The notes under the pieces: generated by a model
What the model was told of the DNA's origin: nothing
The model's input: the letters and a program-made list of their open reading frames with translations, nothing else
The model's database searches: none
Assembly: GCF_947494025.1 (NCBI RefSeq)
Contig: NZ_CANLTQ010000020.1
Location: 1 to 52,103, forward strand
Reading direction: 5' to 3'
Source of the DNA: an uncultured Jannaschia sp.
GTDB lineage: Bacteria > Pseudomonadota > Alphaproteobacteria > Rhodobacterales > Rhodobacteraceae
Length of the DNA stretch: 52,103 nt
Shown here: positions 1 through 52,103 of the stretch, piece after piece
How the letters are laid out: the number at the start of each line of letters is the position of its first letter
Numbering within the stretch: the stretch's first letter is position 1
Made by a program: the position numbers and the translations under genes

Positions 1-77
1 TTCTTCCTCTCCATCGGACACTCCTCGTGTTGGCTCGAAAGCCTATCATGGGTGTCCACTCGAACGGGGCAGGATCA
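1..77 (-). mobile_element. IS3-family insertion sequence, orfA-side end (partial)
   Basis: The terminal inverted repeat lies on the minus strand ending at 77 and starts TGATCCTGCCCCG, then four unmatched bases, then AGTGGAC. The same repeat, matching at 20 of 24 positions, occurs in opposite orientation at 52027. An ATG at 12-14 (minus) opens a reading frame beginning Met-Glu-Arg-Lys about 63 bp inside the end, preceded by AGGAG, which suits the start of IS3-family orfA. The element continues beyond the window. It interrupts the sensor kinase pseudogene next to it. The family call rests on the paired repeats and the orfB tail at the other window end. Confidence 0.7.
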
Positions 78-1460
78 AAACCGGTTCGAACTGGAGCCGT
101 CACGGGAGGACCGCCAGCTTCGATCCAGTCGAAGCGGAGGCGCCCATCACCGAGCAGCTTCCAGGTGATGTCGACGCGTCCGCGTTCGCTGCTGAGGGCG
201 CCGTGCTTGGCTGCGTTCGTCGCCAGTTCATGGATCGCCAGAGAAAGGCCTAAGGCCTGCGGTGCATTGATGCTGATGGACGGTCCGGACACCGCATAGC
301 GTCCTTCGCCGGTTCGGTACGGCGCAAGCGCCGTTTCGACGATCTCGCCAAAGTAAGCCTGGGATGCGCCGGCGGAGGTAAGGATGTCCTGGGCATTGGC
401 GAGCGCCATCAGCCTTCCCGTGATCGCCTCCTGGCCTTCCTCGAGCGATCCGGCCGTCCGGAACGTCTGGGTCACGATCGCCTGGACCATGGCCAGCGTG
501 TTCTTCATCCGGTGCGCCATCTCGGCGGTGATGTCCGCGCGCCGCTGTAGCTCCTGCTTTTGCGCGGAGATGTTCCTGGACGACGTGCCGTAGCCGACCG
601 GGTTTCAATTGTCGTCCTTCATCGAAAAGATGTTGTAGAGGACCGGAACGACCTCGCGCGTCGCGAAGTTCCGGAACCTCAACTCGCCTTCCCAGAACCC
701 GTCCCGGGCAACCCTCGGCATCACGTCGTCCAGGATAGTCGCCCGGTCGTCTTCGTGGAAATAGTCGACCACATTCGTCGTGGCTATCTCGGTCTCATCA
801 AGTCCGACCATCTCCCGGGCAGCATCGTTCAGGAAGAACACGCGCCCCTCGGGATCGGCCATGCCGATGAAATCGGAGGATTGCTCCACGACACGGGCGA
901 GGATCGCTTTCTCTCGTTTGACTGCCTCTGTTGCCTTCAGGATCTCGTTCTGCGCGCCAAGCAGACGTCGCATTTCGAGTTGCGTCATCGCCTGCCGCGC
1001 CAAGGCTCCGAGGATCCTGACCTGCGTCGGATCGAGGGTTCTGGGTTCACGGTCGAGCACGCAGACGGTACCGATCGGATGACCTTCCGGCGATCTGAGG
1101 ATTGCTCCGGCATAAAAGCGCAGCTTCGGCGCACCGATCACCAAGGGATTGTCCCGAAATCTCGGGTCCCGGGTCCCGGGTCATGTCAGGTATGACGAGT
1201 GTATCGTCCGACAGAATGGCCTGGCGGCAGAACGACGATTCCAGCGGCGTCTCGCGAACACCCAGCCCGACCTCCGCCTTGAAGAACTGGCGCGTCGTAT
1301 CGACGAAGTTCACGACGCCGATCGGCGTTCCACAGATCGTCGCCGCGATCTGCGCTAGGTCGTCGAAATCCGACTCCCGCGGCGTGTCGAGAACGCCGTA
1401 GGCATGAAGCACGGATGAGCGGACTGTTTCGTTCCACTGAGCGTCTTCCAAGGTCAGCAT
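78..1460 (-). pseudogene. HWE-type sensor histidine kinase (GAF-PAS-HWE), broken by frameshift, stop codon and IS insertion
   Basis: Read through its lesions, this encodes a cytoplasmic sensor kinase. A GAF domain (FCRQAILSDDTLVIPDMTRDP) is followed by a PAS domain (SSDFIGMADPEGRVFFLNDAA) and an HWE kinase core with the phospho-acceptor region MAHRMKNTLAMVQAIV, the N-box HELATNAAKHGALS and a later ITWKL segment. Three lesions are visible. A 7-bp tandem duplication (gggtccc twice, about 1164-1178) shifts the frame inside the GAF domain. An in-frame TGA at 604-606 sits where Trp would fit. The IS3 end at 77 removes the C-terminal tail just after an RTGF motif. The ATG start at 1458-1460 is the natural gene start. 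It is almost certainly inactive as a full-length kinase, although the GAF piece (1190-1460) could still be made. Confidence 0.85.
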
Positions 1461-1778
1461 GTCCTCCGTTCCGCGTCGTCGGTCTGCAGGCCCAAAGCGG
1501 GCGTTCTTCAGGGCGAATGGCTATCGCAATCGCCGTCACAACGATAGCGCTTGAGGGTGAGACGCTCTGCCCGGCCGGCCGGAAGCGTCACGAAACCCAC
1601 CGCAAAGGCCGCATCCGCCGCTGGCTACCGCTCGAAACCCCGGTGGCAGACATGGCCGAGGATGCCTTGAACGTCGGCTAGCGTCACAAGGACCGCGATA
1701 TACATCACAGAATCTCGTTTCGTACAATGATCGAACCGCTGCCGGCCCGCTCGCAACACTTGACTTACATAATTGCCC
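1461..1778. other. Gene-free spacer between kinase pseudogene and repC
   Basis: Both flanking genes are on the minus strand: this is upstream of the kinase pseudogene and downstream of repC. Short open frames on both strands show no recognisable motif or convincing ribosome site. A short AT-rich tract at 1755-1780 contains TTGACT, which could be half of a promoter, but I cannot place a matching -10 box with confidence. No tRNA, terminator hairpin or repeat was seen. Confidence 0.4.
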
Positions 1779-2963
1779 TCAATGGACCCTGCCATCCCGA
1801 CCCCAAATGCCGAAGATGCTGGCCCTGAGATCAAGGTCTCCGCGCAGGTAGCGTTTCGTGAAGGCCCGCAGCGCGCCGCCGGGGTTCCGGATCGGCTTGG
1901 TCGGATGCGCCCGGTTGCGGTCGATGACGATGACCGACAGCATGGCCCGGAGCCAGCCCATGGTCTCGACCGCCTGTTCGAAGGCCGACGGGTTGATCCC
2001 GAGGTCGCGCAATCGCTGCAGCACGGCCCAGTCGATGTTGGAGAGGGTCGGAGAACCGCCCTCCCCCGGCGCGTGATCGATGTAGAGACGCAGATCGGCG
2101 GAGGCGAGGTCGCGCAGGCTGGCAATCGTGAGATGAGGCATGAATTCGTCGTTGACGCCGGCATCGGACGCTTCACGCTTTTCTTCACCACTTTTGGCGC
2201 CATGAGGCGTTCTACAGGATTCAGATAAGGTCTCAGTTGTATTCTGTTTATGGCATCGGTCATTTGCGACCGCCGCGCCGGTCATATTTGACGACAATCG
2301 ATCGGTTTCTTTGAGTCGCTCCACAAGAGATTCGAGCTCGCGGAGATGTGCCTCGGCCCTCTCCAGCGTAGTGTAGCCACGCGGAGACAACCACGCCGTG
2401 CGTGCTTCGGTGAGCAACGCCACGACAGAATGATCCCCGAGATCGCTCTCGAGCCGCCTGATTTCACGACGCGCCTTGCTGATCTCGAGACGACACAGAG
2501 CGAGCCGCTCGGTCGCCTCGAGTTGCCAAGCTTCGATGTCGACAAGCTCGTCGAGCCGGGCGACAAGCGGCTCCAATGATAGGCCCGCGCAGCTCTCCAG
2601 GCCGATCGACCCGGAGACGCGGCCTCGGTGACCGTTCGCGGCTGTCTCGCGGACGATCAGGCGCAGGCGCTCCAGCTTTCGCTCTACCCGCCGCCATTGC
2701 TCGGTGCTCAGGCCGATGCTCGCGGCCATGTCGATCTGGCGCTCGAAGCAGATCGGGCTGCGCGTCGGGTCCGCGTAATCCGGTGCCCGCGTCTTCTGCG
2801 CGATCCGCCGCAGGACCATCAGATCCGTCGCGTTCAGCCCGATCCGATGGGCGATGCCGAAGACCAGCGTCAGCAGGCTGTTCTTCGTCCATCCCTCGGG
2901 CAGGGTTGCATGCGGTCGCGGCCGGAAGGCCTGCGGCGCATGGGGTTGTGACTCCACTCTCAT
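1779..2963 (-). CDS. repC: Plasmid replication initiator RepC
   Basis: RepC is the replication initiator of repABC-type plasmids and binds an origin inside its own gene. The N-terminal half contains the RP-C type region (GWTKNSLLTLVFGIAHRIGLNATDLMVLRRIAQKTRAPDY...). The middle is charged and variable, and the C-terminal domain runs from about residue 270 to the end (NIDWAVLQRLRDLGINPSAFEQAVETMGW, then NPGGALRAFTKRYLRGDLDL). The ATG at 2961-2963 gives 394 residues, a normal family length; the open frame extends upstream to a TTG at 3026. No repA or repB precedes it, so this is a stand-alone repC. Expression is probably set by the antisense RNA candidate just upstream. Confidence 0.9.
   Translation of the reverse strand: MRVESQPHAPQAFRPRPHATLPEGWTKNSLLTLVFGIAHRIGLNATDLMVLRRIAQKTRAPDYADPTRSPICFERQIDMAASIGLSTEQWRRVERKLERLRLIVRETAANGHRGRVSGSIGLESCAGLSLEPLVARLDELVDIEAWQLEATERLALCRLEISKARREIRRLESDLGDHSVVALLTEARTAWLSPRGYTTLERAEAHLRELESLVERLKETDRLSSNMTGAAVANDRCHKQNTTETLSESCRTPHGAKSGEEKREASDAGVNDEFMPHLTIASLRDLASADLRLYIDHAPGEGGSPTLSNIDWAVLQRLRDLGINPSAFEQAVETMGWLRAMLSVIVIDRNRAHPTKPIRNPGGALRAFTKRYLRGDLDLRASIFGIWGRDGRVH
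2135..2300. other. Candidate replication origin (oriV) inside repC
   Basis: In repABC-type replicons the origin lies within repC, in a stretch richer in A+T than the rest of the gene. Here the middle of repC (about 2160-2270) is visibly more AT-rich than its flanks, for example the cttttcttcaccactttt and tcagttgtattctgttta segments, and it encodes the low-complexity linker between the two RepC domains. No iterons are visible. The location is inferred from family knowledge plus composition. Confidence 0.4.
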
Positions 2964-3026
2964 CTGTCGCTCGACACTTGGCGAGACGGAACGCGGACAG
3001 CAGGGCGCAGGACATCGTTCGCACAA

Positions 3027-3510
3027 GATGCGTTTTTTCGTTGTCTGCGCTTTGGGGGGGTGCTAGAAACTCGGTGTGACCCGAGAGTTTCCGAAGGATT
3101 GCCGTCCTTCTGCACCCCGTGTAGGCCGCCCGCCTCGCGGGGTTTCTCATGTGTGGTGGCTGCTGTCCTCGATTCCTGTCGTCATTGACGCTTTTGGTAG
3201 CGTTCTTGAGCGCTTGTCACAATTCGGACAATTACGCAGCGAAACGGTAACACGACTGGTGCGCGATGGGTAAGAGATCTTGACTACCTGACTGGCCGCT
3301 CCAACAAGAAACTTTCGATCCTCATTCGTGCCCATGCTTCGAACGAACCGGTATCCTGTTCCAGGCCCAGGCCCAGGCCCGGAGAGCGAGAGACTGCCTC
3401 CAGTCAAGCCTGCCGTATCCCCTCTACCCTTCTGCCGGTGTGGGACGTCATGGCTTCGAATGCCTTGAAGTATCTGCCTGCGCGAGCGTTCCGGATCGAG
3501 TCCGGCTGAT
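3027..3510. promoter_or_regulatory. repC leader and upstream control region
   Basis: This gene-poor interval upstream of repC holds the antisense RNA candidate, an AAACTCGG/CCGAG-AG-TTT hairpin at 3067-3090 that may fold in the repC messenger, and three tandem copies of CCAGGC near 3360-3378. A 140-codon minus-strand open frame (3147-3569) overlaps the next gene and has no recognisable features. No parS-like repeat or repAB remnant was seen. Confidence 0.45.
3076..3147 (+). ncRNA. Candidate counter-transcribed RNA regulating repC
   Basis: In repABC plasmids a short antisense RNA is made against the repC leader. On the plus strand, opposite repC, TTGTCT (3041-3046) and TAGAAA (3064-3069) are spaced by 17 bp as a sigma-70-like promoter. 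About 7 bp further on begins a 70-nt segment with two stem-loops: GAAGGA/TCCTTC (3093-3110), then CCCGC/GCGGG with a 3-nt loop followed by GTTTCT (3129-3147), which looks like an intrinsic terminator. The segment lies 110-185 bp upstream of the repC start, as expected for this control element. The weak point is the short U tract. Confidence 0.5.
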
Positions 3511-3750
3511 CTAGCCATCGTCGAGGCCGTCGATTGCTGGGCGGTAAGCGACAGGTTCATCCGGGACATCCGCCCGACCTAGAAACTGCCGCGCCTTCGT
3601 GTAGGGGTTCCTGAGCCAAAGCCCGTGAGTCGTGACCTCCACCGTCACGACGCCGCCGGTCGCGTAATGTTCGAACCAAATGCTCAATGTCTCGACCATG
3701 TCCCGCGTGAACTCGGCATCGACAATATGTTCGGGTCGGGTCTGCGGCAT
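3511..3750 (-). CDS. Small hypothetical protein, 79 aa
   Basis: An ATG at 3748-3750, preceded by GAGG seven bases upstream, opens a 79-residue acidic soluble protein (MPQTRPEHIVDAEFTRD...). It has no signal peptide or membrane segment. A compact hydrophobic core (IWFEHYATGGVVTVEVTTHGLWL) suggests a small folded domain. It is divergent from the LuxR-type regulator with about 100 bp between the likely starts, so a shared promoter region and control by that regulator are possible. I do not recognise the family. A longer start at 3819 would overlap the regulator and is unlikely. Confidence 0.6.
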   Translation of the reverse strand: MPQTRPEHIVDAEFTRDMVETLSIWFEHYATGGVVTVEVTTHGLWLRNPYTKARQFLGRADVPDEPVAYRPAIDGLDDG

Positions 3751-3854
3751 GTTTTTGCCTCGGGATCGATATGATGAATGAACGGGGTTGCGACGCGCCG
3801 CAGAATGACGGAGAGCCATGTCCGAAAAGATACGTCCTATTGCGGGAGGCCGAA

Positions 3855-4499
3855 TTGCCTGTCAAGGACCGGCGCGCCATACTTCACATGCTCATCCCGA
3901 ACTTCGAGACGGAGCTCGACCATCTGCACGCGCTCGGTCCTGCGGGCTTCGTCATGGCCTTCAATTATACGGTGAGCGGTCCCGAGGTCATGGCTTCGGG
4001 CTACCCGGACGTCTGGCACAAGGAATACGAGGAGCGGAACTACTTCGTCGGCGACCCCGTGCTCCTGTGGTCTTTCGTCAACTCGGGCGTGAAGCGCTGG
4101 TCGGAGATCAAGCTGCCCGATCCGCGAGGGATCATGAAGGCCGCGCTGAAGTTCGACCTCCGCTACGGTGCGGTGATCTCGGTTAAAAAAGGCCGCAAGC
4201 GTTCGGTGCTTTCGGTCGCGCGTGGCGACCGGGAACTGACGGACACCGAGATCGCCGATCTGAAGGAACGGTTCGGGACGTGGTGCGACCACGTGACGAA
4301 CCGTGCTGCGCTGACGGATCGGGAGATCGAGGTGCTCAAGCTTCTGAGCGTCGGTCACTCGCAGCGCGAGATTGCCGAGACGCTCGGCATTGCCGAGGTC
4401 ACGGTAAAGCAGCGAGCGGTTTCCGCGACGAAGAAGCTCGGTGCGACGAACCGCATCCACGCGGTGGCAATCGCCCTGCAGCGGGATTACCTCGCGTAA
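3855..4499 (+). CDS. LuxR-family quorum-sensing transcriptional regulator
   Basis: This regulator has an N-terminal autoinducer-binding domain (about residues 15-140) and a C-terminal LuxR helix-turn-helix (LTDREIEVLKLLSVGHSQREIAETLGIAEVTVKQ). The acyl-homoserine-lactone contact residues are kept at TraR spacing: W54, Y58 and D67 (WHKEYEERNYFVGDP), and W82. A TTG at 3855 is preferred because GGGAGG lies five bases upstream and it places these residues at TraR-like positions; an ATG at 3771 would add 28 residues. It precedes the virB operon in the same direction, so it probably tunes conjugation in response to a signal. No luxI synthase gene is present in the window. Confidence 0.85.
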   Translation: MPVKDRRAILHMLIPNFETELDHLHALGPAGFVMAFNYTVSGPEVMASGYPDVWHKEYEERNYFVGDPVLLWSFVNSGVKRWSEIKLPDPRGIMKAALKFDLRYGAVISVKKGRKRSVLSVARGDRELTDTEIADLKERFGTWCDHVTNRAALTDREIEVLKLLSVGHSQREIAETLGIAEVTVKQRAVSATKKLGATNRIHAVAIALQRDYLA

Positions 4500-4504
4500 A
4501 CTTA

Positions 4505-4522
4505 TATATCCTTTCGGATATA
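4505..4522. promoter_or_regulatory. 18-bp palindrome between luxR and virB1, candidate operator
   Basis: TATATCC and GGATATA form a perfect 7-bp inverted repeat around TTTC, in the short AT-rich gap just after the luxR stop and before the virB genes. The 18-bp length equals that of a tra or lux box, and the neighbour is a LuxR protein with an intact ligand pocket. It could alternatively be a weak luxR terminator, since AAAAC follows, though the stem is AT-rich and there is no T run. Confidence 0.4.
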
Positions 4523-4586
4523 AAACTACATTATCTACTTTCGCTCGATTTCGATCGGTGCTTCGTGGTCCCGACTGCTTCGCAGA

Positions 4587-5483
4587 ATGCGAGACCCGGA
4601 CATGGACATGCCCTTACGGGATCGGCCACGCGCGCCGGTCACCAAGACCGATTCCACCTGTGGCAACGGCCCGTTCAGCCAACAGATCGGCTGCGCCGTT
4701 AACGAAGGTAAACACGGTCGGCAAGTACGGGCCGCGGCATGGCGTTCCGTCGGCTTCACCCGTTCTGCATATCGAAAACCCGGCCAGACAGGATCAGGCA
4801 GCGGGCGCCGCAGCGCCTTCGCCGCGCTCTGCCTGCTTATCGTGTCCGTTCCAGCCTCATCAGGCGCCACGGTCTACGAGTACACGCGCGACGGACGGGT
4901 GGTCGTGAAGGACTCGCTGAGCGCGCGGGCGCAAACCCGGTCGCAGCCGACCCGTCCGGCGCGCATTGCGGCCTCTCGCGCCGTCTACCGCGACATGGCC
5001 GAACAGGTCGCGCTGCGGCACGCCGGCGGCGAGGGTCCGCGCCGCGCCGGTCTCGACGCCCTCACCTTCGCGCAGGTGTTCGTCGAGCTGGTCCGCGCCG
5101 AGAGCAGCTTCAATCCCCGGGCGCTGTCGCCAAAAGGCGCGCAGGGCCTGGGACAACTCATGCCGGACACGGCGCGGCTCCTCGGCGTGCGCGATCCCTG
5201 GGACCCGGAACAGAACCTCGACGGCGCCGCCCGCTATTTCGCGGCGCAGCTCGACCGCTTCGGCGACGTGCACCTCGCGCTTGCGGCCTACAATGCCGGG
5301 CCGCACCGCGTAGCGCAGTATGGCGGCGTGCCCCCCTACCGGGAGACGCGGGCCTATGTCGCCAGGGTCACGGCCGCGGCGGCTTCGGTACAAACCGTGA
5401 ATCCCGTGCCCGTACTCCCCCGAACGGGACACACCGTTCGCTCCACCAGAAGTCAGAAGGACTCTTCGGTATGGCAATACTGA
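4587..5483 (+). CDS. virB1: VirB1-like lytic transglycosylase
   Basis: VirB1 proteins cut peptidoglycan locally so the secretion channel can cross the wall. The SLT domain carries the catalytic glutamate E172 in VRAESSFNPRALS, then PKGAQGLGQLMPDTA and the AYNAGPHRV motif near residue 234. A hydrophobic export segment (SAFAALCLLIVSVPASSG) lies around residues 76-94, far from the first ATG, so the true start may be downstream of 4587, but no ATG, GTG or TTG is available in the 40 codons before it. Its 3' end overlaps virB2 by 13 bp. First gene of the mating-pair operon. Confidence 0.85.
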   Translation: MRDPDMDMPLRDRPRAPVTKTDSTCGNGPFSQQIGCAVNEGKHGRQVRAAAWRSVGFTRSAYRKPGQTGSGSGRRSAFAALCLLIVSVPASSGATVYEYTRDGRVVVKDSLSARAQTRSQPTRPARIAASRAVYRDMAEQVALRHAGGEGPRRAGLDALTFAQVFVELVRAESSFNPRALSPKGAQGLGQLMPDTARLLGVRDPWDPEQNLDGAARYFAAQLDRFGDVHLALAAYNAGPHRVAQYGGVPPYRETRAYVARVTAAAASVQTVNPVPVLPRTGHTVRSTRSQKDSSVWQY

Positions 5484-5770
5484 CCCCCTCCACCCGTCGC
5501 ATCGGGGCCGTGGCGCTCGCGCTCGCGGTCTGCGCGGCCTCGCCGGTCTTCGCGCAGGACCTCTCGCCCATCAACACGTTCTTCACCACGCTCGGGACGG
5601 CGCTGACCGGCACGACCGGCAAGGCCATCGGTCTCGTCGCCCTGTGCGCGGTCGGCCTCCTGTTCCTGATGGGTCGGATGAACTGGCTCTTCGCGGGCTC
5701 GGTCGTCCTCGGTCTGGTGATCCTGTTCGGTGCGGCCACGATCCTCGGCGGCATCGGCACGACCGCCTGA
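5471..5770 (+). CDS. virB2: VirB2-type conjugative pilin
   Basis: This is the major pilus subunit precursor, 99 residues. The ATG at 5471 lies inside the end of virB1. A signal peptide ends at ASPVFAQ (about residue 29). The mature part has two membrane helices (about 50-68 and 73-95) joined by the short GRMN loop, as in VirB2/TrbC pilins. It is followed by virB3 after 3 bp. The longer frame that opens upstream at 4739 is only a shadow of virB1. Confidence 0.9.
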   Translation: MAILTPSTRRIGAVALALAVCAASPVFAQDLSPINTFFTTLGTALTGTTGKAIGLVALCAVGLLFLMGRMNWLFAGSVVLGLVILFGAATILGGIGTTA

Positions 5771-5773
5771 TCC

Positions 5774-6049
5774 ATGCGGAACCCGTGCTTCCTGGCGCTC
5801 ACGCGGCCGGTCTCGATGGCCGGCCTGCCGATGACCTACCTCGTGATCCTCTTCCTCGTGGTGGTCGGCGGCTACATCGTGTCGCTCTCGTTCCTGTGGC
5901 TTATCGGAAGCACGGCCCTCGGCTACGCCGCGCTCCGGGCGCTGGCGAACTACGACGCCCGGTTTCTCGACGTGATCTTCGCCAGCCTCGGGAAGACCCC
6001 GCCGACGCCGGGCGCCGTCCGGGGCGAAGGGAACACCTACCATGCTTGA
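5774..6049 (+). CDS. virB3: VirB3 inner-membrane protein
   Basis: This 91-residue protein has the VirB3 form: a short N-terminus with LTRPVSMAGLPM, one long hydrophobic stretch (about residues 20-55) that can form one or two membrane helices, then a soluble tail. VirB3 sits in the inner membrane and binds VirB4. It overlaps the start of virB4 by 8 bp, consistent with coupled translation. Confidence 0.88.
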   Translation: MRNPCFLALTRPVSMAGLPMTYLVILFLVVVGGYIVSLSFLWLIGSTALGYAALRALANYDARFLDVIFASLGKTPPTPGAVRGEGNTYHA

Positions 6050-8396
6050 CGTGAAGCAGGGCCTCGGCCGCCGCGCGGTCGATCCGTCGGGCCTGAAGCG
6101 CGAGCACATGCTGGCCTGCTACCTCCCCTACGTGACCGGCGTGGGCGAGGACGTCATCATGCTGCGCGACGGCGACGTGATGGCGTCGTTCCTCGTCGCG
6201 GGCATCGCGGCGGACACGGCGGACGCGACGTTCGTCGATGATCTGGCACGGACGTTCGCGGCCTCGATCGCGCAATCCCGGCCCGACGTGGCGTTCTACG
6301 TGCACCGCGTCTCGCACGAAACCCGGCCGACGCTGCCTCCAATCACAGGCGAGGGCCTCGCCGCGCGGATCGACCGGCAATGGCAGGGTCTCGTCTCCAG
6401 CGGCTCGCTGCGCGAGCGCGTCTCGATGGTCTCCGTGGTGGTCCGGCCCCGGACGCTCGCCGGGCTGTGGGCGCGGATCACCGGCGGCATGACGCGCGAC
6501 CTGCGCGCCGAGCGCGGCCGCCGCATCGCCCTGCTGAACGAGATCACCACCAATCTGATGCAGGCCCTGACGCCGGCGCGGCCGGAGCGGCTGACGCTCG
6601 CGGACGGCCGCTGGCTCGGGCTTCTGCGGGCGGCCGTGACCGGCAAGTACGCACCACTCACGCCGGGCGCGGCCTTCACGCCGATCGGCAACCTTCTCGT
6701 CGACAGCCGCGTGGACTTCCGGGGCGACAGCTTCGTCGTGCTGGGCAGCGACGAGGACGATCTGCGCTTCGGCGCGATATTCACCTTCAAGAAGTACCCG
6801 ACCGAGACCGCGCCGGGCTTTCTCGACCGGCTCGACCTGCCCGGCGACACGGTGGTGACGCACTCCTTCACGCCGATCGACCTCGTGCCGGCGCTGGCGC
6901 GGGTGCAGCGTACGGTTCGGCAGATGAGCGCGGCCGACGACGCCGCGCGCTCGGCGCAGGCGCAGCTCGAGGACGCCGCCGACGACTTGGCCTCGGGGCG
7001 GATCGGCTTCGGCCAGCACCAGGTCTCGATCATGGCCGTGGCGCGGAGCCGGGAGGAACTGGACGATCTGTCGTCGGAGATCCGCACGCAGTCGCAGCGC
7101 GCACTCGCCGTGGCCGTGCGCGAGGGCATCGGCGCGCGGACGGCATACTTCGCCCAGCATCCCGGTAACTTCTCCTTCCGGGCGCGCGACGCGATGATCT
7201 CCACGGCCTGCTTCGCGGACTTCGCCGCGCTGCACGCTACGGGGCGCGGGCTCCGGCCCGGCACCGAGCCCTGGGGCGCCCCGATCACGGTTCTTCCGAC
7301 GCTCGGCGGCGAGCCCTACCGCTTCAGCTTCCACCAGCCCGGCGAGCCGGGCGACCGCACGGTGGGGCATACGCTGGTGATCGGCCGCACCGGCTCGGGC
7401 AAGACGCTCGGCACTGCCTTCCTCCTGGCGCAGGCGCAGCGGCTCGGCCCCCGGATCATCGCCTTCGACAAGGATCGGGGTCTCGAGAGCGCGATCCGCG
7501 GCTTGGGCGGCAGCTACTCGCCCGTGCAGATGGGCGTGCCGACCGGGTTCAACCCGTTCCGCTCCGAGGCCGATCTGCGCGGCGTCGGCTGGCTCACCGA
7601 CTGGCTCGGCGCGCTGCTGACCACCGACGCCCCGCCGCTGACGGCGGTGCAGGAGGAAGCCCTGTCGAACGCCGTGCGCGCCAATGCCGAGTCCGACCCC
7701 TACCTGCAGAATCTGGCCGCCTTCCGCAGCCAGCTCGTCGCGGTCGACGATGGCGGCGACCTGCATACCCGGCTCGGCCAATGGGACGACGGCAAATACC
7801 ACTGGCTGTTCCCGGGCACCGGGACCGACCCGCTCACCTTCGAGAACCGGATCACCGCCTTCGACCTGACGGAAATCTTCGACAGCCCGGCGGTGCGGAC
7901 GGCGTGGCTCTCCTACGTGTTCCGGCGCGTCGAGCGCACGGTCGAGGACGGCCGGCCGACGATCATCGTGCTCGACGAGGCATGGAAGCTGCTCGACGAC
8001 ACGTATTTCCAGTCCCGCCTGAAGGACTGGATGCTGACGATGCGCAAGAAGAACGTGGTCGTCGTCATGCTGACGCAGCGCGTGGGCCACATCGCCGAGA
8101 GCGCGGCGGGCGGCTCGATCTTCGAGAGCTGCGTGACGCAGATCCTGTTCCCGAGCTCGCGGAACACGGCCCGGGAACTGGCGCCGCTCGGCCTTACCGA
8201 TCGCGAGGAGACCTTCCTCTGCGCGTCATCCGCGGGCGCGCGCCTGGCGCTGGTGCGGGCGAACGACGCCAGCACGGTGGTCGATCTCGACCTGTCGGTC
8301 CTCGGCCCGATGCTCGGCACGCTCGGTGCCGGCCGCGTCGTGGCTGACCCCGACGCGGACGACGACGAACCCCTGATCTTGAAGGAGGCTGTCTAA
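6042..8396 (+). CDS. virB4: VirB4 conjugation ATPase
   Basis: VirB4 is the large ATPase at the cytoplasmic base of the secretion channel, energising pilus assembly and substrate transfer. The 784 residues match family length. The N-terminal CagE/VirB4 domain is followed by Walker A GRTGSGKT near residue 448 and Walker B IIVLDEAWKLLDD near residue 640, then MRKKNVVVVMLTQ, typical of the family. The stop codon shares a base with the start of the small lipoprotein gene, a TAATG junction. Confidence 0.95.
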   Translation: MLDVKQGLGRRAVDPSGLKREHMLACYLPYVTGVGEDVIMLRDGDVMASFLVAGIAADTADATFVDDLARTFAASIAQSRPDVAFYVHRVSHETRPTLPPITGEGLAARIDRQWQGLVSSGSLRERVSMVSVVVRPRTLAGLWARITGGMTRDLRAERGRRIALLNEITTNLMQALTPARPERLTLADGRWLGLLRAAVTGKYAPLTPGAAFTPIGNLLVDSRVDFRGDSFVVLGSDEDDLRFGAIFTFKKYPTETAPGFLDRLDLPGDTVVTHSFTPIDLVPALARVQRTVRQMSAADDAARSAQAQLEDAADDLASGRIGFGQHQVSIMAVARSREELDDLSSEIRTQSQRALAVAVREGIGARTAYFAQHPGNFSFRARDAMISTACFADFAALHATGRGLRPGTEPWGAPITVLPTLGGEPYRFSFHQPGEPGDRTVGHTLVIGRTGSGKTLGTAFLLAQAQRLGPRIIAFDKDRGLESAIRGLGGSYSPVQMGVPTGFNPFRSEADLRGVGWLTDWLGALLTTDAPPLTAVQEEALSNAVRANAESDPYLQNLAAFRSQLVAVDDGGDLHTRLGQWDDGKYHWLFPGTGTDPLTFENRITAFDLTEIFDSPAVRTAWLSYVFRRVERTVEDGRPTIIVLDEAWKLLDDTYFQSRLKDWMLTMRKKNVVVVMLTQRVGHIAESAAGGSIFESCVTQILFPSSRNTARELAPLGLTDREETFLCASSAGARLALVRANDASTVVDLDLSVLGPMLGTLGAGRVVADPDADDDEPLILKEAV

Positions 8397-8524
8397 TGGC
8401 CCGGATCATCGCCGCGCTCGCGCTCTCCGCCCTGCTCGCGGGCTGCGCGACCTACACCGAACGCACGTCGCCCTGCGTGTGCAACTGGCAACCCGTCAAC
8501 GTCACAGGAGAGGCCACGGTATGA
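8396..8524 (+). CDS. Small conjugal lipoprotein, VirB7 candidate (42 aa)
   Basis: This 42-codon gene starts at the ATG overlapping the virB4 stop and ends on a TGA overlapping the virB5 start, so it is locked between two coupled genes. The product has a lipoprotein signal with lipobox LLAGC (Cys17), then a 25-residue mature part with two more cysteines (CVC). Small lipoproteins of this kind are VirB7 or related subunits that anchor VirB9 in the outer membrane. There is no other VirB7 candidate: the virB6-virB8 gap, where VirB7 usually lies, has no lipoprotein. The position is unusual, so the VirB7 role is inferred. Confidence 0.75.
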   Translation: MARIIAALALSALLAGCATYTERTSPCVCNWQPVNVTGEATV

Positions 8525-9213
8525 CCCGGAGACTTCGCAACGCGGCCGCGGCCGCGATCCTGTCCGTCCTCGCCGGCACGGCGCAGGCCCAGGGCGTGCC
8601 GACCTTCGACGCGGCCTCGGTGGCGCAGGCCATCGCCCAGCTCGAACAGATGCGGCAGGACTACGCCAACCAGATCGAGCAGCTCCAGAGCATGACCGGG
8701 AGCAAGGCAATCTCCGGCATCCTGAACTCCGCGCAGGACATCGCCGCACGGGAATCGGCCGACAGCCTGTCGGCGATCATGTCCGGCGCGATGACGAACT
8801 CGGCGATCCCCGGCAATGCCTCGGCGCTGACCGCGCGGATCGACGAGCTGAAGACGACCTTCGCCCTGCCCGACATCAATTCCTTCCTCGCCTCGGACAC
8901 GCCGCAGGACCGGGCGCTTGCCACGCAGGCCGGCGCGGGCCTCGCGGCGGTGGCCACGGCCGAGGACACCTATGCGCGGGCCAACACCTCGATGGGCCGG
9001 GTGAACGAGCTCATCGGGCAGATCGACAGCAACGCCGACCTGAAGGCGTCGGTGGATTACAACACCCGGATGCTGGGCGAGATCGCCGTGCTGCTGAACG
9101 AGAGCCTGCGGCTCCAGGCAGCGCAGGCCAACGCCACCGGGACGGACGCCCTCCTGGCAGCGCGCGAACAGGCGGCGTCCCGGACCTTTATGCGCGTGGG
9201 AGATGACGGATGA
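8521..9213 (+). CDS. virB5: VirB5 minor pilin / pilus-tip protein
   Basis: The 230-residue product has a cleavable signal peptide (about residues 1-23, ending TAQAQ) and a helical mature domain with the typical opening GVPTFDAASVAQAIAQLEQMRQDYANQIEQLQSM region. VirB5 proteins sit at the pilus tip and help recipient contact. The ATG at 8521 overlaps the preceding lipoprotein gene; upstream in-frame starts would overlap it further and lack a signal peptide. Its stop overlaps the next start by 4 bp. Confidence 0.9.
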   Translation: MTRRLRNAAAAAILSVLAGTAQAQGVPTFDAASVAQAIAQLEQMRQDYANQIEQLQSMTGSKAISGILNSAQDIAARESADSLSAIMSGAMTNSAIPGNASALTARIDELKTTFALPDINSFLASDTPQDRALATQAGAGLAAVATAEDTYARANTSMGRVNELIGQIDSNADLKASVDYNTRMLGEIAVLLNESLRLQAAQANATGTDALLAAREQAASRTFMRVGDDG

Positions 9214-9626
9214 CGATGAACTCGATCTTGGCGGCTGCGGCCGCGGCGCTGATCCTTGCCACGCCGATGGCACACGCCACCGGCGGCTCGTGGATTTGCG
9301 AGAATCAGATGGACATGGATCACGAGGAGGCCCGTGCAATCTCGGGCGCGAACAACGGACTCTACCAGATCCTGATGAAGACCCGTGAGAACTGGGACAT
9401 CGCACACAGGCGCGAGCAATGCGAAGCCTATGCGGAAGGTCGCCCTTACGAAATCTCTTGCCTGAACGATCGTCGAGACTGGGACGAGATCAAAGCGATG
9501 GTTCCCGAGGAATACTTCGGCATGTCGAGCGAGTCCCTGACGCCGCACTTCCAGGCGATCCAGAACAACACCGATGAAGCCATCGCAGTCGCTCGCTATT
9601 GCCGCGACGTCGGCGCCATCGAGTAG
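9210..9626 (+). CDS. Secreted hypothetical protein between virB5 and virB6
   Basis: This 138-residue protein has a signal peptide (about 1-23, LATPMAHA) and four cysteines in the mature part (in WICEN, REQCEAY, EISCLN and ARYCRD), suggesting two disulphides in the periplasm. The mature chain is acidic and mostly helical. It overlaps virB5 by 4 bp and precedes virB6 by 15 bp, so it belongs to the transfer operon. Other plasmids often keep an entry-exclusion lipoprotein (EexN) in this slot, but this one lacks a lipobox and I do not recognise it. Confidence 0.75.
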   Translation: MTMNSILAAAAAALILATPMAHATGGSWICENQMDMDHEEARAISGANNGLYQILMKTRENWDIAHRREQCEAYAEGRPYEISCLNDRRDWDEIKAMVPEEYFGMSSESLTPHFQAIQNNTDEAIAVARYCRDVGAIE

Positions 9627-9641
9627 CGGAGGACCGGACCG

Positions 9642-10775
9642 ATGGCGACATATGTCGAGAACACCCTGAACATGGTGGATACCGCGATTGGAAACTACGC
9701 GGAGAGCAGCTTCGCCGCGTTCGCCGGCCCGATCGCAACGGTGTGCCAAGCCATGGGCGTCGTCGGTCTGGCCTTCATCGCGATGAATGCGCTGACGCAA
9801 TGGGCGCCGATCCGTGCCAGCGAGTATCTCAAATGGGGCATCCGCTACGTCATCATTACTGCCGTCGCGACGAGTTGGGCGCAGTTCGGGCCGATCTACG
9901 ACATCGTCACCAACGTCCCCGGCGAACTGGGCGCCAAGCTCATGGGTAACGTGAACGCGCCCAATCTTAATACCGCGTTCGATCAGATGATTTCCACGAT
10001 GTTCGAGTTCTCTGACAGGCTCGGGGACGAGGCTAGCATCATCTTCGGCATCAGCATGGCTGCGATCGTGGTCTGGATCATCGGCTCGCTGATGGCGGCG
10101 GCGGCGATCATCGTGATTTCGCTCGGCAAGATCGGGCTCGGTATGGCGATCGCGCTGGCCCCGATCTTCATCCCGGCCCTCATGTTCAAGGCAACCTCCA
10201 ACCTGTTCGAGAGCTGGGTGCGCTTCACGCTCGGTTTCGCGCTGATCCCGTTGGTCATGGCGGGCGTCGTCGGTGCGATTGTCGGAATTGGCCAGGGCCT
10301 TATCGGCGATGCAAGTAATGCCACCAATCTGGAGGGCGCCGGAGGCTTTCTCATTGTCGGGGTTGGCGCGATCTTCATGACGCTGATGGTGCCCACGCTG
10401 GTCAACGGCCTGTCCGGCACGATCACCGCGACCGCCAACGGCGTGGCAATGGCTATGGGCGGAGCAGGCTACGCCGGAACGATGGCAATCGGCACCGGCA
10501 AAGGCATTCGCGCCGCCTCGCAAGCCGCGGCGCCCGTCATCGGTGGCGAGATCAGGGGGCATCAGGCCGGCCGCGCGGCCGAAGCCGCCGGGGGCAATTA
10601 CTGGGAAGGCCGCCATGCCGAGATGAAGCGCCAGAAGGAGCATCGTCTCAAGTATTCGGACTGGGCGAGCAAGTCGGCCGCAATGCACGGCAAGCAAGCC
10701 TCGGGGATCGATCGGTTCAAGGCGGCCAATGCCGGCCTGCGGGTCGAGAACCGCATAAAGGACAGGAAAGACTAG
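9642..10775 (+). CDS. virB6: VirB6 / TrbL polytopic channel protein
   Basis: VirB6 is the multi-spanning inner-membrane component that contacts the DNA substrate in the channel. The 377-residue product has five or six hydrophobic segments between about residues 30 and 270 (such as VVWIIGSLMAAAAIIVISLGK and FTLGFALIPLVMAGVVGAIVG), then a charged cytoplasmic tail. Order and topology agree with TrbL/VirB6. A GGACCG ribosome site precedes the ATG. Confidence 0.9.
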   Translation: MATYVENTLNMVDTAIGNYAESSFAAFAGPIATVCQAMGVVGLAFIAMNALTQWAPIRASEYLKWGIRYVIITAVATSWAQFGPIYDIVTNVPGELGAKLMGNVNAPNLNTAFDQMISTMFEFSDRLGDEASIIFGISMAAIVVWIIGSLMAAAAIIVISLGKIGLGMAIALAPIFIPALMFKATSNLFESWVRFTLGFALIPLVMAGVVGAIVGIGQGLIGDASNATNLEGAGGFLIVGVGAIFMTLMVPTLVNGLSGTITATANGVAMAMGGAGYAGTMAIGTGKGIRAASQAAAPVIGGEIRGHQAGRAAEAAGGNYWEGRHAEMKRQKEHRLKYSDWASKSAAMHGKQASGIDRFKAANAGLRVENRIKDRKD

Positions 10776-10778
10776 TCG

Positions 10779-10804
10779 CCGGGCCATCGCGATTGCCCGG
10801 TAGC
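10779..10804 (+). other. Inverted repeat in virB6-virB8 gap
   Basis: CCGGGC and GCCCGG form a 6-bp stem around a 10-nt loop, a few bases after the virB6 stop. No T run follows, so it is not a clear intrinsic terminator; it may adjust readthrough or mRNA stability between the two halves of the operon. The remaining 75 bp up to virB8 hold no gene. Confidence 0.3.
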
Positions 10805-10878
10805 CGACAGGTTCGACAACCAACGATCCAGCGACACTCCGCGCCCCTTGCGACGCGGCCCGGAAGGAATCTGCCCCG

Positions 10879-11553
10879 ATGGCGAAGAAAACACCCGCTG
10901 AGACCGCCGAAGCCTTCGAGAACGAGGTGTTCTTCTCGCTGCGCCGCCAGCGCAATCTCGGTTGGGTCGTGGGCGGGCTCGGCATGGGGATCGGGCTGGC
11001 CGCGGTCACGACGCTTGCCCTGACGATGCCGCTCAAGGAGACCCGGCCCTACGTCGTGATGGTGGACCGCACCACCGGCGAGTCCGAGCAGGTCGTCTCG
11101 GTCCGCCCGACCTCGCTCGACGACCAGCGCGCCGTCCTCGAGGCCGAGCTGGTGCGCTACGTCACCAACCGCGAGACCTACGACCCGAACGACAACCCCG
11201 AGCGCATCCCGCTCGTCGACGCGATGTCGGAGGCCCAGGCGCAGACGTCACTCCGGGCGATCTGGAACAGCGGCGCCGAGCAATACCCGCCCACGCTCTA
11301 TGGCGGCGAGACCGTCATCACCACGCGCGTCCGCTCGGTGTCGATCCTCGACGAGGACACCGCGCAGGTCCGCTTCGTGCGTCGGCTGGAGCGGGAGGGG
11401 ATCGCGCCCGTCGAGCGCGATTTCGTGGCGGTGGTCGGCTACCGCTTCGAGCCCCGCACGGAACGCACGCTCGATCAGGTCTGGCGCAACCCGCTGGGCT
11501 TCACCGTGACCGGCTACCGCATCGACGCCGAAACCCTCGATCCGAGAGGCTGA
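10879..11553 (+). CDS. virB8: VirB8 inner-membrane assembly protein
   Basis: VirB8 links the inner-membrane complex to the outer parts of the channel. The 224 residues comprise a cytoplasmic N-terminus, one membrane helix (about 27-50) and a periplasmic NTF2-like domain containing PYVVMVDRTTGE and the NPLGFTVTGYRID ending typical of VirB8. A GGAAGGA ribosome site precedes the ATG. The virB9 start follows after 2 bp. Confidence 0.93.
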   Translation: MAKKTPAETAEAFENEVFFSLRRQRNLGWVVGGLGMGIGLAAVTTLALTMPLKETRPYVVMVDRTTGESEQVVSVRPTSLDDQRAVLEAELVRYVTNRETYDPNDNPERIPLVDAMSEAQAQTSLRAIWNSGAEQYPPTLYGGETVITTRVRSVSILDEDTAQVRFVRRLEREGIAPVERDFVAVVGYRFEPRTERTLDQVWRNPLGFTVTGYRIDAETLDPRG

Positions 11554-11555
11554 CC

Positions 11556-12350
11556 ATGAAACTCGCCCTCCCCTTCCTGGCGCTTCTCGCCGTCGCCAGC
11601 CCGGTCCTCGCGGAGACGCAGCCGCGCCCCTACCCGCAGGACAGCCGCATCCGGTGGTTCAGCTACGACGAGCACGAGGTCTACCGGCTCGACACCTACA
11701 TGCGCTTCATCACCTCGATCGAGTTCGAGCCCGGCGAGAACATCGAGTCCGTGCAGGTGGGCGACAGTGAGAGCTGGCAGATCGTCCGCCTCGACCGCGG
11801 CGACATCCTGTCGGTGAAGCCGCTGATCGAGGGCGCCTACACCAACATGACGGTCTACACCAACCAGCGGCCCTACACGTTCGAGCTGCGCGCGCGCTCG
11901 GGCCAGGTCGGCGCGCCCAACCTGAACTACCGGGTCAGCTTCCGTTACCCCGGGGTCGAGGCGCAGGCCCGTCGCGCGGCGATCGAGCGGGCTGAGCGGC
12001 CAAAAGACTTCAACTATTACGCCGCCGGCGACGCGACCGATCTGAAGCCCATACAGGTCTACGACGACGGGCGCCGGACGATCTTCGTCTTTCCCCAGAA
12101 CGCCCGGCGGCCCGGCATCTTCCTCGTCGGGCCGGATGGACGCGAGAGCATCGTCAACGTCCGCCACGCCGAGAACGCCTCGGTCGTCGACCGTGTGTCG
12201 GACCGCTGGACGATCCGCATCGGCGACGAGGAGATCTGCGTGGCGCATGGCGACGTGATCCGCTCGGTGCCGGGCGGGCGCCGCGCCCCGCAGCTCGGCC
12301 AGGGCTACGGCTACGATCCCGAAATCCGAGGCACGGTGGTGACGAAATGA
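11556..12350 (+). CDS. virB9: VirB9 outer-membrane-complex protein
   Basis: The 264-residue product has a signal peptide (about 1-19, LAVASPVLAE). The VirB9/CagX fold follows: an N-terminal beta domain (YRLDTYMRFITSIEFEPGENIE) and a C-terminal domain (FNYYAAG..PIQVYDDGRRTIFVFP). VirB9 forms the core complex with VirB10 and the VirB7-type lipoprotein. The frame opening upstream at 10962 is a shadow of virB8. Its stop overlaps the virB10 start. Confidence 0.93.
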   Translation: MKLALPFLALLAVASPVLAETQPRPYPQDSRIRWFSYDEHEVYRLDTYMRFITSIEFEPGENIESVQVGDSESWQIVRLDRGDILSVKPLIEGAYTNMTVYTNQRPYTFELRARSGQVGAPNLNYRVSFRYPGVEAQARRAAIERAERPKDFNYYAAGDATDLKPIQVYDDGRRTIFVFPQNARRPGIFLVGPDGRESIVNVRHAENASVVDRVSDRWTIRIGDEEICVAHGDVIRSVPGGRRAPQLGQGYGYDPEIRGTVVTK

Positions 12351-13651
12351 GCGATCAGGAAGCAAACTCACGCGACCAGATGATCGACGGCGGGTCGCAA
12401 GGCGGCCGCGGCCGTGCCATAGCCGGGGTCGCGTTTCTCGGCGCGGTCGGCCTTGTCGCCTACTTCATGTTCACGCCCGCCTCGATGGACACCGGCGGGA
12501 CCGACACGTCGCAGACGCAGGAGATGCAGAGAGAAGAGACAGCGCCGGCGGTGGATACGGCCATGCCGGCCGTCCAGACTTCGGATCAACCCGACACGAC
12601 GCCGATCCCTGCCGTGATGGCCCCCGAGACGGCGCCGGTTCCGGGCAACGATGGCAGCGCCGCCGATCGCCAGCGGATTTCCGATCTCGAAGCGCAGCTC
12701 GAAGCTCTTCGGGAAGCACAAAACGGTAATGACCCAGCCGTCGAACAGGCTTTGCAGGAAATGCAGGACAAGCTCGACCGGGAGCGGCAAGAAGCAGACG
12801 CGCGCTACCAGGCGCTGCTGACCCAGCTTTCGCAGAACACTGGCGGCAACACTGGCATGAGCGAGGACGAACGCGCCGCGCGTCAGCGTCTCGAAGAAGA
12901 GCGCCAGCGCCGGGCGGCGATCGCCGAGGCGCAGATCATGTCGAACGGCATCGTCCTCGATGCGGCGGGCGCGAAGACAGGCGCCGGCCAGGGTGCGGCG
13001 GCCGAGGCCGGTGGCGGTTCCGGCCGCACGCTGTCGTCGAACGAGCAGTTCATTCAGGACGCCAGCACACAGAGCTACGACACCGTACGCGCCACCCGGA
13101 TCGCCAACCCGGGCCGGACCATCGTGCAGGGCACGACGCTGAACGCCGTGCTGGAGACCGCCGTCTCCACCGAGCTGCCCGGCATGATCCGCGCCGTCGT
13201 GACCGACGACGTGATGAGCTACGACGGCCTGAACGTCCTGATCCCGCAGGGCACGCGCCTGATCGGGTCGTACAACTCAGACGTCTCAGTCATCCAGGAC
13301 CGGGTGCAGATGGCCTGGAACCGGGCGGTGACGCCCGAGGGCGTCAGCGTCGAGCTGGGCGGCCACGGCGCCGACGCGCTCGGCATGTCGGGACAGGTCG
13401 GCACGGTGGACAGCCGGTTCCGCCAGCGGTTCGGCTCGGCCGCGCTGATCTCGCTGATCGGCGCCGGGCCGGATGTGGTCATCCGCGACGACACGCGGGG
13501 CGACGCGGCGGACGCGATGCAGGACGTGGGCGACGATCTCGCCAACGCCACGCAGGGCGTGATGGGCGCTTACCTGAACGCCGGACCGGTCATCTACATC
13601 GACCAGGGCGTCGACATGACGGTCTTCGTCAATAGAGACCTGGTGTTTTGA
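12347..13651 (+). CDS. virB10: VirB10 core-complex protein
   Basis: VirB10 spans both membranes and senses ATP use by the channel motors. The 434 residues have a short cytoplasmic tail, a membrane helix (about 24-42), a Thr/Pro-rich periplasmic stretch, a long charged coiled-coil (about 105-190), and the TrbI/VirB10 beta-barrel domain (VQGTTLNAVLETAVSTELPGMIRAVV..LIPQGTRLIGSY) to the C-terminus. It overlaps virB9 by 4 bp and virB11 by 4 bp. Confidence 0.94.
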   Translation: MSDQEANSRDQMIDGGSQGGRGRAIAGVAFLGAVGLVAYFMFTPASMDTGGTDTSQTQEMQREETAPAVDTAMPAVQTSDQPDTTPIPAVMAPETAPVPGNDGSAADRQRISDLEAQLEALREAQNGNDPAVEQALQEMQDKLDRERQEADARYQALLTQLSQNTGGNTGMSEDERAARQRLEEERQRRAAIAEAQIMSNGIVLDAAGAKTGAGQGAAAEAGGGSGRTLSSNEQFIQDASTQSYDTVRATRIANPGRTIVQGTTLNAVLETAVSTELPGMIRAVVTDDVMSYDGLNVLIPQGTRLIGSYNSDVSVIQDRVQMAWNRAVTPEGVSVELGGHGADALGMSGQVGTVDSRFRQRFGSAALISLIGAGPDVVIRDDTRGDAADAMQDVGDDLANATQGVMGAYLNAGPVIYIDQGVDMTVFVNRDLVF

Positions 13652-14640
13652 ACCAGCCTCCGAGCCCCGCCAGCTACGCCGAGCAGGGCCTTCTGCCGCT
13701 GCGCGATCTCCTCGTCTCCGAAGACGTCAACGAGGTCGTCATCAACCCCGACCGCAGCGTCTGGGTCGAGTACGCGCAGCGTGGCCACATGGAGCGATGG
13801 GACGGAACGATCCCACCCGATCGCTTGTCGGCGCTCGGCGCCCATCTCGCCGGCGAGGCCAAGACCCAGCTTGGCCGCCACCACCCCATCGTCTCGGGCC
13901 GGGTCCATGTCTTCGGTCAATCCATGCGCGTGCAGGTCATCGTGCCCCCCGCGATCGAGACCGGCGTGTCGGTGTCGATCCGCAAGTACGTCTCCCGCAT
14001 CCTCGAACTGCACGAAGTGGGCTTCCTCATGGGGGCCGAGGTCGATGTCGAGGCACAGCGGCGCAACCGGCTGGAGACGTTGCGCGCGCTGGCCGAGGCC
14101 GGCGATCTCGCGAACCTCATGCACCGGGCCGTCACCGGGAAGCTCAACATCCTCGTCTCCGGCGGCACGTCCTCGGGCAAGACCACCCTCGCCCGCGCGA
14201 TCATGTCGATGGCCGACCGGGGCGAGCGCATGGTCACGATCGAGGACGCGCCCGAGCTGCACCTGCCGCATCCGAACACTGTGGGCCTCGTGGCCGACCG
14301 GCGGACGGACTCGGAACGCTCCCCGGCCCGGCTTCTCGAAAGCGCGCTGCGGATGCGGCCCGACCGACTGATCCTGGGCGAAATCCGCGGCGCCGAGGCG
14401 TTCAACTTCCTCGAGGCGATCAACACCGGGCATCCCGGCTCGATCAGCACCATCCACGCCGACAGCCCGCAACTCGCGCTCGAACGCATGGCGATGATGG
14501 TGCTGCGTGCGGGCCTCGATCTCGGCCGGGACGACATCCTCGACTACGCCCGCGCCACCATCGACCTCGTGATACAGACAGGACGCCACGAGGGGCGTCG
14601 TGGCGTCCTGCAAGTGTTCATGCCGACTTTGGTAGACTAA
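13648..14640 (+). CDS. virB11: VirB11 secretion ATPase
   Basis: This hexameric traffic ATPase acts at the channel base. The 330 residues carry Walker A GGTSSGKTT (near residue 172), Walker B LILGEIRGAEAF (near 241) and the His box GHPGSISTIHAD. The start is a TTG at 13648 overlapping the virB10 stop; no ATG lies nearby, and the family N-terminus (YAEQGLLPLRDLLVSEDVNEVVIN) follows directly. It ends the operon; its TAA overlaps the TAG of convergent virD4 by 3 bp, with no terminator between them. Confidence 0.94.
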   Translation: MNQPPSPASYAEQGLLPLRDLLVSEDVNEVVINPDRSVWVEYAQRGHMERWDGTIPPDRLSALGAHLAGEAKTQLGRHHPIVSGRVHVFGQSMRVQVIVPPAIETGVSVSIRKYVSRILELHEVGFLMGAEVDVEAQRRNRLETLRALAEAGDLANLMHRAVTGKLNILVSGGTSSGKTTLARAIMSMADRGERMVTIEDAPELHLPHPNTVGLVADRRTDSERSPARLLESALRMRPDRLILGEIRGAEAFNFLEAINTGHPGSISTIHADSPQLALERMAMMVLRAGLDLGRDDILDYARATIDLVIQTGRHEGRRGVLQVFMPTLVD

Positions 14641-16787
14641 GCGTCGAACGAGTCTTCGGAATTACCTTTGTTTCGAGCGTGGCTCGCTTGGGCCTCCGCG
14701 AGATTCGTCTTCTTCAAACTCGGTTTATTGACGAAATTTGCGTTCTCTTTTGCATCCGCCTCAGATTGGGTTGGAGTGACTTCGCTATTGCCTGACGCAT
14801 TGTCCGTTTGTCCGGTGTCGTCTTGATCGGGGTCCGGACGATACAGCTTCTGCGCGACAATGAGCGCCTCGCTCATATGTCGCCACTGGTTGCGAACCGA
14901 GTAGACATGCTGCTCGTCGGCCGGTTCGGCAGCCAAGTCAGCATCGTCTTCGACGGTCGGTGTTTCAGCGGTGTCTTGCGTCTCCGGTTCGACCTTGGCC
15001 TCGACCGGGGCGGCGACGGCGGCTGGCTCCTCCTCGACGGGTCGATGGTCCGCGATCGGATTGACGGCGGCCCCGCCTTGCGTCGGCTTGGGCACGACGG
15101 GCTCCTGCGGGATCGCAAGCGGCTCGTCGGGAAGCTCCGGGGGTTCGGGATAGGGGCCGGTCTGACCCTCAAACAACGGCTTGAGCACCCGGTCCTGGTC
15201 GTACAGCACCTTCCTGACGAGGATCGGGTTGGAGTTCTGGACCAGGGCCACGATCAGATCGTCGCCAAGCATCCGAAGCTGCTCGGGACGGATCAGCGGA
15301 GCGCCATCTTCGCGCTCTTGGTACGAGGTCGACAGATCGCCCCCCTTCCACGATTTCGACCGCGACTTGCGGGTGAAGTCGCCGATCGCGGAGCTGATGT
15401 AGGCTGGCGTGTCCTTGTCGGCCGGGGCCATGAAGAGCTGCATCCGGCAGTTCGCGAGAATCACCGCCGCGCCCTCCTTGCCGTAGACGTCGAGCGAGGA
15501 GATCGTCTGCACCACGATCATGATCCGGCCGCCGTAGCTGCGGAGCGTGGCGATCGCCGAGACCAGCACATCCATTTTTCCGAGGGCCGGGAACTCGTCG
15601 AGACAGAACAGGACCGTGTATTTCTCGCCCTTCTCCAGATCGGGTTCCGCTCGCTGCATGATGGAGATCGTCTGCTGGAACATCAGGCGGATGAGCGGAG
15701 CCAGCGGGACAAGATCGTTGGGGGAGACGACGAGATAGATCGAGGCGGGCTCGGAGCGCAGCGTCTTGATCGAGAAGTCCGAGGCCGACGTCGCTGCCCG
15801 CACGGCCGGATCGGCCCAGAGGCTCAGGCCACCGTCGCTCAGCACCGAAAGGTAGGAGCTGAGGATGCGCGCCTCCATGCCCCCCATCTTGTAGAAGATC
15901 TTCTTGGCTTCCGGGGATTTCACCTCGTCGCCCAGCTTGCGAAGCGTGGCGAAGGCATCGCCGGGTTGCGAGAGCGCGTCGAAGACCGCACCGATGGTCG
16001 GCGTCTTGCGCTCGACCGCGAGCATCGCCGTGGCCGCGAAGATGTCGCGCGCGCCTTCTAGGAAGCCCTGGCCGTTGCCATGCGCGATAATGAAGGAGGC
16101 GGCGAGCCGCCGCGCCTCGGTGAACCGGCGGCGCTCATGCGTGTCGGCCACATCCTGCAAGGGGTTGTAGCGATGCGTCCGGCCGTCTTCGGCATAGGGC
16201 GAGAACTTGTAGACCGCATCGCCGAACGAGACGCGACGCCGGCTGGTCTTGGCGAACAGCTCGCCCTTGAGATCGAGCACGAGGATCGAGCCCGGATAGA
16301 CCAGGATCGTCGGGATCACGACGCTGCGGGTCTTCCCCGATCCGGTCGGAGCCGAAGTGATGCTGTGCGGAATGTCCCGAGACGACAGGAAGTCCGCCCT
16401 CGATTTCGGCGTACCGACCTTTCCGTAGATCGGGCCGTTCAACGTCTTGAGGGGCGTGAGGAGACGGGACCGCTTCATCTCGGCCTTCGTTGCCCACCGG
16501 GCCGAGCCATGACTGGTGAGCTGGCGCTTGGTGCCGAACGCAGGGATCGCGATCGCCAGCGCAATCCCGAGGCCGCCCCAGATCATCAGCGCCGTACGGA
16601 TTGGCTCAAGCGTGGTGATGCCGCCGAGGGTCGCGGGCAGGAAGTCGAAGATCGTGGTGAAGCCGACATTCGCGACGTCGCGCCCGGTGACCCAGGACGC
16701 ATAGGCGCCGGCCGCGATTGCCCCGAGCATCAGCCCGATCACGAGGCCGCCCAGAGCCAGAGGCAGGATGGATTTTGCAGGTGACAT
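14637..16787 (-). CDS. virD4: VirD4 type IV coupling protein
   Basis: The coupling protein docks the relaxase-DNA complex to the secretion channel. The 716 residues have two N-terminal membrane helices (about 8-30 and 64-84), Walker A APTGSGKT at 146-153, Walker B VLFCLDEFPALGK near 395, and the TraG/VirD4 core to about residue 560. The last 150 residues form a Pro/Glu/Ala-rich acidic tail ending in polar repeats, longer than in Ti VirD4; it may be a disordered docking region. It is convergent with virB11 and about 30 bp downstream of the relaxase gene. Confidence 0.95.
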   Translation of the reverse strand: MSPAKSILPLALGGLVIGLMLGAIAAGAYASWVTGRDVANVGFTTIFDFLPATLGGITTLEPIRTALMIWGGLGIALAIAIPAFGTKRQLTSHGSARWATKAEMKRSRLLTPLKTLNGPIYGKVGTPKSRADFLSSRDIPHSITSAPTGSGKTRSVVIPTILVYPGSILVLDLKGELFAKTSRRRVSFGDAVYKFSPYAEDGRTHRYNPLQDVADTHERRRFTEARRLAASFIIAHGNGQGFLEGARDIFAATAMLAVERKTPTIGAVFDALSQPGDAFATLRKLGDEVKSPEAKKIFYKMGGMEARILSSYLSVLSDGGLSLWADPAVRAATSASDFSIKTLRSEPASIYLVVSPNDLVPLAPLIRLMFQQTISIMQRAEPDLEKGEKYTVLFCLDEFPALGKMDVLVSAIATLRSYGGRIMIVVQTISSLDVYGKEGAAVILANCRMQLFMAPADKDTPAYISSAIGDFTRKSRSKSWKGGDLSTSYQEREDGAPLIRPEQLRMLGDDLIVALVQNSNPILVRKVLYDQDRVLKPLFEGQTGPYPEPPELPDEPLAIPQEPVVPKPTQGGAAVNPIADHRPVEEEPAAVAAPVEAKVEPETQDTAETPTVEDDADLAAEPADEQHVYSVRNQWRHMSEALIVAQKLYRPDPDQDDTGQTDNASGNSEVTPTQSEADAKENANFVNKPSLKKTNLAEAQASHARNKGNSEDSFDA

Positions 16788-16817
16788 TCTGTCTGTCCTT
16801 GTTGTCCGGAGTTCGTC

Positions 16818-18599
16818 TCAGAGGCCGTGGCCGTTGGCGTCGCGCTCGCGCTTGGCGCGCTCGGCATCCGCACGGTCTTGCTGGCGCTTCGCTTCCTCGC
16901 GCTGCGCCGCCGCCTGCCTCTCGGCTGCCTGCTCGGCCTGAACCTGCTGGTAGATCGGGTTGGCTTCTCGTGCGGCGGTGCGCGCGGACTCCTCCTGCGC
17001 TGCCGTCTGCCGCGCCCGCTCCTGCGGCGATGCCTCGGTGGCGGCGGTCGTGCCACGTCCCGTGTCCTGTCGGGACGCCTCGGGTTCACGGGACCGGACC
17101 GCATCGTAGATCGTCGCGATCTCGCGGTGCATCTTCGACAGGGCGAGGTCGCGCGACTGCACGTCCTCCGGGCCGTCGCCGCGCGCGACGCGGGTCCGGG
17201 CGCGTTCCTCGACCTCGGCGCGATCGAACTGTTGCTCCAGTCCCTTGGATGGCGCAGGCCCCGCATACCGTTCGACGGTCGCTTCGGGATCGGTACCGAA
17301 GCGAACGGCCACCGCCCTTACCTTCGCTTCCACGGCGGTGCGGGCCGCTGCGGCGTTCGGATCGTTCGCATCGAAGCCGCGATACCGCCCGCTCGTACTC
17401 GGCTCGGTGTAGGGTGCGAGGTCGCGGGCATCGGCCAGGATCGGCGCGGTCTTTGCCTTCAGCGCGGCGATGTCGCGCGTCATCCTCATGCGCGTGGCGC
17501 TGTCGCTCACCTGCCCCATGCCGCGATCTATCTTGTCGATGTTGTCGCGGATTTCCGCTTTTGCTGCCTCGACGCGCTGGTTCATGTCGGCCTCCTGCCG
17601 ATTGCTGATTTTTGCCGTGATGTCCGCAAGGGCCTTTCCCTCGGCCGCGGCTGCGGAGGCCGCGTAGAGGATCCTGGAGGCTTCGGGCGACCGGGCCTCG
17701 ACGAGCTGCGCCTGCATGGCGAAACGCCGTGACTGATGCAGCAGCGCCGCTGCTGCGAGGGTTGCCGTCTCCTGTGTATGAGCTGGGGCGACCGGCTCGC
17801 GGCCTTCCTTGCCGGCCAGCCGGTACTCGGCATCGGGCACCGGACGGTCATGGACGCCCCGCGCCAGGCGCGGTGTCGCTTCGAGCTCGATCCCCTCCCG
17901 CCCGGCGACATCCACGAGGACCTCGCGCATCCGGTCGTAGTTCATGTCGCTGCGCTGCGAGACCTTGAGCCATTCGCCATGCTCCAGCCCGCGCCGGTAG
18001 ACGACGACGTGCATGTGCGGATGCGCCCGATCGGTGTGGAACGCGGTGTAATAGTCGTAGCTGTCGCCGCCGTACTGGCCCGACCCGAACATCTCTTCGG
18101 CCCACGCCCGCCCTGCCCGTTTCGCTGCATCGGGGTCGGTGTTCTCGGGAAAGCTGGCGATGAAATGCGACGTCCGGTCGGCCCGGCCCGATCCCTCCGG
18201 CGGCATCCGCCACAACCGCTCCATTTCCGCAGCTTGCACGTCGTCGATCTCGGCCCCCAACAAGGTCTCGGACCGCTCCAGCGGTTGCTGGCCGTCGCGC
18301 GACAGGTACGCCATCTGCGCCCGCAGCCCGTGCACGTCGGACGCCCCGCCCTTACGGACCATCTTTATCACCGCTTGCGGCTTGCGGCCGGGCAATCCCC
18401 CGCCACCTCCCCCGCCCCCGTTCATGCGTTCGACGTTCCGCTTGTGCGCCGCCTTCAGCGCCAGTCCGGTCTCGACCTCGTGGTGTCGCCGCGCTCGCCC
18501 GGCTTGGACGATCGCCCAATCCTTTCCCATGACGGCATCGAGCGCGGAGATATTGTTAGGCGCTGAACGGCCGCGCTTGAGAAGATCGAAGACCAGCAT
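16818..18599 (-). CDS. VirD2/MobP-type relaxase
   Basis: The relaxase nicks oriT and pilots the strand into the recipient. Its N-terminal domain carries motif I MAYLSRDG with probable catalytic Tyr98, motif II HFIASFPENTDPD near 145-157, and metal-binding motif III HTDRAHPHMHVVV at 188-200. The following region to residue 593 is helical and rich in Ala, Arg and Glu, likely for transport or protein contacts. An uncommon run of eight glycines (residues 61-68) precedes the nuclease domain. It is 2 bp downstream of the MobC-like gene. Ti-type family placement agrees with the nick-site match at 19141. Confidence 0.93.
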   Translation of the reverse strand: MLVFDLLKRGRSAPNNISALDAVMGKDWAIVQAGRARRHHEVETGLALKAAHKRNVERMNGGGGGGGGLPGRKPQAVIKMVRKGGASDVHGLRAQMAYLSRDGQQPLERSETLLGAEIDDVQAAEMERLWRMPPEGSGRADRTSHFIASFPENTDPDAAKRAGRAWAEEMFGSGQYGGDSYDYYTAFHTDRAHPHMHVVVYRRGLEHGEWLKVSQRSDMNYDRMREVLVDVAGREGIELEATPRLARGVHDRPVPDAEYRLAGKEGREPVAPAHTQETATLAAAALLHQSRRFAMQAQLVEARSPEASRILYAASAAAAEGKALADITAKISNRQEADMNQRVEAAKAEIRDNIDKIDRGMGQVSDSATRMRMTRDIAALKAKTAPILADARDLAPYTEPSTSGRYRGFDANDPNAAAARTAVEAKVRAVAVRFGTDPEATVERYAGPAPSKGLEQQFDRAEVEERARTRVARGDGPEDVQSRDLALSKMHREIATIYDAVRSREPEASRQDTGRGTTAATEASPQERARQTAAQEESARTAAREANPIYQQVQAEQAAERQAAAQREEAKRQQDRADAERAKRERDANGHGL

Positions 18600-18601
18600 C
18601 C

Positions 18602-19078
18602 TCAGTCCGCCGAGGCTTGCTGAAGCCGTGCCAGGCCATCCTCGCGCCGAGCCGCGAGATCAAGGATGGTTTGTGTCTGGCTGTGGACGCGGGCCAGCTC
18701 ACGAGCGAGCATCGTGCGCTCCTCCATGAAAGCCCTGTAATCGGGATCGCGGGTCCGGTTGGCCGACTTGGCGATCTGGTTGATGTTCCGGGCAACGCCT
18801 ATGAGTTGGCGTGTGATGTCCCGCAAGACCTCAATCTGCGCCGGATCAGCCTCGACGAACCCGCCGATCCGACGCACCGCGATCCGCAAGGCGCGGCTTC
18901 TCTTGATCCCCAGCTGCGCGACCTGCGTGTCGAACTCTGCCAGTTCGGCCTCTGTTACCCGTACTGTCACCACTTTGTCGGCACGTCGGACGGACTTTTC
19001 GGCCGATGGGACAGCCCAATCACCACCCTTCATCTCGCGGTTCTTCCAAGCTGGCACTTTGGGGTTGTCGTTCGTCAT
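18602..19078 (-). CDS. MobC-like relaxosome accessory protein
   Basis: The 158-residue product (start MTNDNPKVPAW) has a ribbon-helix-helix-like segment (KVVTVRVTEAELAEFDTQVAQLGIKRSRALRIAV) followed by the MobC-type helical region (LIGVARNINQIAKSANR). Such proteins bind oriT and help the relaxase open the nick region. An in-frame ATG at 19168 lies upstream but would run translation across the nick site and inverted repeat, so the ATG at 19078 is chosen. It is cotranscribed with the relaxase, and the inverted repeat at 19113-19131 could also serve as its operator. Confidence 0.85.
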   Translation of the reverse strand: MTNDNPKVPAWKNREMKGGDWAVPSAEKSVRRADKVVTVRVTEAELAEFDTQVAQLGIKRSRALRIAVRRIGGFVEADPAQIEVLRDITRQLIGVARNINQIAKSANRTRDPDYRAFMEERTMLARELARVHSQTQTILDLAARREDGLARLQQASAD

Positions 19079-19112
19079 CTGGTCACGTTCTCGCTTGTCT
19101 GGCCTTCTAATA

Positions 19113-19150
19113 TCAAATGTACTACATTTGAATATATCCTGCCAATCACT
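19113..19150 (+). other. Origin of transfer: inverted repeat plus nick site
   Basis: TCAAATGT and ACATTTGA form a perfect 8-bp inverted repeat (19113-19131) with a 3-bp spacer. It runs directly into AATATATCCTGCC. ATATATCCTG is the nick core of Ti T-DNA borders, and TATCCTG|C matches the RP4/IncP nick consensus, so the predicted nick is between 19141 and 19142 on the plus strand. An inverted repeat just 5' of the nick is also the RP4 layout. The MobC and relaxase genes start 35 bp away, as usual for oriT. A further imperfect repeat (ATTCGC-ATC / GATGGCGAAT) lies at 19198-19220. Confidence 0.85.
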
Positions 19151-19363
19151 ACAAATCTTACTCACCACTCTTCATCGTCGTCAATCGCTTGCTGCCATTC
19201 GCATCGTTAGATGGCGAATAAGGCGAATGCGCGAAGATGGACGGAGTAGGGGCCTCTAGGAGAGCGTGTGAAGCCCCTTAGAGCGCGATCTTATCGGGGG
19301 TGGTCACCCTTTCCCGATTCAGTGTCGGATGGCCTCTAGTACCTTCGTAAGAAGATTTCGTAG

Positions 19364-19923
19364 GGTGACAGGGTGATGCGGTAAAGCGGTACGGTGGTGA
19401 CAGGGTGATGCGGTAGGGGGGTAGTAGGATGCGGTGGTAAAGCGGTGCGGCGGTAACAGGGTGATAGAGTAAGGCGGTACGGCGGTAGAAGGGTGATAGG
19501 GTAAGGCGGTACAGCGGTAGCAGGGTGATAGGGTAAGGCGGTACAGCGGTAGCAGGGTGATAGGGTAAGACGGTACGGCGGTAGCAGGGTGATGGGGTAA
19601 AGCGGTACGGCGGTAGCAGGGTGATGGGGTAAGGCGGTACGGCGGTAGCAGGGTGATGGGGTAAGGCGGTACGGCGGTAGCAGGGTGCTGTGGTAAAGCG
19701 GTACGGCGGTAGCAGGGTGATGGGGTAAAGCGGTACGGCGGTAGCAGGGTGCTGTGGTAAAGCGGTACGGCGGTAGTAGGATGCGGTGGTAAAGCGGTGC
19801 GGCGGTAACAGGGTGATGGGGTAATACGGTAACAGGGTGCTGCTGAGTTGTGGTGACAGGGTACCAGGGTAACGCGGAGTTGGGGTAAAAGGGTGAAAGG
19901 GTAGCGCGCAGTCAGGGTGATAG
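19364..19923 (+). repeat. Array of 70 phased octamers beginning GGT
   Basis: From 19364 to 19923 the sequence divides exactly into 70 octamers with no phase slip; 64 start with GGT. In the centre four types alternate in fixed order, GGTAAAGC (or GGTAAGGC), GGTACGGC, GGTAGCAG, GGTGATGG (or GGTGATAG), giving a 32-bp super-repeat, close to three helical turns. The edges are more degenerate. It starts 222 bp after the predicted nick and ends 87 bp before the VirC1-like gene. Likely roles are a binding platform for that ATPase or its partner (overdrive-like transfer enhancer) or a plasmid centromere. Two long open frames across it are by-products of the repeat. Confidence 0.95.
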
Positions 19924-20010
19924 AGAGATACGATCCTGAGATCAGCGGGCACCTAAACCCGAACGCGCGAACCGCAGGCCGAGAACTGCGGAGGCAAAGG
20001 AGTTGAGCAG

Positions 20011-20790
20011 ATGTTGGACAGCAAACAGGATGCGGCGGCAGAGCCGGCCCCCGAGGAAGCCGACGCCCCAAAGATCATCACCTTCATGAGTATGAAAGGC
20101 GGGGCCGGAAAGACGATCAGCCTTATGGCGCTCGCATCGGGCCTCGTCGAACGGGGTCTTCGCATCGCCGCCCTCGAGGCCGATGAAGTCACACCGATCA
20201 CCAAGTGGCGGAAGCATGCGTTGGGCAAGGAGACGTGGAACCCGAACGTCTTCATCCATCAGGCTCGGCACGCGGAAGACCTCCCGGTCGTCTTCCAGGC
20301 GATCGAAAAGGACAAGGTGGATTACGTTCTGGTCGACACCAAGGGCGGCGGCTCCGACATCAACCAGACATTGATCCTGAATTCGCAGCTCGTGATCGTG
20401 CCGTCCGGTCTCGATGGGACCGAAATGGATGCCCTCTTCGAGACCTGCAACTACCTAGTCGAAGTCGTCGAAGGCGCAGCAAATGAAATCCCTATCGTGA
20501 TCCTCCTGAACAGGACGCCCACACGCGAATCAGCCCTGCCGGTAACGCATCGCATGGGCCTCGCAACACTCATCGAAGCGGAACTGCCTGTATTGAAGAC
20601 CCGCCTGCCCGACAGACAAGTGCATGCCGATACCGCCTCCTCAGGAATACTCAAACGATACTATGAGTATTGCCGGTCCACACCCGCCCGGCGACTGGTC
20701 GCACCCGAAGTCCTCAAGGCGATCCGAGATTCAGAAGCCTTGACGGACGAGGTCCTCGCGATCCTGACGACGCCGGAAGAGACCGCGTGA
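20011..20790 (+). CDS. virC1: VirC1-like ParA-family ATPase
   Basis: The 259-residue product is a ParA/MinD-type P-loop ATPase with deviant Walker A KGGAGKT at 29-35. The surrounding sequence is much closer to Agrobacterium VirC1 than to plasmid ParA: MKGGAGKTISLMALASGL, then ALEADEVTPITKWRKHALGKETWNP and VDTKGGGSDINQTLI. VirC1 binds the overdrive next to T-DNA borders, recruits the relaxosome to the cell pole and raises T-strand yield. Here the gene lies next to oriT and the octamer array. AAGGAG precedes the ATG. A partition role is the alternative; no canonical ParB follows. Confidence 0.85.
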   Translation: MLDSKQDAAAEPAPEEADAPKIITFMSMKGGAGKTISLMALASGLVERGLRIAALEADEVTPITKWRKHALGKETWNPNVFIHQARHAEDLPVVFQAIEKDKVDYVLVDTKGGGSDINQTLILNSQLVIVPSGLDGTEMDALFETCNYLVEVVEGAANEIPIVILLNRTPTRESALPVTHRMGLATLIEAELPVLKTRLPDRQVHADTASSGILKRYYEYCRSTPARRLVAPEVLKAIRDSEALTDEVLAILTTPEETA

Positions 20791-21554
20791 TGGCTTTCAA
20801 GCTGAAGAGAATGCCGTCCGAAATGGACTACGATACGGTTCGGGCTCGACAGAAAAAGCGCGAAAAGAACGACTCGGAAGAGCTCGTCGCCGATCCGCCC
20901 CGCAAGCCCGAGACCCCCGAGGTTTCGGATGTATCGGAGGCTTCGAGCCCGATAGAGACGAAAGACGAAACCGTTCCGGCCACTGATATTGATTCAGGCG
21001 AGTCCGACGATCTCCTTCCCAAACCCGATCCAGAACCGCACAAGCTTGCCTCCGGTTCGCTGGTCTCGGCAGACTCGAATATCACCCCGCAATCTTTGAT
21101 TGTGTCCGGACAGTCCGTCCAGAAGGACCAGGAAACCTCGCGAGCGCCGGTCAACATTGTCGAACCGACCGACGAGGATCAGCCTGATCGCATGATAATC
21201 AAAGGATATGCCGCACAGCCGGCTTCCGGTGTTTCAGCTTGGTATGATGAGATCGCACCAGTCTACGGAGACAGAGCTGCCATGCGGCATTTCGTTGAGG
21301 TAGCTATTGCGGCATTTACGGAGGCTTTGGAAGCTGGCCAAGTCAATCATACTCAGATCGACCCGATCTACTCGTCGTTACCTAAGAAGCAACAAGTCAC
21401 CAGAGTAATCCCGAGTTCCAGCTATGCAATCTTTGCCGGGAAAGTCGATCCAAACGGAATCCTGAAGCCCGGAACAGTGGGACGAGCATTCGTTCAAGGG
21501 GCGCTCAACCATTTCGTCGCCCAAGAGAAAGAGCGTAATAATAAGCACCCATAA
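20790..21554 (+). CDS. Unknown protein in virC2 position
   Basis: The ATG overlaps the stop of the VirC1-like gene (TGATG), so the pair is translationally coupled. The 254-residue product starts with a basic segment (FKLKRMPSEMDYDTVRARQKKREKN). About 110 acidic, Pro/Ser/Thr-rich and probably disordered residues follow. A folded C-terminal domain (about 150-245) contains WYDEIAPVYGDRAAMRHFVEVAIAAFTEAL and VDPNGILKPGTVGRAFVQGAL. The position is that of virC2 or parB. I cannot align it to either by eye; binding to the octamer array is a reasonable guess. Confidence 0.8.
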   Translation: MAFKLKRMPSEMDYDTVRARQKKREKNDSEELVADPPRKPETPEVSDVSEASSPIETKDETVPATDIDSGESDDLLPKPDPEPHKLASGSLVSADSNITPQSLIVSGQSVQKDQETSRAPVNIVEPTDEDQPDRMIIKGYAAQPASGVSAWYDEIAPVYGDRAAMRHFVEVAIAAFTEALEAGQVNHTQIDPIYSSLPKKQQVTRVIPSSSYAIFAGKVDPNGILKPGTVGRAFVQGALNHFVAQEKERNNKHP

Positions 21555-21714
21555 CGCGCCGATCGCCGGCCCACCCCCGGTCTCCCACAGCCCCTCGTTC
21601 GATCCTTGACGTCTCTCTCGGGGCTGCTTCGCCCCGAACCTCCGCTCCTGAAGTCGCTCCGGCCCGGGGTGGAAAACCGGGTCGGGCCTCCCGCAGCGCA
21701 CTTGGCTAAACGAC

Positions 21715-21740
21715 AAAAGCCCCGCCAGAGGCGGGGCTTT
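21715..21740. terminator. Bidirectional intrinsic terminator
   Basis: AAAAGCCCCGCC and GGCGGGGCTTT form a strong GC stem with A and T runs on either side, so it can stop transcription both from the virC1-like operon on the plus strand and from the minus-strand gene ending at 21767. The rest of 21555-21766 holds no gene. Confidence 0.85.
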
Positions 21741-21766
21741 CACATGGCAGGGCAGGGGAGGGGGCG

Positions 21767-22339
21767 CTACGCGTCGGGCAGTCGCGCCATCGCCTCGCGG
21801 ACGAGGGGCCGGTCGGACGGCTTCCGGCGGCGGCTCACGGAGCCCTCGTCGTCGATCCTGTCGAGCCGCTCGGTCGTGCGCCGCGTCATCCTCGATCCAT
21901 CGCCGGCGACGTTGATCTCCACCTCCGGTGCGATCCGGATGTAAGAGCCGTCCGCTTCCAGCCAGCTCTCGTCGTCCGCCGCGCCTTCGACTTCGCGCTT
22001 GATCGAGCCGTCCGCCTGCACCGTGATCCAGACATCGCCGACCAGCACGCGGACGCCGTAATGGTCGACCTGGAGGCCGGACCATCCGATCGCATCGGGG
22101 TCGCGGCGCAGGATGATCTTGTCGGGGTGGAGCTTGATCTGCACATCGCCCGCATCGCCGTGACCGCGCACCACAAGGACGGATTCCTTCGTCTTCGGAT
22201 CGTCGGTGACGCCGGCGACCCCGTTCTTCGGGCTCCAGAGCCGGGGGTCCTGCCGCCGCCGGCCGTCCTTGTTGCGGTGAAAGGCGATGAGGAGCTGGAC
22301 CGACTTCCACGCCGACTTGATGGGGGTGAGGGCGTTCAT
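21767..22339 (-). CDS. Hypothetical protein, 190 aa
   Basis: The start MNALTPIKSAWKSV is chosen because GGAAAGG lies just upstream. The soluble product has a basic N-terminus, a beta-rich centre (VLVVRGHGDAGDVQIKLHPDKIILRRD, then VRVLVGDVWITVQADGSIKRE) and a basic C-terminal tail. There are no membrane segments. The repeated short beta strands resemble a repeat or OB-like fold, but the family is not recognised. Its leader contains an ATCGGG/CCCGAT hairpin similar to other leaders on this strand. Confidence 0.7.
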   Translation of the reverse strand: MNALTPIKSAWKSVQLLIAFHRNKDGRRRQDPRLWSPKNGVAGVTDDPKTKESVLVVRGHGDAGDVQIKLHPDKIILRRDPDAIGWSGLQVDHYGVRVLVGDVWITVQADGSIKREVEGAADDESWLEADGSYIRIAPEVEINVAGDGSRMTRRTTERLDRIDDEGSVSRRRKPSDRPLVREAMARLPDA

Positions 22340-22438
22340 GGGGGGCCTTTCCATCGGGTATGATCTTGTCCCGATCCTATCATGGGGGCCGCGAATGGCC
22401 AAAGAAATAAGGGGGTTGAGGCGGCTTCCCGCCCCAAC

Positions 22439-22882
22439 TCAGGCGGCGTCATCGGCCTTCGTCCGGAAGCAATCGAGAACCTCGTCGGTGGACGGATAGA
22501 CCGCGTAGATCGCCCGTTCCTGCACCACGTCGAAGTCCCGGCGGCACATCTCCACCACCCGCAGGTCGTGGTCGCGGTAGGCGCAGACGCCGCCGTTGCG
22601 GTACTGGAAGGCGTACCATTTCGGCAGGCCCTTCGGGTTCGCCACGGCCTCGATCGCGATCCCGGCCGCGATGAGGTTCTGCACCTCGACCGACAACGCG
22701 GTGTCGCGGATCGAGGGATGACAGTCGCTGTGCCGAAAGTCCGGTCCTTCCTCGTAGCCGAAGGCCATGCCCGGATGGCGCTCGGCCAGGAGCCGGGCGG
22801 TGATCTGCGCGGCCCGTTCCTTGTCGCTGTGGACGACGAAGCGCCGGGGCGTCATCGAAAGCAGAAAGACGGACCAGATCAT
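22439..22882 (-). CDS. Hypothetical protein, 147 aa
   Basis: Third gene of a tightly overlapping trio; its ATG overlaps the stop of the gene before it by 4 bp. The soluble product (MIWSVFLLSMTPRRFVVHSDKERAAQ...) has HPGMAFGYEEGPDFRHSDCHPSIRDTALSVEVQNL and YAFQYRNGGVCAYRDHDLRVVEM, giving the impression of a compact alpha/beta domain with scattered His and Cys. The family is not recognised. It ends just after the spacer that carries the leader of the next gene. Confidence 0.7.
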   Translation of the reverse strand: MIWSVFLLSMTPRRFVVHSDKERAAQITARLLAERHPGMAFGYEEGPDFRHSDCHPSIRDTALSVEVQNLIAAGIAIEAVANPKGLPKWYAFQYRNGGVCAYRDHDLRVVEMCRRDFDVVQERAIYAVYPSTDEVLDCFRTKADDAA

Positions 22883-23262
22883 CGTGCGTCCTCCATCTCG
22901 CGGGTGCCTTCGGCCACGTCGGCGAGCGCGCGCGCGGCGCGCAGCGCGGCCCGGCGCAGGAGCGCGCGGCCGTCCGGCTCGTCGGTGCGGACCGTCACGG
23001 CATCGACGAGCCACGCATCCGAAAGCTGCCCGGTGCGGCCAGTCGCAAGGTCGCGGACCAGGGCGATGTGCCCGCCCGCGATCCGCTTGGTGACGAACCG
23101 TCCGCGCTCGAAGGCGGTGTCGTCGCGGGGCAGCCATGCCATGACCTGCACCTTTCGGCCCTGGATCAGGACGATGGTGCCGACCGGCACGGTGCCGATG
23201 GTGCGGATGCGGCCGTCGATCTCGATGCGGTGCTGACGCTGGGGGTTATACTGGCGCAGCAT
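22879..23262 (-). CDS. Hypothetical protein, 127 aa
   Basis: Middle gene of the trio. The N-terminal half looks like a small beta-barrel (HRIEIDGRIRTIGTVPVGTIVLIQGRKVQVMAWLP) of a type that could bind nucleic acid. The C-terminal half is helical and Ala/Arg-rich (RALLRRAALRAARALADVAEG). It shares one base with the upstream stop and overlaps the downstream gene by 4 bp, so translation is coupled. Family not recognised. Confidence 0.7.
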   Translation of the reverse strand: MLRQYNPQRQHRIEIDGRIRTIGTVPVGTIVLIQGRKVQVMAWLPRDDTAFERGRFVTKRIAGGHIALVRDLATGRTGQLSDAWLVDAVTVRTDEPDGRALLRRAALRAARALADVAEGTREMEDAR

Positions 23263-23546
23263 CACGCGATCTCCTCGAAGAGAGCGGCCACGCGGGCTTC
23301 CAGCGCCCGAGTTTCGGCATCGTCCTCGGTCACGTCGCGCCACGGAAACTCCAAGGCGGCGTTGATGCGCGCGCAGAGGTCTTCGATCTGCATGGAATCG
23401 AGGGAGGTGAACTCGCCGCACTCGGTGGCGATCTCCTCGATCTCCGGGGGCAGGGCAGGGGTCTGCTGCAAGAGGCGCAGTCCGGCGAGGATGGTGGCCA
23501 GCTCGTAGCGGTCGATGTCGGTGAGGGTGCAGCTATGCAGGGGCAT
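23262..23546 (-). CDS. Small acidic hypothetical protein, 94 aa
   Basis: First gene of the trio. An all-helical acidic protein (MPLHSCTLTDIDRYELATILAGLRLLQQTPALPPEIEEIATE...) without membrane segments. Its leader (23547-23640) closely resembles the leader of the unrelated tandem-DUF736 gene at 36433, sharing a TTTCCCGATCC block, a CGGATCAC block and GCGAAGC, which points to shared regulation. Family not recognised. Confidence 0.7.
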   Translation of the reverse strand: MPLHSCTLTDIDRYELATILAGLRLLQQTPALPPEIEEIATECGEFTSLDSMQIEDLCARINAALEFPWRDVTEDDAETRALEARVAALFEEIA

Positions 23547-23640
23547 CGTCGTCTCCGTGATGAGGTTTCCCGATCCTGTTCGGATCACCCCCTCGCGAAG
23601 CAGCCTTTCCTCTCTCCCTGTTTTTCCCTGTCCTGCCCGG
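23547..23640 (-). promoter_or_regulatory. Shared leader module upstream of the three-gene operon
   Basis: Read on the minus strand this has a GAGAGGAAAGGCTGCTTCGC stretch, a GTGATCCGAA block, then GGATCGGGAAA and a short gap to the ATG. The same order of blocks occurs at 36434-36530 in front of a different gene. ATCCG and CGGAT can pair as a hairpin. No clear -35/-10 pair is visible. The rest of 23641-23856 holds no gene that I can support. Confidence 0.5.
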
Positions 23641-23856
23641 TCCGAAGGGCCGGGACCGGAGCTGTCCACGGGCTGCGAGTCGGACGCGCCCCCAGATCGC
23701 GAAAGGAGACGAGTGGCCGGTGGGCAGGTCCGTCCGTGCTCCAAGGATATTCCCGACAGGTGATCGACAGGCACGAAGCAGCTTATGCCCAATGTGCGGA
23801 TTTCATCATCTGCCACGATTTCTTATTCCGGCACGGAACGGGATTATGAGGTAAGA

Positions 23857-24639
23857 ATGCGACTTGAAACGGTTTTCCTAGCAGGATGTACGGCCCTCGC
23901 TCTCGCAGCCTGCAAGGATGCTCTGGCAGACGTCAGCGACGAACAGCTCATTGCTCTTGTGGGCGATGGTGGTGAGCCTGCTCAAATCACGCGGAGAACG
24001 CGTGAGTGCGCCGAGCTTTTGGGCGGGATCAACGAGGTTGTTTATCAGGATTTGCCCGAGGAAATGCTCGGCCTGGTGAAAACCGACTGTCGCCAAATGT
24101 TTCAAGGTTGGCTGAACGACCCTGAGCGCAACAGCATGGAGTTGGCGCTGGAAGACTTCGACCGTGCGGACTTGGCTCAGCGGATTGTTGTGCTGGATGA
24201 CACACAAGAGGCGAGGCAAGCCGAGCAACGCGCGGGCGAGCGCGCTGTAGAGATCGAGGCAATGAAGGTGGAACTTGCGGAAGTGTCTGCCGAAAGTCAT
24301 GAACTGAAAGCCAGCCTCCAAGAGCGTCGCGATATCCTAGTGCCCGCCTGCATGGAATTGCAGGCGCTTCGTGACGAACTGCGCGAGGCGAACAGGATGC
24401 ATGATCTGTTCGTCCGGGGCCTCCCGAACATTTGCACCGGCGAGCCGCTGCGGCGCGAGGTCGAGCAGATCGAAGGGCTCGAGGCAAACATAGATTCTTT
24501 CGAGCTGCCGGCCCCCGGCGAGGCCCAATTCCGAGTCGTGCCACGGCTACCAAGTATCAACCTCGAAGAGATCGACGCGGGGATCGTACAGGTCGAAGAG
24601 GTTACAGCGGACTATCAGGCCGCCCTGGCAGAGAACTGA
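23857..24639 (+). CDS. Lipoprotein with coiled coil
   Basis: The 260-residue product has a lipoprotein signal with LAAC lipobox (Cys19). An acidic helical chain follows, including a strong coiled-coil at about 105-190 (AEQRAGERAVEIEAMKVELAEVSAESHELKASLQERRD), then a Pro-rich tail. It would be anchored in the outer or inner membrane on the periplasmic side. It is on the plus strand among minus-strand genes and is followed directly by a copy of the dispersed GC-rich repeat A, as are two other plus-strand genes. Function unknown. Confidence 0.75.
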   Translation: MRLETVFLAGCTALALAACKDALADVSDEQLIALVGDGGEPAQITRRTRECAELLGGINEVVYQDLPEEMLGLVKTDCRQMFQGWLNDPERNSMELALEDFDRADLAQRIVVLDDTQEARQAEQRAGERAVEIEAMKVELAEVSAESHELKASLQERRDILVPACMELQALRDELREANRMHDLFVRGLPNICTGEPLRREVEQIEGLEANIDSFELPAPGEAQFRVVPRLPSINLEEIDAGIVQVEEVTADYQAALAEN

Positions 24640-24930
24640 TGCCCTACCGGGTTGCCTCCGATTGCCCGGCTCGGTCCAACCGCACCGGCGACCGTCACCC
24701 GAAGGGCCGAGACCTGGCCCGCTGATCGACCATTCGGCCGCGTTGGCGGGCGGCTCCGGAGGAGACGGCCGGCGGCGCATCAGGCCGAAGGGAGGGCAGG
24801 GGGTCAGGTCTCGGGGAGGCCCGCGCGCAGCGGGGGCCGAGTAGGGCGGCAAGCGCACGGCGCAGGCCGTGCGCGAAGGGGCCTAGATGATCCGGTTGCG
24901 AGACTTACTGATGGGATTTAGCAGAGCAGA
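24640..24930 (+). repeat. Dispersed GC-rich repeat A, copy 1
   Basis: The block about 24690-24850 is shared with 29645-29830 and, in its second half, 30628-30710. Shared strings include ACCGTCACCCG, GGCTCCGGAGGAGACGG, GCGCATCAGGCCG, AGGGAGGGCAGGGG, CTCGGGGAGGCCCGC and GGCCGAGTAGGGCGGC. Several nested hairpins are possible (GGCCCGC/GCGGGCC type). It begins directly after a plus-strand stop codon. No gene is recognised in this 290-bp gap. Confidence 0.8.
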
Positions 24931-25302
24931 ATGAGAGCTTATCTTATTGGGGCCATCCTTAATTTCTGCCTTCCGAGCATCCTTCATGCGGAGCAACCGC
25001 CGGATATATCTCGATGCTGGAACTTGGGGTCACTAGATCGACCCACCACGTCAGTTACTGTCAGGTTCCAGGTAGATGACGGCGATCGAGTTCAGCCAGA
25101 CTCGCTTCAGCTTGTCGGAGTCAGGTCTCAGGGTCCGATCATCGTTGACGATCGCCTAGATCCTACCGTTCAAATGGCGTTCGAGGCGGCTCGAAGGGCT
25201 ATCCTTCAGTGTTCGGGGGACGGTTACTCAGTTCCTCGAATGGGTCCCGGACCTGTGTGGGTCACGCTGGAGGTTGATCCGGAAAAGATGAGGACCCGGT
25301 AA
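24931..25302 (+). CDS. Secreted TolA/TonB C-terminal-like protein
   Basis: The 123-residue product has a signal peptide (about 1-20, FCLPSILHAEQ) and one small domain: SVTVRFQVDDGDRVQPDSLQLVG, then DDRLDPTVQMAFEAARRAILQCSGDGYSVP. The strand-helix pattern and the AFEAARRAILQC motif resemble the C-terminal domain of alphaproteobacterial TolA/TonB-type proteins. It lacks the membrane anchor and long helix of TolA, so it is a stand-alone periplasmic domain. Role unknown; interference with the Tol or TonB system is a possibility only. Confidence 0.7.
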   Translation: MRAYLIGAILNFCLPSILHAEQPPDISRCWNLGSLDRPTTSVTVRFQVDDGDRVQPDSLQLVGVRSQGPIIVDDRLDPTVQMAFEAARRAILQCSGDGYSVPRMGPGPVWVTLEVDPEKMRTR

Positions 25303-25407
25303 GCAGGACAACGGCCGGCCCGGCCTGCGTAGTCGAAGGCGGGTGTGCCGGCCTTGGCCGGCGTCGCCCGCCAGGGCGAAGGGCGGCCCGGAGGCCGCCC
25401 CTGCCGA
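25303..25407. other. Cluster of GC-rich hairpins
   Basis: The gap between the convergent genes contains GGGCGGCC and GGCCGCCC around CGGA (25381-25400), a perfect 8-bp stem, plus GCCGGCC/GGCCGGC repeats further left. Without T runs these are weak terminator candidates for either gene. Confidence 0.45.
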
Positions 25408-25620
25408 TCACTCGTCGATCGGCGGCTCGCCGTCGCGGGGGCTCGGCTGGAAGGCGACCAGTTCGGTGACGGCGACGGGGAAGTCGAGCTTGATGGAGAG
25501 GAAGGTTTCGCCGGTGTCGCGGCGGGTGTTCTCGAAGACGGCGCCGACGCGGCGGTAGCGGCGCTCGGTGCGGCCGTTCCTGGTGAACTCGTAGGGGACG
25601 TTGAGGGTGTAGGTTGTCAT
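25408..25620 (-). CDS. Small hypothetical protein, 70 aa
   Basis: The short protein (MTTYTLNVPYEFTRNGRTERRYRRVGAVFEN...) appears to be a single beta-rich domain ending in an acidic tail (SPRDGEPPIDE). The pattern NGRTERRYRRVGAVFENTRRDTGETFLSIKLDFP suggests a conserved plasmid-borne small protein. AAAGGAGCCCGAC precedes the ATG, a good ribosome site. Family not recognised. Confidence 0.7.
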   Translation of the reverse strand: MTTYTLNVPYEFTRNGRTERRYRRVGAVFENTRRDTGETFLSIKLDFPVAVTELVAFQPSPRDGEPPIDE

Positions 25621-26184
25621 GTCGGGCTCCTTTGCTTCCGATGGCGCTTGAGAGGCGGATCGGAGAAGGGCCGGGTGCAACGGGAAATGCAGAGGGTCCG
25701 CGCCTGAAGGGCGTGGAAGCCGTATTTGTCGTTGGCGAGCCGAAGGGGAGCGCACGCCCGGCCCGCGATCCGCCAAGTGCCATGAGGGAGGAAGTGAAGG
25801 AGGCCGGGGTGATCGCCGCCGCCGGAAGGTCTGTCCCGCGTGGTCACGAACGGCCGGACTGTGTGCCGCCGTCCTGCGTCTCGATACCGTCCTGAACACC
25901 CGCCGCGAGACCGGTGAAGCTGCGTCGATCGAGCGTCACCCGCGCTTGGCGTCAGCGGGCCGGTTGCCGCTGGGACAAGCGGCGGTGGGCCGCTTGACGA
26001 GTGATCCGCCTGGCAACGAGGGCCAGATTCTGCTATTTTGGCGGCGGGGATGTCTGCGAGGCAACATCATCAGGCCGGGCCGGGCGCGCTGCCATGCGAC
26101 CGGCCCGAAGCATGTCGTGGCATCGTGGATTGACGCGCCTCGGTGGCGACGGCGAAGCGGCCCCCGAAGGGGCCGCACTTGGCG
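25621..26184. other. Gene-free GC-rich stretch containing repeat B copy 1
   Basis: No supported gene lies here. The first part holds one copy of the hairpin repeat B (25674-25743). The remainder consists of GC-rich sequence with open frames on all strands that are by-products of composition. CAAGCGGCGGTGGGCCGCTTG near 25976-25996 forms a short hairpin. Confidence 0.5.
25674..25743. repeat. Dispersed hairpin repeat B, copy 1
   Basis: About 68 bp shared with 28653-28720 at roughly 85% identity by eye. Common strings are AGGGTCCGCGCC and AGGGCGTGGAAGCCGTATTTG. The outer arms, CAACGGGAAATGC and CCGTATTTGTCGTTG, can pair imperfectly, giving a long stem with a GC-rich inner region. Gene-free on both sides. 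Function unknown; it could be a structured RNA or a DNA recombination or binding site. Confidence 0.75.
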
Positions 26185-26550
26185 TCAGCCAACCCATCCG
26201 ACGATGGCCGCGACACTGACCGCGGTCAGGGCGAGGCTCAGGCACCAGAGCCGGCGCGTGAGCTTGGCGATCCGGGCATCCCGAGGGTCGGGACTGTCGT
26301 CGCGGGGCTCCGACGTCCACGAGGACACCGGCTGGACTTCGGGCGTCAGCCTTGCGTTCCGTGCGATGACGGCGGCTTGGGCGTCCTCCCAAGCTGACGG
26401 CGGGGCGTCGTCATCGAGCAGGTCGGCCAGTCGATGTGGCTCGGCCTCGATCGCGGCGAGGAACTCTCCGAGGCTGTAGTTCGGGCGGGGTTGTCCCTTC
26501 CCGGCGTGGACCTCGTGGTGCTTGCGGTTGTCACGAGCGCGGTCGGTCAT
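26185..26550 (-). CDS. Tail-anchored hypothetical membrane protein, 121 aa
   Basis: The product has a hydrophilic N-terminal two-thirds (MTDRARDNRKHHEVHAGKG...) with an acidic patch (HRLADLLDDDAP) and a single membrane helix at the very C-terminus (LWCLSLALTAVSVAAIVGWV, about 101-120). This topology puts the soluble part in the cytoplasm, tail-anchored. An AGGAGACC site precedes the ATG. Family not recognised. Confidence 0.65.
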   Translation of the reverse strand: MTDRARDNRKHHEVHAGKGQPRPNYSLGEFLAAIEAEPHRLADLLDDDAPPSAWEDAQAAVIARNARLTPEVQPVSSWTSEPRDDSPDPRDARIAKLTRRLWCLSLALTAVSVAAIVGWVG

Positions 26551-27422
26551 GGTCGGTCTCCTGTGATGTTGCTCGCGCTGGATCGCCGAGCATGTCCCGG
26601 TCCCCCGAAACCGGACCGCGCCGGGTCAAGGACGCCGCAGGCGCCGGCGGAGCCGGGCGGAAAAGTCTTCCGGGTGCATCGCCGCTTCATGCACCGCAGC
26701 CGCCGGTATGACCGACCGTGCCAGGCGGTGCGACGGGGCCGAAAAGTTTTCCGATCCTTGAGGCGGCGTGATCCGGTGGCGCATCCGGAGGATATGCTTG
26801 GCAGTTCAGTGTGTGCGTTTTCCGATCAGCAGCCGGCGGTGGACGCGCGGTGGAGGGCTGACGCGGAGACGGCGATGGAGGGGAGGGAGCGGTCGCGGAA
26901 CGCGATCCCGGCCGGACCGAAATCGGCGGCAGAGCGACAGACCGGAGGCGTCGCGGCCGCCTCGGCTGCGGGTCCTGGGTGCGACCCCGCGCGACTGCGC
27001 GACGGGCCGTCCGGCCCGTTCCCTGCCCGACACGCGAAGCCGAGGGCAGGGGCAACGGCCGCGACCTGGCGGTCCATCCCGGAAGGAAGCGGTCCCGCAG
27101 CCTCCGGCGTCGCTTCCCCGCCTTCCTTGCCCGGCCCGAAGGGCCGTGTCCGGAGCTGCGGGTGTGATGTCTTGCGCGGCCCTCCGCGCCGCCGCAGGCG
27201 GGGTGGAGGTTAACAGCCGCGCGCCGTTCGATCCTGCGCCGCAGGCGTTCCAGCGCGGATAGCGCAGGGCCGGGGCGGGCGGGGCCGGCCGAGCCGGTTC
27301 CGCCCGCCCCGGTCAATCCGAGCCCGATCGCCGCCAGGGCGACGGAGGCGACCTGGGGGGCGGACATGCGGAAAAGGCGACCCTCGCGGGCCGCCCTCTA
27401 TCGGGGTTCTATAGGGTGCGGA
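26551..27422. other. Long gene-poor GC-rich stretch
   Basis: About 870 bp with no gene I can support. Two similar small palindromes, GGAAAAGTCTTCC (26659-26671) and CGAAAAGTTTTCCG (26740-26753), lie 81 bp apart and could be operator or promoter elements. A minus-strand frame from 27367 starts with a hydrophobic segment (SVALAAIGLGLTGAGG) but soon turns into Arg/Pro-rich low complexity. The segment CCCGGCCCGAAGGGCCGTGTCCGGAGCTG near 27130-27160 recurs in similar form near 23635-23665. Confidence 0.45.
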
Positions 27423-28316
27423 TCAGGCGTTCCGCTGCGCCTCCGGCTTCGGGATGCGGGCCACGGGCAGCTTCTTCGCCTCGGCTTTCTCGGCAAGGTT
27501 CAGACCGATGCCGCCGCCGCCGAAGAGGATCACGCCACGGATGCGGGCGGTCAGCATTTCGTCGTTGGCGCGGAACGGCGCGGCCTTGTTGAAGGCGGAC
27601 CAGTTCGGGCGGAACAGGACTTGCGGCACCTTGCGCGATTTTGCCCATGCGGCGGCGATCCGCTCCGCGCCGCGCGATCCTTTGTGGCACAACACCATGT
27701 CGGGGCACTTGTCGCGGGCCACGTCGAGCCGCTTCCAGATTGTCGCGCTGTCGATCCAGTCGGCATCGCCTGCCACGGCGATGAAGGTGCCCGCAACCTT
27801 GTTGCGCTCCGCCTCGGCGCGGTCTGCGGCGTCCAGCAACTTCTTCGCCTCGAACACCGCGCCCGTCTCCATCGCGCGGCGCGTGGTGCGGTCACCGGTG
27901 ACGGGGGTGTAGTGCTCGCCGGTCTCGTGTTCGTAGTGCTGCGCGGCGCACTCGGCCATGATCTTGAGGGCGTCGGCCTTCTCTTGCAGGATTGTGTAGA
28001 GCCGCGTCGTCTCGTCCAGCTCGGTCTCCGCGATCTCGCTGCCGTCCTGCGATGCGATCAACGCGCGGGCCTTCACCTTCTGGCGGTCTGCGGCTTGATC
28101 GAGCGACACGGCGCGGCGCTGCAACATGGTCGCGAAGGCATGGGCGAGGGGTTCCACCTCGGACGCAAGCCCGGTGCCTTGCAGGTTGCCGATCAACGCC
28201 TCGAACGCCTCGCCCACGGCGCGGTCCTGCAATTCGTCGTCGTTCGGAATGGGGAGGTCGTCGCTGCCGTTCTCGGTAAGGCCGAAGAGTTCGATCTCGT
28301 CGTAGGTCGTGAGCAT
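27423..28316 (-). CDS. DUF2493 / YspA-like SLOG family protein
   Basis: The 297-residue product carries a C-terminal SLOG (DUF2493) Rossmann-like domain: TFIAVAGDADWIDSATIWKRLD, then MVLCHKGSRGAERIAAAWA and FRPNWSAFNKAAPFRANDEML. SLOG domains bind nucleotide-derived ligands and occur in DNA-uptake and anti-phage contexts. The N-terminal 170 residues are helical and acidic. ATG at 28316 is preferred because AGGAACGACTCCG precedes it; an ATG at 28346 adds 10 residues. It occurs in the leading region, typical for Rhodobacteraceae plasmids. Confidence 0.8.
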   Translation of the reverse strand: MLTTYDEIELFGLTENGSDDLPIPNDDELQDRAVGEAFEALIGNLQGTGLASEVEPLAHAFATMLQRRAVSLDQAADRQKVKARALIASQDGSEIAETELDETTRLYTILQEKADALKIMAECAAQHYEHETGEHYTPVTGDRTTRRAMETGAVFEAKKLLDAADRAEAERNKVAGTFIAVAGDADWIDSATIWKRLDVARDKCPDMVLCHKGSRGAERIAAAWAKSRKVPQVLFRPNWSAFNKAAPFRANDEMLTARIRGVILFGGGGIGLNLAEKAEAKKLPVARIPKPEAQRNA

Positions 28317-28503
28317 CGGAGTCGTTCCTGAATGTGCGCCGGACATTTCCGGCTTTGGAGGGGAGCGCCATTCGCTTTCCCTGTCTCCTTTTTACGAATT
28401 AATTGCGGCCTAAGCTAATGCTTTATATTCGTTTTTCTCTAATTGTTTGCTTGCTTCAATTATCTAATTCCGCTTGTTTTGATCCCCGAATGAGGGAGTA
28501 CAC

Positions 28504-28527
28504 TCCGAATTGATTCATCAATTCGGA
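28504..28527. promoter_or_regulatory. 24-bp near-perfect palindrome
   Basis: TCCGAATTGAT and ATCAATTCGGA are perfect 11-bp inverted arms separated by TC, inside the AT-rich gap. This is the longest exact palindrome I found in the window. No T run follows, so a dimeric repressor operator is more likely than a terminator. Confidence 0.6.
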
Positions 28528-28652
28528 ATACAAGGATAATGGCGATTCAGCGCCGCCTTGTTCTTGATTACGGACAGACCTGTTGGGGGCATCGCTTGTT
28601 CGTCACCCGTCAGTCGGTCGCACGGCCAGAACAGGACGGGGCGGGGGGACGG

Positions 28653-28720
28653 GGGCAACGGCAAATGCGGAGGGTCCGCGCCCGCAGGGCGTGGAAGCCG
28701 TATTTGCGGTTGGGGGAGCC
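28653..28720. repeat. Dispersed hairpin repeat B, copy 2
   Basis: Second copy of the 68-bp element at 25674-25743. Here the outer arms CAACGGCAAATGCGG and CCGTATTTGCGGTTG pair at 13 of 15 positions around AGGGTCCGCGCCCGCAGGG, so the structure is better preserved than in copy 1. Differences between copies fall partly in paired arms. Confidence 0.75.
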
Positions 28721-29027
28721 AAAGGCGACCGGACCCCCGGCGCCCCGGTCCGTCAGGTTCGATGGGGCCGCGATCGGCACGGGGGGCGGACAGGCGGTGC
28801 CCCTGGGCGCTGGTTCGGAAGGAAGCCCCGGCCGAGCGGCGTTCGTCGCACAGCGGCGAATCCCCGAGGACGGCGGTGCCGCTTGGTGCGACGCAGGGGC
28901 GTTCGGCGAAGTCCGAACCCCCGGTCTGTTAACCGCTTAACTACCTCTTAGGAAAAGATTTCGCTTTTCGTTGGGGCTCACATAAGAGCCGCCTCGGATT
29001 GTAATCATCATCACGCGAGTTTCTCCC

Positions 29028-29615
29028 ATGCGTCTCCCCGTCATCGCACTCATTTCGTCCTTGGTTGCCGCCCTGCCTGCGGCGGCGGCCACGATCACCA
29101 ATGGCTCTTTCGCGCACGGCCTCGACGGCTGGACCGTCACGGGTGATGCCCGCATTGCCGGGGAGTACGGCATTGCGGAAGATGGCGGTGCCGTCCTGCA
29201 ACTGCCGAAAGGGTCCACGATCTCGCAGATCGTCGATGATTTCATCGCCGGCCATGAGTATCGCTTCGCTTTCTCGTCGTTCGGAGACACCGATGACTCC
29301 GTGTCGTTCAAGGTGCGTGGCAAGCTGGAAGATGTCCGTCTCTATGTCGGCGGATCATCGGTCGACTGGGACGGCGGTGCGCTGCCGTGGCAGACCAAGT
29401 TCATCGATTTCGTTGCAGACAGCACGAGCCAGGAGTTGCTCTTCACGGCCCACAATTTCACGTCTGCGCCGCTGATCGGCAATATCAGCCTGACCGATCT
29501 GACGCCTGCGCCCGATGTCGCGCCCGTTCCGCTGCCGGCCGCCGGTCTGCTGCTTCTGGCGGGTCTCGGCGGGTTCGGCGTCATGGGCCGGATGCGCGCC
29601 AAGGCTGCGATTTGA
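29028..29615 (+). CDS. VPLPA-CTERM sorted extracellular protein
   Basis: The 195-residue product has a signal peptide (about 1-21, ALPAAAA), a beta-sandwich-like body (ITNGSFAHGLDGWTVTGDARIAG..GGAVLQLPKGSTISQIVDDF) of the kind seen in carbohydrate-binding or DUF642-like modules, and a C-terminal sorting tail: VPLPAAG, a membrane helix and a basic end (RMRAK), about 166-195. The VPLPA-CTERM tail is handled by a rhodobacterial exosortase system encoded elsewhere. Surface or matrix protein; repeat A copy 2 follows. Confidence 0.85.
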   Translation: MRLPVIALISSLVAALPAAAATITNGSFAHGLDGWTVTGDARIAGEYGIAEDGGAVLQLPKGSTISQIVDDFIAGHEYRFAFSSFGDTDDSVSFKVRGKLEDVRLYVGGSSVDWDGGALPWQTKFIDFVADSTSQELLFTAHNFTSAPLIGNISLTDLTPAPDVAPVPLPAAGLLLLAGLGGFGVMGRMRAKAAI

Positions 29616-29960
29616 AACACTGGCGGTCGGACTGACGCTGCACCAGTCCGACCGTCACCCGGAGGGCCGAGACACGGGCCGCTGACCGACCATGCGTGCC
29701 GCGGCGGGATGCGGCTCCGGAGGAGACGGAGCCCGGCGCATCAGGCCGCAGGGAGGGCAGGGGTCCGGGGCTCGGGGAGGCCCGCTTGCGGGCCGAGTAG
29801 GGCGGCGGTCCCGGCCGGCGCAAGCCGGGCGGGAGGTGCCATATCTAGCAATGCCGCAACCTAGCAGGAGAACCTTGAGCGGGATCATTGCTCGACATCT
29901 TTAGAAAATGCTCGAATGGTCTTCGAGTGCCGTCGGCCTGGCGGACGTTCTGAGGGAAAG
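29616..29960 (+). repeat. Dispersed GC-rich repeat A, copy 2
   Basis: The best copy of repeat A occupies about 29645-29830, starting 30 bp after the stop of the VPLPA gene. It shares nearly all blocks of copy 1, including GAGGGCCGAGAC, GGCTCCGGAGGAGACGG, and GGGCCGAGTAGGGCGGC. GGCCCGC-TTG-CGGGCC makes a strong hairpin. The last 120 bp of the gap are ordinary sequence leading to a ribosome site (GAGGGAAAG) for the next gene. Confidence 0.8.
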
Positions 29961-30254
29961 ATGCCGCTGATGGATCAGAAAGACAGACAGATAGCTTCGC
30001 TTTGCGGTCAACTCGAGATCGTTGAGACGTTGCTTGTCCATTTGCTTAAGAAGGAAGCGCGAGCAGGGTCTTTCGAGGCGGATACGCTGCAGCAGATATT
30101 CAACGTCATGCAAAGGCAGGACACTCCTGAAAACGAGTTCGACGAGGAATGGCAGAAATCTAGAGCGAATATGGCCACGCGCCTACGAGCCCACCTGAAG
30201 ATCAGTGAGGTCGTGAGAACCTCCATAAAGGAGAGTTCAGCCGGTGAAGCCTGA
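29961..30254 (+). CDS. Small helical hypothetical protein, 97 aa
   Basis: The start at 29961 has GAGGGA five bases upstream and is preferred to the ATG at 29916. The soluble, mostly helical product (MPLMDQKDRQIASLCGQLEIVETLLVHLLKKEAR...) has heptad-like spacing of hydrophobics over the first 35 residues, so it may form a coiled coil. Base use is less GC-rich than that of the transfer genes. Family not recognised. Confidence 0.6.
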   Translation: MPLMDQKDRQIASLCGQLEIVETLLVHLLKKEARAGSFEADTLQQIFNVMQRQDTPENEFDEEWQKSRANMATRLRAHLKISEVVRTSIKESSAGEA

Positions 30255-30309
30255 TTGACTTCGGTTGTCGTCGATCAAGGATAGTTCTCTTTTATTAGGT
30301 CGTCCGACT

Positions 30310-30627
30310 ATGCCCATCATCGTCATCCTTATCGTCGGGGCTTGGTTTGTTTTCGGTGATCCTCCAAAGACCGTTGCGAACTGGTTCTGGAGCGATGGTG
30401 CGGCGCCTTGGGAAGAGGTCGATGCTTACTATTATCCGGATCGCTCCAATCTGACGTCGTACCAAGCGGGACCTGGCTTGCGGTCCGTTCAGGAGTGCCG
30501 GGATTGGGTCAATGCCGCCGCCGCAGCGAATGGTGATGCTTCGCTGGTGCGCGGTGATTACGAATGTGCTGTCGAACAGGTCGACAGCTTCGCTGGAGGC
30601 CCTGTCTATCGCCTTACGGTCCGCTGA
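30310..30627 (+). CDS. Hypothetical single-helix membrane or exported protein, 105 aa
   Basis: The product begins with a hydrophobic segment (MPIIVILIVGAWFVFG) that is either an anchor or an uncleaved signal. A small domain follows with EEVDAYYYPDRSNLTSYQAGPGLRSVQECRDWVNAAAA and two cysteines (QECRD, DYECAV) that could pair outside the cytoplasm. A TTG at 30265 would extend it by 15 residues. Repeat A copy 3 begins right at the stop codon. Family not recognised. Confidence 0.6.
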   Translation: MPIIVILIVGAWFVFGDPPKTVANWFWSDGAAPWEEVDAYYYPDRSNLTSYQAGPGLRSVQECRDWVNAAAAANGDASLVRGDYECAVEQVDSFAGGPVYRLTVR

Positions 30628-30720
30628 TAGGCCGCAGGGAGGGCAGGGGTCCGGGCCTCGGGAAGGCCCGCTTGCGGGCCGAGTAGGGCGGCGGTCCCGC
30701 AGGGAGGCAATGCAACACAG
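30628..30720 (+). repeat. Dispersed GC-rich repeat A, copy 3 (half length)
   Basis: Only the second half of repeat A is present: AGGCCGCAGGGAGGGCAGGGGTCC, CTCGGGAAGGCCCGCTTGCGGGCC and GAGTAGGGCGGCGGTCCCG. It begins at the stop codon of the preceding gene. The tail CCGCAGGGAGG repeats part of its own start. The following 120 bp are AT-richer and contain no gene. Confidence 0.8.
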
Positions 30721-30841
30721 GGTTGCAAACTATCCTAGAAAGGTACTGAAAAAACTTCGTTTAAAAAGTGAGAGAAACAGCGTGACAACTATCCACTGAG
30801 CGAAGATCAGCAACACCAAAACGTCGATAGCGAGAAAGAAA

Positions 30842-31336
30842 ATGGAAGAGCCGGACTCGAAGGGGCTTCAAAGAAAAGTACGCGAAGATTTATCCCAAGG
30901 ACTTGAGATGACCTTCAAGTCAGTGACGCTCATGGGACTTGCCTGGTTGTTATTCTCTGCGTCGTCTGGAATGTCGGATTTCGAGCCCGTTTGGTTCTGG
31001 CGGAGCTGTACAGTGATACTGATGTTAGCATCCGTCGTTCTGTTTACAATCGCCTCACTACCTCTTGTTCATGGAATAATCATAATATCGGAAGTTTTTG
31101 AAGAGCGGCATATATCTAATCCTGGGCCAATTTTGGCCGGGTTCAGAAAAATTGGCGGAGGACTGCTCGTTGTTCTTAGCATATTTGCTATAGTCGCTCT
31201 TCTATCGAGTCAGGTGGAAAAAACCAGCCGTGCTGATTTAGACGCTGATACGGCCAAGCGTGTTCTTAAAAATCTCGATCTAATTCTGATCAGAGAACTT
31301 GAGCAACAGCCCGCGCCGGGAGGCGCGGGCCGGTAG
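30842..31336 (+). CDS. Hypothetical membrane protein, 164 aa
   Basis: Three membrane helices are visible (about 26-45, 53-75 and 105-125), with a cytoplasmic-type charged N-terminus (MEEPDSKGLQRKVREDLSQGLEM) and a soluble helical C-terminus. Codon use is AT-richer than in the transfer genes, suggesting later acquisition. Family not recognised. The last few codons (PAPGGAGR) run into GC-rich sequence like that around other gene ends here. Confidence 0.6.
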   Translation: MEEPDSKGLQRKVREDLSQGLEMTFKSVTLMGLAWLLFSASSGMSDFEPVWFWRSCTVILMLASVVLFTIASLPLVHGIIIISEVFEERHISNPGPILAGFRKIGGGLLVVLSIFAIVALLSSQVEKTSRADLDADTAKRVLKNLDLILIRELEQQPAPGGAGR

Positions 31337-31354
31337 CTTTTCTGATGGATGCCG

Positions 31355-31507
31355 TCAGGCATCCCTGGGCGGCTTGCCCAGCTGGCGGGCGTACTCGACC
31401 TCGATCTTGAGGAAGCCTGGGACGGAGAGGGCGACGGAGATGGTGAGCTTCGCGTGTCGGCCGAGGGCCTTGAGAATGGAGCGCAGGGTGGAGAGGATCT
31501 TGGTCAT
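31355..31507 (-). CDS. Possible 50-aa basic peptide
   Basis: The short frame MTKILSTLRSILKALGRHAKLTISVALSVPGFLKIEVEYARQ encodes a basic amphipathic helix followed by a hydrophobic stretch, a coherent pattern for a real small protein. Only a weak GGACC ribosome site is seen 9 bases upstream. It is convergent with the membrane protein gene. The call is tentative. Confidence 0.4.
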   Translation of the reverse strand: MTKILSTLRSILKALGRHAKLTISVALSVPGFLKIEVEYARQLGKPPRDA

Positions 31508-31789
31508 GGGTGGAGGTCCGCTCAGATTGGTGGTTGCAGCCACCGATCGCGGCGGCGGAAAAGCCGCGCGCACCCGAAGGGTCGGAACGAAGTTGCGAAG
31601 GGCGCAGCCCTTGCGCGGGGCCGACGCTGCCGCAGGTTCGGCTGCGAGGGTCCACCGACCTGAAAGGACCGGGATCGCCCATGTCGGATGCCCGGACGGC
31701 GCGCGCCACCGATCTGTGCCCTCGGCCGACGCGCGAAGCGGGGCGTCGGGCTCGGAGCGTCCTGTCAGCGGCGCCGGTCGAGGTCGGCT

Positions 31790-31996
31790 CTAGCTGGAGA
31801 ACCGGCGTTCGAGGTGACGGAGGACGTCCCAGGCGAGCCGGGCGCGGGGGCTGTCCTGCGGGGCGTCGATGAGCGCGTAGGCCCGTGTCTGCGCCACTTT
31901 GAGACTTAGGCTACCCATCGAGGCGGCCAGCCGATCGGCTTCGGCGCGCACGACGGCGCGATATTCGAGGTAGGATCGGAGACGGGCCATAAGCAT
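31790..31996 (-). CDS. Small hypothetical protein, 68 aa
   Basis: The frame (MLMARLRSYLEYRAVVRAEADRLAASMGSLSLKVAQTRAYALIDAP...) encodes a basic helical protein; a second ATG two codons later is equally possible. A heptad-like pattern suggests helix bundling or DNA contact. It is preceded by a hairpin spacer (32088-32124) like those between other minus-strand genes. Family not recognised. Confidence 0.55.
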   Translation of the reverse strand: MLMARLRSYLEYRAVVRAEADRLAASMGSLSLKVAQTRAYALIDAPQDSPRARLAWDVLRHLERRFSS

Positions 31997-32087
31997 GATC
32001 GGCGCGGTAGGGCCGGCCCGTGGCCGCCATGCGGCATGAATGGTGCAGCGAGGCGTCGCTTCCGTCGAATTGCGCCGATCCGGAATG

Positions 32088-32124
32088 CAAGAAGCGCGGC
32101 CCGTGAGGGACCGCGCTTCGGAGC
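32088..32124 (-). terminator. Hairpin between minus-strand genes
   Basis: AAGCGCGGCCC and GGGACCGCGCTT form a long GC-rich stem around GTGA, with one bulged base, just downstream of the gene ending at 32151. It is terminator-like on the minus strand, ending in CTTCTTGC. Confidence 0.6.
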
Positions 32125-32150
32125 TGGTCGGGTCTCGATCCGGTTCGAGG

Positions 32151-32702
32151 TCAGCCGTCCATTGCGACGCTATAGAGGTGCCGGTCGAGCGTGTCTTGCG
32201 CGACGTGACGGGCGTAGCCTTCGCCGTAGAGATCGCGTGCCGTTTCGACACATTCACCGCGCTTGTCGGTGATCTCGAAGCGGTACACGTCGCCGTCCAC
32301 GAAATGCTCGTAGTCCTGCAACTCGGTGAGGCAGAGGCTGTCGGCCTCTTCGAGCATGTCGTCGTGGTTCTCCCCGGTGATCTTGTCGAGGCCGAAGGCG
32401 ATGCAGAGCCGCTCGTGGGTGGCGAAGGCGTAGCCGTCGATCGGATCGTCGTTGGAATAGACGCGCACGAGGACCGGGCCCTTGCGGGTGTGCAGCGCCC
32501 GCACCGGGAACAGCACATTCGTCTCGGCCGGGAAGGCATCGAGAAAAGCCTGCCGATCCGGCCAGGCATGCGGATCGCCCAGACCCTTGGTCCACGTCAC
32601 GATCTGGAACACGTTGTCGTTCACGAGGCGCGGATTGCGCGGCTGGGGATCGACACTCATGCAGAGTGAAAGGCCGGACGCGCTGTCGCTCATCTTGAAC
32701 AT
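32151..32702 (-). CDS. Hypothetical acidic protein, 183 aa
   Basis: The soluble product (MFKMSDSASGLSLCMSVDPQPRNPRLVNDNVFQ...) contains VRALHTRKGPVLVRVYSNDDPIDGYAFATHERLCIAF and a Cys-containing acidic C-terminal half. The start is uncertain: ATG at 32702 or 32693, or an upstream ATG at 32747 or 32789. It has no membrane segment. The family is unrecognised, but the composition and position match leading-region cargo such as restriction or SOS inhibitors. Confidence 0.65.
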   Translation of the reverse strand: MFKMSDSASGLSLCMSVDPQPRNPRLVNDNVFQIVTWTKGLGDPHAWPDRQAFLDAFPAETNVLFPVRALHTRKGPVLVRVYSNDDPIDGYAFATHERLCIAFGLDKITGENHDDMLEEADSLCLTELQDYEHFVDGDVYRFEITDKRGECVETARDLYGEGYARHVAQDTLDRHLYSVAMDG

Positions 32703-32808
32703 GGCATATCCAATATCTGGTGTGTTCGTGCTTTGTTTACACCCCATGATGATGCCATGTCGATGTTTTTCCGGGACATTCGGACACAATTCTGGACAGG
32801 CCCGACGA

Positions 32809-33552
32809 TCAGGCGACGATCCCGCGCAGCGGCACGCGCGTCGGACTGAGCGTGTGGTCGATCTCCTCTTCCAATGCGATGTATTCGGCGGCGAGGCGCG
32901 GGCGGAGCCGCGCGGCGCGGCGGAGATCCTTGCGCGTGGCCATGATGCAAAACGAGCAGGAGCAGCGGGTCATGCCCTTGGCATAGACCCAATGCGGCCG
33001 CTCGCCGGCGTCGGAAATCTCCGAGAATACCCGTGCCTCGGACCAGCCGTGGATCGGGAGCCAGTCCCACCATTCGCGGCCTGCCTTGCTGTTGCGCTCG
33101 TTCCGCATGACCGGCGCGCGTCTTGCCCGGTCGCGTCCTTCTACGGCGCGCAGCCCCATGCAGGAGACGATGCGCCCACCAAAGCGCGGGTTGGCCTTGA
33201 GGTAGCGGCGCAGCTCCCGAGCAATAGGATCTCGCTTGCTTCCGCTCGTGCAGAATCTGACCCCGGGCGAGGGCCACTTGCCGCGCTTGCGGACGGCGGT
33301 GAGCAGATCGGTCGCGGCATGTGCGAGGATCAGGGGCGTGTCCCCGATGGTCGCGCGGATATGGGCCAGCGTGCCGGGCCATTCCACGCGCCCCAGGGGC
33401 GCGTGGATGACGACGAGCTGATCCGGGGGCACGATGGATCGCAGCCGGATCATCTGGGCCTGGCTGTCCTTGCCTCCGCTGTGGCTCACGGCAAAGAGCG
33501 CACCCGTCGCGATCATCTCCGTGACCTCCGGCGGGATGGCGTCCGCCGTCAT
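32809..33552 (-). CDS. PAPS-reductase-like ATP pyrophosphatase
   Basis: The 247-residue product has the PP-loop SGGKDS at residues 25-30, as in PAPS reductases, DndC and other adenylating enzymes. LRFCTS-type sequence (PGVRFCTSGSKRDPI) and a C-terminal CSCSFC cluster (around residue 200) could hold an Fe-S cluster or sulphur intermediate. A plasmid-borne copy is unlikely to serve assimilation; nucleic-acid modification or sulphur transfer is more likely. It is the last gene of a seven-gene run whose members overlap by 4-8 bp, so it should act with those products. Confidence 0.8.
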   Translation of the reverse strand: MTADAIPPEVTEMIATGALFAVSHSGGKDSQAQMIRLRSIVPPDQLVVIHAPLGRVEWPGTLAHIRATIGDTPLILAHAATDLLTAVRKRGKWPSPGVRFCTSGSKRDPIARELRRYLKANPRFGGRIVSCMGLRAVEGRDRARRAPVMRNERNSKAGREWWDWLPIHGWSEARVFSEISDAGERPHWVYAKGMTRCSCSFCIMATRKDLRRAARLRPRLAAEYIALEEEIDHTLSPTRVPLRGIVA

Positions 33553-34025
33553 GGCGAGGTCGCCGCGCGGAAGAGCGTCAGCGCCTCGTCGAAGGGCAGG
33601 GTGTTGAGGATCACGGCACCGGGGTGGCGCTTGCCGATGCCGGCGATCGTCGCGTCAATCCGGCCGCGATGCTTCACCGTGTAGAGGTTCCCGTCTGCGG
33701 GATCGCGCATCACGACGTTGGTGCGGAACGCGGTCTTCAGGTCGCGGGCGACGAGCCAGGCGTCGACGAGCTGGCCGCAATGAAACTCCAGATCGGTGTC
33801 GCACGGCGTGCCGTCGTAGCCGGTCCATTTCGGCAGGTTGGCCTTGCACCACGCATCGGCCGCCACGAAGGCGGCGTGGTCGCCCAAGAAGCGGTCGCAC
33901 CCGCCCCGCCCGTCATTGTCGACCGTGCCGATCTTGCGGCCGTCGATGTAGAGGTTGGCCGTGTAGCAGTTCGTCTCCTCGGACGAGAAGGCGGCGTACT
34001 GGATGGCCTTGAGTTCGATCTTCAT
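33549..34025 (-). CDS. Hypothetical protein in PAPS-reductase-like operon, 158 aa
   Basis: Sixth gene of the coupled operon, overlapping the PP-loop gene by 4 bp. The product (MKIELKAIQYAAFSSEETNCYTANLYIDGRKIGTVDNDGRGG...) reads as a beta-rich N-terminal domain that contains a Cys/Asp-rich piece (GTPCDTDLEFHCG), then a basic C-terminal half (GRIDATIAGIGKRHPGAVILNTLPFDEA). No membrane segment. Related proteins are common on alphaproteobacterial plasmids and phages, in my memory of such sequences; function not known. Confidence 0.7.
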   Translation of the reverse strand: MKIELKAIQYAAFSSEETNCYTANLYIDGRKIGTVDNDGRGGCDRFLGDHAAFVAADAWCKANLPKWTGYDGTPCDTDLEFHCGQLVDAWLVARDLKTAFRTNVVMRDPADGNLYTVKHRGRIDATIAGIGKRHPGAVILNTLPFDEALTLFRAATSP

Positions 34026-34249
34026 TGGGAGAGCCTTTCGAGGTCGGAAGGGGGGAGGGCGATCGCGGCCGCCAAGGCGCGTTCGAGCGGGAAGCGTTGG
34101 CCGCCGGCGTTCTCGACCGTGACGGTCGGGAGGCCCGGCACGTCCTCGACGATGCGGTGGATGTTCCAGTCGGGATCGTCCGCGCGGAACGGCTTGTCCT
34201 CGGGGCCGCTGGCGTACCAATGGCCGAGGAGGGCGGCGGGGACGTTCAT
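34022..34249 (-). CDS. Small hypothetical protein, 75 aa
   Basis: Fifth gene of the coupled operon, overlapping both neighbours by 4 bp. The product (MNVPAALLGHWYASGPEDKPFRADDPDWN...) is acidic and soluble, with an IVEDVPGLPTVTVENAGGQRFPLERAL segment that looks like a small beta domain. Family not recognised. Confidence 0.65.
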   Translation of the reverse strand: MNVPAALLGHWYASGPEDKPFRADDPDWNIHRIVEDVPGLPTVTVENAGGQRFPLERALAAAIALPPSDLERLSQ

Positions 34250-34509
34250 GCGCCCGCCGCCGGGATCGCGGACGCGGCCTCGCGCGCCTCGCGGTTGATC
34301 CGCGCCACCTCCTGCCGAAGCCGCGTCAGCGTCACCTCGCCGGGGTCGAAGGACCGGCCGTCCGGCAGGGGCAGCACGCCGCGATAGCCGCGCATGTTGT
34401 AGCGGAACGGGTCGCCCCACGGCTCGCCGTTCAGGAGGACCTGCCAGCGTTTGTGCGGCTCGGCGAAGTGCGGCGAGGGCTTGGACTTCAGCGCGATGCG
34501 GAAGGTCAT
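34246..34509 (-). CDS. Small basic hypothetical protein, 87 aa
   Basis: Fourth gene of the coupled operon. The basic N-terminal half (MTFRIALKSKPSPHFAEPHKRWQVLLNGEPWG) and the helical, Arg/Glu-rich C-terminal half (LTRLRQEVARINREAREAASA) suggest a nucleic-acid or protein-binding role. Both ends overlap neighbours by 4 bp. Family not recognised. Confidence 0.65.
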   Translation of the reverse strand: MTFRIALKSKPSPHFAEPHKRWQVLLNGEPWGDPFRYNMRGYRGVLPLPDGRSFDPGEVTLTRLRQEVARINREAREAASAIPAAGA

Positions 34510-34778
34510 GCGGAGGTCTCCTGCGATGTGCGGATGGCGGGGAGGGTGGCGCGAGCGGACGCGACCACGCCGAAGAGGTGAGGGACGTCCCGCGTGGAGA
34601 TGCCGCCCTCGGCGTCGTGTCGGGCGTCCGGGATCAGCTCGGGCAGGGCGGGATCGTCGGCCCGGATGCGATCGTGGTATCGCTCGGTCTTCCGGATTGC
34701 CGGCGTGGGCAGGTCGTGGGCCTCATGGTCGTCGAGGAAGACGCGGGGGATGCGGATGAGGGCGGGTCTGGCCGTCAT
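34506..34778 (-). CDS. Small hypothetical protein, 90 aa
   Basis: Third gene of the coupled operon. The product (MTARPALIRIPRVFLDDHEAHDLPTPAIRKTERYHDRI...) is His/Asp/Arg-rich and soluble, with possible metal ligands in DDHEAHD. It overlaps both neighbours by 4 bp. Family not recognised. Confidence 0.65.
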   Translation of the reverse strand: MTARPALIRIPRVFLDDHEAHDLPTPAIRKTERYHDRIRADDPALPELIPDARHDAEGGISTRDVPHLFGVVASARATLPAIRTSQETSA

Positions 34779-35197
34779 GCCGCGACCCTCCGCATCTCAC
34801 GGGGCGCACTGGTCCATGCGCTCGTCCGGACATGGAGGTCGCAGGTCTCCTGCAGCCGGTCGAAGAACGCCTCGGCCCGGTCGTCGACGCCGTGCCGGGC
34901 CAGCGCGTCGGTCTCGTCGAGGTTCTGGCGAACGCCGAACGTGACGTGGACCCGGTTGTAGCTGTCGCCGGTCAGCCAGACCTCGTGCAGCCCGTTACGG
35001 GCGACGATCCGGCTCGATCGCTCACGCCATTCCCGCTCGACGGGCCACCACGCGGCGCTGAGCGAGGCGCGGATTGTGGCCACGAGATCGTCGTACGCCC
35101 ACGTCCAGAGATCGACATCCTCGGGATCGAGGTCGTCGTCGTAGGGTTTGGCATAGGCGGTGCGGCCGTCGCGGCTCCAGTAGAGGCCTTCACCCAT
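34775..35197 (-). CDS. Hypothetical protein, 140 aa
   Basis: Second gene of the coupled operon. The start MGEGLYWSRDG is chosen because it leaves only an 8-bp overlap with the preceding gene; an upstream ATG at 35272 would overlap far more. The protein is acidic at first (YDDDLDPEDVDLWTWAYDD), then contains an alpha/beta segment (RNGLHEVWLTGDSYNRVHVTFGVRQNLDETD). Family not recognised. Confidence 0.65.
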   Translation of the reverse strand: MGEGLYWSRDGRTAYAKPYDDDLDPEDVDLWTWAYDDLVATIRASLSAAWWPVEREWRERSSRIVARNGLHEVWLTGDSYNRVHVTFGVRQNLDETDALARHGVDDRAEAFFDRLQETCDLHVRTSAWTSAPREMRRVAA

Positions 35198-35543
35198 CGG
35201 AGCGCCCTCCGGTCCAGCCGCCCGGTCGAACCCATCCGCCGGGCGGGGTCCATTCGCCTGCGCGCAAGGCACGCCGCGGATCGTCGAGGGCGATGGCGAG
35301 CTGGTCGAAGACCTCGGCGATCACCGCCTCGGCGCGCAGGTTCATGGTGCATTTCGGGTAGTAGCCGCGATAGGCGCCTGCGAACTCGCGCAGGGTCATC
35401 TCCTCGATGGTGGTCCAGGTGGAGAGCGCGAAGGCTTGCGCGACCTTTTCCGGTGTGAGCCACATCCGCTGCGCGACGGTCCCGAGGATTGCGGCGGCCA
35501 GCGCCGCCCGGTCGTCGGTCCGTGGGTGAAGTATCGAAGTCAT
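35190..35543 (-). CDS. Hypothetical protein, 117 aa, first gene of PAPS-reductase-like operon
   Basis: GGAAAGGACCACGC precedes the ATG, the same ribosome-site style as many genes on this strand. The helical N-terminal part (ILGTVAQRMWLTPEKVAQAFALSTWTTIEEMTLREFAGAYRGYYP) may be a small helical domain. The C-terminus is Gly/Trp-rich (WTPPGGWVRPGGWTGG), perhaps disordered or aromatic-binding. It opens the seven-gene operon. A terminator-like hairpin lies upstream at 35578-35612. Confidence 0.65.
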   Translation of the reverse strand: MTSILHPRTDDRAALAAAILGTVAQRMWLTPEKVAQAFALSTWTTIEEMTLREFAGAYRGYYPKCTMNLRAEAVIAEVFDQLAIALDDPRRALRAGEWTPPGGWVRPGGWTGGRSDG

Positions 35544-35577
35544 GCGTGGTCCTTTCCGCACGGGTTGAGATCACGCG

Positions 35578-35612
35578 CGGAAAGGGCCGCACCCGGTCAG
35601 GTACGGCCCTCG
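35578..35612 (-). terminator. Hairpin upstream of seven-gene operon
   Basis: AAAGGGCCGCACC... and GGTACGGCCCTC can pair as AGGGCCGTACC / GGTGCGGCCCT with a short loop. On the minus strand the stem is followed by TTTCCGCGCG, so it can end the transcript of the upstream DUF736 gene about 130 bp beyond its stop. Confidence 0.55.
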
Positions 35613-35743
35613 ATGATGCGCGGACGACGCGGCGCGTCAGCCCGCGAGATGCGGGATCACCTTCCTTTCAGTTCGGTTGGGGGGTGGAGAGGGGCCGCGA
35701 CGCGGGAGGTCGCCGCGGCCCGGGCCGGTCGCCCGGGGAGAGA

Positions 35744-36433
35744 TCAGGCGACGGCCGCCAGGTCGTTGCCGGTCTGGGCAACGATCTCGTAAAGGCCCTC
35801 GCCGTCCCCGGTGCGGGGCAAGGCGTTGGCCCGGTATTGCGTGCCGGTCGGGGTGGAGAACGCCATCGACAGGTATTCGGTCCCGGTGCGCGGCGACGTC
35901 GCTTTCCAGATCGAGCCCATGCGGATCAGCACGCCCGCCGGGCCGCGCGCCTCGATGTGGAAGTCCGGATGGCTGTCCTCGCGCTTGTGCGCGTTCTCCA
36001 CGGCCACGAAATCCATGTCGAAGTCGTAGCCGCCGTTGAGGCCGGCGAGGTTGCCGTCGTCGAGCGTCTCCACCTGACCCGCCATCGTCGTCAGCTCGGT
36101 CCGACCCCCGGCCAGCGGCACGATCTGCCACGTCCCCTCGGGCGTCTCCTCGTTCCGCACCGCGTTCATGCGCCACGTCCGGCCCATGCGGTCGGTGAGG
36201 CCAAGCGAGAAGTAGGCGCGGCCACTCTTCTCGCTGACGGCCTTCCACATCGAGCCCACGCGCATCGTCCGGCCGCGCGGGGTGCGGACCTCGAGGCGGA
36301 AGTCGGGGTGGTTGTCGGCGGTCTTGTAGGCGTTCGCCACGACCGCGATGCGCGCGATGTCGAACATCATCGTCGAGATCGAGGCGGTGAAGGTGGTCTT
36401 GTCGGCGTTCTGCGTCAGGGTTCCGGTGATCAT
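35744..36433 (-). CDS. Tandem DUF736 protein, 229 aa
   Basis: DUF736 proteins are small (about 100 residues) and common on alphaproteobacterial conjugative elements. This one has two copies end to end. Copy one (about 1-115) has HPDFRLEVRTPRGRTMRVGSMWKAVSEKSGRAYFSLGL. Copy two (about 120-229) has HPDFHIEARGPAGVLIRMGSIWKATSPRTGTEYLSMAF. Both also have a DIARIAVVANAYK or DMDFVAVENAHK lead-in, so the whole unit is duplicated. The usual role is unknown, though the family is often beside transfer genes. Its leader matches that of the trio at 23546. Confidence 0.8.
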   Translation of the reverse strand: MITGTLTQNADKTTFTASISTMMFDIARIAVVANAYKTADNHPDFRLEVRTPRGRTMRVGSMWKAVSEKSGRAYFSLGLTDRMGRTWRMNAVRNEETPEGTWQIVPLAGGRTELTTMAGQVETLDDGNLAGLNGGYDFDMDFVAVENAHKREDSHPDFHIEARGPAGVLIRMGSIWKATSPRTGTEYLSMAFSTPTGTQYRANALPRTGDGEGLYEIVAQTGNDLAAVA

Positions 36434-36769
36434 CGTGGGGCTCCTTGGCTGGATGTCTTTCCCGATCCGGGACTCGGATCACACCAAGCGAAGCTGCCTC
36501 TCTTCCTTTCGCAGAACGACGCACCACGCCAAGGCCTGTCGGATTAGCCGCGACATCGGACCCGGTCCGTGACCTCAGGAAACCTGAACAGATGGAGGAG
36601 GTTCAACGATGTCCTGCGGAACAGAACAATTTGGTTAAATTGTCTTCATTTGATACGAATTTCGTCATTCCAATACCATCTTTTCAAAACTAGCCACTGC
36701 TAGAAAAATCCCGGCGCGGCAAAAGACAAGTCTATTGATTCGGCATGATTTGAGAAAGAGAAACTTAGA
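36434..36769. promoter_or_regulatory. Divergent promoter region of DUF736 and RTX genes
   Basis: The left part (36434-36530) is the minus-strand shared leader with GGATCGGGAAAG and an ATCCG/CGGAT hairpin. The right part (36620-36769) is AT-rich, upstream of the plus-strand RTX gene, and contains TTTGGTTAAATTGTC and a CTAGCCACTGCTAG pair. Exact promoter boxes are not clear. AGAGAAACTT precedes the RTX start. Confidence 0.5.
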
Positions 36770-37750
36770 ATGGCTTACGCAAGCGCAAACTACGCAATCG
36801 ATGTCCTGACCGAAGATACGATTGCCGGAACCGTCACGGATGCCGACGAGACCAAGATCAGGCTCGAAGGTGGTGAGTATACCGGGACATATCGGGGCTC
36901 ATTCTCGTACGACTTCTATCGTGAGGAAATCAATGGCCGTCTCGATACTTACGAGGTGACTGTAAGAGACGAGAAATGGTACAGCGTCGAGAACATCGAC
37001 CGCGACGCAAACAGGTTCTTCAATCTTCTCGATTCCGGAGATGCAGTGGCCGTATCGCGCTACGTCTTCAACCGCGATGATATGTTCGAAGGCTCTTATC
37101 AAGCCGACAGGCTGTTCGGCTTCAACGGGTCGGATCGCATAAACGGCCACGGCGGCTTCGACAATCTAGATGGTGGAAAAGGCCTCGATCTGATCCGGGG
37201 CGGCGCAGGCAACGACCGGATATTCGGGGGTAGCCATTCAGACCGTCTGTTCGGAGAGATCGGACGCGACCGGCTTGATGGGGAAGGGGGTTCCGATATC
37301 ATGTCGGGTGGAGCCGGCCGGGACGTCATGCATGGCGGCGGTGGAGAGGACAGGATTTCGGGGGGCAAAGGGAATGACCTCCTGTCAGGTGATGACGGCC
37401 GCGATCTCTTGCGCGGGGGTGCCGGTAACGATCGCTTGTTCGGCGGGTCGGACAGGGACCGGCTTGTCGGCGGAACGGGAGATGACCGACTCGAGGGCGG
37501 CGGCGGAAACGACGTCTTTTTGTTTGCCGGAGACTTCGGAAACGACCGGATTGTCGACTTCGCGCACGAGATGCGCGGAGAGCGGATCAACCTGTCGGAC
37601 GTCGGCGCTATCGGAAGCTTTCGAGACCTTGGGCGCAATCATCTTTTTCAGGATGGCGACGACGTCATTATTGACGATGGGAAGGGCAACACGATCACGC
37701 TTCTCGACACGAACGCCGCAGACCTGCAGGCCAATGACTTCGTCTTCTAG
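36770..37750 (+). CDS. RTX-type calcium-binding secreted protein, 326 aa
   Basis: Residues about 115-250 are nonapeptide RTX repeats of the GGxGxDxLx type (GGAGNDRIFGGSHSDRLFG, GGGGEDRISGGKGNDLLSG), which bind calcium in a beta-roll. The C-terminal part (FLFAGDFGNDRIVDFAHEMRGERINLSDVGA to the end, ITLLDTNAADLQANDFVF) is the usual unprocessed type I secretion signal region. The N-terminal 110 residues are beta-rich with no known catalytic motif. No type I exporter genes are in the window, so export must use a chromosomal system. Confidence 0.88.
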   Translation: MAYASANYAIDVLTEDTIAGTVTDADETKIRLEGGEYTGTYRGSFSYDFYREEINGRLDTYEVTVRDEKWYSVENIDRDANRFFNLLDSGDAVAVSRYVFNRDDMFEGSYQADRLFGFNGSDRINGHGGFDNLDGGKGLDLIRGGAGNDRIFGGSHSDRLFGEIGRDRLDGEGGSDIMSGGAGRDVMHGGGGEDRISGGKGNDLLSGDDGRDLLRGGAGNDRLFGGSDRDRLVGGTGDDRLEGGGGNDVFLFAGDFGNDRIVDFAHEMRGERINLSDVGAIGSFRDLGRNHLFQDGDDVIIDDGKGNTITLLDTNAADLQANDFVF

Positions 37751-37810
37751 GCGCTGAGATACGTTGTTCGTAAGGGTGACGCCTTCCAACGACGGAGACG
37801 GTCAAGCCCT

Positions 37811-40800
37811 TCAAGCATTCGTGACTTTCAGTACCGGGATAGTCGTCTGCCCGCCGCCGATCCGCTCGATCACGCCCGCCGCAGCCTCGCCCACGGGGAC
37901 GAACACCCTGAGCTGGTGGGCGATGATTTCCGAGAAGCAGCCTGTCGCCTTCAGCGCCGGGACCTGGCTGGGCTGCCACCCTTCCAGTTCGAGGCGCTTG
38001 GCCCCGGCGACGCGGCGGGCACGCAGCGTCAGGCCGCGGCCGATCTCCACCGCCGTGTCCCCGGTCATCGCCGACGCGACCAGCTCGTCGGGTTGCGCTG
38101 CATCGTCGCCCCGGAACCGGCCCTTCAGCACCAGCGCCTCGTCACCCCCTCTGTCAGGCGAGATGGCGCGGCCGATGCGGGAGAGACCGTCTTCCGGCGT
38201 CACCCGCCAGATGCGCTGGTTCGAGGACGGGATCGTCTTCCAGATCGGCAGAAGCAGCCCGGTCAGCAGAACGATTGCCTCGGTGCGGACCTTCGGCAGT
38301 TCGTTAGCCTCGGCGTCCCAAAGGGCGACGAAGGTGTCCTCGTCGCAGGGTTCCCAATGGGACGCGGCGAACGCCTCTTCCGTCACGGTGGTCTTGCCGC
38401 CGGGGCGCCGCACGTCGCGGACCTCCGTGAATGCCTCGTCGTCGTAAATCTGGCTCGGCCGCCGCGAGATCAGCGCGACCTTGCCCGAGGCGGCGTTCCG
38501 CATCGGGCGGTCGTAGCGGCCATGATCGGAGAGGACGCCCGCGCCCGAGGGGATATGCACCGCCGTCTCGGTCGCGAGCGTGACGGTGCGCGTCACCGAG
38601 CCGCTCTTCGGGCAGGTCCAGATGTCCGCCTCGCCGGTGACGGTAATCCGATCCGCCCGGAGCGTCTCGATCCCGATGTCGAGCGTGCCCGCCATCCGCG
38701 CCGCCTCGGTCTGCGCCTCGATCTTCTTCGTGAACGCCGCGAAGAGATCGTTCTGCATCCGGATCGGCAGGGCGAGCAGCCGGTTCAGGTACCGCTGGAT
38801 CGGCGGCAGCTCCTCCAGCAGCGCGCCGTCGCTGGCGACGAGCGCCAGCGCGGTCCAGTCGTGGAACGCCTCGTAGGGCATCGCCTCGCACCGGTCCGAG
38901 GCCAGCTCGCGGTAATGCGCGACGAGCGCCCGCCGCGCGATCGGGCTCTCCAGGTTGTCGGAGGCGCGGAACAGGTTCTGCGATCCGGTCTGGCGCTGGC
39001 CCTTGGTGAGCGCGCCGAGCGTGTCGAGACGCCGGGCGATGGTCGAGGTGAACCGCTTCTCGCCGTGGACGTCGGTGGTGACGACGCGGAAGAACGGCGC
39101 CGAGGCTTGCGCCGAGCGATGCGTGCGGCCGAGCCCCTGGATCGCCGCGTCGGCCCGCCAGCCGGGCTCCACGAGGTAGTGCCGCCGCCGGCGCTGGTTC
39201 GCCGCCCCGCGCGCGGCGTGGTAGGACCGCCCGGTGCCCCCGGCATCGGAGAACAACAAGACCTCCTTGGCGTTCGCCATGAAGGCGGCGCTCTCGGAAC
39301 TGTTGGCCGAGCCCGAGCGGGGCACGACCTTCAGCGCGCCGTTCGCGGTGCGGATCGTGCGCTTCGACCGTCCGGTGACTTCCGCCAGCCGCTCCTCGCC
39401 GAAGTGCCAGACGAGCTGGTCAAGAACGGAGGGGATCGGCGCGATGGTGTAAAGCTCCATCAGCGCCGCGTCGCGCAGGGCCTCGGCCTCGCGCGAGACG
39501 ACACGGTTGCCGTCGGCATCGAGGAGCGGTTGCACGACGACGGTGCCCTCGATCTCGACGAGCTGCTGCGCGTGGATCGGGAACGCGGTGGCGAGCCAAT
39601 GCACCACGACCTCCTTCGGCGTCAGGTGCGCCTCGGTGAGATCGTCGCCGGCCTCCAGCCCTTCGATGGCGCGGTCCAGATGGCTTTCGCCGGTGGACAC
39701 GATCTGCACGACAGGCGCCCAGCCGGCGGCCAGGTCGGCCTCGATCGCGGCGATGAGGCTCTTCGCCTTGAAGCCTCCCAAAACATGGCCAAAAAAGCGT
39801 TGCTTCATGCTCTCGAAGCGCGACAGCGCCGACGCCTTGGCGGCCGATGCGGACAGGCCCGCCTCCTCGTCCACGATGCCCGTCGCTTCCAGCGCCTTTC
39901 GCAAGTTCTGATGGATGGTGCGGAAGGCCGAGGCGAATGCGTCGTACACCTTGCGCTCGTCGTCCGAGAGCCGGTGTTCGAGGATGTCGTACTCCACGCC
40001 CTCGAACGACAGCGCCCGCGCGATGTAGAGGCCGAGCGCCTTCAGGTCGCGCGCGACCACCTCCATCGCCGCCACGCCGCCAGCCTCCATCGCCGCCACG
40101 AAGTCCTCGCGCGTGGCGAACGGGTAGGCGTCGCCGGGACCCCAGAGGCCGAGCCGGGTGGCGTAGGCGAGGTTCGCGACGTTGGTGGCGCCGGTGGCCG
40201 AGACGTAGAGGATGCGGGCGCGGGGCAGGGCGAGCTGCAACCGCAGGCCGGCGATGCCCTGCTGCGACGGTGCGGTGCCACGGCCCTCGCTCGATCCGGC
40301 CGCGTTCTGCATGGCGTGGGCCTCGTCGAAGGCGATGACGCCCTCGAAGTCCGCGCCCGCCCACTCCACGAGCTGCTCCAGCCGGGTGCGGCCGGTCTTT
40401 CCGACCGCGCGCAGCGTCGCGTAGGTCAGGAACACGATGCCGCGGCCGAGCGTGATCGCCGCGTCGGGCTTCCAGCGGTCGATGGAATGGATGTCGGTGG
40501 GCGCGCCGCCGAGATCGCGCCAGTCGCGGATCGCGTCCTCGATCAGCGTCCTGGACTTCGACAGCCACACCGCGCGGGTGCGGCCGGCGAGCCAGTTCGA
40601 CAGGATCAGCCCGGCGACCTGGCGGCCCTTCCCGGCGCCTGTCCCGTCACCCAGGAAGTAGCCCTGCCGGTAGGCCACGCCCGCGCCCTCGGCGGCGGGC
40701 TCGGCACCCGTCCAGTCGTCCTTGACGATGAAGTGCCCCGGCAGGTCATGGTCCTGCGCCTCGTCCGCCATGATGATCGTCTCGAGTTGCGCCTCGGACA

Positions 40801-42055
40801 GCTCGCCCGTGCCCACGAGACGCGGCGGCAGGGTCGGCAGCGCCGTGGGCATCGGCGGCAGGACGGCGGCCATCGCCACGCTCTCCACGAGCGGCGTCGG
40901 ATGCGCGGCCGCGCCGGCGATCTCGATGCGCTGCGGCGCGTAGCTCGCATAGATGTCCGACACGGCGAGGTTCCGGCCCGGCGTGGCACGCTCGACATAG
41001 GCCAGCGGCACGTCCACCGGGGCGCGGACCGCCCGCGGGGTCGCCGTCCGGGTCGCGGGCGCGGCAACCGGACGGGCTGGGCGCACGGGCGCGGGACGCG
41101 GTTTCGTCAGAACGGGAACGGCCGCGACGCGGGCCGGTCGGTCGGGCAGCTCCGCGCGGATCGTGTCGAGGGCGTCCGACAAGCTCATCGGCCGAAGCGG
41201 GATCGTGACTTCACCCACGCCGCCCTCGACCGGCACGTCGGCAACGAGAAGCGCGGTCTCCACGTTCGTCCCCATCTTCCGGTAGACGATGCCGGGCAGG
41301 CCGAGATGCAGGCGCGGGACGACGATCGCGGTCAGCCGCCGCCAGAGCGCGGGCTGGCGCTCGGCGCAGGCCGCCATCGGCAGGATCGCCACCAGCCGCC
41401 CGCCGGGGGCGAGACGCCTGGCGGCCGAGACGGCGTGGCGCAGCGCGATGGTCGGGTCCGCCGCGCGGGACACCGACGAGGAGAAGGGCGGGTTCATCAC
41501 CACCACGTCGGGGATATGCTGGCGGTCCAGCAAATCGTCGATGTGCTCGCCGTCGTGCCGGGAGGGCGCGAGCTGGAACACGGCGTCCAGAAGCATTGCG
41601 CGGAACGGGTCGATCTCGTTCAGCACCAGTTTCGCCCCGGCGCGGGTGGCCATGTGCGCCAGCGCCCCGGTCCCGGCCGAGGGCTCCAGCGCCACGTCAC
41701 CGGGCCGGATCGCGGCGGCGACGGCCGCGACATACGCATAAGGCAAAGGAGTGCTGAACTGTTGCAGCCGGATCTGCGCCTCCGAGCGCCGCGTCTCGGT
41801 CGGCCGCGCGCCCGCGCCGGCGGTGAGCAGGGCGAGGCGCGTGGCGGGATCGGATGCGAGCGGCACGTCGCGGTCTGCCAGGATCGCCGCCGACTGCACG
41901 AGGTCATAGGCTTGCCGCCACGTCCACGCGCCCGCCGCGTCGGTGCCGCCGATGGCTTCGGTGATCTGCGCGGCGAGGCTCGCGGCGGTCAGGCCGCTGG
42001 TTCGCAGGTCGCGGGTGATGAGAGGCAGGAGGGTGTCGATGGCCGGGCAATTCAT
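37811..42055 (-). CDS. DNA methyltransferase and strawberry-notch helicase fusion, 1414 aa
   Basis: This large conjugative-element protein has an N-terminal class I methyltransferase (about 90-300: SAGTGALAHMATRAGAKLVLNEID and target motif NPPF near residue 188), a linker, a strawberry-notch type SF2 helicase domain (P-loop GDGTGAGKGRQ near 470; DEAH in IAFDEAHAMQN near 575) and a Sbno C-terminal domain (DAGGTGRSYHAARGAANQRRRRHYLVEPGWRADAAIQGLGRTHRSAQ). It may modify or remodel plasmid DNA on entry, protecting against restriction. GCGAAAGGACCG precedes the ATG. A 2373-codon frame on the opposite strand is a compositional artefact. Confidence 0.9.
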   Translation of the reverse strand: MNCPAIDTLLPLITRDLRTSGLTAASLAAQITEAIGGTDAAGAWTWRQAYDLVQSAAILADRDVPLASDPATRLALLTAGAGARPTETRRSEAQIRLQQFSTPLPYAYVAAVAAAIRPGDVALEPSAGTGALAHMATRAGAKLVLNEIDPFRAMLLDAVFQLAPSRHDGEHIDDLLDRQHIPDVVVMNPPFSSSVSRAADPTIALRHAVSAARRLAPGGRLVAILPMAACAERQPALWRRLTAIVVPRLHLGLPGIVYRKMGTNVETALLVADVPVEGGVGEVTIPLRPMSLSDALDTIRAELPDRPARVAAVPVLTKPRPAPVRPARPVAAPATRTATPRAVRAPVDVPLAYVERATPGRNLAVSDIYASYAPQRIEIAGAAAHPTPLVESVAMAAVLPPMPTALPTLPPRLVGTGELSEAQLETIIMADEAQDHDLPGHFIVKDDWTGAEPAAEGAGVAYRQGYFLGDGTGAGKGRQVAGLILSNWLAGRTRAVWLSKSRTLIEDAIRDWRDLGGAPTDIHSIDRWKPDAAITLGRGIVFLTYATLRAVGKTGRTRLEQLVEWAGADFEGVIAFDEAHAMQNAAGSSEGRGTAPSQQGIAGLRLQLALPRARILYVSATGATNVANLAYATRLGLWGPGDAYPFATREDFVAAMEAGGVAAMEVVARDLKALGLYIARALSFEGVEYDILEHRLSDDERKVYDAFASAFRTIHQNLRKALEATGIVDEEAGLSASAAKASALSRFESMKQRFFGHVLGGFKAKSLIAAIEADLAAGWAPVVQIVSTGESHLDRAIEGLEAGDDLTEAHLTPKEVVVHWLATAFPIHAQQLVEIEGTVVVQPLLDADGNRVVSREAEALRDAALMELYTIAPIPSVLDQLVWHFGEERLAEVTGRSKRTIRTANGALKVVPRSGSANSSESAAFMANAKEVLLFSDAGGTGRSYHAARGAANQRRRRHYLVEPGWRADAAIQGLGRTHRSAQASAPFFRVVTTDVHGEKRFTSTIARRLDTLGALTKGQRQTGSQNLFRASDNLESPIARRALVAHYRELASDRCEAMPYEAFHDWTALALVASDGALLEELPPIQRYLNRLLALPIRMQNDLFAAFTKKIEAQTEAARMAGTLDIGIETLRADRITVTGEADIWTCPKSGSVTRTVTLATETAVHIPSGAGVLSDHGRYDRPMRNAASGKVALISRRPSQIYDDEAFTEVRDVRRPGGKTTVTEEAFAASHWEPCDEDTFVALWDAEANELPKVRTEAIVLLTGLLLPIWKTIPSSNQRIWRVTPEDGLSRIGRAISPDRGGDEALVLKGRFRGDDAAQPDELVASAMTGDTAVEIGRGLTLRARRVAGAKRLELEGWQPSQVPALKATGCFSEIIAHQLRVFVPVGEAAAGVIERIGGGQTTIPVLKVTNA

Positions 42056-42099
42056 GGGGATCGGTCCTTTCGCGGGATGACGGGTTCCCCACGACGAAG

Positions 42100-42140
42100 G
42101 GCCGCCTTTCCCCTTTCGGAGAGAGACGGCCCTTCCCGGC
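42100..42140 (-). terminator. Hairpin upstream of methyltransferase-helicase gene
   Basis: GAAGGGCCG and CGGCCCTTC pair around a 20-nt purine-rich loop that contains CCTTTCGG. It lies 12 bp downstream of the ParB-like gene stop and about 45 bp before the next start, the same arrangement as other gene junctions on this strand. Confidence 0.6.
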
Positions 42141-42151
42141 GCATCGCTGAA

Positions 42152-44308
42152 TCAGGCGTGTTCGGCCTCCGCCCATGCACGGGCGCTATCCGTGTCCTCC
42201 GGGTCCGTGTCCTCGAACGGCACCTCCTCGTCCCACGCTTCGGCGTCCTCGTCCGTATCGGCGGCGTCCGCCTCGACGTCGGCTTGATCCTCGGCCTCGT
42301 CCTTCTCCATGCCGCGCAGCCGGGCTTCTCCGAACGCCTCGTAGGGGTTCCGGGACTCGCCGATCTCCATGCCCGGCGGGCACCACGTCTCCACCGCCTG
42401 CCGCTGCTCGGGCGTGAGCGTGGCGAAGGGCGCGGCGAACAGCGACTCAACGAAGTCGACGATCGCCGTCTTCTTCTCGCTCGCCAGCCGCGCCGCCTCC
42501 TCGGGCTGGTGCAGGTCGCGGGCGATGAGGCCGAGGAGCACGCTCTTCTTCAGTCGTCCGAAGAACGCGCCGCCGGTCGGCCGCCACACGGCGCGCAGGT
42601 CCGGGACGAGCTGGCGCGCGATATGCGCCATGAGCGCCTCGCCGTGGCCGTAGCCCGTGGGCTTCACGGCGTCGGCCAGCGCCACCGCGACGATGCGGGA
42701 CTTCATCGCCGGATCGACCGCGCGGAACGCCTCGAACCGCTCCGGCATGGACTTCCCGTCCGCCCACCAATGCAGGTCGAGACCCTCGAACAGCTCCGTC
42801 AGTGCCGCGGCGGCCTGCCCGTCCACCTCGTCGGGCTTGCCGTGGGGCCGGTCCGCCGCGCTCGCCGTCACCCCGAAGCTGTAGCTGACGGGACCGGCCC
42901 GGCCGAGGAGGTCGGCCACAATCTTGAAGAGCAGCAGGTCGTGCGCGAGGTCCGGATCGCCCGCGAGCGCGCTGCCGATCACGGCGGCCTGCTCGGTCCG
43001 CAGGTCGGTCTTCAGCGAGTCCGACAGTACCAGCGCGTCTTCGCCCGCCTCGCCGTTCTCGGCACCATCCGCGCTCCCTGCGCCCCCTGCCGGGGTGGCG
43101 CCCTCGCCGGTCGCGGCGGGCTGGCGATCCGTCCGGTCCTCCGGCCGCACCAGCCCCTCGATCGTGGCGATGCGCCCCTGGTCCCAGTAGGCCAGCACCC
43201 CGGCGCGGCCGAGATCGGCCTCGGCCCACCCCGTCGTGAGGCCCTCGTATTCCTCGTTCAGCGCCTCGTACTCTTCGTCGAGGACTTCGAGGTCGGGCTT
43301 CTCGTCGTTCCCCTCGATGTCATCCATCGCGGCGTCGCGGGCCTCGTCGATCTCCGCCAGCCGGTCGGCGATGATCCGGCAGCGCGTGGCGGCCTCGCCC
43401 GTGGGCTCGACCGCGCCGGGATAGACGCGGCCGTACTCCTGCAGCGCCTTGTAGTCCGCCGCGCGCACGGCCTCCGCCCACGCGAAGCCCAGTCGCGCCC
43501 GCTCGGCCTCGGCATGGGCCGCGAGCTTCTCCATCAGCAGCCGCTCGACCAGCGTCTCGTCGGTCAGGATCGAGTCCTCCTCGATGAGATCGGCCGCGAT
43601 GTCGCCGCCCGCCGCGCGGTAGTCCTCGGCCACGAGCCGCGCCACCGCGTCGCCCATCTTCACGCCGCGGTTCCGGAGCTTGTCCCGGACGGTCCACGAC
43701 TGGATGTAGCTGCCCTGCATCGCGTCGAAGACGTCCTTCTGCACGGCCTGGTCGGGATGGTCCGCAAACGCCTTCATCGCGTCGAGCGTGATCTCCTTCG
43801 CACGCGCGGCGGCGCGGATGTCGGGGTGAACCCGGCCGAAGCGCAGCCGCTCGATCACCCGGCGCCGCTCGACGCCGAACATCCTGGCGATGCCCTCGGG
43901 ATCGTGGCCGCCGGTCTCCATCATCCGCGCGAACGCCTCGAACTCGTCCAGGGGGTCCATCGCCTTCTGTGTGACGTTCTCGGCCACGGTGATCGCGGTC
44001 GCGGTCGCCACGTCATCGCCCAGCACCCGGCAGGCCACCCTGGTCCGCTGCGTCCAGCCCTTCGCGTCCTTGTCGTTCACGAGTTGGCGCAGCGCCGCGA
44101 GACGGCGGCCGCCGGCAAGCACGCCCCACGTCTTGCCGGTCCGCTGCACGATCAGCGGATTGAGCAGGCCGAGCGTGTCGATCGAGGCCGCGAGGTTGGC
44201 GATGTCGTCGGCCTCGTAGGTCTCGGGCGAGCCCGCGCGGGCGTTCAGCGCGTGCAGCGCGAGGTCCTTCAGCGCCACGTCCATCGCGGTCAGGTCGGTC
44301 GTCGTCAT
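42152..44308 (-). CDS. Large ParB-like protein, 718 aa
   Basis: The N-terminal ParB/Srx-like domain (about 10-120) contains NIANLAASIDTLGLLNPLIVQ-type sequence, GGRRLAALRQL and TATAITVAENVTQKAMDPLDEFEAF, followed by a helix-turn-helix (PEGIARMFGVERRRVIERLRFGRV). The remaining 500 residues are helical with an acidic linker and an Asp/Glu-rich tail (EDQADVEADAADTDEDAEAW). Proteins of this size beside the methyltransferase-helicase fusion are typical of conjugative elements, and probably act on entering DNA rather than in partition. ATG at 44308 follows GAGGAGAGACCCC; the ATG at 44323 is less well placed. Confidence 0.87.
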   Translation of the reverse strand: MTTTDLTAMDVALKDLALHALNARAGSPETYEADDIANLAASIDTLGLLNPLIVQRTGKTWGVLAGGRRLAALRQLVNDKDAKGWTQRTRVACRVLGDDVATATAITVAENVTQKAMDPLDEFEAFARMMETGGHDPEGIARMFGVERRRVIERLRFGRVHPDIRAAARAKEITLDAMKAFADHPDQAVQKDVFDAMQGSYIQSWTVRDKLRNRGVKMGDAVARLVAEDYRAAGGDIAADLIEEDSILTDETLVERLLMEKLAAHAEAERARLGFAWAEAVRAADYKALQEYGRVYPGAVEPTGEAATRCRIIADRLAEIDEARDAAMDDIEGNDEKPDLEVLDEEYEALNEEYEGLTTGWAEADLGRAGVLAYWDQGRIATIEGLVRPEDRTDRQPAATGEGATPAGGAGSADGAENGEAGEDALVLSDSLKTDLRTEQAAVIGSALAGDPDLAHDLLLFKIVADLLGRAGPVSYSFGVTASAADRPHGKPDEVDGQAAAALTELFEGLDLHWWADGKSMPERFEAFRAVDPAMKSRIVAVALADAVKPTGYGHGEALMAHIARQLVPDLRAVWRPTGGAFFGRLKKSVLLGLIARDLHQPEEAARLASEKKTAIVDFVESLFAAPFATLTPEQRQAVETWCPPGMEIGESRNPYEAFGEARLRGMEKDEAEDQADVEADAADTDEDAEAWDEEVPFEDTDPEDTDSARAWAEAEHA

Positions 44309-44345
44309 GGGGTCTCTCCTCAAGTCTCTTTCCCGGCCTCATGGC

Positions 44346-44394
44346 CGCACACGAAAAAAGCCCCCATTCCTCTTTCGAGGCGGGGGCTTCGCAG
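44346..44394 (-). terminator. Intrinsic terminator between DUF3768 and ParB-like genes
   Basis: Read on the minus strand, GAAGCCCCCGCCTC and GGGGGCTTTTTTCG form a stem ending in a run of six T residues. This is the clearest of the hairpins that separate minus-strand genes. A second small hairpin (GGCCATGAGGCC followed by GGGAAAG) lies between it and the ParB-like start. Confidence 0.8.
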
Positions 44395-44425
44395 TCGGGC
44401 AGAACGGCCGGAAGGGCGTGCGGTC

Positions 44426-44812
44426 CTACCAATCGGACGGCAGCAGGATCGTCAGCACGCGGAAGGTTCGGACCGGGTCGTCGGGGGCCTCGGAGCCGTA
44501 GTTCAGGTCGGACCCGTCGTAGAGGTCCAGTTTGAACCAGACAGTCGTGCCCGCGACCTCGACCGCGCCGAAGTCGTGGAGGCCGTCCGGGTCGTTGTCG
44601 GCCGGGAAGTCCGTCACCCGCCCGATGGCGGCGAGACTGGCCTGGACGAATGGCATCCCTTTCGCGTCGACCGCTTGGGTCACAACGGCCCGGCCCCGCA
44701 GCACGGGATCGTTCGGGCCGTAGGGTATGGCGAGGCACGCATTGCGGCGGAAGGCGTCGTTCTGCGCGGCCACCTTCGCGGGCTCAGTGACGTATTCGGC
44801 GGTGTCGGTCAT
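44426..44812 (-). CDS. DUF3768 protein (internal start), 128 aa
   Basis: The internal ATG has a strong AGGAGAGAGACC ribosome site, the usual form for genes on this strand. The product contains the DUF3768 features: NDAFRRNACLAIPYGPNDPVLRGRAVVTQAV, FGAVEVAGTTVWFKLDLYDGSDLNYGSEAPDDPVRTFRVLTILLPSDW. DUF3768 proteins are short, soluble and frequent on Rhodobacteraceae and rhizobial plasmids; function unknown. A terminator follows at 44346-44394. Confidence 0.75.
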   Translation of the reverse strand: MTDTAEYVTEPAKVAAQNDAFRRNACLAIPYGPNDPVLRGRAVVTQAVDAKGMPFVQASLAAIGRVTDFPADNDPDGLHDFGAVEVAGTTVWFKLDLYDGSDLNYGSEAPDDPVRTFRVLTILLPSDW

Positions 44813-45232
44813 GGTCTCTCTCCTCTGTCTGGGGACCACGACGACAAAGAGCCGCCTCCGATCTCTCGAAGCGGCCAGGATCGCCTTGAGCTGCTCCAGC
44901 GCCTCGGTATCGCCGATGTCACAGAGCCCGTGGATTGCCTCGGCATGTGCCGCGACCCGCTCGCGGACCTCGCGCAGCGCCTTCGGGCGATAGTTCGTCA
45001 GCGGCACGACGCAGATGTAGCCCACGTCGCGCTGTGACTCGCCCATGCCGATCTTGTAGGTCTTGAAGACCGAGCCCTCCTCCTGCTCGTAGACCGTCGA
45101 GCGGAAGTAGATGCCCTTCGGCTTGGTGCTGTAGTCCCAATAATTGATGCCCCCCTTGTCGTAGGCGACGGACAGCTCGCGGATAAGCGTGGGCGAGATG
45201 CGCTTTCTGTGGACGAGGTTCTTGTCGGCCAT
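44426..45232 (-). CDS. Fusion of an unknown protein with a DUF3768 protein, 268 aa
   Basis: The open frame joins two unlike halves. Residues 1-120 (MADKNLVHRKRISPTLIREL...) form an unknown plasmid protein with GINYWDYSTKPKGIYFRSTVYEQEEGSVFK. Residues 141-268 are a complete DUF3768 protein (MTDTAEYVTEPAKVAAQND...). The 20 residues between (ASRDRRRLFVVVVPRQRRET) are translation of a typical intergenic hairpin leader, so the upstream gene has lost its stop codon. An internal ATG at 44812 with AGGAGAGAGACC directly before it should still yield DUF3768 alone, so two products are likely. Confidence 0.75.
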   Translation of the reverse strand: MADKNLVHRKRISPTLIRELSVAYDKGGINYWDYSTKPKGIYFRSTVYEQEEGSVFKTYKIGMGESQRDVGYICVVPLTNYRPKALREVRERVAAHAEAIHGLCDIGDTEALEQLKAILAASRDRRRLFVVVVPRQRRETMTDTAEYVTEPAKVAAQNDAFRRNACLAIPYGPNDPVLRGRAVVTQAVDAKGMPFVQASLAAIGRVTDFPADNDPDGLHDFGAVEVAGTTVWFKLDLYDGSDLNYGSEAPDDPVRTFRVLTILLPSDW

Positions 45233-45257
45233 GAGAGGCTCCGCTCAGAGGGGTTGA

Positions 45258-45306
45258 GTCCACGCGAAAAGGAGCCCCCTCCACCCTTTCGGGCGGGAGG
45301 CTCCGG
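45258..45306 (-). terminator. Hairpin between the duplicated gene end and the fusion gene
   Basis: On the minus strand GGAGCCTCCCGCCC and GGGGGCTCCTTTTCG pair around GAAAGGGTGGA, ending in TTTT. It marks the ancestral 3' boundary of the gene whose remnant lies at 45327-45392. Confidence 0.7.
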
Positions 45307-45326
45307 CAGGCCGGGCGGCGGTTAAT

Positions 45327-45392
45327 TCGTAGCGCGGCCGAGTCTCGGGGAAGGCGCGCGGCGCGGTATGCTCGAAAACCTAGGCCAGGTAC
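45327..45392 (-). pseudogene. Remnant of the 3' end of the gene at 46505-46801
   Basis: These 66 bp match 46509-46574 at about 80% without gaps. Translated they give VFEHTAPRAFPETRPRYE, compared with VFEDTAPRAFPETVPRYE in the intact gene, with a stop codon just upstream where the intact gene has Cys. It is still followed by the normal terminator hairpin, so this is probably the original gene end, cut off from its body by the AT-rich island. Confidence 0.75.
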
Positions 45393-46508
45393 GAGCGGCC
45401 CTCGTAAGCGTTGGGCTTACCAACCGCTAAACTTGAGCTTTCGAAATTATTTCATTCAAATAATGTAAAGCAATTTCCGTCACGTATAGCATAAAATCAA
45501 GAGCTACCAAGAAGATCAGGAAAACCAGTATGACTACCGGAGATTTAAAATCCACAATTATAAGTGTAGTAATACTTAAGGTCGGTATGACTGAAAACAG
45601 GAACACAGTTCCATAAAAATATATGAATGACAATATACTTGCCGGACCTTCTCTATCTGGCAGAAAATAACTTGACTCGTATAGGCCATATATTGCAATA
45701 AAAAGGAGAACGAAAGAAGCCAGAGCAGCAATTAACAACCTGCTCATGAACACATGGATATTACCGTCAAAAACATTATTCCAAGGTGTTGAAATTATTA
45801 TATACACTATAATAAGTAACAGAATAACTAACTGCAAATACAATAGGGTTTCTAAAAAATCCAATAGACTATTTTTCTGGGGCACACCAGCTATAGTTGA
45901 AGCTGTATAGTATGATAAGAGTATTATCAATGATACAAGACTGACGATTACCGAAGCAACAGACCTGGCGTTGTTACCTTCCTTCATCCCATTTATTTCT
46001 CGAATGATAGAAGTAGATTTCTTTTTTAAAGCAAGCCTAGCAGATACTATAAAACAAATAAGAGTTAGGGTCAGCGCATCTTTTGCGGGTTCTCCAAAAG
46101 GAAAACTTATCCCTAAAACTCGAAAAAATTCTTCCCACAGTTTCCTGGTTAATATATTCCAGTATAGTATTAAGTTTCGTAGCCATATAGACAAAGCCAA
46201 CTCGTCCGCTACTCGTGAAAATAGCTCAACTACTGGCATCCATATTAGTAGCCAATAGTATTTAATAAAACCTATATATTTGGGTAGTTCTTCTGGTTTC
46301 TCTTTCACTATCTATTCTTTCTGATAGCCTAGTATTGTATTTTATTTCGGGGCAATAGAATTTCTGTAACAATGGTCTGTTTAATAAACTCTAGTTTTCT
46401 TATTTACCAGCTATTATTATGTATTATAAAATCATCAGGGCGGTGTAACATTTGCAACGATGCAGGGGCGGACGAAGTAAAACTAATATTTTCATATAAG
46501 ACGCTTAC
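45393..46508. mobile_element. AT-rich inserted island flanked by a 66-bp duplication
   Basis: G+C falls abruptly to about one third by eye, against about two thirds around it. The borders coincide with the two copies of a gene 3' end (45327-45392 and 46509-46574), as when an element inserts at a gene end and supplies a replacement end. AGCGTTGG and CCAACCGCT form an imperfect palindrome at 45408-45430, exactly at the left composition change. The island carries one membrane protein gene and no integrase, so it is either a passive passenger or a decayed element. Confidence 0.6.
45427..46308 (-). CDS. AT-rich multipass membrane protein, 293 aa
   Basis: Six or seven hydrophobic segments are visible, among them LTLICFIVSARLAL, VASVIVSLVSLIILLSYYTAS, LQLVILLLIIVYIII, LLIAALASFVLLFIAIYGLY, and VVILVFLIFLVALDFMLYV. 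The codons are AT-rich, with many AUA and UUA, unlike every other gene here, so it came from a low-GC donor. The ATG at 46308 opens MKEKPEELPKYIGFIKYYW. It is the only sizeable gene in the island. Family not recognised; orphan membrane proteins in such islands are sometimes defence effectors, but nothing here proves that. Confidence 0.7.
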   Translation of the reverse strand: MKEKPEELPKYIGFIKYYWLLIWMPVVELFSRVADELALSIWLRNLILYWNILTRKLWEEFFRVLGISFPFGEPAKDALTLTLICFIVSARLALKKKSTSIIREINGMKEGNNARSVASVIVSLVSLIILLSYYTASTIAGVPQKNSLLDFLETLLYLQLVILLLIIVYIIISTPWNNVFDGNIHVFMSRLLIAALASFVLLFIAIYGLYESSYFLPDREGPASILSFIYFYGTVFLFSVIPTLSITTLIIVDFKSPVVILVFLIFLVALDFMLYVTEIALHYLNEIISKAQV

Positions 46509-46801
46509 TCGTAGCGCGGCACGGTCTCAGGAAAGGCACGCGGCGCGGTGTCCTCGAAGACGCAGGCCGAGTACCGTCCGCCCGAGTAGATGACGGACCC
46601 GACATCGCGCTTGCCCCGTTGGAGCCGGTCCATCAGCCGATTGGCGCGGGCGGCGAGGTCGTAGGCCGCATCCGCATTCGGCACGACCCGCAGGACGCGG
46701 CGCAGCTCGCCGCAATCGTACCACCAGCCGCCTTCCTCCGGGCCGCCATACGCGCGGTCGATCTCGTAGAAGGCGACAATGTGCCGGATGCGGTCTGGCA
46801 T
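46505..46801 (-). CDS. Small hypothetical protein, 98 aa
   Basis: The product (MPDRIRHIVAFYEIDRAYGGPEEGGWWYDCGELRRVLRVV...) is soluble, with a Trp/Tyr-rich segment and a Cys near each end. CCGGAAAGGATACCCC precedes the ATG. Its last 22 codons are duplicated at 45327, and its stop lies at the edge of the AT-rich island, so its present 3' end may be a copy brought by the insertion. Family not recognised. Confidence 0.7.
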   Translation of the reverse strand: MPDRIRHIVAFYEIDRAYGGPEEGGWWYDCGELRRVLRVVPNADAAYDLAARANRLMDRLQRGKRDVGSVIYSGGRYSACVFEDTAPRAFPETVPRYE

Positions 46802-46839
46802 GAGGGGTATCCTTTCCGGTCAGCTCGGGCCTGAACGAG

Positions 46840-46880
46840 ACGAAGCCCCCACTCCCTCTCGGGCGGGGGCTTCGGGCCGG
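46840..46880 (-). terminator. Hairpin between minus-strand genes
   Basis: GAAGCCCCCGCCC and GGGGGCTTCG pair around GAGAGGGAGT on the minus strand. It follows the stop at 46892 and precedes the next gene by about 40 bp, the standard junction layout here. Confidence 0.7.
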
Positions 46881-46891
46881 GGCCGGGTGGT

Positions 46892-47113
46892 CTAGTGGAT
46901 CGAGGCGGTCTCCTCCTCGTCGTCGCCGAACGCCGCCGTCCATTCCTCGGCGGTGATCCCCGTCATCACGAACTCGCGGTCCGCGTCGGAGAGATGCGGC
47001 GTCGCGTCCTGGATGAACTCGCCCCCTTCCCACGCGGCGAGCTGCGCCGGCGTCAGGTCGATCTCGCGGGTCCGTTCCGTGCCGGTCAGCCGGGAGGTGC
47101 GGGTGATCTTCAT
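46892..47113 (-). CDS. Small acidic hypothetical protein, 73 aa
   Basis: The product (MKITRTSRLTGTERTREIDLTPAQLAAWEGGEFIQDATPHLS...) has a short basic start, then a helical acidic region ending EDDEEETASIH-like. The phrase LTPAQLAAWEGGEFIQDATPHLSDADREFVMTGITAEEW recalls a small family seen on many alphaproteobacterial plasmids. GGAAAGGACGACACC precedes the ATG. Function unknown; small acidic leading-region proteins are candidates for DNA mimicry or inhibition, without proof here. Confidence 0.7.
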   Translation of the reverse strand: MKITRTSRLTGTERTREIDLTPAQLAAWEGGEFIQDATPHLSDADREFVMTGITAEEWTAAFGDDEEETASIH

Positions 47114-47146
47114 GGTGTCGTCCTTTCCGTTCGGTCCAAATCCAAA

Positions 47147-47190
47147 CGAAAAGAAGCCCCCATTCCCTTTCGGGCGGGGGCCTCGCAGCG
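47147..47190 (-). terminator. Hairpin between minus-strand genes
   Basis: On the minus strand GAGGCCCCCGCCC and GGGGGCTTCTTTTCG pair around GAAAGGGAAT, ending in TTTT. It is nearly the same as the hairpins at 44346, 45258 and 46840. Confidence 0.75.
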
Positions 47191-47213
47191 TGATCGAATG
47201 GCAGGTGGGGCGG

Positions 47214-47339
47214 CTACTCGGCGGGGCCGCGTGCGGCGGGATCGTCGCGCTCGAGGCGCTTCTGAGACCAGCGCGCCCAGAATAGACCACCGAACGAGAA
47301 GCTCAGCACCATGCCGATGAGGATGAGTTGCCCGGTCAT
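47214..47339 (-). CDS. Small single-helix membrane protein, 41 aa
   Basis: The frame encodes an N-terminal membrane helix (MTGQLILIGMVLSFSFGGLFW) and a charged cytoplasmic tail (SQKRLERDDPAARGPAE). Its ATG overlaps the stop of the frameshifted gene upstream by 4 bp (AAATGA), so the two were a coupled pair. Too short for standard ORF calling. Family unknown; probably a partner of the upstream membrane protein. Confidence 0.65.
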   Translation of the reverse strand: MTGQLILIGMVLSFSFGGLFWARWSQKRLERDDPAARGPAE

Positions 47340-47582
47340 TTGCGTGTCTCCCTGTTCAGGTCGCTGTCTTCCGTTTCAATACGTCCAAGACCAATATAGG
47401 CATTTGCGACCATTACGACAGCCACGGCGAGATGTACGATCACCCAAGGCGTGATCGGGACCGTTCCATCCGCCAAGGGCCGCGACGCCGAGCCCGAAGA
47501 AGGCAAGCCCGACGGCGTTCGAGATCGTCACGTAGAGCTTTACTCGCTCGTTGTGGATCGCCAGTTCGTCACGTTGCCGCAT
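47336..47582 (-). pseudogene. Two-helix membrane protein with a +1 frameshift
   Basis: The first frame gives MRQRDELAIHNERVKLYVTISNAVGLAFFGLGVAAL and then loses sense. Dropping one G in CTTGGCGGATGG (about 47468-47476) continues as ADGTVPITPWVIVHLAVAVVMVANAYIGLGRIETEDSDLNRETRK, a second membrane helix and tail, whose stop overlaps the next start exactly. The intact protein would have 81 residues. This may be a real inactivating change, a sequencing error or, less likely, programmed frameshifting. It overlaps the end of ardC by 14 bp. Confidence 0.75.
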
Positions 47583-48516
47583 CGACGATCTCCTTCTGCT
47601 TCATGCCCGCTTCGGACGCCGCGACGAGGTAGTCAACGGCCCGCTGCGCATGGGCGGCCGCGGTAAACAGGAACCGGGTGTCGGTCTTCAGTACCTTGAT
47701 CCACGACGAGATATAGGCAGCGTGATTGTCGATGTGATCGGCATAGAAGCCCATGCGCTGACCCATGAGGGCTTCACTTATGCAGGCCACCAGCTCCTCC
47801 TTCGCGTATGCCTCATTGCCGAAGCTGGAGACGCCGAAGCTGCGATCGAGCCGGTGCTTCGCTTTCGTGGCATGGGAAAGTTCGTGGGTCAGGGTAGACA
47901 TGAATCCGCCCGCGCTCTCGAACCGATCCAGCGGCGGCATGTGAACCTGGTCGAGGGACGGGATGTAGCACGCCCGGTCTCCGCCGTAGCGCACGTCGAT
48001 GTCGATTGCGTCGAAGAACGCTTGGGCGTCCGGGTCCATCGTTGGACCGTCGTTCGGATCGCCCTCGGGCTCGGGATGGTAGGACGCGTCCAACCCCTCG
48101 ATCTGGCTGACATGGAACACGCGGTAGGACTTCAGGAAGCGGTAGCTGCCGCCACCGTCGCGCCCCTCGTCCTCGCCAGCGGCGTCACCACCCGCATCGC
48201 TCGCTTCCGCGCCGCGTTTTCTTGCGGTGCCATAGTACACGACAATGGAGGACCGCTCTCCGCGGCGGACACTCGCATCGAGGGCCTTGGCCTGCGCGAA
48301 CGTCATCCAGTAGGGCGAGCTGTAGCCCATCATCGCCGCGCGCAGGCCGAGCAGGAAGGCATTGATGCCCTGGTAGCGTTCGCCGTTGTGGCGTAGCGGC
48401 ACGCCGCCGCCCGCGATCCGCCACGGCTGCCGCCAAGGCATCGTGCCTTTCTCTAATAGGGCGATGATCTCGTTCGTGATCTCCGTGGCGGGATCGAGCT
48501 TCTGCTTCGTGGCCAT
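47569..48516 (-). CDS. ardC: ArdC-family antirestriction protein with zincin domain
   Basis: The 315-residue product has the ArdC N-terminal single-stranded DNA-binding domain (ITNEIIALLEKGTMPWRQPW, then YQGINAFLLGL and YWMTFAQAK) and a C-terminal zincin-like metallopeptidase with HELSH near residue 213 and a downstream Glu in EELVACISEALMG. ArdC proteins coat or protect incoming single-stranded plasmid DNA and block type I/II restriction. An acidic insert (DAGGDAAGEDEGRDGGG) lies between the domains. AAAGGACCCGGACCG precedes the ATG; the longer frame reaching 49320 is not the gene. Confidence 0.92.
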   Translation of the reverse strand: MATKQKLDPATEITNEIIALLEKGTMPWRQPWRIAGGGVPLRHNGERYQGINAFLLGLRAAMMGYSSPYWMTFAQAKALDASVRRGERSSIVVYYGTARKRGAEASDAGGDAAGEDEGRDGGGSYRFLKSYRVFHVSQIEGLDASYHPEPEGDPNDGPTMDPDAQAFFDAIDIDVRYGGDRACYIPSLDQVHMPPLDRFESAGGFMSTLTHELSHATKAKHRLDRSFGVSSFGNEAYAKEELVACISEALMGQRMGFYADHIDNHAAYISSWIKVLKTDTRFLFTAAAHAQRAVDYLVAASEAGMKQKEIVDAAT

Positions 48517-48546
48517 CGGTCCGGGTCCTTTCTCCGGGGTGAAAAT

Positions 48547-48597
48547 CCACCACGAAAAAAGGCCCCTTTGTCCTCTCGGGACCGGGAGCCTTCGGAT
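48547..48597 (-). terminator. Hairpin upstream of ardC
   Basis: On the minus strand GAAGGCTCCCGGTCC is followed by GAGAGGACAAAGGGGCCTTTTTTCG. GGCTCC and GGGGCC pair only in part, but the run of six T residues makes this a likely terminator for the preceding operon. Confidence 0.6.
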
Positions 48598-48914
48598 CAG
48601 CCGGACGGGGGGAGATTGCCGCCCACGCCCGCCGCGCGCAGCCGCGTCACGCGGTTCTTCAGCGCCACGATGATCGGCGTCTGCGGTGCCGCGCCACGCG
48701 CGCCCCGGTGGGGCTGCCCGAAGCCAGTGCGACGATAATGCGGCGGGCCCTTCAGCAGCGCGACGATGCGTTCGAGGAGCTGCACGTCCATCTCGGCCTC
48801 GATCTCGCCCACCGGGAACGCCCGCATGTGCCGGGCCTCGGCGGCGTACTTCGCGGCCGACAGCCGGCGCTGGTCGATCGCATAGGCCAGCTCCAGCCAG
48901 TCCGCGATCGTCAC
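48597..48914 (-). CDS. Hypothetical protein, 105 aa
   Basis: The start is a GTG at 48912-48914 overlapping the stop of the zinc-finger gene (GTGA), so the two are translationally coupled. The helical protein (VTIADWLELAYAIDQRRLSAAKYAAEARHMRAF...) continues with EMDVQLLERIVALLKGPPHYRR and a basic C-terminus. Family not recognised. It is directly upstream of the ardC junction. Confidence 0.6.
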   Translation of the reverse strand: MTIADWLELAYAIDQRRLSAAKYAAEARHMRAFPVGEIEAEMDVQLLERIVALLKGPPHYRRTGFGQPHRGARGAAPQTPIIVALKNRVTRLRAAGVGGNLPPSG

Positions 48915-49159
48915 GAGACCGCCGGGGCGCAGGTCTCGACGGCCTCGACCTGCCAGCGGCCGAGATCCGCGTCGTAGCGGATCGTCGCGTCGGCGCCGTG
49001 CTGCGTGACGAAGGTGCGATCGGCCGCCATGCGTCGGCACAGGTGCAGGTCGGCCGCGCGGTGGCCGCTCGGGCGCTTGCACCATGCGCCGGCGGCGGCG
49101 CGGCATTCGCCGCAGGGCACGGCGAGGACGGGATGCTTGTGTCGGGTGAAGTCGGGCAT
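48911..49159 (-). CDS. Small zinc-binding protein, 82 aa
   Basis: The start MPDFTRHKHPVL follows GGAGGCCCTC. VPCGECRAAAGAWCKRPSGHRAADLHLCRR is a Cys/His cluster (CxxC...C...H...HxxC) like the short zinc-binding domains found in phage and plasmid proteins of the form CPxCGAxPGxxCRxPSG. The C-terminus (ADATIRYDADLGRWQVEAVETC) is a short beta unit. Probably nucleic-acid or protein binding. It is coupled to the next gene by a GTGA overlap. Confidence 0.7.
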   Translation of the reverse strand: MPDFTRHKHPVLAVPCGECRAAAGAWCKRPSGHRAADLHLCRRMAADRTFVTQHGADATIRYDADLGRWQVEAVETCAPAVS

Positions 49160-49205
49160 GAGGGCCTCCATTCTGCTTGGTGCCGCAGCGCCGGATGGGA
49201 TAGAG

Positions 49206-49233
49206 GTGCCGTAGCCCCGCGAGGGGCTACGGC
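49206..49233. terminator. Symmetric hairpin, likely bidirectional terminator
   Basis: CCGTAGCCCC and GGGGCTACGG are perfect 10-bp arms around GCGA. There is no T run, but the stem is the most stable perfect one in this part of the plasmid. It separates the zinc-binding gene from the small gene ending at 49245. Confidence 0.6.
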
Positions 49234-49244
49234 GGGGCTCGTCG

Positions 49245-49373
49245 TCAGACGGTGCCGTGCTGGAGGAGGAAGGCGCGGGCGATCTTGGTGGACAGGCCGC
49301 CCTTCCTCAGCAGCGCCCAAGCCTCGGGCCGGCGCGCTGCGATGTAGTCATCGAAGGTCTTCGTTGGTCTCAC
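49245..49373 (-). CDS. Possible 42-aa protein, GTG start
   Basis: The frame VRPTKTFDDYIAARRPEAWALLRKGGLSTKIARAFLLQHGTV begins at a GTG with AAAGGGG immediately upstream. The pattern is a coherent small helical basic protein. Its upstream neighbour region (49374-49662) is GC-rich and carries no gene, only an AAGAAGCCCGCTTTTCCCTCTCC-type leader fragment near 49553. Confidence 0.45.
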   Translation of the reverse strand: MRPTKTFDDYIAARRPEAWALLRKGGLSTKIARAFLLQHGTV

Positions 49374-49662
49374 CCCCTTTCGGAGTTGCTGGTGGGGTCC
49401 CGGTGGGGCGTCTTCGTGCGCCCTTGAGCCTGCGCGGGCACGCTCGGCCTCGGCCGGGGCTGGGACGCTGCCCGGCCGGTCTCGCGTGTCGTGGTCCGGT
49501 CTCGCCGTGGCGCACCGCTCCCGTCTCTCCCTTCCGGACATTCACCCTGAAAGAAGCCCGCTTTTCCCTCTCCCGCGGGACGGGCGCGGCCGGGCGCACC
49601 GCTCGGGTCGGGACACGGCGGCACCGCTTGTCCCGGCGGATGTTCTGTTATTGTTCTCGGCT

Positions 49663-50175
49663 ATGGGAACACGGAGACCACGCCGCCACGAATACGCGCC
49701 GCATTGCTTCGCAGTGCGCCTCGCGGCCGAGCCCACGGCCTACCGTTACCTGCCGCCCTATCTCGCACGGCTCCGGGGCGGGCACTATGTCCAGCCCTAC
49801 AACGCCGTCACCTTCGTCTTCGTCGAGGACCTGGCCGATGCCTGCCGGCTGGTGTTGTCCTGCCTCCAGCTCCGCCTGATCGGGGTGACGGCGGACGACT
49901 TCCCGGCCCCGCCCGCCGACATCGGCGGCGAGCATTACGCGGTTCGGCTGGTGATCGCGGTGGAGGGAAAGCGGGGCGATCCGGTGAACCGGCGGACGAG
50001 CGACGACCTCGCGGGGGTCATGCACCGTTTCGCGATGTCGAAGGGGCGTCTTAGTTCGGCCGGTGATCCCGTCGTGCGGATGCACCTGCCGACGCTGCGC
50101 GAGGCCGTCGATCTGGTCCGGGCCTGCCCGCATCTGCGGCTCGCCGCAGACAAGTGGCGAGGGTCGCTCCGGTAG
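49663..50175 (+). CDS. Hypothetical protein, 170 aa
   Basis: The ATG at 49663 opens MGTRRPRRHEYAPHCFAVRLAAEPTAYRYLPPYLARLRGGHYVQPYNAVTF. The soluble alpha/beta protein repeats a pattern: VFVEDLADACRLVLSCLQLRLIG near the middle and LPTLREAVDLVRACPHLRLAAD near the end, suggesting two related halves. It is one of the few plus-strand genes in the leading region. No clear ribosome site; TTATTGTTC upstream is AT-rich and could be part of a promoter. Family not recognised. Confidence 0.6.
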   Translation: MGTRRPRRHEYAPHCFAVRLAAEPTAYRYLPPYLARLRGGHYVQPYNAVTFVFVEDLADACRLVLSCLQLRLIGVTADDFPAPPADIGGEHYAVRLVIAVEGKRGDPVNRRTSDDLAGVMHRFAMSKGRLSSAGDPVVRMHLPTLREAVDLVRACPHLRLAADKWRGSLR

Positions 50176-50257
50176 AGCGGGGCGTGGAAATCATGTGAAG
50201 CAGCTGTTCGCTGCGCGACGCCGGAAGGTCTACTGTGCGGGACAAAGTGAACTTTCG

Positions 50258-50755
50258 TTATAGCCTGCTGGATGTCAGCTCTCGAACATCCTGTTGATCA
50301 ACATCCCGTCCGAGAAGTTGCTTGTATGCAATCAATTGATCTACAGGCATCACGTCGATTTCGCAGCCCAAGATCGTTCTCGATACGGAAGAGCCGAACT
50401 CAATAGACTGATTGATCCACTTTCCAGTTTGCCAGTCCTGAATCATCAAATTTTCACAGTCACCAATCTCGATCTTCTGCCCGTGGTAGTTGATTTTGAC
50501 GTAGGTTAGGTCCCATGCACCTTCTACAACTGAATCAGGCCCCCAAGTCACGTAACCCTTTACTGTGTCTAAGAAACCGGTCCACCTGGGGTCGCCGAAC
50601 GGCATATAGAGATCGATATCGTGCAACGGGCGGAAACCGCCGTGTGCCAGCGCTGCCAAACCTCCGACGACCTGATAGGGCAGTTGGTGTTTCTTCGCAG
50701 CTTCGGTAAGCCATTTGAGGGCCGAATGCTGTATTTTCGCGTTCTTCTCTAGCAA
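50258..50755 (-). CDS. Nucleotidyltransferase-fold protein, 165 aa
   Basis: The product has the nucleotidyltransferase signature: YQVVGGLAALAHGGFRPLHDIDLYMP with GG at 31-32 and the DxD pair D46/D48, as in minimal nucleotidyltransferases and AbiEii/MenT-like toxins. The rest (YVTWGPDSVVEGAWDLTYVKINYHGQKIEIGD) is beta-rich, as expected for the fold. No partner antitoxin gene is evident beside it; the 62-codon frame upstream does not resemble one. Base use is AT-richer than in neighbours, suggesting recent arrival. Confidence 0.7.
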   Translation of the reverse strand: MLEKNAKIQHSALKWLTEAAKKHQLPYQVVGGLAALAHGGFRPLHDIDLYMPFGDPRWTGFLDTVKGYVTWGPDSVVEGAWDLTYVKINYHGQKIEIGDCENLMIQDWQTGKWINQSIEFGSSVSRTILGCEIDVMPVDQLIAYKQLLGRDVDQQDVRELTSSRL

Positions 50756-50759
50756 CGAA

Positions 50760-50948
50760 TTATTTCCCGTAAATTGAATTGTCGATAATAGCTACACAGT
50801 CGTTTGTTAGCTGGTTGAATTTCAATCGGCCAGTCTGATCAAACGGAGGGCTATCGAAACAGCCGTTGGTACGGCGTGCAGCATCGCTCAAGGTGGGCTC
50901 GAAGCAGCTAATCGCCGCAGCAGGGACGAACGGCCGGTTCGGGACCAC
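50760..50948 (-). CDS. Possible small protein, 62 aa, GTG start
   Basis: A GTG at 50946-50948, 4 bp after the stop of the preceding gene, opens MVPNRPFVPAAAISCFEPTLSDAARRTNGCFDSPPFDQTGRLKFNQ..., which ends 5 bp before the nucleotidyltransferase-like start. The tight packing favours a real gene; the lack of recognisable motifs and the mixed composition do not. It has two cysteines. Tentative. Confidence 0.35.
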   Translation of the reverse strand: MVPNRPFVPAAAISCFEPTLSDAARRTNGCFDSPPFDQTGRLKFNQLTNDCVAIIDNSIYGK

Positions 50949-50951
50949 GCC

Positions 50952-51248
50952 CTAGTCGATCGCCTCGAACTGGACGCCGGCCCCGTCGCCGAAATACCGG
51001 ACGTAGCGGTCGAAGATGGCCCGAAACTCGGTCCGCGCCCGCATCGCCTCGTCGTTGAGGCAGTTCAGGTAGTCCTCGGTGCCGTCGATGTAGTCCTGGT
51101 ACTGCTGGTCGATGAGATCGCGCAGCTCGGGATCGTCCTCGGGCGGCGCATAGGCGAAGGGCTCTTCGGGCGGCAGACATCCGACCTGGGCCGCGGCCAG
51201 GGTCGGAGCTGTCGTCATTGCCACCAGCAAGATCGCGACGCGGATCAA
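50952..51248 (-). CDS. Small secreted hypothetical protein, 98 aa
   Basis: A TTG at 51246-51248 overlapping the stop of the TrbM-like gene (TTGA) is chosen because it gives a complete signal peptide (IRVAILLVAMTTAPTLAAAQ); the ATG at 51218 would truncate it. The mature protein is acidic and helical with two cysteines (VGCLPP, LNCLND), containing DPELRDLIDQQYQDYIDGTEDYLNCLNDEAMRARTEFRAIF. It is coupled to the TrbM-like gene and may act with it in the envelope. Family not recognised. Confidence 0.65.
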   Translation of the reverse strand: MIRVAILLVAMTTAPTLAAAQVGCLPPEEPFAYAPPEDDPELRDLIDQQYQDYIDGTEDYLNCLNDEAMRARTEFRAIFDRYVRYFGDGAGVQFEAID

Positions 51249-51835
51249 TCCGTGTAGCGCACGGTCACGGGGACGCCCCGGCCGGTGTCGAACTTCTGCC
51301 AGCCTTGCGAATACGCCTGTGGCGTGTCTGGCTCCAGCGTCAGGTTGACCCAGACGTCGGCCCGCTGCGGCGGGGTCTTGTTGGTATAGGTCGTGACGGT
51401 GCTGTAGCCCTCGTCGCTGGTCCATCCGGTATGGGAATAGGCCGTGTCGTAGCAGAACGTATTGACGGTCTGACGCCATCCGTTCTCGTCGGAAGAGGTC
51501 CGGTGGTAGAGGTGCTTTCCCTCGGGGCATTCCCAGCCCTGCGGCGAGGTCGGGCTCTTCATCGCGTAGTCGATCTCGTAGGCGTCGTACTCCGCGCCGT
51601 TCGACATGGCGCAGAACCCGATGGGGGATTTGCCGTCGCGCAGGCGGTCCATCATGTGATCGAAGGCGTCGCTGCATCCGGACGGGAAGCCGCCGGGCAG
51701 GCACAGCAGCAGCTTGCAGTCCATGTCGTAGTCCGCAGCCGAGGCCGTGGACGGGGCAATGCTGGCGAGAGCGCCGAGCGCGGCAGCGCCGGCGAGCGCG
51801 ATCGGGCCGGAGCGGGTGCGGGCAGGGGTGGTCAT
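51245..51835 (-). CDS. TrbM-like secreted conjugation protein, 196 aa
   Basis: The product has a signal peptide (about 1-34, STASA) and the TrbM-type pattern: C40KLLLC45LPGG, then SGC54SDAF and GFC75. TrbM is an accessory protein of IncP-type transfer systems with unclear function. The C-terminal two-thirds (WECPEGKHLYHRTSSDENGWRQTVNTFCYDTAYS, then YTNKTPPQRADVWVNLTLEPD) is beta-rich. In a circular molecule this gene would lie just outside the replication and virB blocks. The start MTTPARTRSGP is preferred to an ATG at 51886. Confidence 0.7.
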   Translation of the reverse strand: MTTPARTRSGPIALAGAAALGALASIAPSTASAADYDMDCKLLLCLPGGFPSGCSDAFDHMMDRLRDGKSPIGFCAMSNGAEYDAYEIDYAMKSPTSPQGWECPEGKHLYHRTSSDENGWRQTVNTFCYDTAYSHTGWTSDEGYSTVTTYTNKTPPQRADVWVNLTLEPDTPQAYSQGWQKFDTGRGVPVTVRYTD

Positions 51836-52026
51836 GTCGTCTCCGGAAAAGAGGGGACAGGGCAGGGCATGACCGGACTCTATCATGAGGAAACGGAACG
51901 TGAATCGAGAAACCGCTGAGCTTCACCGATCAACTACGGTTCGGCATCTCACAACTCGGCATGGCGCGCGCTTGCTACGTCAGCCAGCATGTTCGTTGCT
52001 GACTACCATAGGCGTCACAGCCATAC
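51836..52026. other. Spacer between TrbM-like gene and IS end
   Basis: No gene or clear promoter is seen. It presumably contains the promoter of the minus-strand trbM-like pair (TCTATCATGAGG near 51880 is AT-richer). It ends at the terminal repeat of the insertion sequence. Confidence 0.4.
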
Positions 52027-52103
52027 TGATCCTGCCCCGGGAAAGTGGACGGGGTCATGCCGCCATGCGCTCCATGTCGGCCGGTGAACGGTAGCCTATC
52101 GCG
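52027..52103 (-). mobile_element. IS3-family insertion sequence, orfB-side end (partial)
   Basis: The inverted repeat starts at 52027 with TGATCCTGCCCCG, GGAA, AGTGGAC. On the minus strand the last 15 codons of a transposase precede it: AIGYRSPADMERMAA, then TGA at 52055-52057. YRSPA near the C-terminus is typical of IS3-family OrfB (rve integrase). The stop lies 28 bp from the element end, as usual. Same orientation as the partial copy at 1-77. The bases adjoining the two ends (AAA and TAC) do not form a target duplication. Confidence 0.8.

Follow-up and report, generated by a model that had tools for sequence, protein, structure and literature searches.

The DNA between virD1 and virC1 in the window (the whole 52,103-nucleotide stretch of an uncultured Jannaschia sp. 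analysed here) probably serves as the oriT of a VirB/VirD4-type plasmid and has a centromere-like nucleoprotein platform built in, which would load the plasmid onto VirD4/VirB and probably also segregate it. From sequence comparison we put the probability of this reading at roughly two in three; the alternatives weighed below overlap with it, and the likelihoods do not sum to 1. In relatives of the locus the spacing of the repeats is kept and their letters are not, which suggests one device for both division-time sharing and transfer.

Organisation of the transfer region

The elements concerned (Table 1) lie in the order virD4-virD2-virD1, nick core, array, virC1-virC2.

Table 1. Features of the window that bear on transfer and segregation
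Feature	Position	Strand	Evidence or remark
ORF with VirB2-like (TrbC) pilin domain near its end	4739..5770	+	Pfam TrbC 1.8e-15
VirB4	6042..8396	+	Pfam CagE_TrbE_VirB 4.1e-27
VirB6	9642..10775	+	Pfam TrbL 3.9e-32
VirB8	10879..11553	+	Pfam VirB8 2.6e-55
VirB10	12347..13651	+	Pfam TrbI 5.3e-47
VirB11 (by position and type)	13648..14640	+	Pfam T2SSE 2.1e-31
VirD4-type coupling protein	14637..16787	-	Pfam T4SS-DNA_transf 1.1e-97
MobA/VirD2-like relaxase	16818..18599	-	Pfam Relaxase 5.9e-14
VirD1 homologue, divergent from virC1	18602..19078	-	Pfam VirD1 9.6e-16
Inverted repeat, 7-bp arms and 3-bp loop (CAAATGT-ACT-ACATTTG)	19114..19130	+	Arms covary; adjoins nick core
Border/IncP-type nick core ATATATCCTGC	19132..19142	+	Nick inferred after 19141
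Array of 72 octamers, box [G/C]GGT and 4-bp spacer, partly 32-bp higher-order unit	19361..19938	+	Repeat analysis
virC1 homologue (ParA/ParF-type ATPase)	20011..20790	+	Pfam VirC1 1e-48
virC2 homologue; C-terminal domain (about residues 135-254) the putative array reader	20790..21554	+	Pfam VirC2 2.2e-4; profile match 2rh3

The predicted nick lies in a TATCCTG-type core beside virD1- and virD2-like genes, as in T-DNA borders and MOBP origins of transfer, and this core is presumably the same as that of the Ti borders. An RP4 oriT oligonucleotide is reported to contain CTATCCTGCC (PMC3772185). The core is invariant over 16 aligned rows, which were themselves selected for containing it, and the reversed pattern, searched as a control, had no match in 394 genomes. 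The border-type core and adjoining inverted repeat had been recognised in the initial annotation, and both are confirmed. The arms of the repeat covary: in a set of 15 distinct sequences, 93.8% of cells are paired and nine are altered on both sides, values equalled in 0/500 shuffles, and slid controls reach at most 50% pairing. Three of five measures stood at 0/500 in this set, and the other two were unremarkable (both-side-changed pairs, 44/500 shuffles; further pair types, 195/500). In the spacer between nick and array, the alignment of loci revealed no clearly conserved element.

The array, first estimated at about 560 bp and 70 octamers in 8-bp phase, measures 578 bp and 72 octamers after refinement of its limits. 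GGT occupies positions 2-4 in 64 of the 72 units, whereas in 500 dinucleotide shuffles the best phase never gave more than 13, and Tandem Repeats Finder reports the higher-order unit with a score of 590. The lag-8/9 score is 9.6 in the array and at most 4.2 anywhere else in the window. The array begins 220 bp past the nick core and stops 73 bp ahead of the virC1-virC2 operon. With the nick strand inferred from the RP4-type core, the array would lie 3' of the nick on the transferred strand, and so on the leading side of oriT, opposite to overdrive. A role through G-quadruplexes or strand composition was rejected because, although this array is G-rich, those of other loci are not.

The product of 20011-20790 matches Pfam VirC1 (PF07015) over residues 21-252 with 166 bits against a cut-off of 24; given an E-value of 1e-48, compared with 2.9e-8 for the runner-up model, CbiA, the earlier view that this ATPase follows VirC1 rather than partition ParA was right. 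Among solved structures, the VirC1 family profile best matches ParF/ParA partition ATPases (ParF 4dzz, 4.5e-17). Searched against viral contigs, the profile gave 20 matches, the best at 8e-11.

The overlapping gene had been described as an unknown gene in the virC2 slot. The slot was correctly named; the gene is no longer unknown, as its product is, on profile evidence, a divergent VirC2. Alone, the window protein matches Pfam VirC2 (PF07181) at 2.2e-4 over residues 132-250, with 21.1 bits, under the 25-bit cut-off, and 9 of 16 aligned members (three of the 16 rhizobial) match at E 0.01 or better. The initial annotation had proposed comparing the C-terminal domain of the partner with VirC2, and a profile of 13 array-locus proteins does match solved VirC2 (2rh3) at 4.2e-14, which supports homology of that domain; with three rhizobial rows added, the match is 7.1e-30. 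A structure model of the window protein was set aside at a mean pLDDT of 43, and modelling did not confirm the fold.

Arrays in related loci

The proposed search of other plasmids for the same nick-array-virC1 order was fruitful: an array is present in 14/14 distinct loci with the nick, virD1 and virC1C2 (virD1 verified in each by annotation, Pfam or tblastn). The period is 8 in ten loci, 9 in three and 17 in one; this phase is strict, and the unit sequences are mostly unrelated. The arrays span 178-578 bp and 22-72 units, and end 20-165 bp before virC1. Elsewhere in this genome, another contig carries a near-identical nick with an unrelated 9-bp array. When 394 genomes were searched with the nick pattern, seven places were found, four with virC1C2 and an array (4/4) and three with neither virC nor array (0/3), two of the latter on small plasmids whose initiator is of the Rep3 type. 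Four rhizobial virD1-virC1 intergenic regions (L046-L048, L057) contained neither nick nor array. Taken together, these counts associate the array with virC1C2 and not with the nick alone.

It is not a general property of PF07015 matches, an idea we rejected since 26 of 27 other family matches (L010-L036) gave no period signal above 4.2 in up to 1.5 kb upstream. ATATATCCTGC was in none of the stretches fetched for these 27, and a shorter [CT]ATCCTG[CT] or its complement lies upstream in L019, L026 and L027. In the exception, L028/L060, an 8-bp CCGC array precedes a VirC1-like gene that neighbours a TrwC-type (MOBF) relaxase. Two class-level matches (L094, L096) likewise gave no period signal above 4.2, and in the p42a locus (L058) and the related L059 the signal over 1.5 kb ahead of virC1 did not exceed 3.3. 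Among the titles and abstracts listed in literature searches, none describes such arrays at virD1-virC1.

Among Phaeobacter plasmids whose listed proteins are the same, the virD1-virC1 gaps differ by exactly 8 and 16 bp. Such gain or loss of units between near-identical plasmids fits slippage, a point in favour of replication iterons or a non-functional expansion of tandem repeats. We regard that explanation as very improbable, given that the period is retained while the letters change in the 14 loci, that the two nick-only sites on Rep3-type plasmids have no array and neither does the third, and that the fully scanned plasmid pP13_g has a single such array, its virD1-virC1 array (scan match 17876-18526), with repC elsewhere (1-1248). 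The short distance to virC1 in 14/14 loci would also suit an operator, with VirC2 binding mainly repressing the virC operon and affecting transfer only secondarily; ParG and omega are described as repressors in addition to their partition role (PMC5016525). This we think quite improbable, as 22-72 units seem far beyond what an operator would need and the array lies beside oriT in every one of the 14 loci.

Divergence of arrays and proteins

Two close pairs bear on the proposed reading of the array by VirC2. Between the window and its close relative L037 (VirC1 93% identical), dS is 0.36 for VirC1 and 0.24 for VirD1, compared with 0.90 (dN 0.22) for the VirC2 C-domain and 0.12 for codons 1-30 of VirC2; no relation is seen between the two arrays (5-mer cosine 0.14). 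The VirC2 linker (codons 61-150) has diverged too (dS 0.56-0.78), and the change thus extends beyond the C-domain. In the Phaeobacter pair L042/L044, VirC1 and the VirC2 C-domain are each 95% identical and the array is conserved (cosine 0.79). Window and C29 agree at 75% in VirD1 and 59% in the relaxase, yet at only 33% in VirC1, and their arrays are unrelated.

Over 14 loci a Mantel test gave r 0.51 (p 0.006) for VirC2 against array, falling to r 0.09 (p 0.24) without L044, and r 0.39 (p 0.005) for VirC1 against array. The apparent link between VirC2 and array sequence thus rests on two close pairs, and a correlation of array and protein divergence across all loci was discarded, as its significance came from a single close pair. 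In the VirC1 tree the period-9 loci make up one clade (97/96); the tree of the VirC2 C-domain, in which the branching is poorly defined, does not bring them together.

Possible segregation genes on related plasmids

Other ParAs were sought with a single profile, AAA_31 (controls were silent in a ParM search), and by this measure VirC1 is the only ParA on the window contig and in five of nine complete plasmids, three of the five from Phaeobacter. Two of the nine retain the array and virC1C2 with no VirB4 match, for which segregation or mobilisation in trans fits better than self-transfer. ParB-family proteins with no adjacent ParA are also present on these plasmids and might belong to another segregation system.

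The five plasmids with no other AAA_31 ParA and the two with no VirB4 match favour a pure partition locus, in which the array would be a centromere and VirC1 and VirC2 a type Ib ParA/ParB pair. Their place beside oriT would then reflect only how the plasmid backbone is laid out, and they would take no part in transfer. The match to ParF agrees with this, as does an architecture equal to that of type Ib systems, described as combining a partner protein of the ribbon-helix-helix type with a short-box centromere close to the operon (PMC7308502, PMC5016525); so does L095, where an 18-bp-phased array leads into a ParA-like gene and then a short second one, and the upstream DNA lacks a nick core. 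We nevertheless find this reading unlikely. The array and virC1C2 adjoin the nick core and virD1 in all 14 loci, the protein is closer to VirC1 than to any ParA model, VirC1 of Agrobacterium is reported to act in transfer (PMC4949242), and among the nine complete plasmids four hold another AAA_31 match and all have VirD4. A centromere role may instead be true alongside a transfer role, given the type Ib anatomy and the five plasmids in which VirC1 is the sole AAA_31 ParA.

Discussion

The locus resembles the VirC1-VirC2/overdrive system of Agrobacterium Ti plasmids in its border-type nick core and in its VirC1 and VirC2 homologues near those of virD1, virD2 and virD4. It differs in its cis element, a phased array that adjoins virC1 and would lie on the leading side, whereas overdrive is found beyond the right border, on the side of the nick that is not transferred. 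The initial annotation had proposed an enlarged overdrive-type element for the plasmid's own conjugation. That is plausible, and the VirD1, VirD2-like relaxase, VirD4 and VirB genes, the border-type nick, VirC1, VirC2 and an array in 14/14 loci speak for it; two features, the type Ib centromere-like anatomy among them, point elsewhere. In a stricter form, the array would only stimulate nicking and T-strand production through local recruitment of VirD2 and would take no part in segregation. Overdrive and VirC1 are indeed reported to raise T-strand production (PMC4285021). Given the inferred side of the nick, the size of the arrays relative to overdrive, for which a preprint gives a minimal region of 24 bp and a native one of 83 bp (PMC13277942), and the plasmids with no other AAA_31 ParA, we consider this strict form rather unlikely.

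Type Ib partition systems (TP228 ParF-ParG-parH; pSM19035 delta-omega-parS) share with the locus a ParA-family ATPase, a ribbon-helix-helix partner and an array of short boxes beside the operon, a likeness of anatomy. They differ in that the partner here is VirC2-like, the module sits in a relaxosome region, and the unit is 8 or 9 bp with a plasmid-specific sequence. R388 stb, compared by its published description, lies on the leading side, as the array would. Its stbDRs differ, as two sets of five 9-bp repeats with 2-bp spacing, and so does its gene order, with the partner gene first and the ATPase second; StbA is described as having no homology to ParB-like proteins (PMC3098194). The same account has StbA, the repeat-binding partner, lowering transfer (deletion raises it 50-fold) and the ParA-like StbB dispensable for stability (PMC3098194). 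Roles and signs could therefore differ at the window locus. RP4 TraK/TraL is not known to have a phased array of comparable size. This leading region is similar in that TraL is an ATPase resembling StbB and the DNA target of TraK lies between nic and traK (PMC3098194).

In the platform reading that we prefer, the C-terminal domain of VirC2, a ribbon-helix-helix in solved Agrobacterium VirC2, would bind one unit each and coat the array. VirC1 would engage the VirC2 filament, as ParF/ParA do with centromeres coated by ParG or omega, and would promote transfer by delivering the linked oriT and relaxosome to membrane-located VirD4. Small plasmids that lack a further ParA would probably also be segregated by the platform. 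A separate array code in each plasmid would let the platform act on its own DNA, though several replicons in a cell share nearly the same nick.

A broader proposal is possible, if on balance doubtful. One module would be both centromere and transfer enhancer, with the array as an identity code; the DNA-reading part of VirC2 and the array would switch together and VirC1, VirD1 and the nick would stay, so that co-resident plasmids with the same nick keep their relaxosomes and segregation apart. On this view, the VirC1/VirC2 and overdrive of Ti plasmids would derive from such a centromere by reduction.

These findings touch on two questions, the origin of VirC1/VirC2 and overdrive and the way in which ParA-type proteins link plasmid inheritance to conjugation. 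The array loci offer natural variants for both: a large, easily recognised cis element at oriT with a cognate protein pair, in which a fixed 8- or 9-bp ruler carries a freely changing sequence. Such a platform could explain how small repC plasmids without RepA might be passed on, and how plasmids with a common nick could live together in one cell.

Results

Transfer region and nick site

The window is one complete contig (C20) of a 215-contig genome, and its closure is unproven because no overlap of 15-200 bases was found between its ends; among the named relatives found, a contig from an uncultured Rhodobacteraceae bacterium is the nearest. To the left of the nick site lie, in order, virD1, a VirD2-like relaxase gene and virD4, and to the right the nick core is followed by the array and then a two-gene operon, with VirB2-, VirB4-, VirB6-, VirB8-, VirB10- and VirB11-like secretion genes also carried on the contig. 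The strawberry-notch-type helicase and ArdC-like genes are perhaps plasmid establishment genes.

Features of the window
Feature	Position	Strand	Remarks
Nick core ATATATCCTGC	19132-19142		preceded by a 7-bp-arm inverted repeat
Array	19361-19938		578 bp; 72 octamers
VirC1-like gene	20011-20790		Pfam VirC1 1e-48
VirC2 homologue	20790-21554		13-protein profile vs solved VirC2 2rh3
Strawberry-notch-type helicase gene	37811-42055	-
ParB-family protein	42152-44323	-	723 aa; DUF3768 gene adjoining; no adjacent ParA
ArdC-like antirestriction/zincin protein	47569-49320	-

An RP4 oriT oligonucleotide described in PMC3772185 carries an identical CTATCCTGCC core. In an alignment of 16 nick sequences (15 distinct), all selected because the core is present, the inverted-repeat arms covary: 93.8% of cells are paired and nine are changed on both sides, each a value as high as which was reached in none of 500 shuffles, and slid controls gave 31-50% pairing. 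Two weaker covariation measures were no better than shuffles (44/500 and 195/500). The pattern GTNNNACNTTNNNATATATCCTGC, itself derived from the nick-bearing loci, occurs at seven places in 394 genomes, four of them inside the window's own genome, and its reverse has no occurrence in the same genomes. By analogy, and on an inferred strand, the relaxase would become attached to the 5' end on the right-hand side of 19141; the array, on the presumed leading side, would be the first DNA to enter the recipient.

Arrays in related loci

GGT occupies unit positions 2-4 in 64 of the window's octamers (at most 13 in 500 dinucleotide shuffles), and a second-order rhythm is present as a 32-bp cycle of four units. 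Of relatives, we fetched 14 of the 60 listed among 1,148 plasmid records and two of 60 from a second listing, the other rows being more Roseobacter denitrificans and Phaeobacter entries with the same identity as well as Agrobacterium, Rhizobium and others. Plasmid records and whole-genome searches together gave 14 distinct loci with a nick and a virC1C2 pair (the window, contig C29 of the same genome, L037, L007, L009, L038-L045 and L093), L056 and L091 lying outside this count as repeats of L042. The nick is adjoined by virD1 in every one, as judged by annotation (L038-L045), Pfam (window) or tblastn (C29, L037, L007, L009, L093). An array is likewise present in all 14, and the window's nick-array-virC1 order recurs in each.

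The period is 8 in ten loci, 9 in C29, L007 and L045, and 17 in L038, and unit sequences are mostly unrelated between loci. The array starts 75-346 bp from the nick and ends 20-165 bp from virC1. Array limits were drawn by eye and the best period was taken for each locus; on that basis phase information exceeded every shuffle in each of them (200 shuffles for each of 13 loci, 500 for L093). The 12-column total equals or exceeds the 8-column total in L040, L041 and L093, yet their lag scores prefer multiples of 8; the lowest scores were 5.7 (L040), 6.2 (L039) and 6.3 (L041) against 4.1 in 40 shuffles, and the 5.7 of L093 stands without a shuffle comparison.

A scan for 8/9-phased stretches (score at least 5.5) covered the window, all of pP13_g, 50 of the 54.6 kb of pOT1-9, 20 of the 29.7 kb of C29, 19.5 kb of G051:C6 and 36 of the 106 kb of an R. 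denitrificans plasmid, the last a portion without the locus. The expected array was recovered in all five pieces holding one. Further hits, at lag 27 only, were window 37026-37626 and pOT1-9 46376-46626, and the G051:C6 piece has a second 8/9-phased stretch at its end.

The virC1 and virC2 homologues

The first operon gene had been read initially as closer to VirC1 than to a partition ParA, and this is borne out by the Pfam VirC1 match, which leaves general ParA models far behind. The best solved match of the VirC1 profile is ParF (4dzz, 4.5e-17). The second gene was rightly placed in the virC2 slot and is not the unknown gene it was taken for: a profile built only from 13 array-locus proteins matches solved VirC2 (2rh3) at 4e-14. 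Alone, the window protein falls below the Pfam cut-off (21.1 vs 25 bits); nine of 16 aligned proteins, three of the 16 being rhizobial, match VirC2 at 0.01 or better. A structure model of the window protein has a pLDDT of 43, too low to support a fold.

Between the window and its close relative L037, VirC1 is 93% (dS 0.36) and VirD1 94% identical (dS 0.24), and the arrays differ (5-mer cosine 0.14). In VirC2, dS is 0.12 over the first 30 codons, 0.56-0.78 over linker codons 61-150 and 0.90 in the C-domain (up to 2.0 in 30-codon pieces; dN 0.22). Since a similar VirC1 lies between them, array and VirC2 are two separate changed segments with unchanged neighbours. L042 and L044, a pair from Phaeobacter, are 95% identical in the VirC2 C-domain and share the array (cosine 0.79); the proteins listed for the genes of this locus do not differ among L042, L056 and L091, whose intergenic lengths are apart by exactly 8 and 16 bp. 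The array-protein correlation over 14 loci hinges on L042/L044 (p 0.006 with L044, 0.24 without). Within the one genome, the window and C29 share 75% identity in VirD1, 59% in relaxase and 33% in VirC1, and their arrays are unrelated (period 8 vs 9). Unit length tracks descent in part: period-9 loci form a single VirC1-tree clade (support 97/96) and are not grouped in the VirC2 C-domain tree, where branching is weak.

The array accompanies virC

Among the 394 genomes, all four nick sites with virC1C2 have an array and none of the three without virC does (C10 and C51 of the window's own genome, and G215:C18); nick and array are both absent from four rhizobial virD1-virC1 intergenics (L046, L047, L048, L057). 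The array thus goes with virC and not with the nick, although numbers are small. C51 (about 9.1 kb, nick near 2644) and G215:C18 (about 9 kb) share the nick core and inverted repeat of the array loci, and no virC pair or array was found on either. Given their size, Rep3-type initiators and ends that overlap (by 77 and 123 bases), they look like small, apparently circular, relaxase-borrowing plasmids, which likely hitchhike by using a VirD1/VirD2 relaxosome in trans. C51 also encodes a reverse transcriptase (6503-7879; RVT_1, 2.9e-13). C10 (about 54.2 kb) holds the fourth nick copy in the window's genome, adjoined only by a relaxase fragment, with no array or virC1C2 adjoining; at 16 kb it encodes a ParA of its own.

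Two further arrays were observed. On G051:C6 (L060, 2233-11360), an 8-bp CCGC array is followed by two genes, a VirC1-like ParA and an unclassified one, next to TrwB- and TrwC-like (MOBF) genes; judging from this locus, the array-ParA module may serve an unrelated relaxase family too. In L095 (G499:C6), AGATATC-type units upstream of 1501 form an array with an 18-bp phase (score 6.9 at lag 18, 0.2 at lag 9). A ParA-like gene and then a short second one follow it, a nick core is absent, and the locus looks like a plain partition relative.

Partition genes on the plasmids

In a search for ParA ATPases with the AAA_31 profile, VirC1 was the sole match on the window contig and on five of nine complete plasmids (43-61 kb; three from Phaeobacter, two of these near-identical at this locus), the other four (81-151 kb) having an additional match. 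On pP13_g repC is listed and repA is not, and a single ParB/RepB/Spo0J-family protein (616 aa, no adjacent ParA) lies far from repC; the gene list of pOT1-9, an incomplete collection from 50 of 54.6 kb, has repC but no repA or repB. Two further related plasmids are annotated with large ParB-like proteins of this kind, and these proteins, with those of pP13_g and the window, are a caveat to a segregation role for VirC1. VirD4 is present on all nine complete plasmids and VirB4 on seven, with no VirB4 match in pROLI81 or pOT1-9.

Discussion

Type Ib partition systems are described as having three components, namely a ParA, its ribbon-helix-helix partner and a short-box centromere (PMC5016525), and VirC2 (2RH3) is counted among ribbon-helix-helix relaxosome factors (PMC6514445). 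Agrobacterium VirC1 is reported to bind overdrive, aid relaxosome assembly and bring the transfer intermediate to VirD4 (PMC4949242, PMC4285021). The stb system of R388 unites both sides, partition-type and transfer: in the account of PMC3098194, StbA binds leading-region repeats (two sets of five, 9 bp each), loss of StbA leaves the plasmid unstable and raises transfer 50-fold, and loss of the ParA-like StbB abolishes conjugation. On the strength of the type Ib anatomy, the ParF match, Agrobacterium VirC1 and R388 stb, we propose that the array would be coated by VirC2, that the coated array would be moved by VirC1, and that it would thereby serve transfer. Whether the array would raise or lower transfer can only be guessed, because the repeat-bound protein of R388 restrains it. 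The same complex would probably also serve segregation.

None of the literature titles and abstracts listed describes an array of this kind between virD1 and virC1, which is no proof of absence. The component parts are already known and it is their assembly that appears to be new: a large, phase-fixed and sequence-free array set between a border-type nick and virC1C2, on what would be the leading side of VirB/VirD4-type plasmids.
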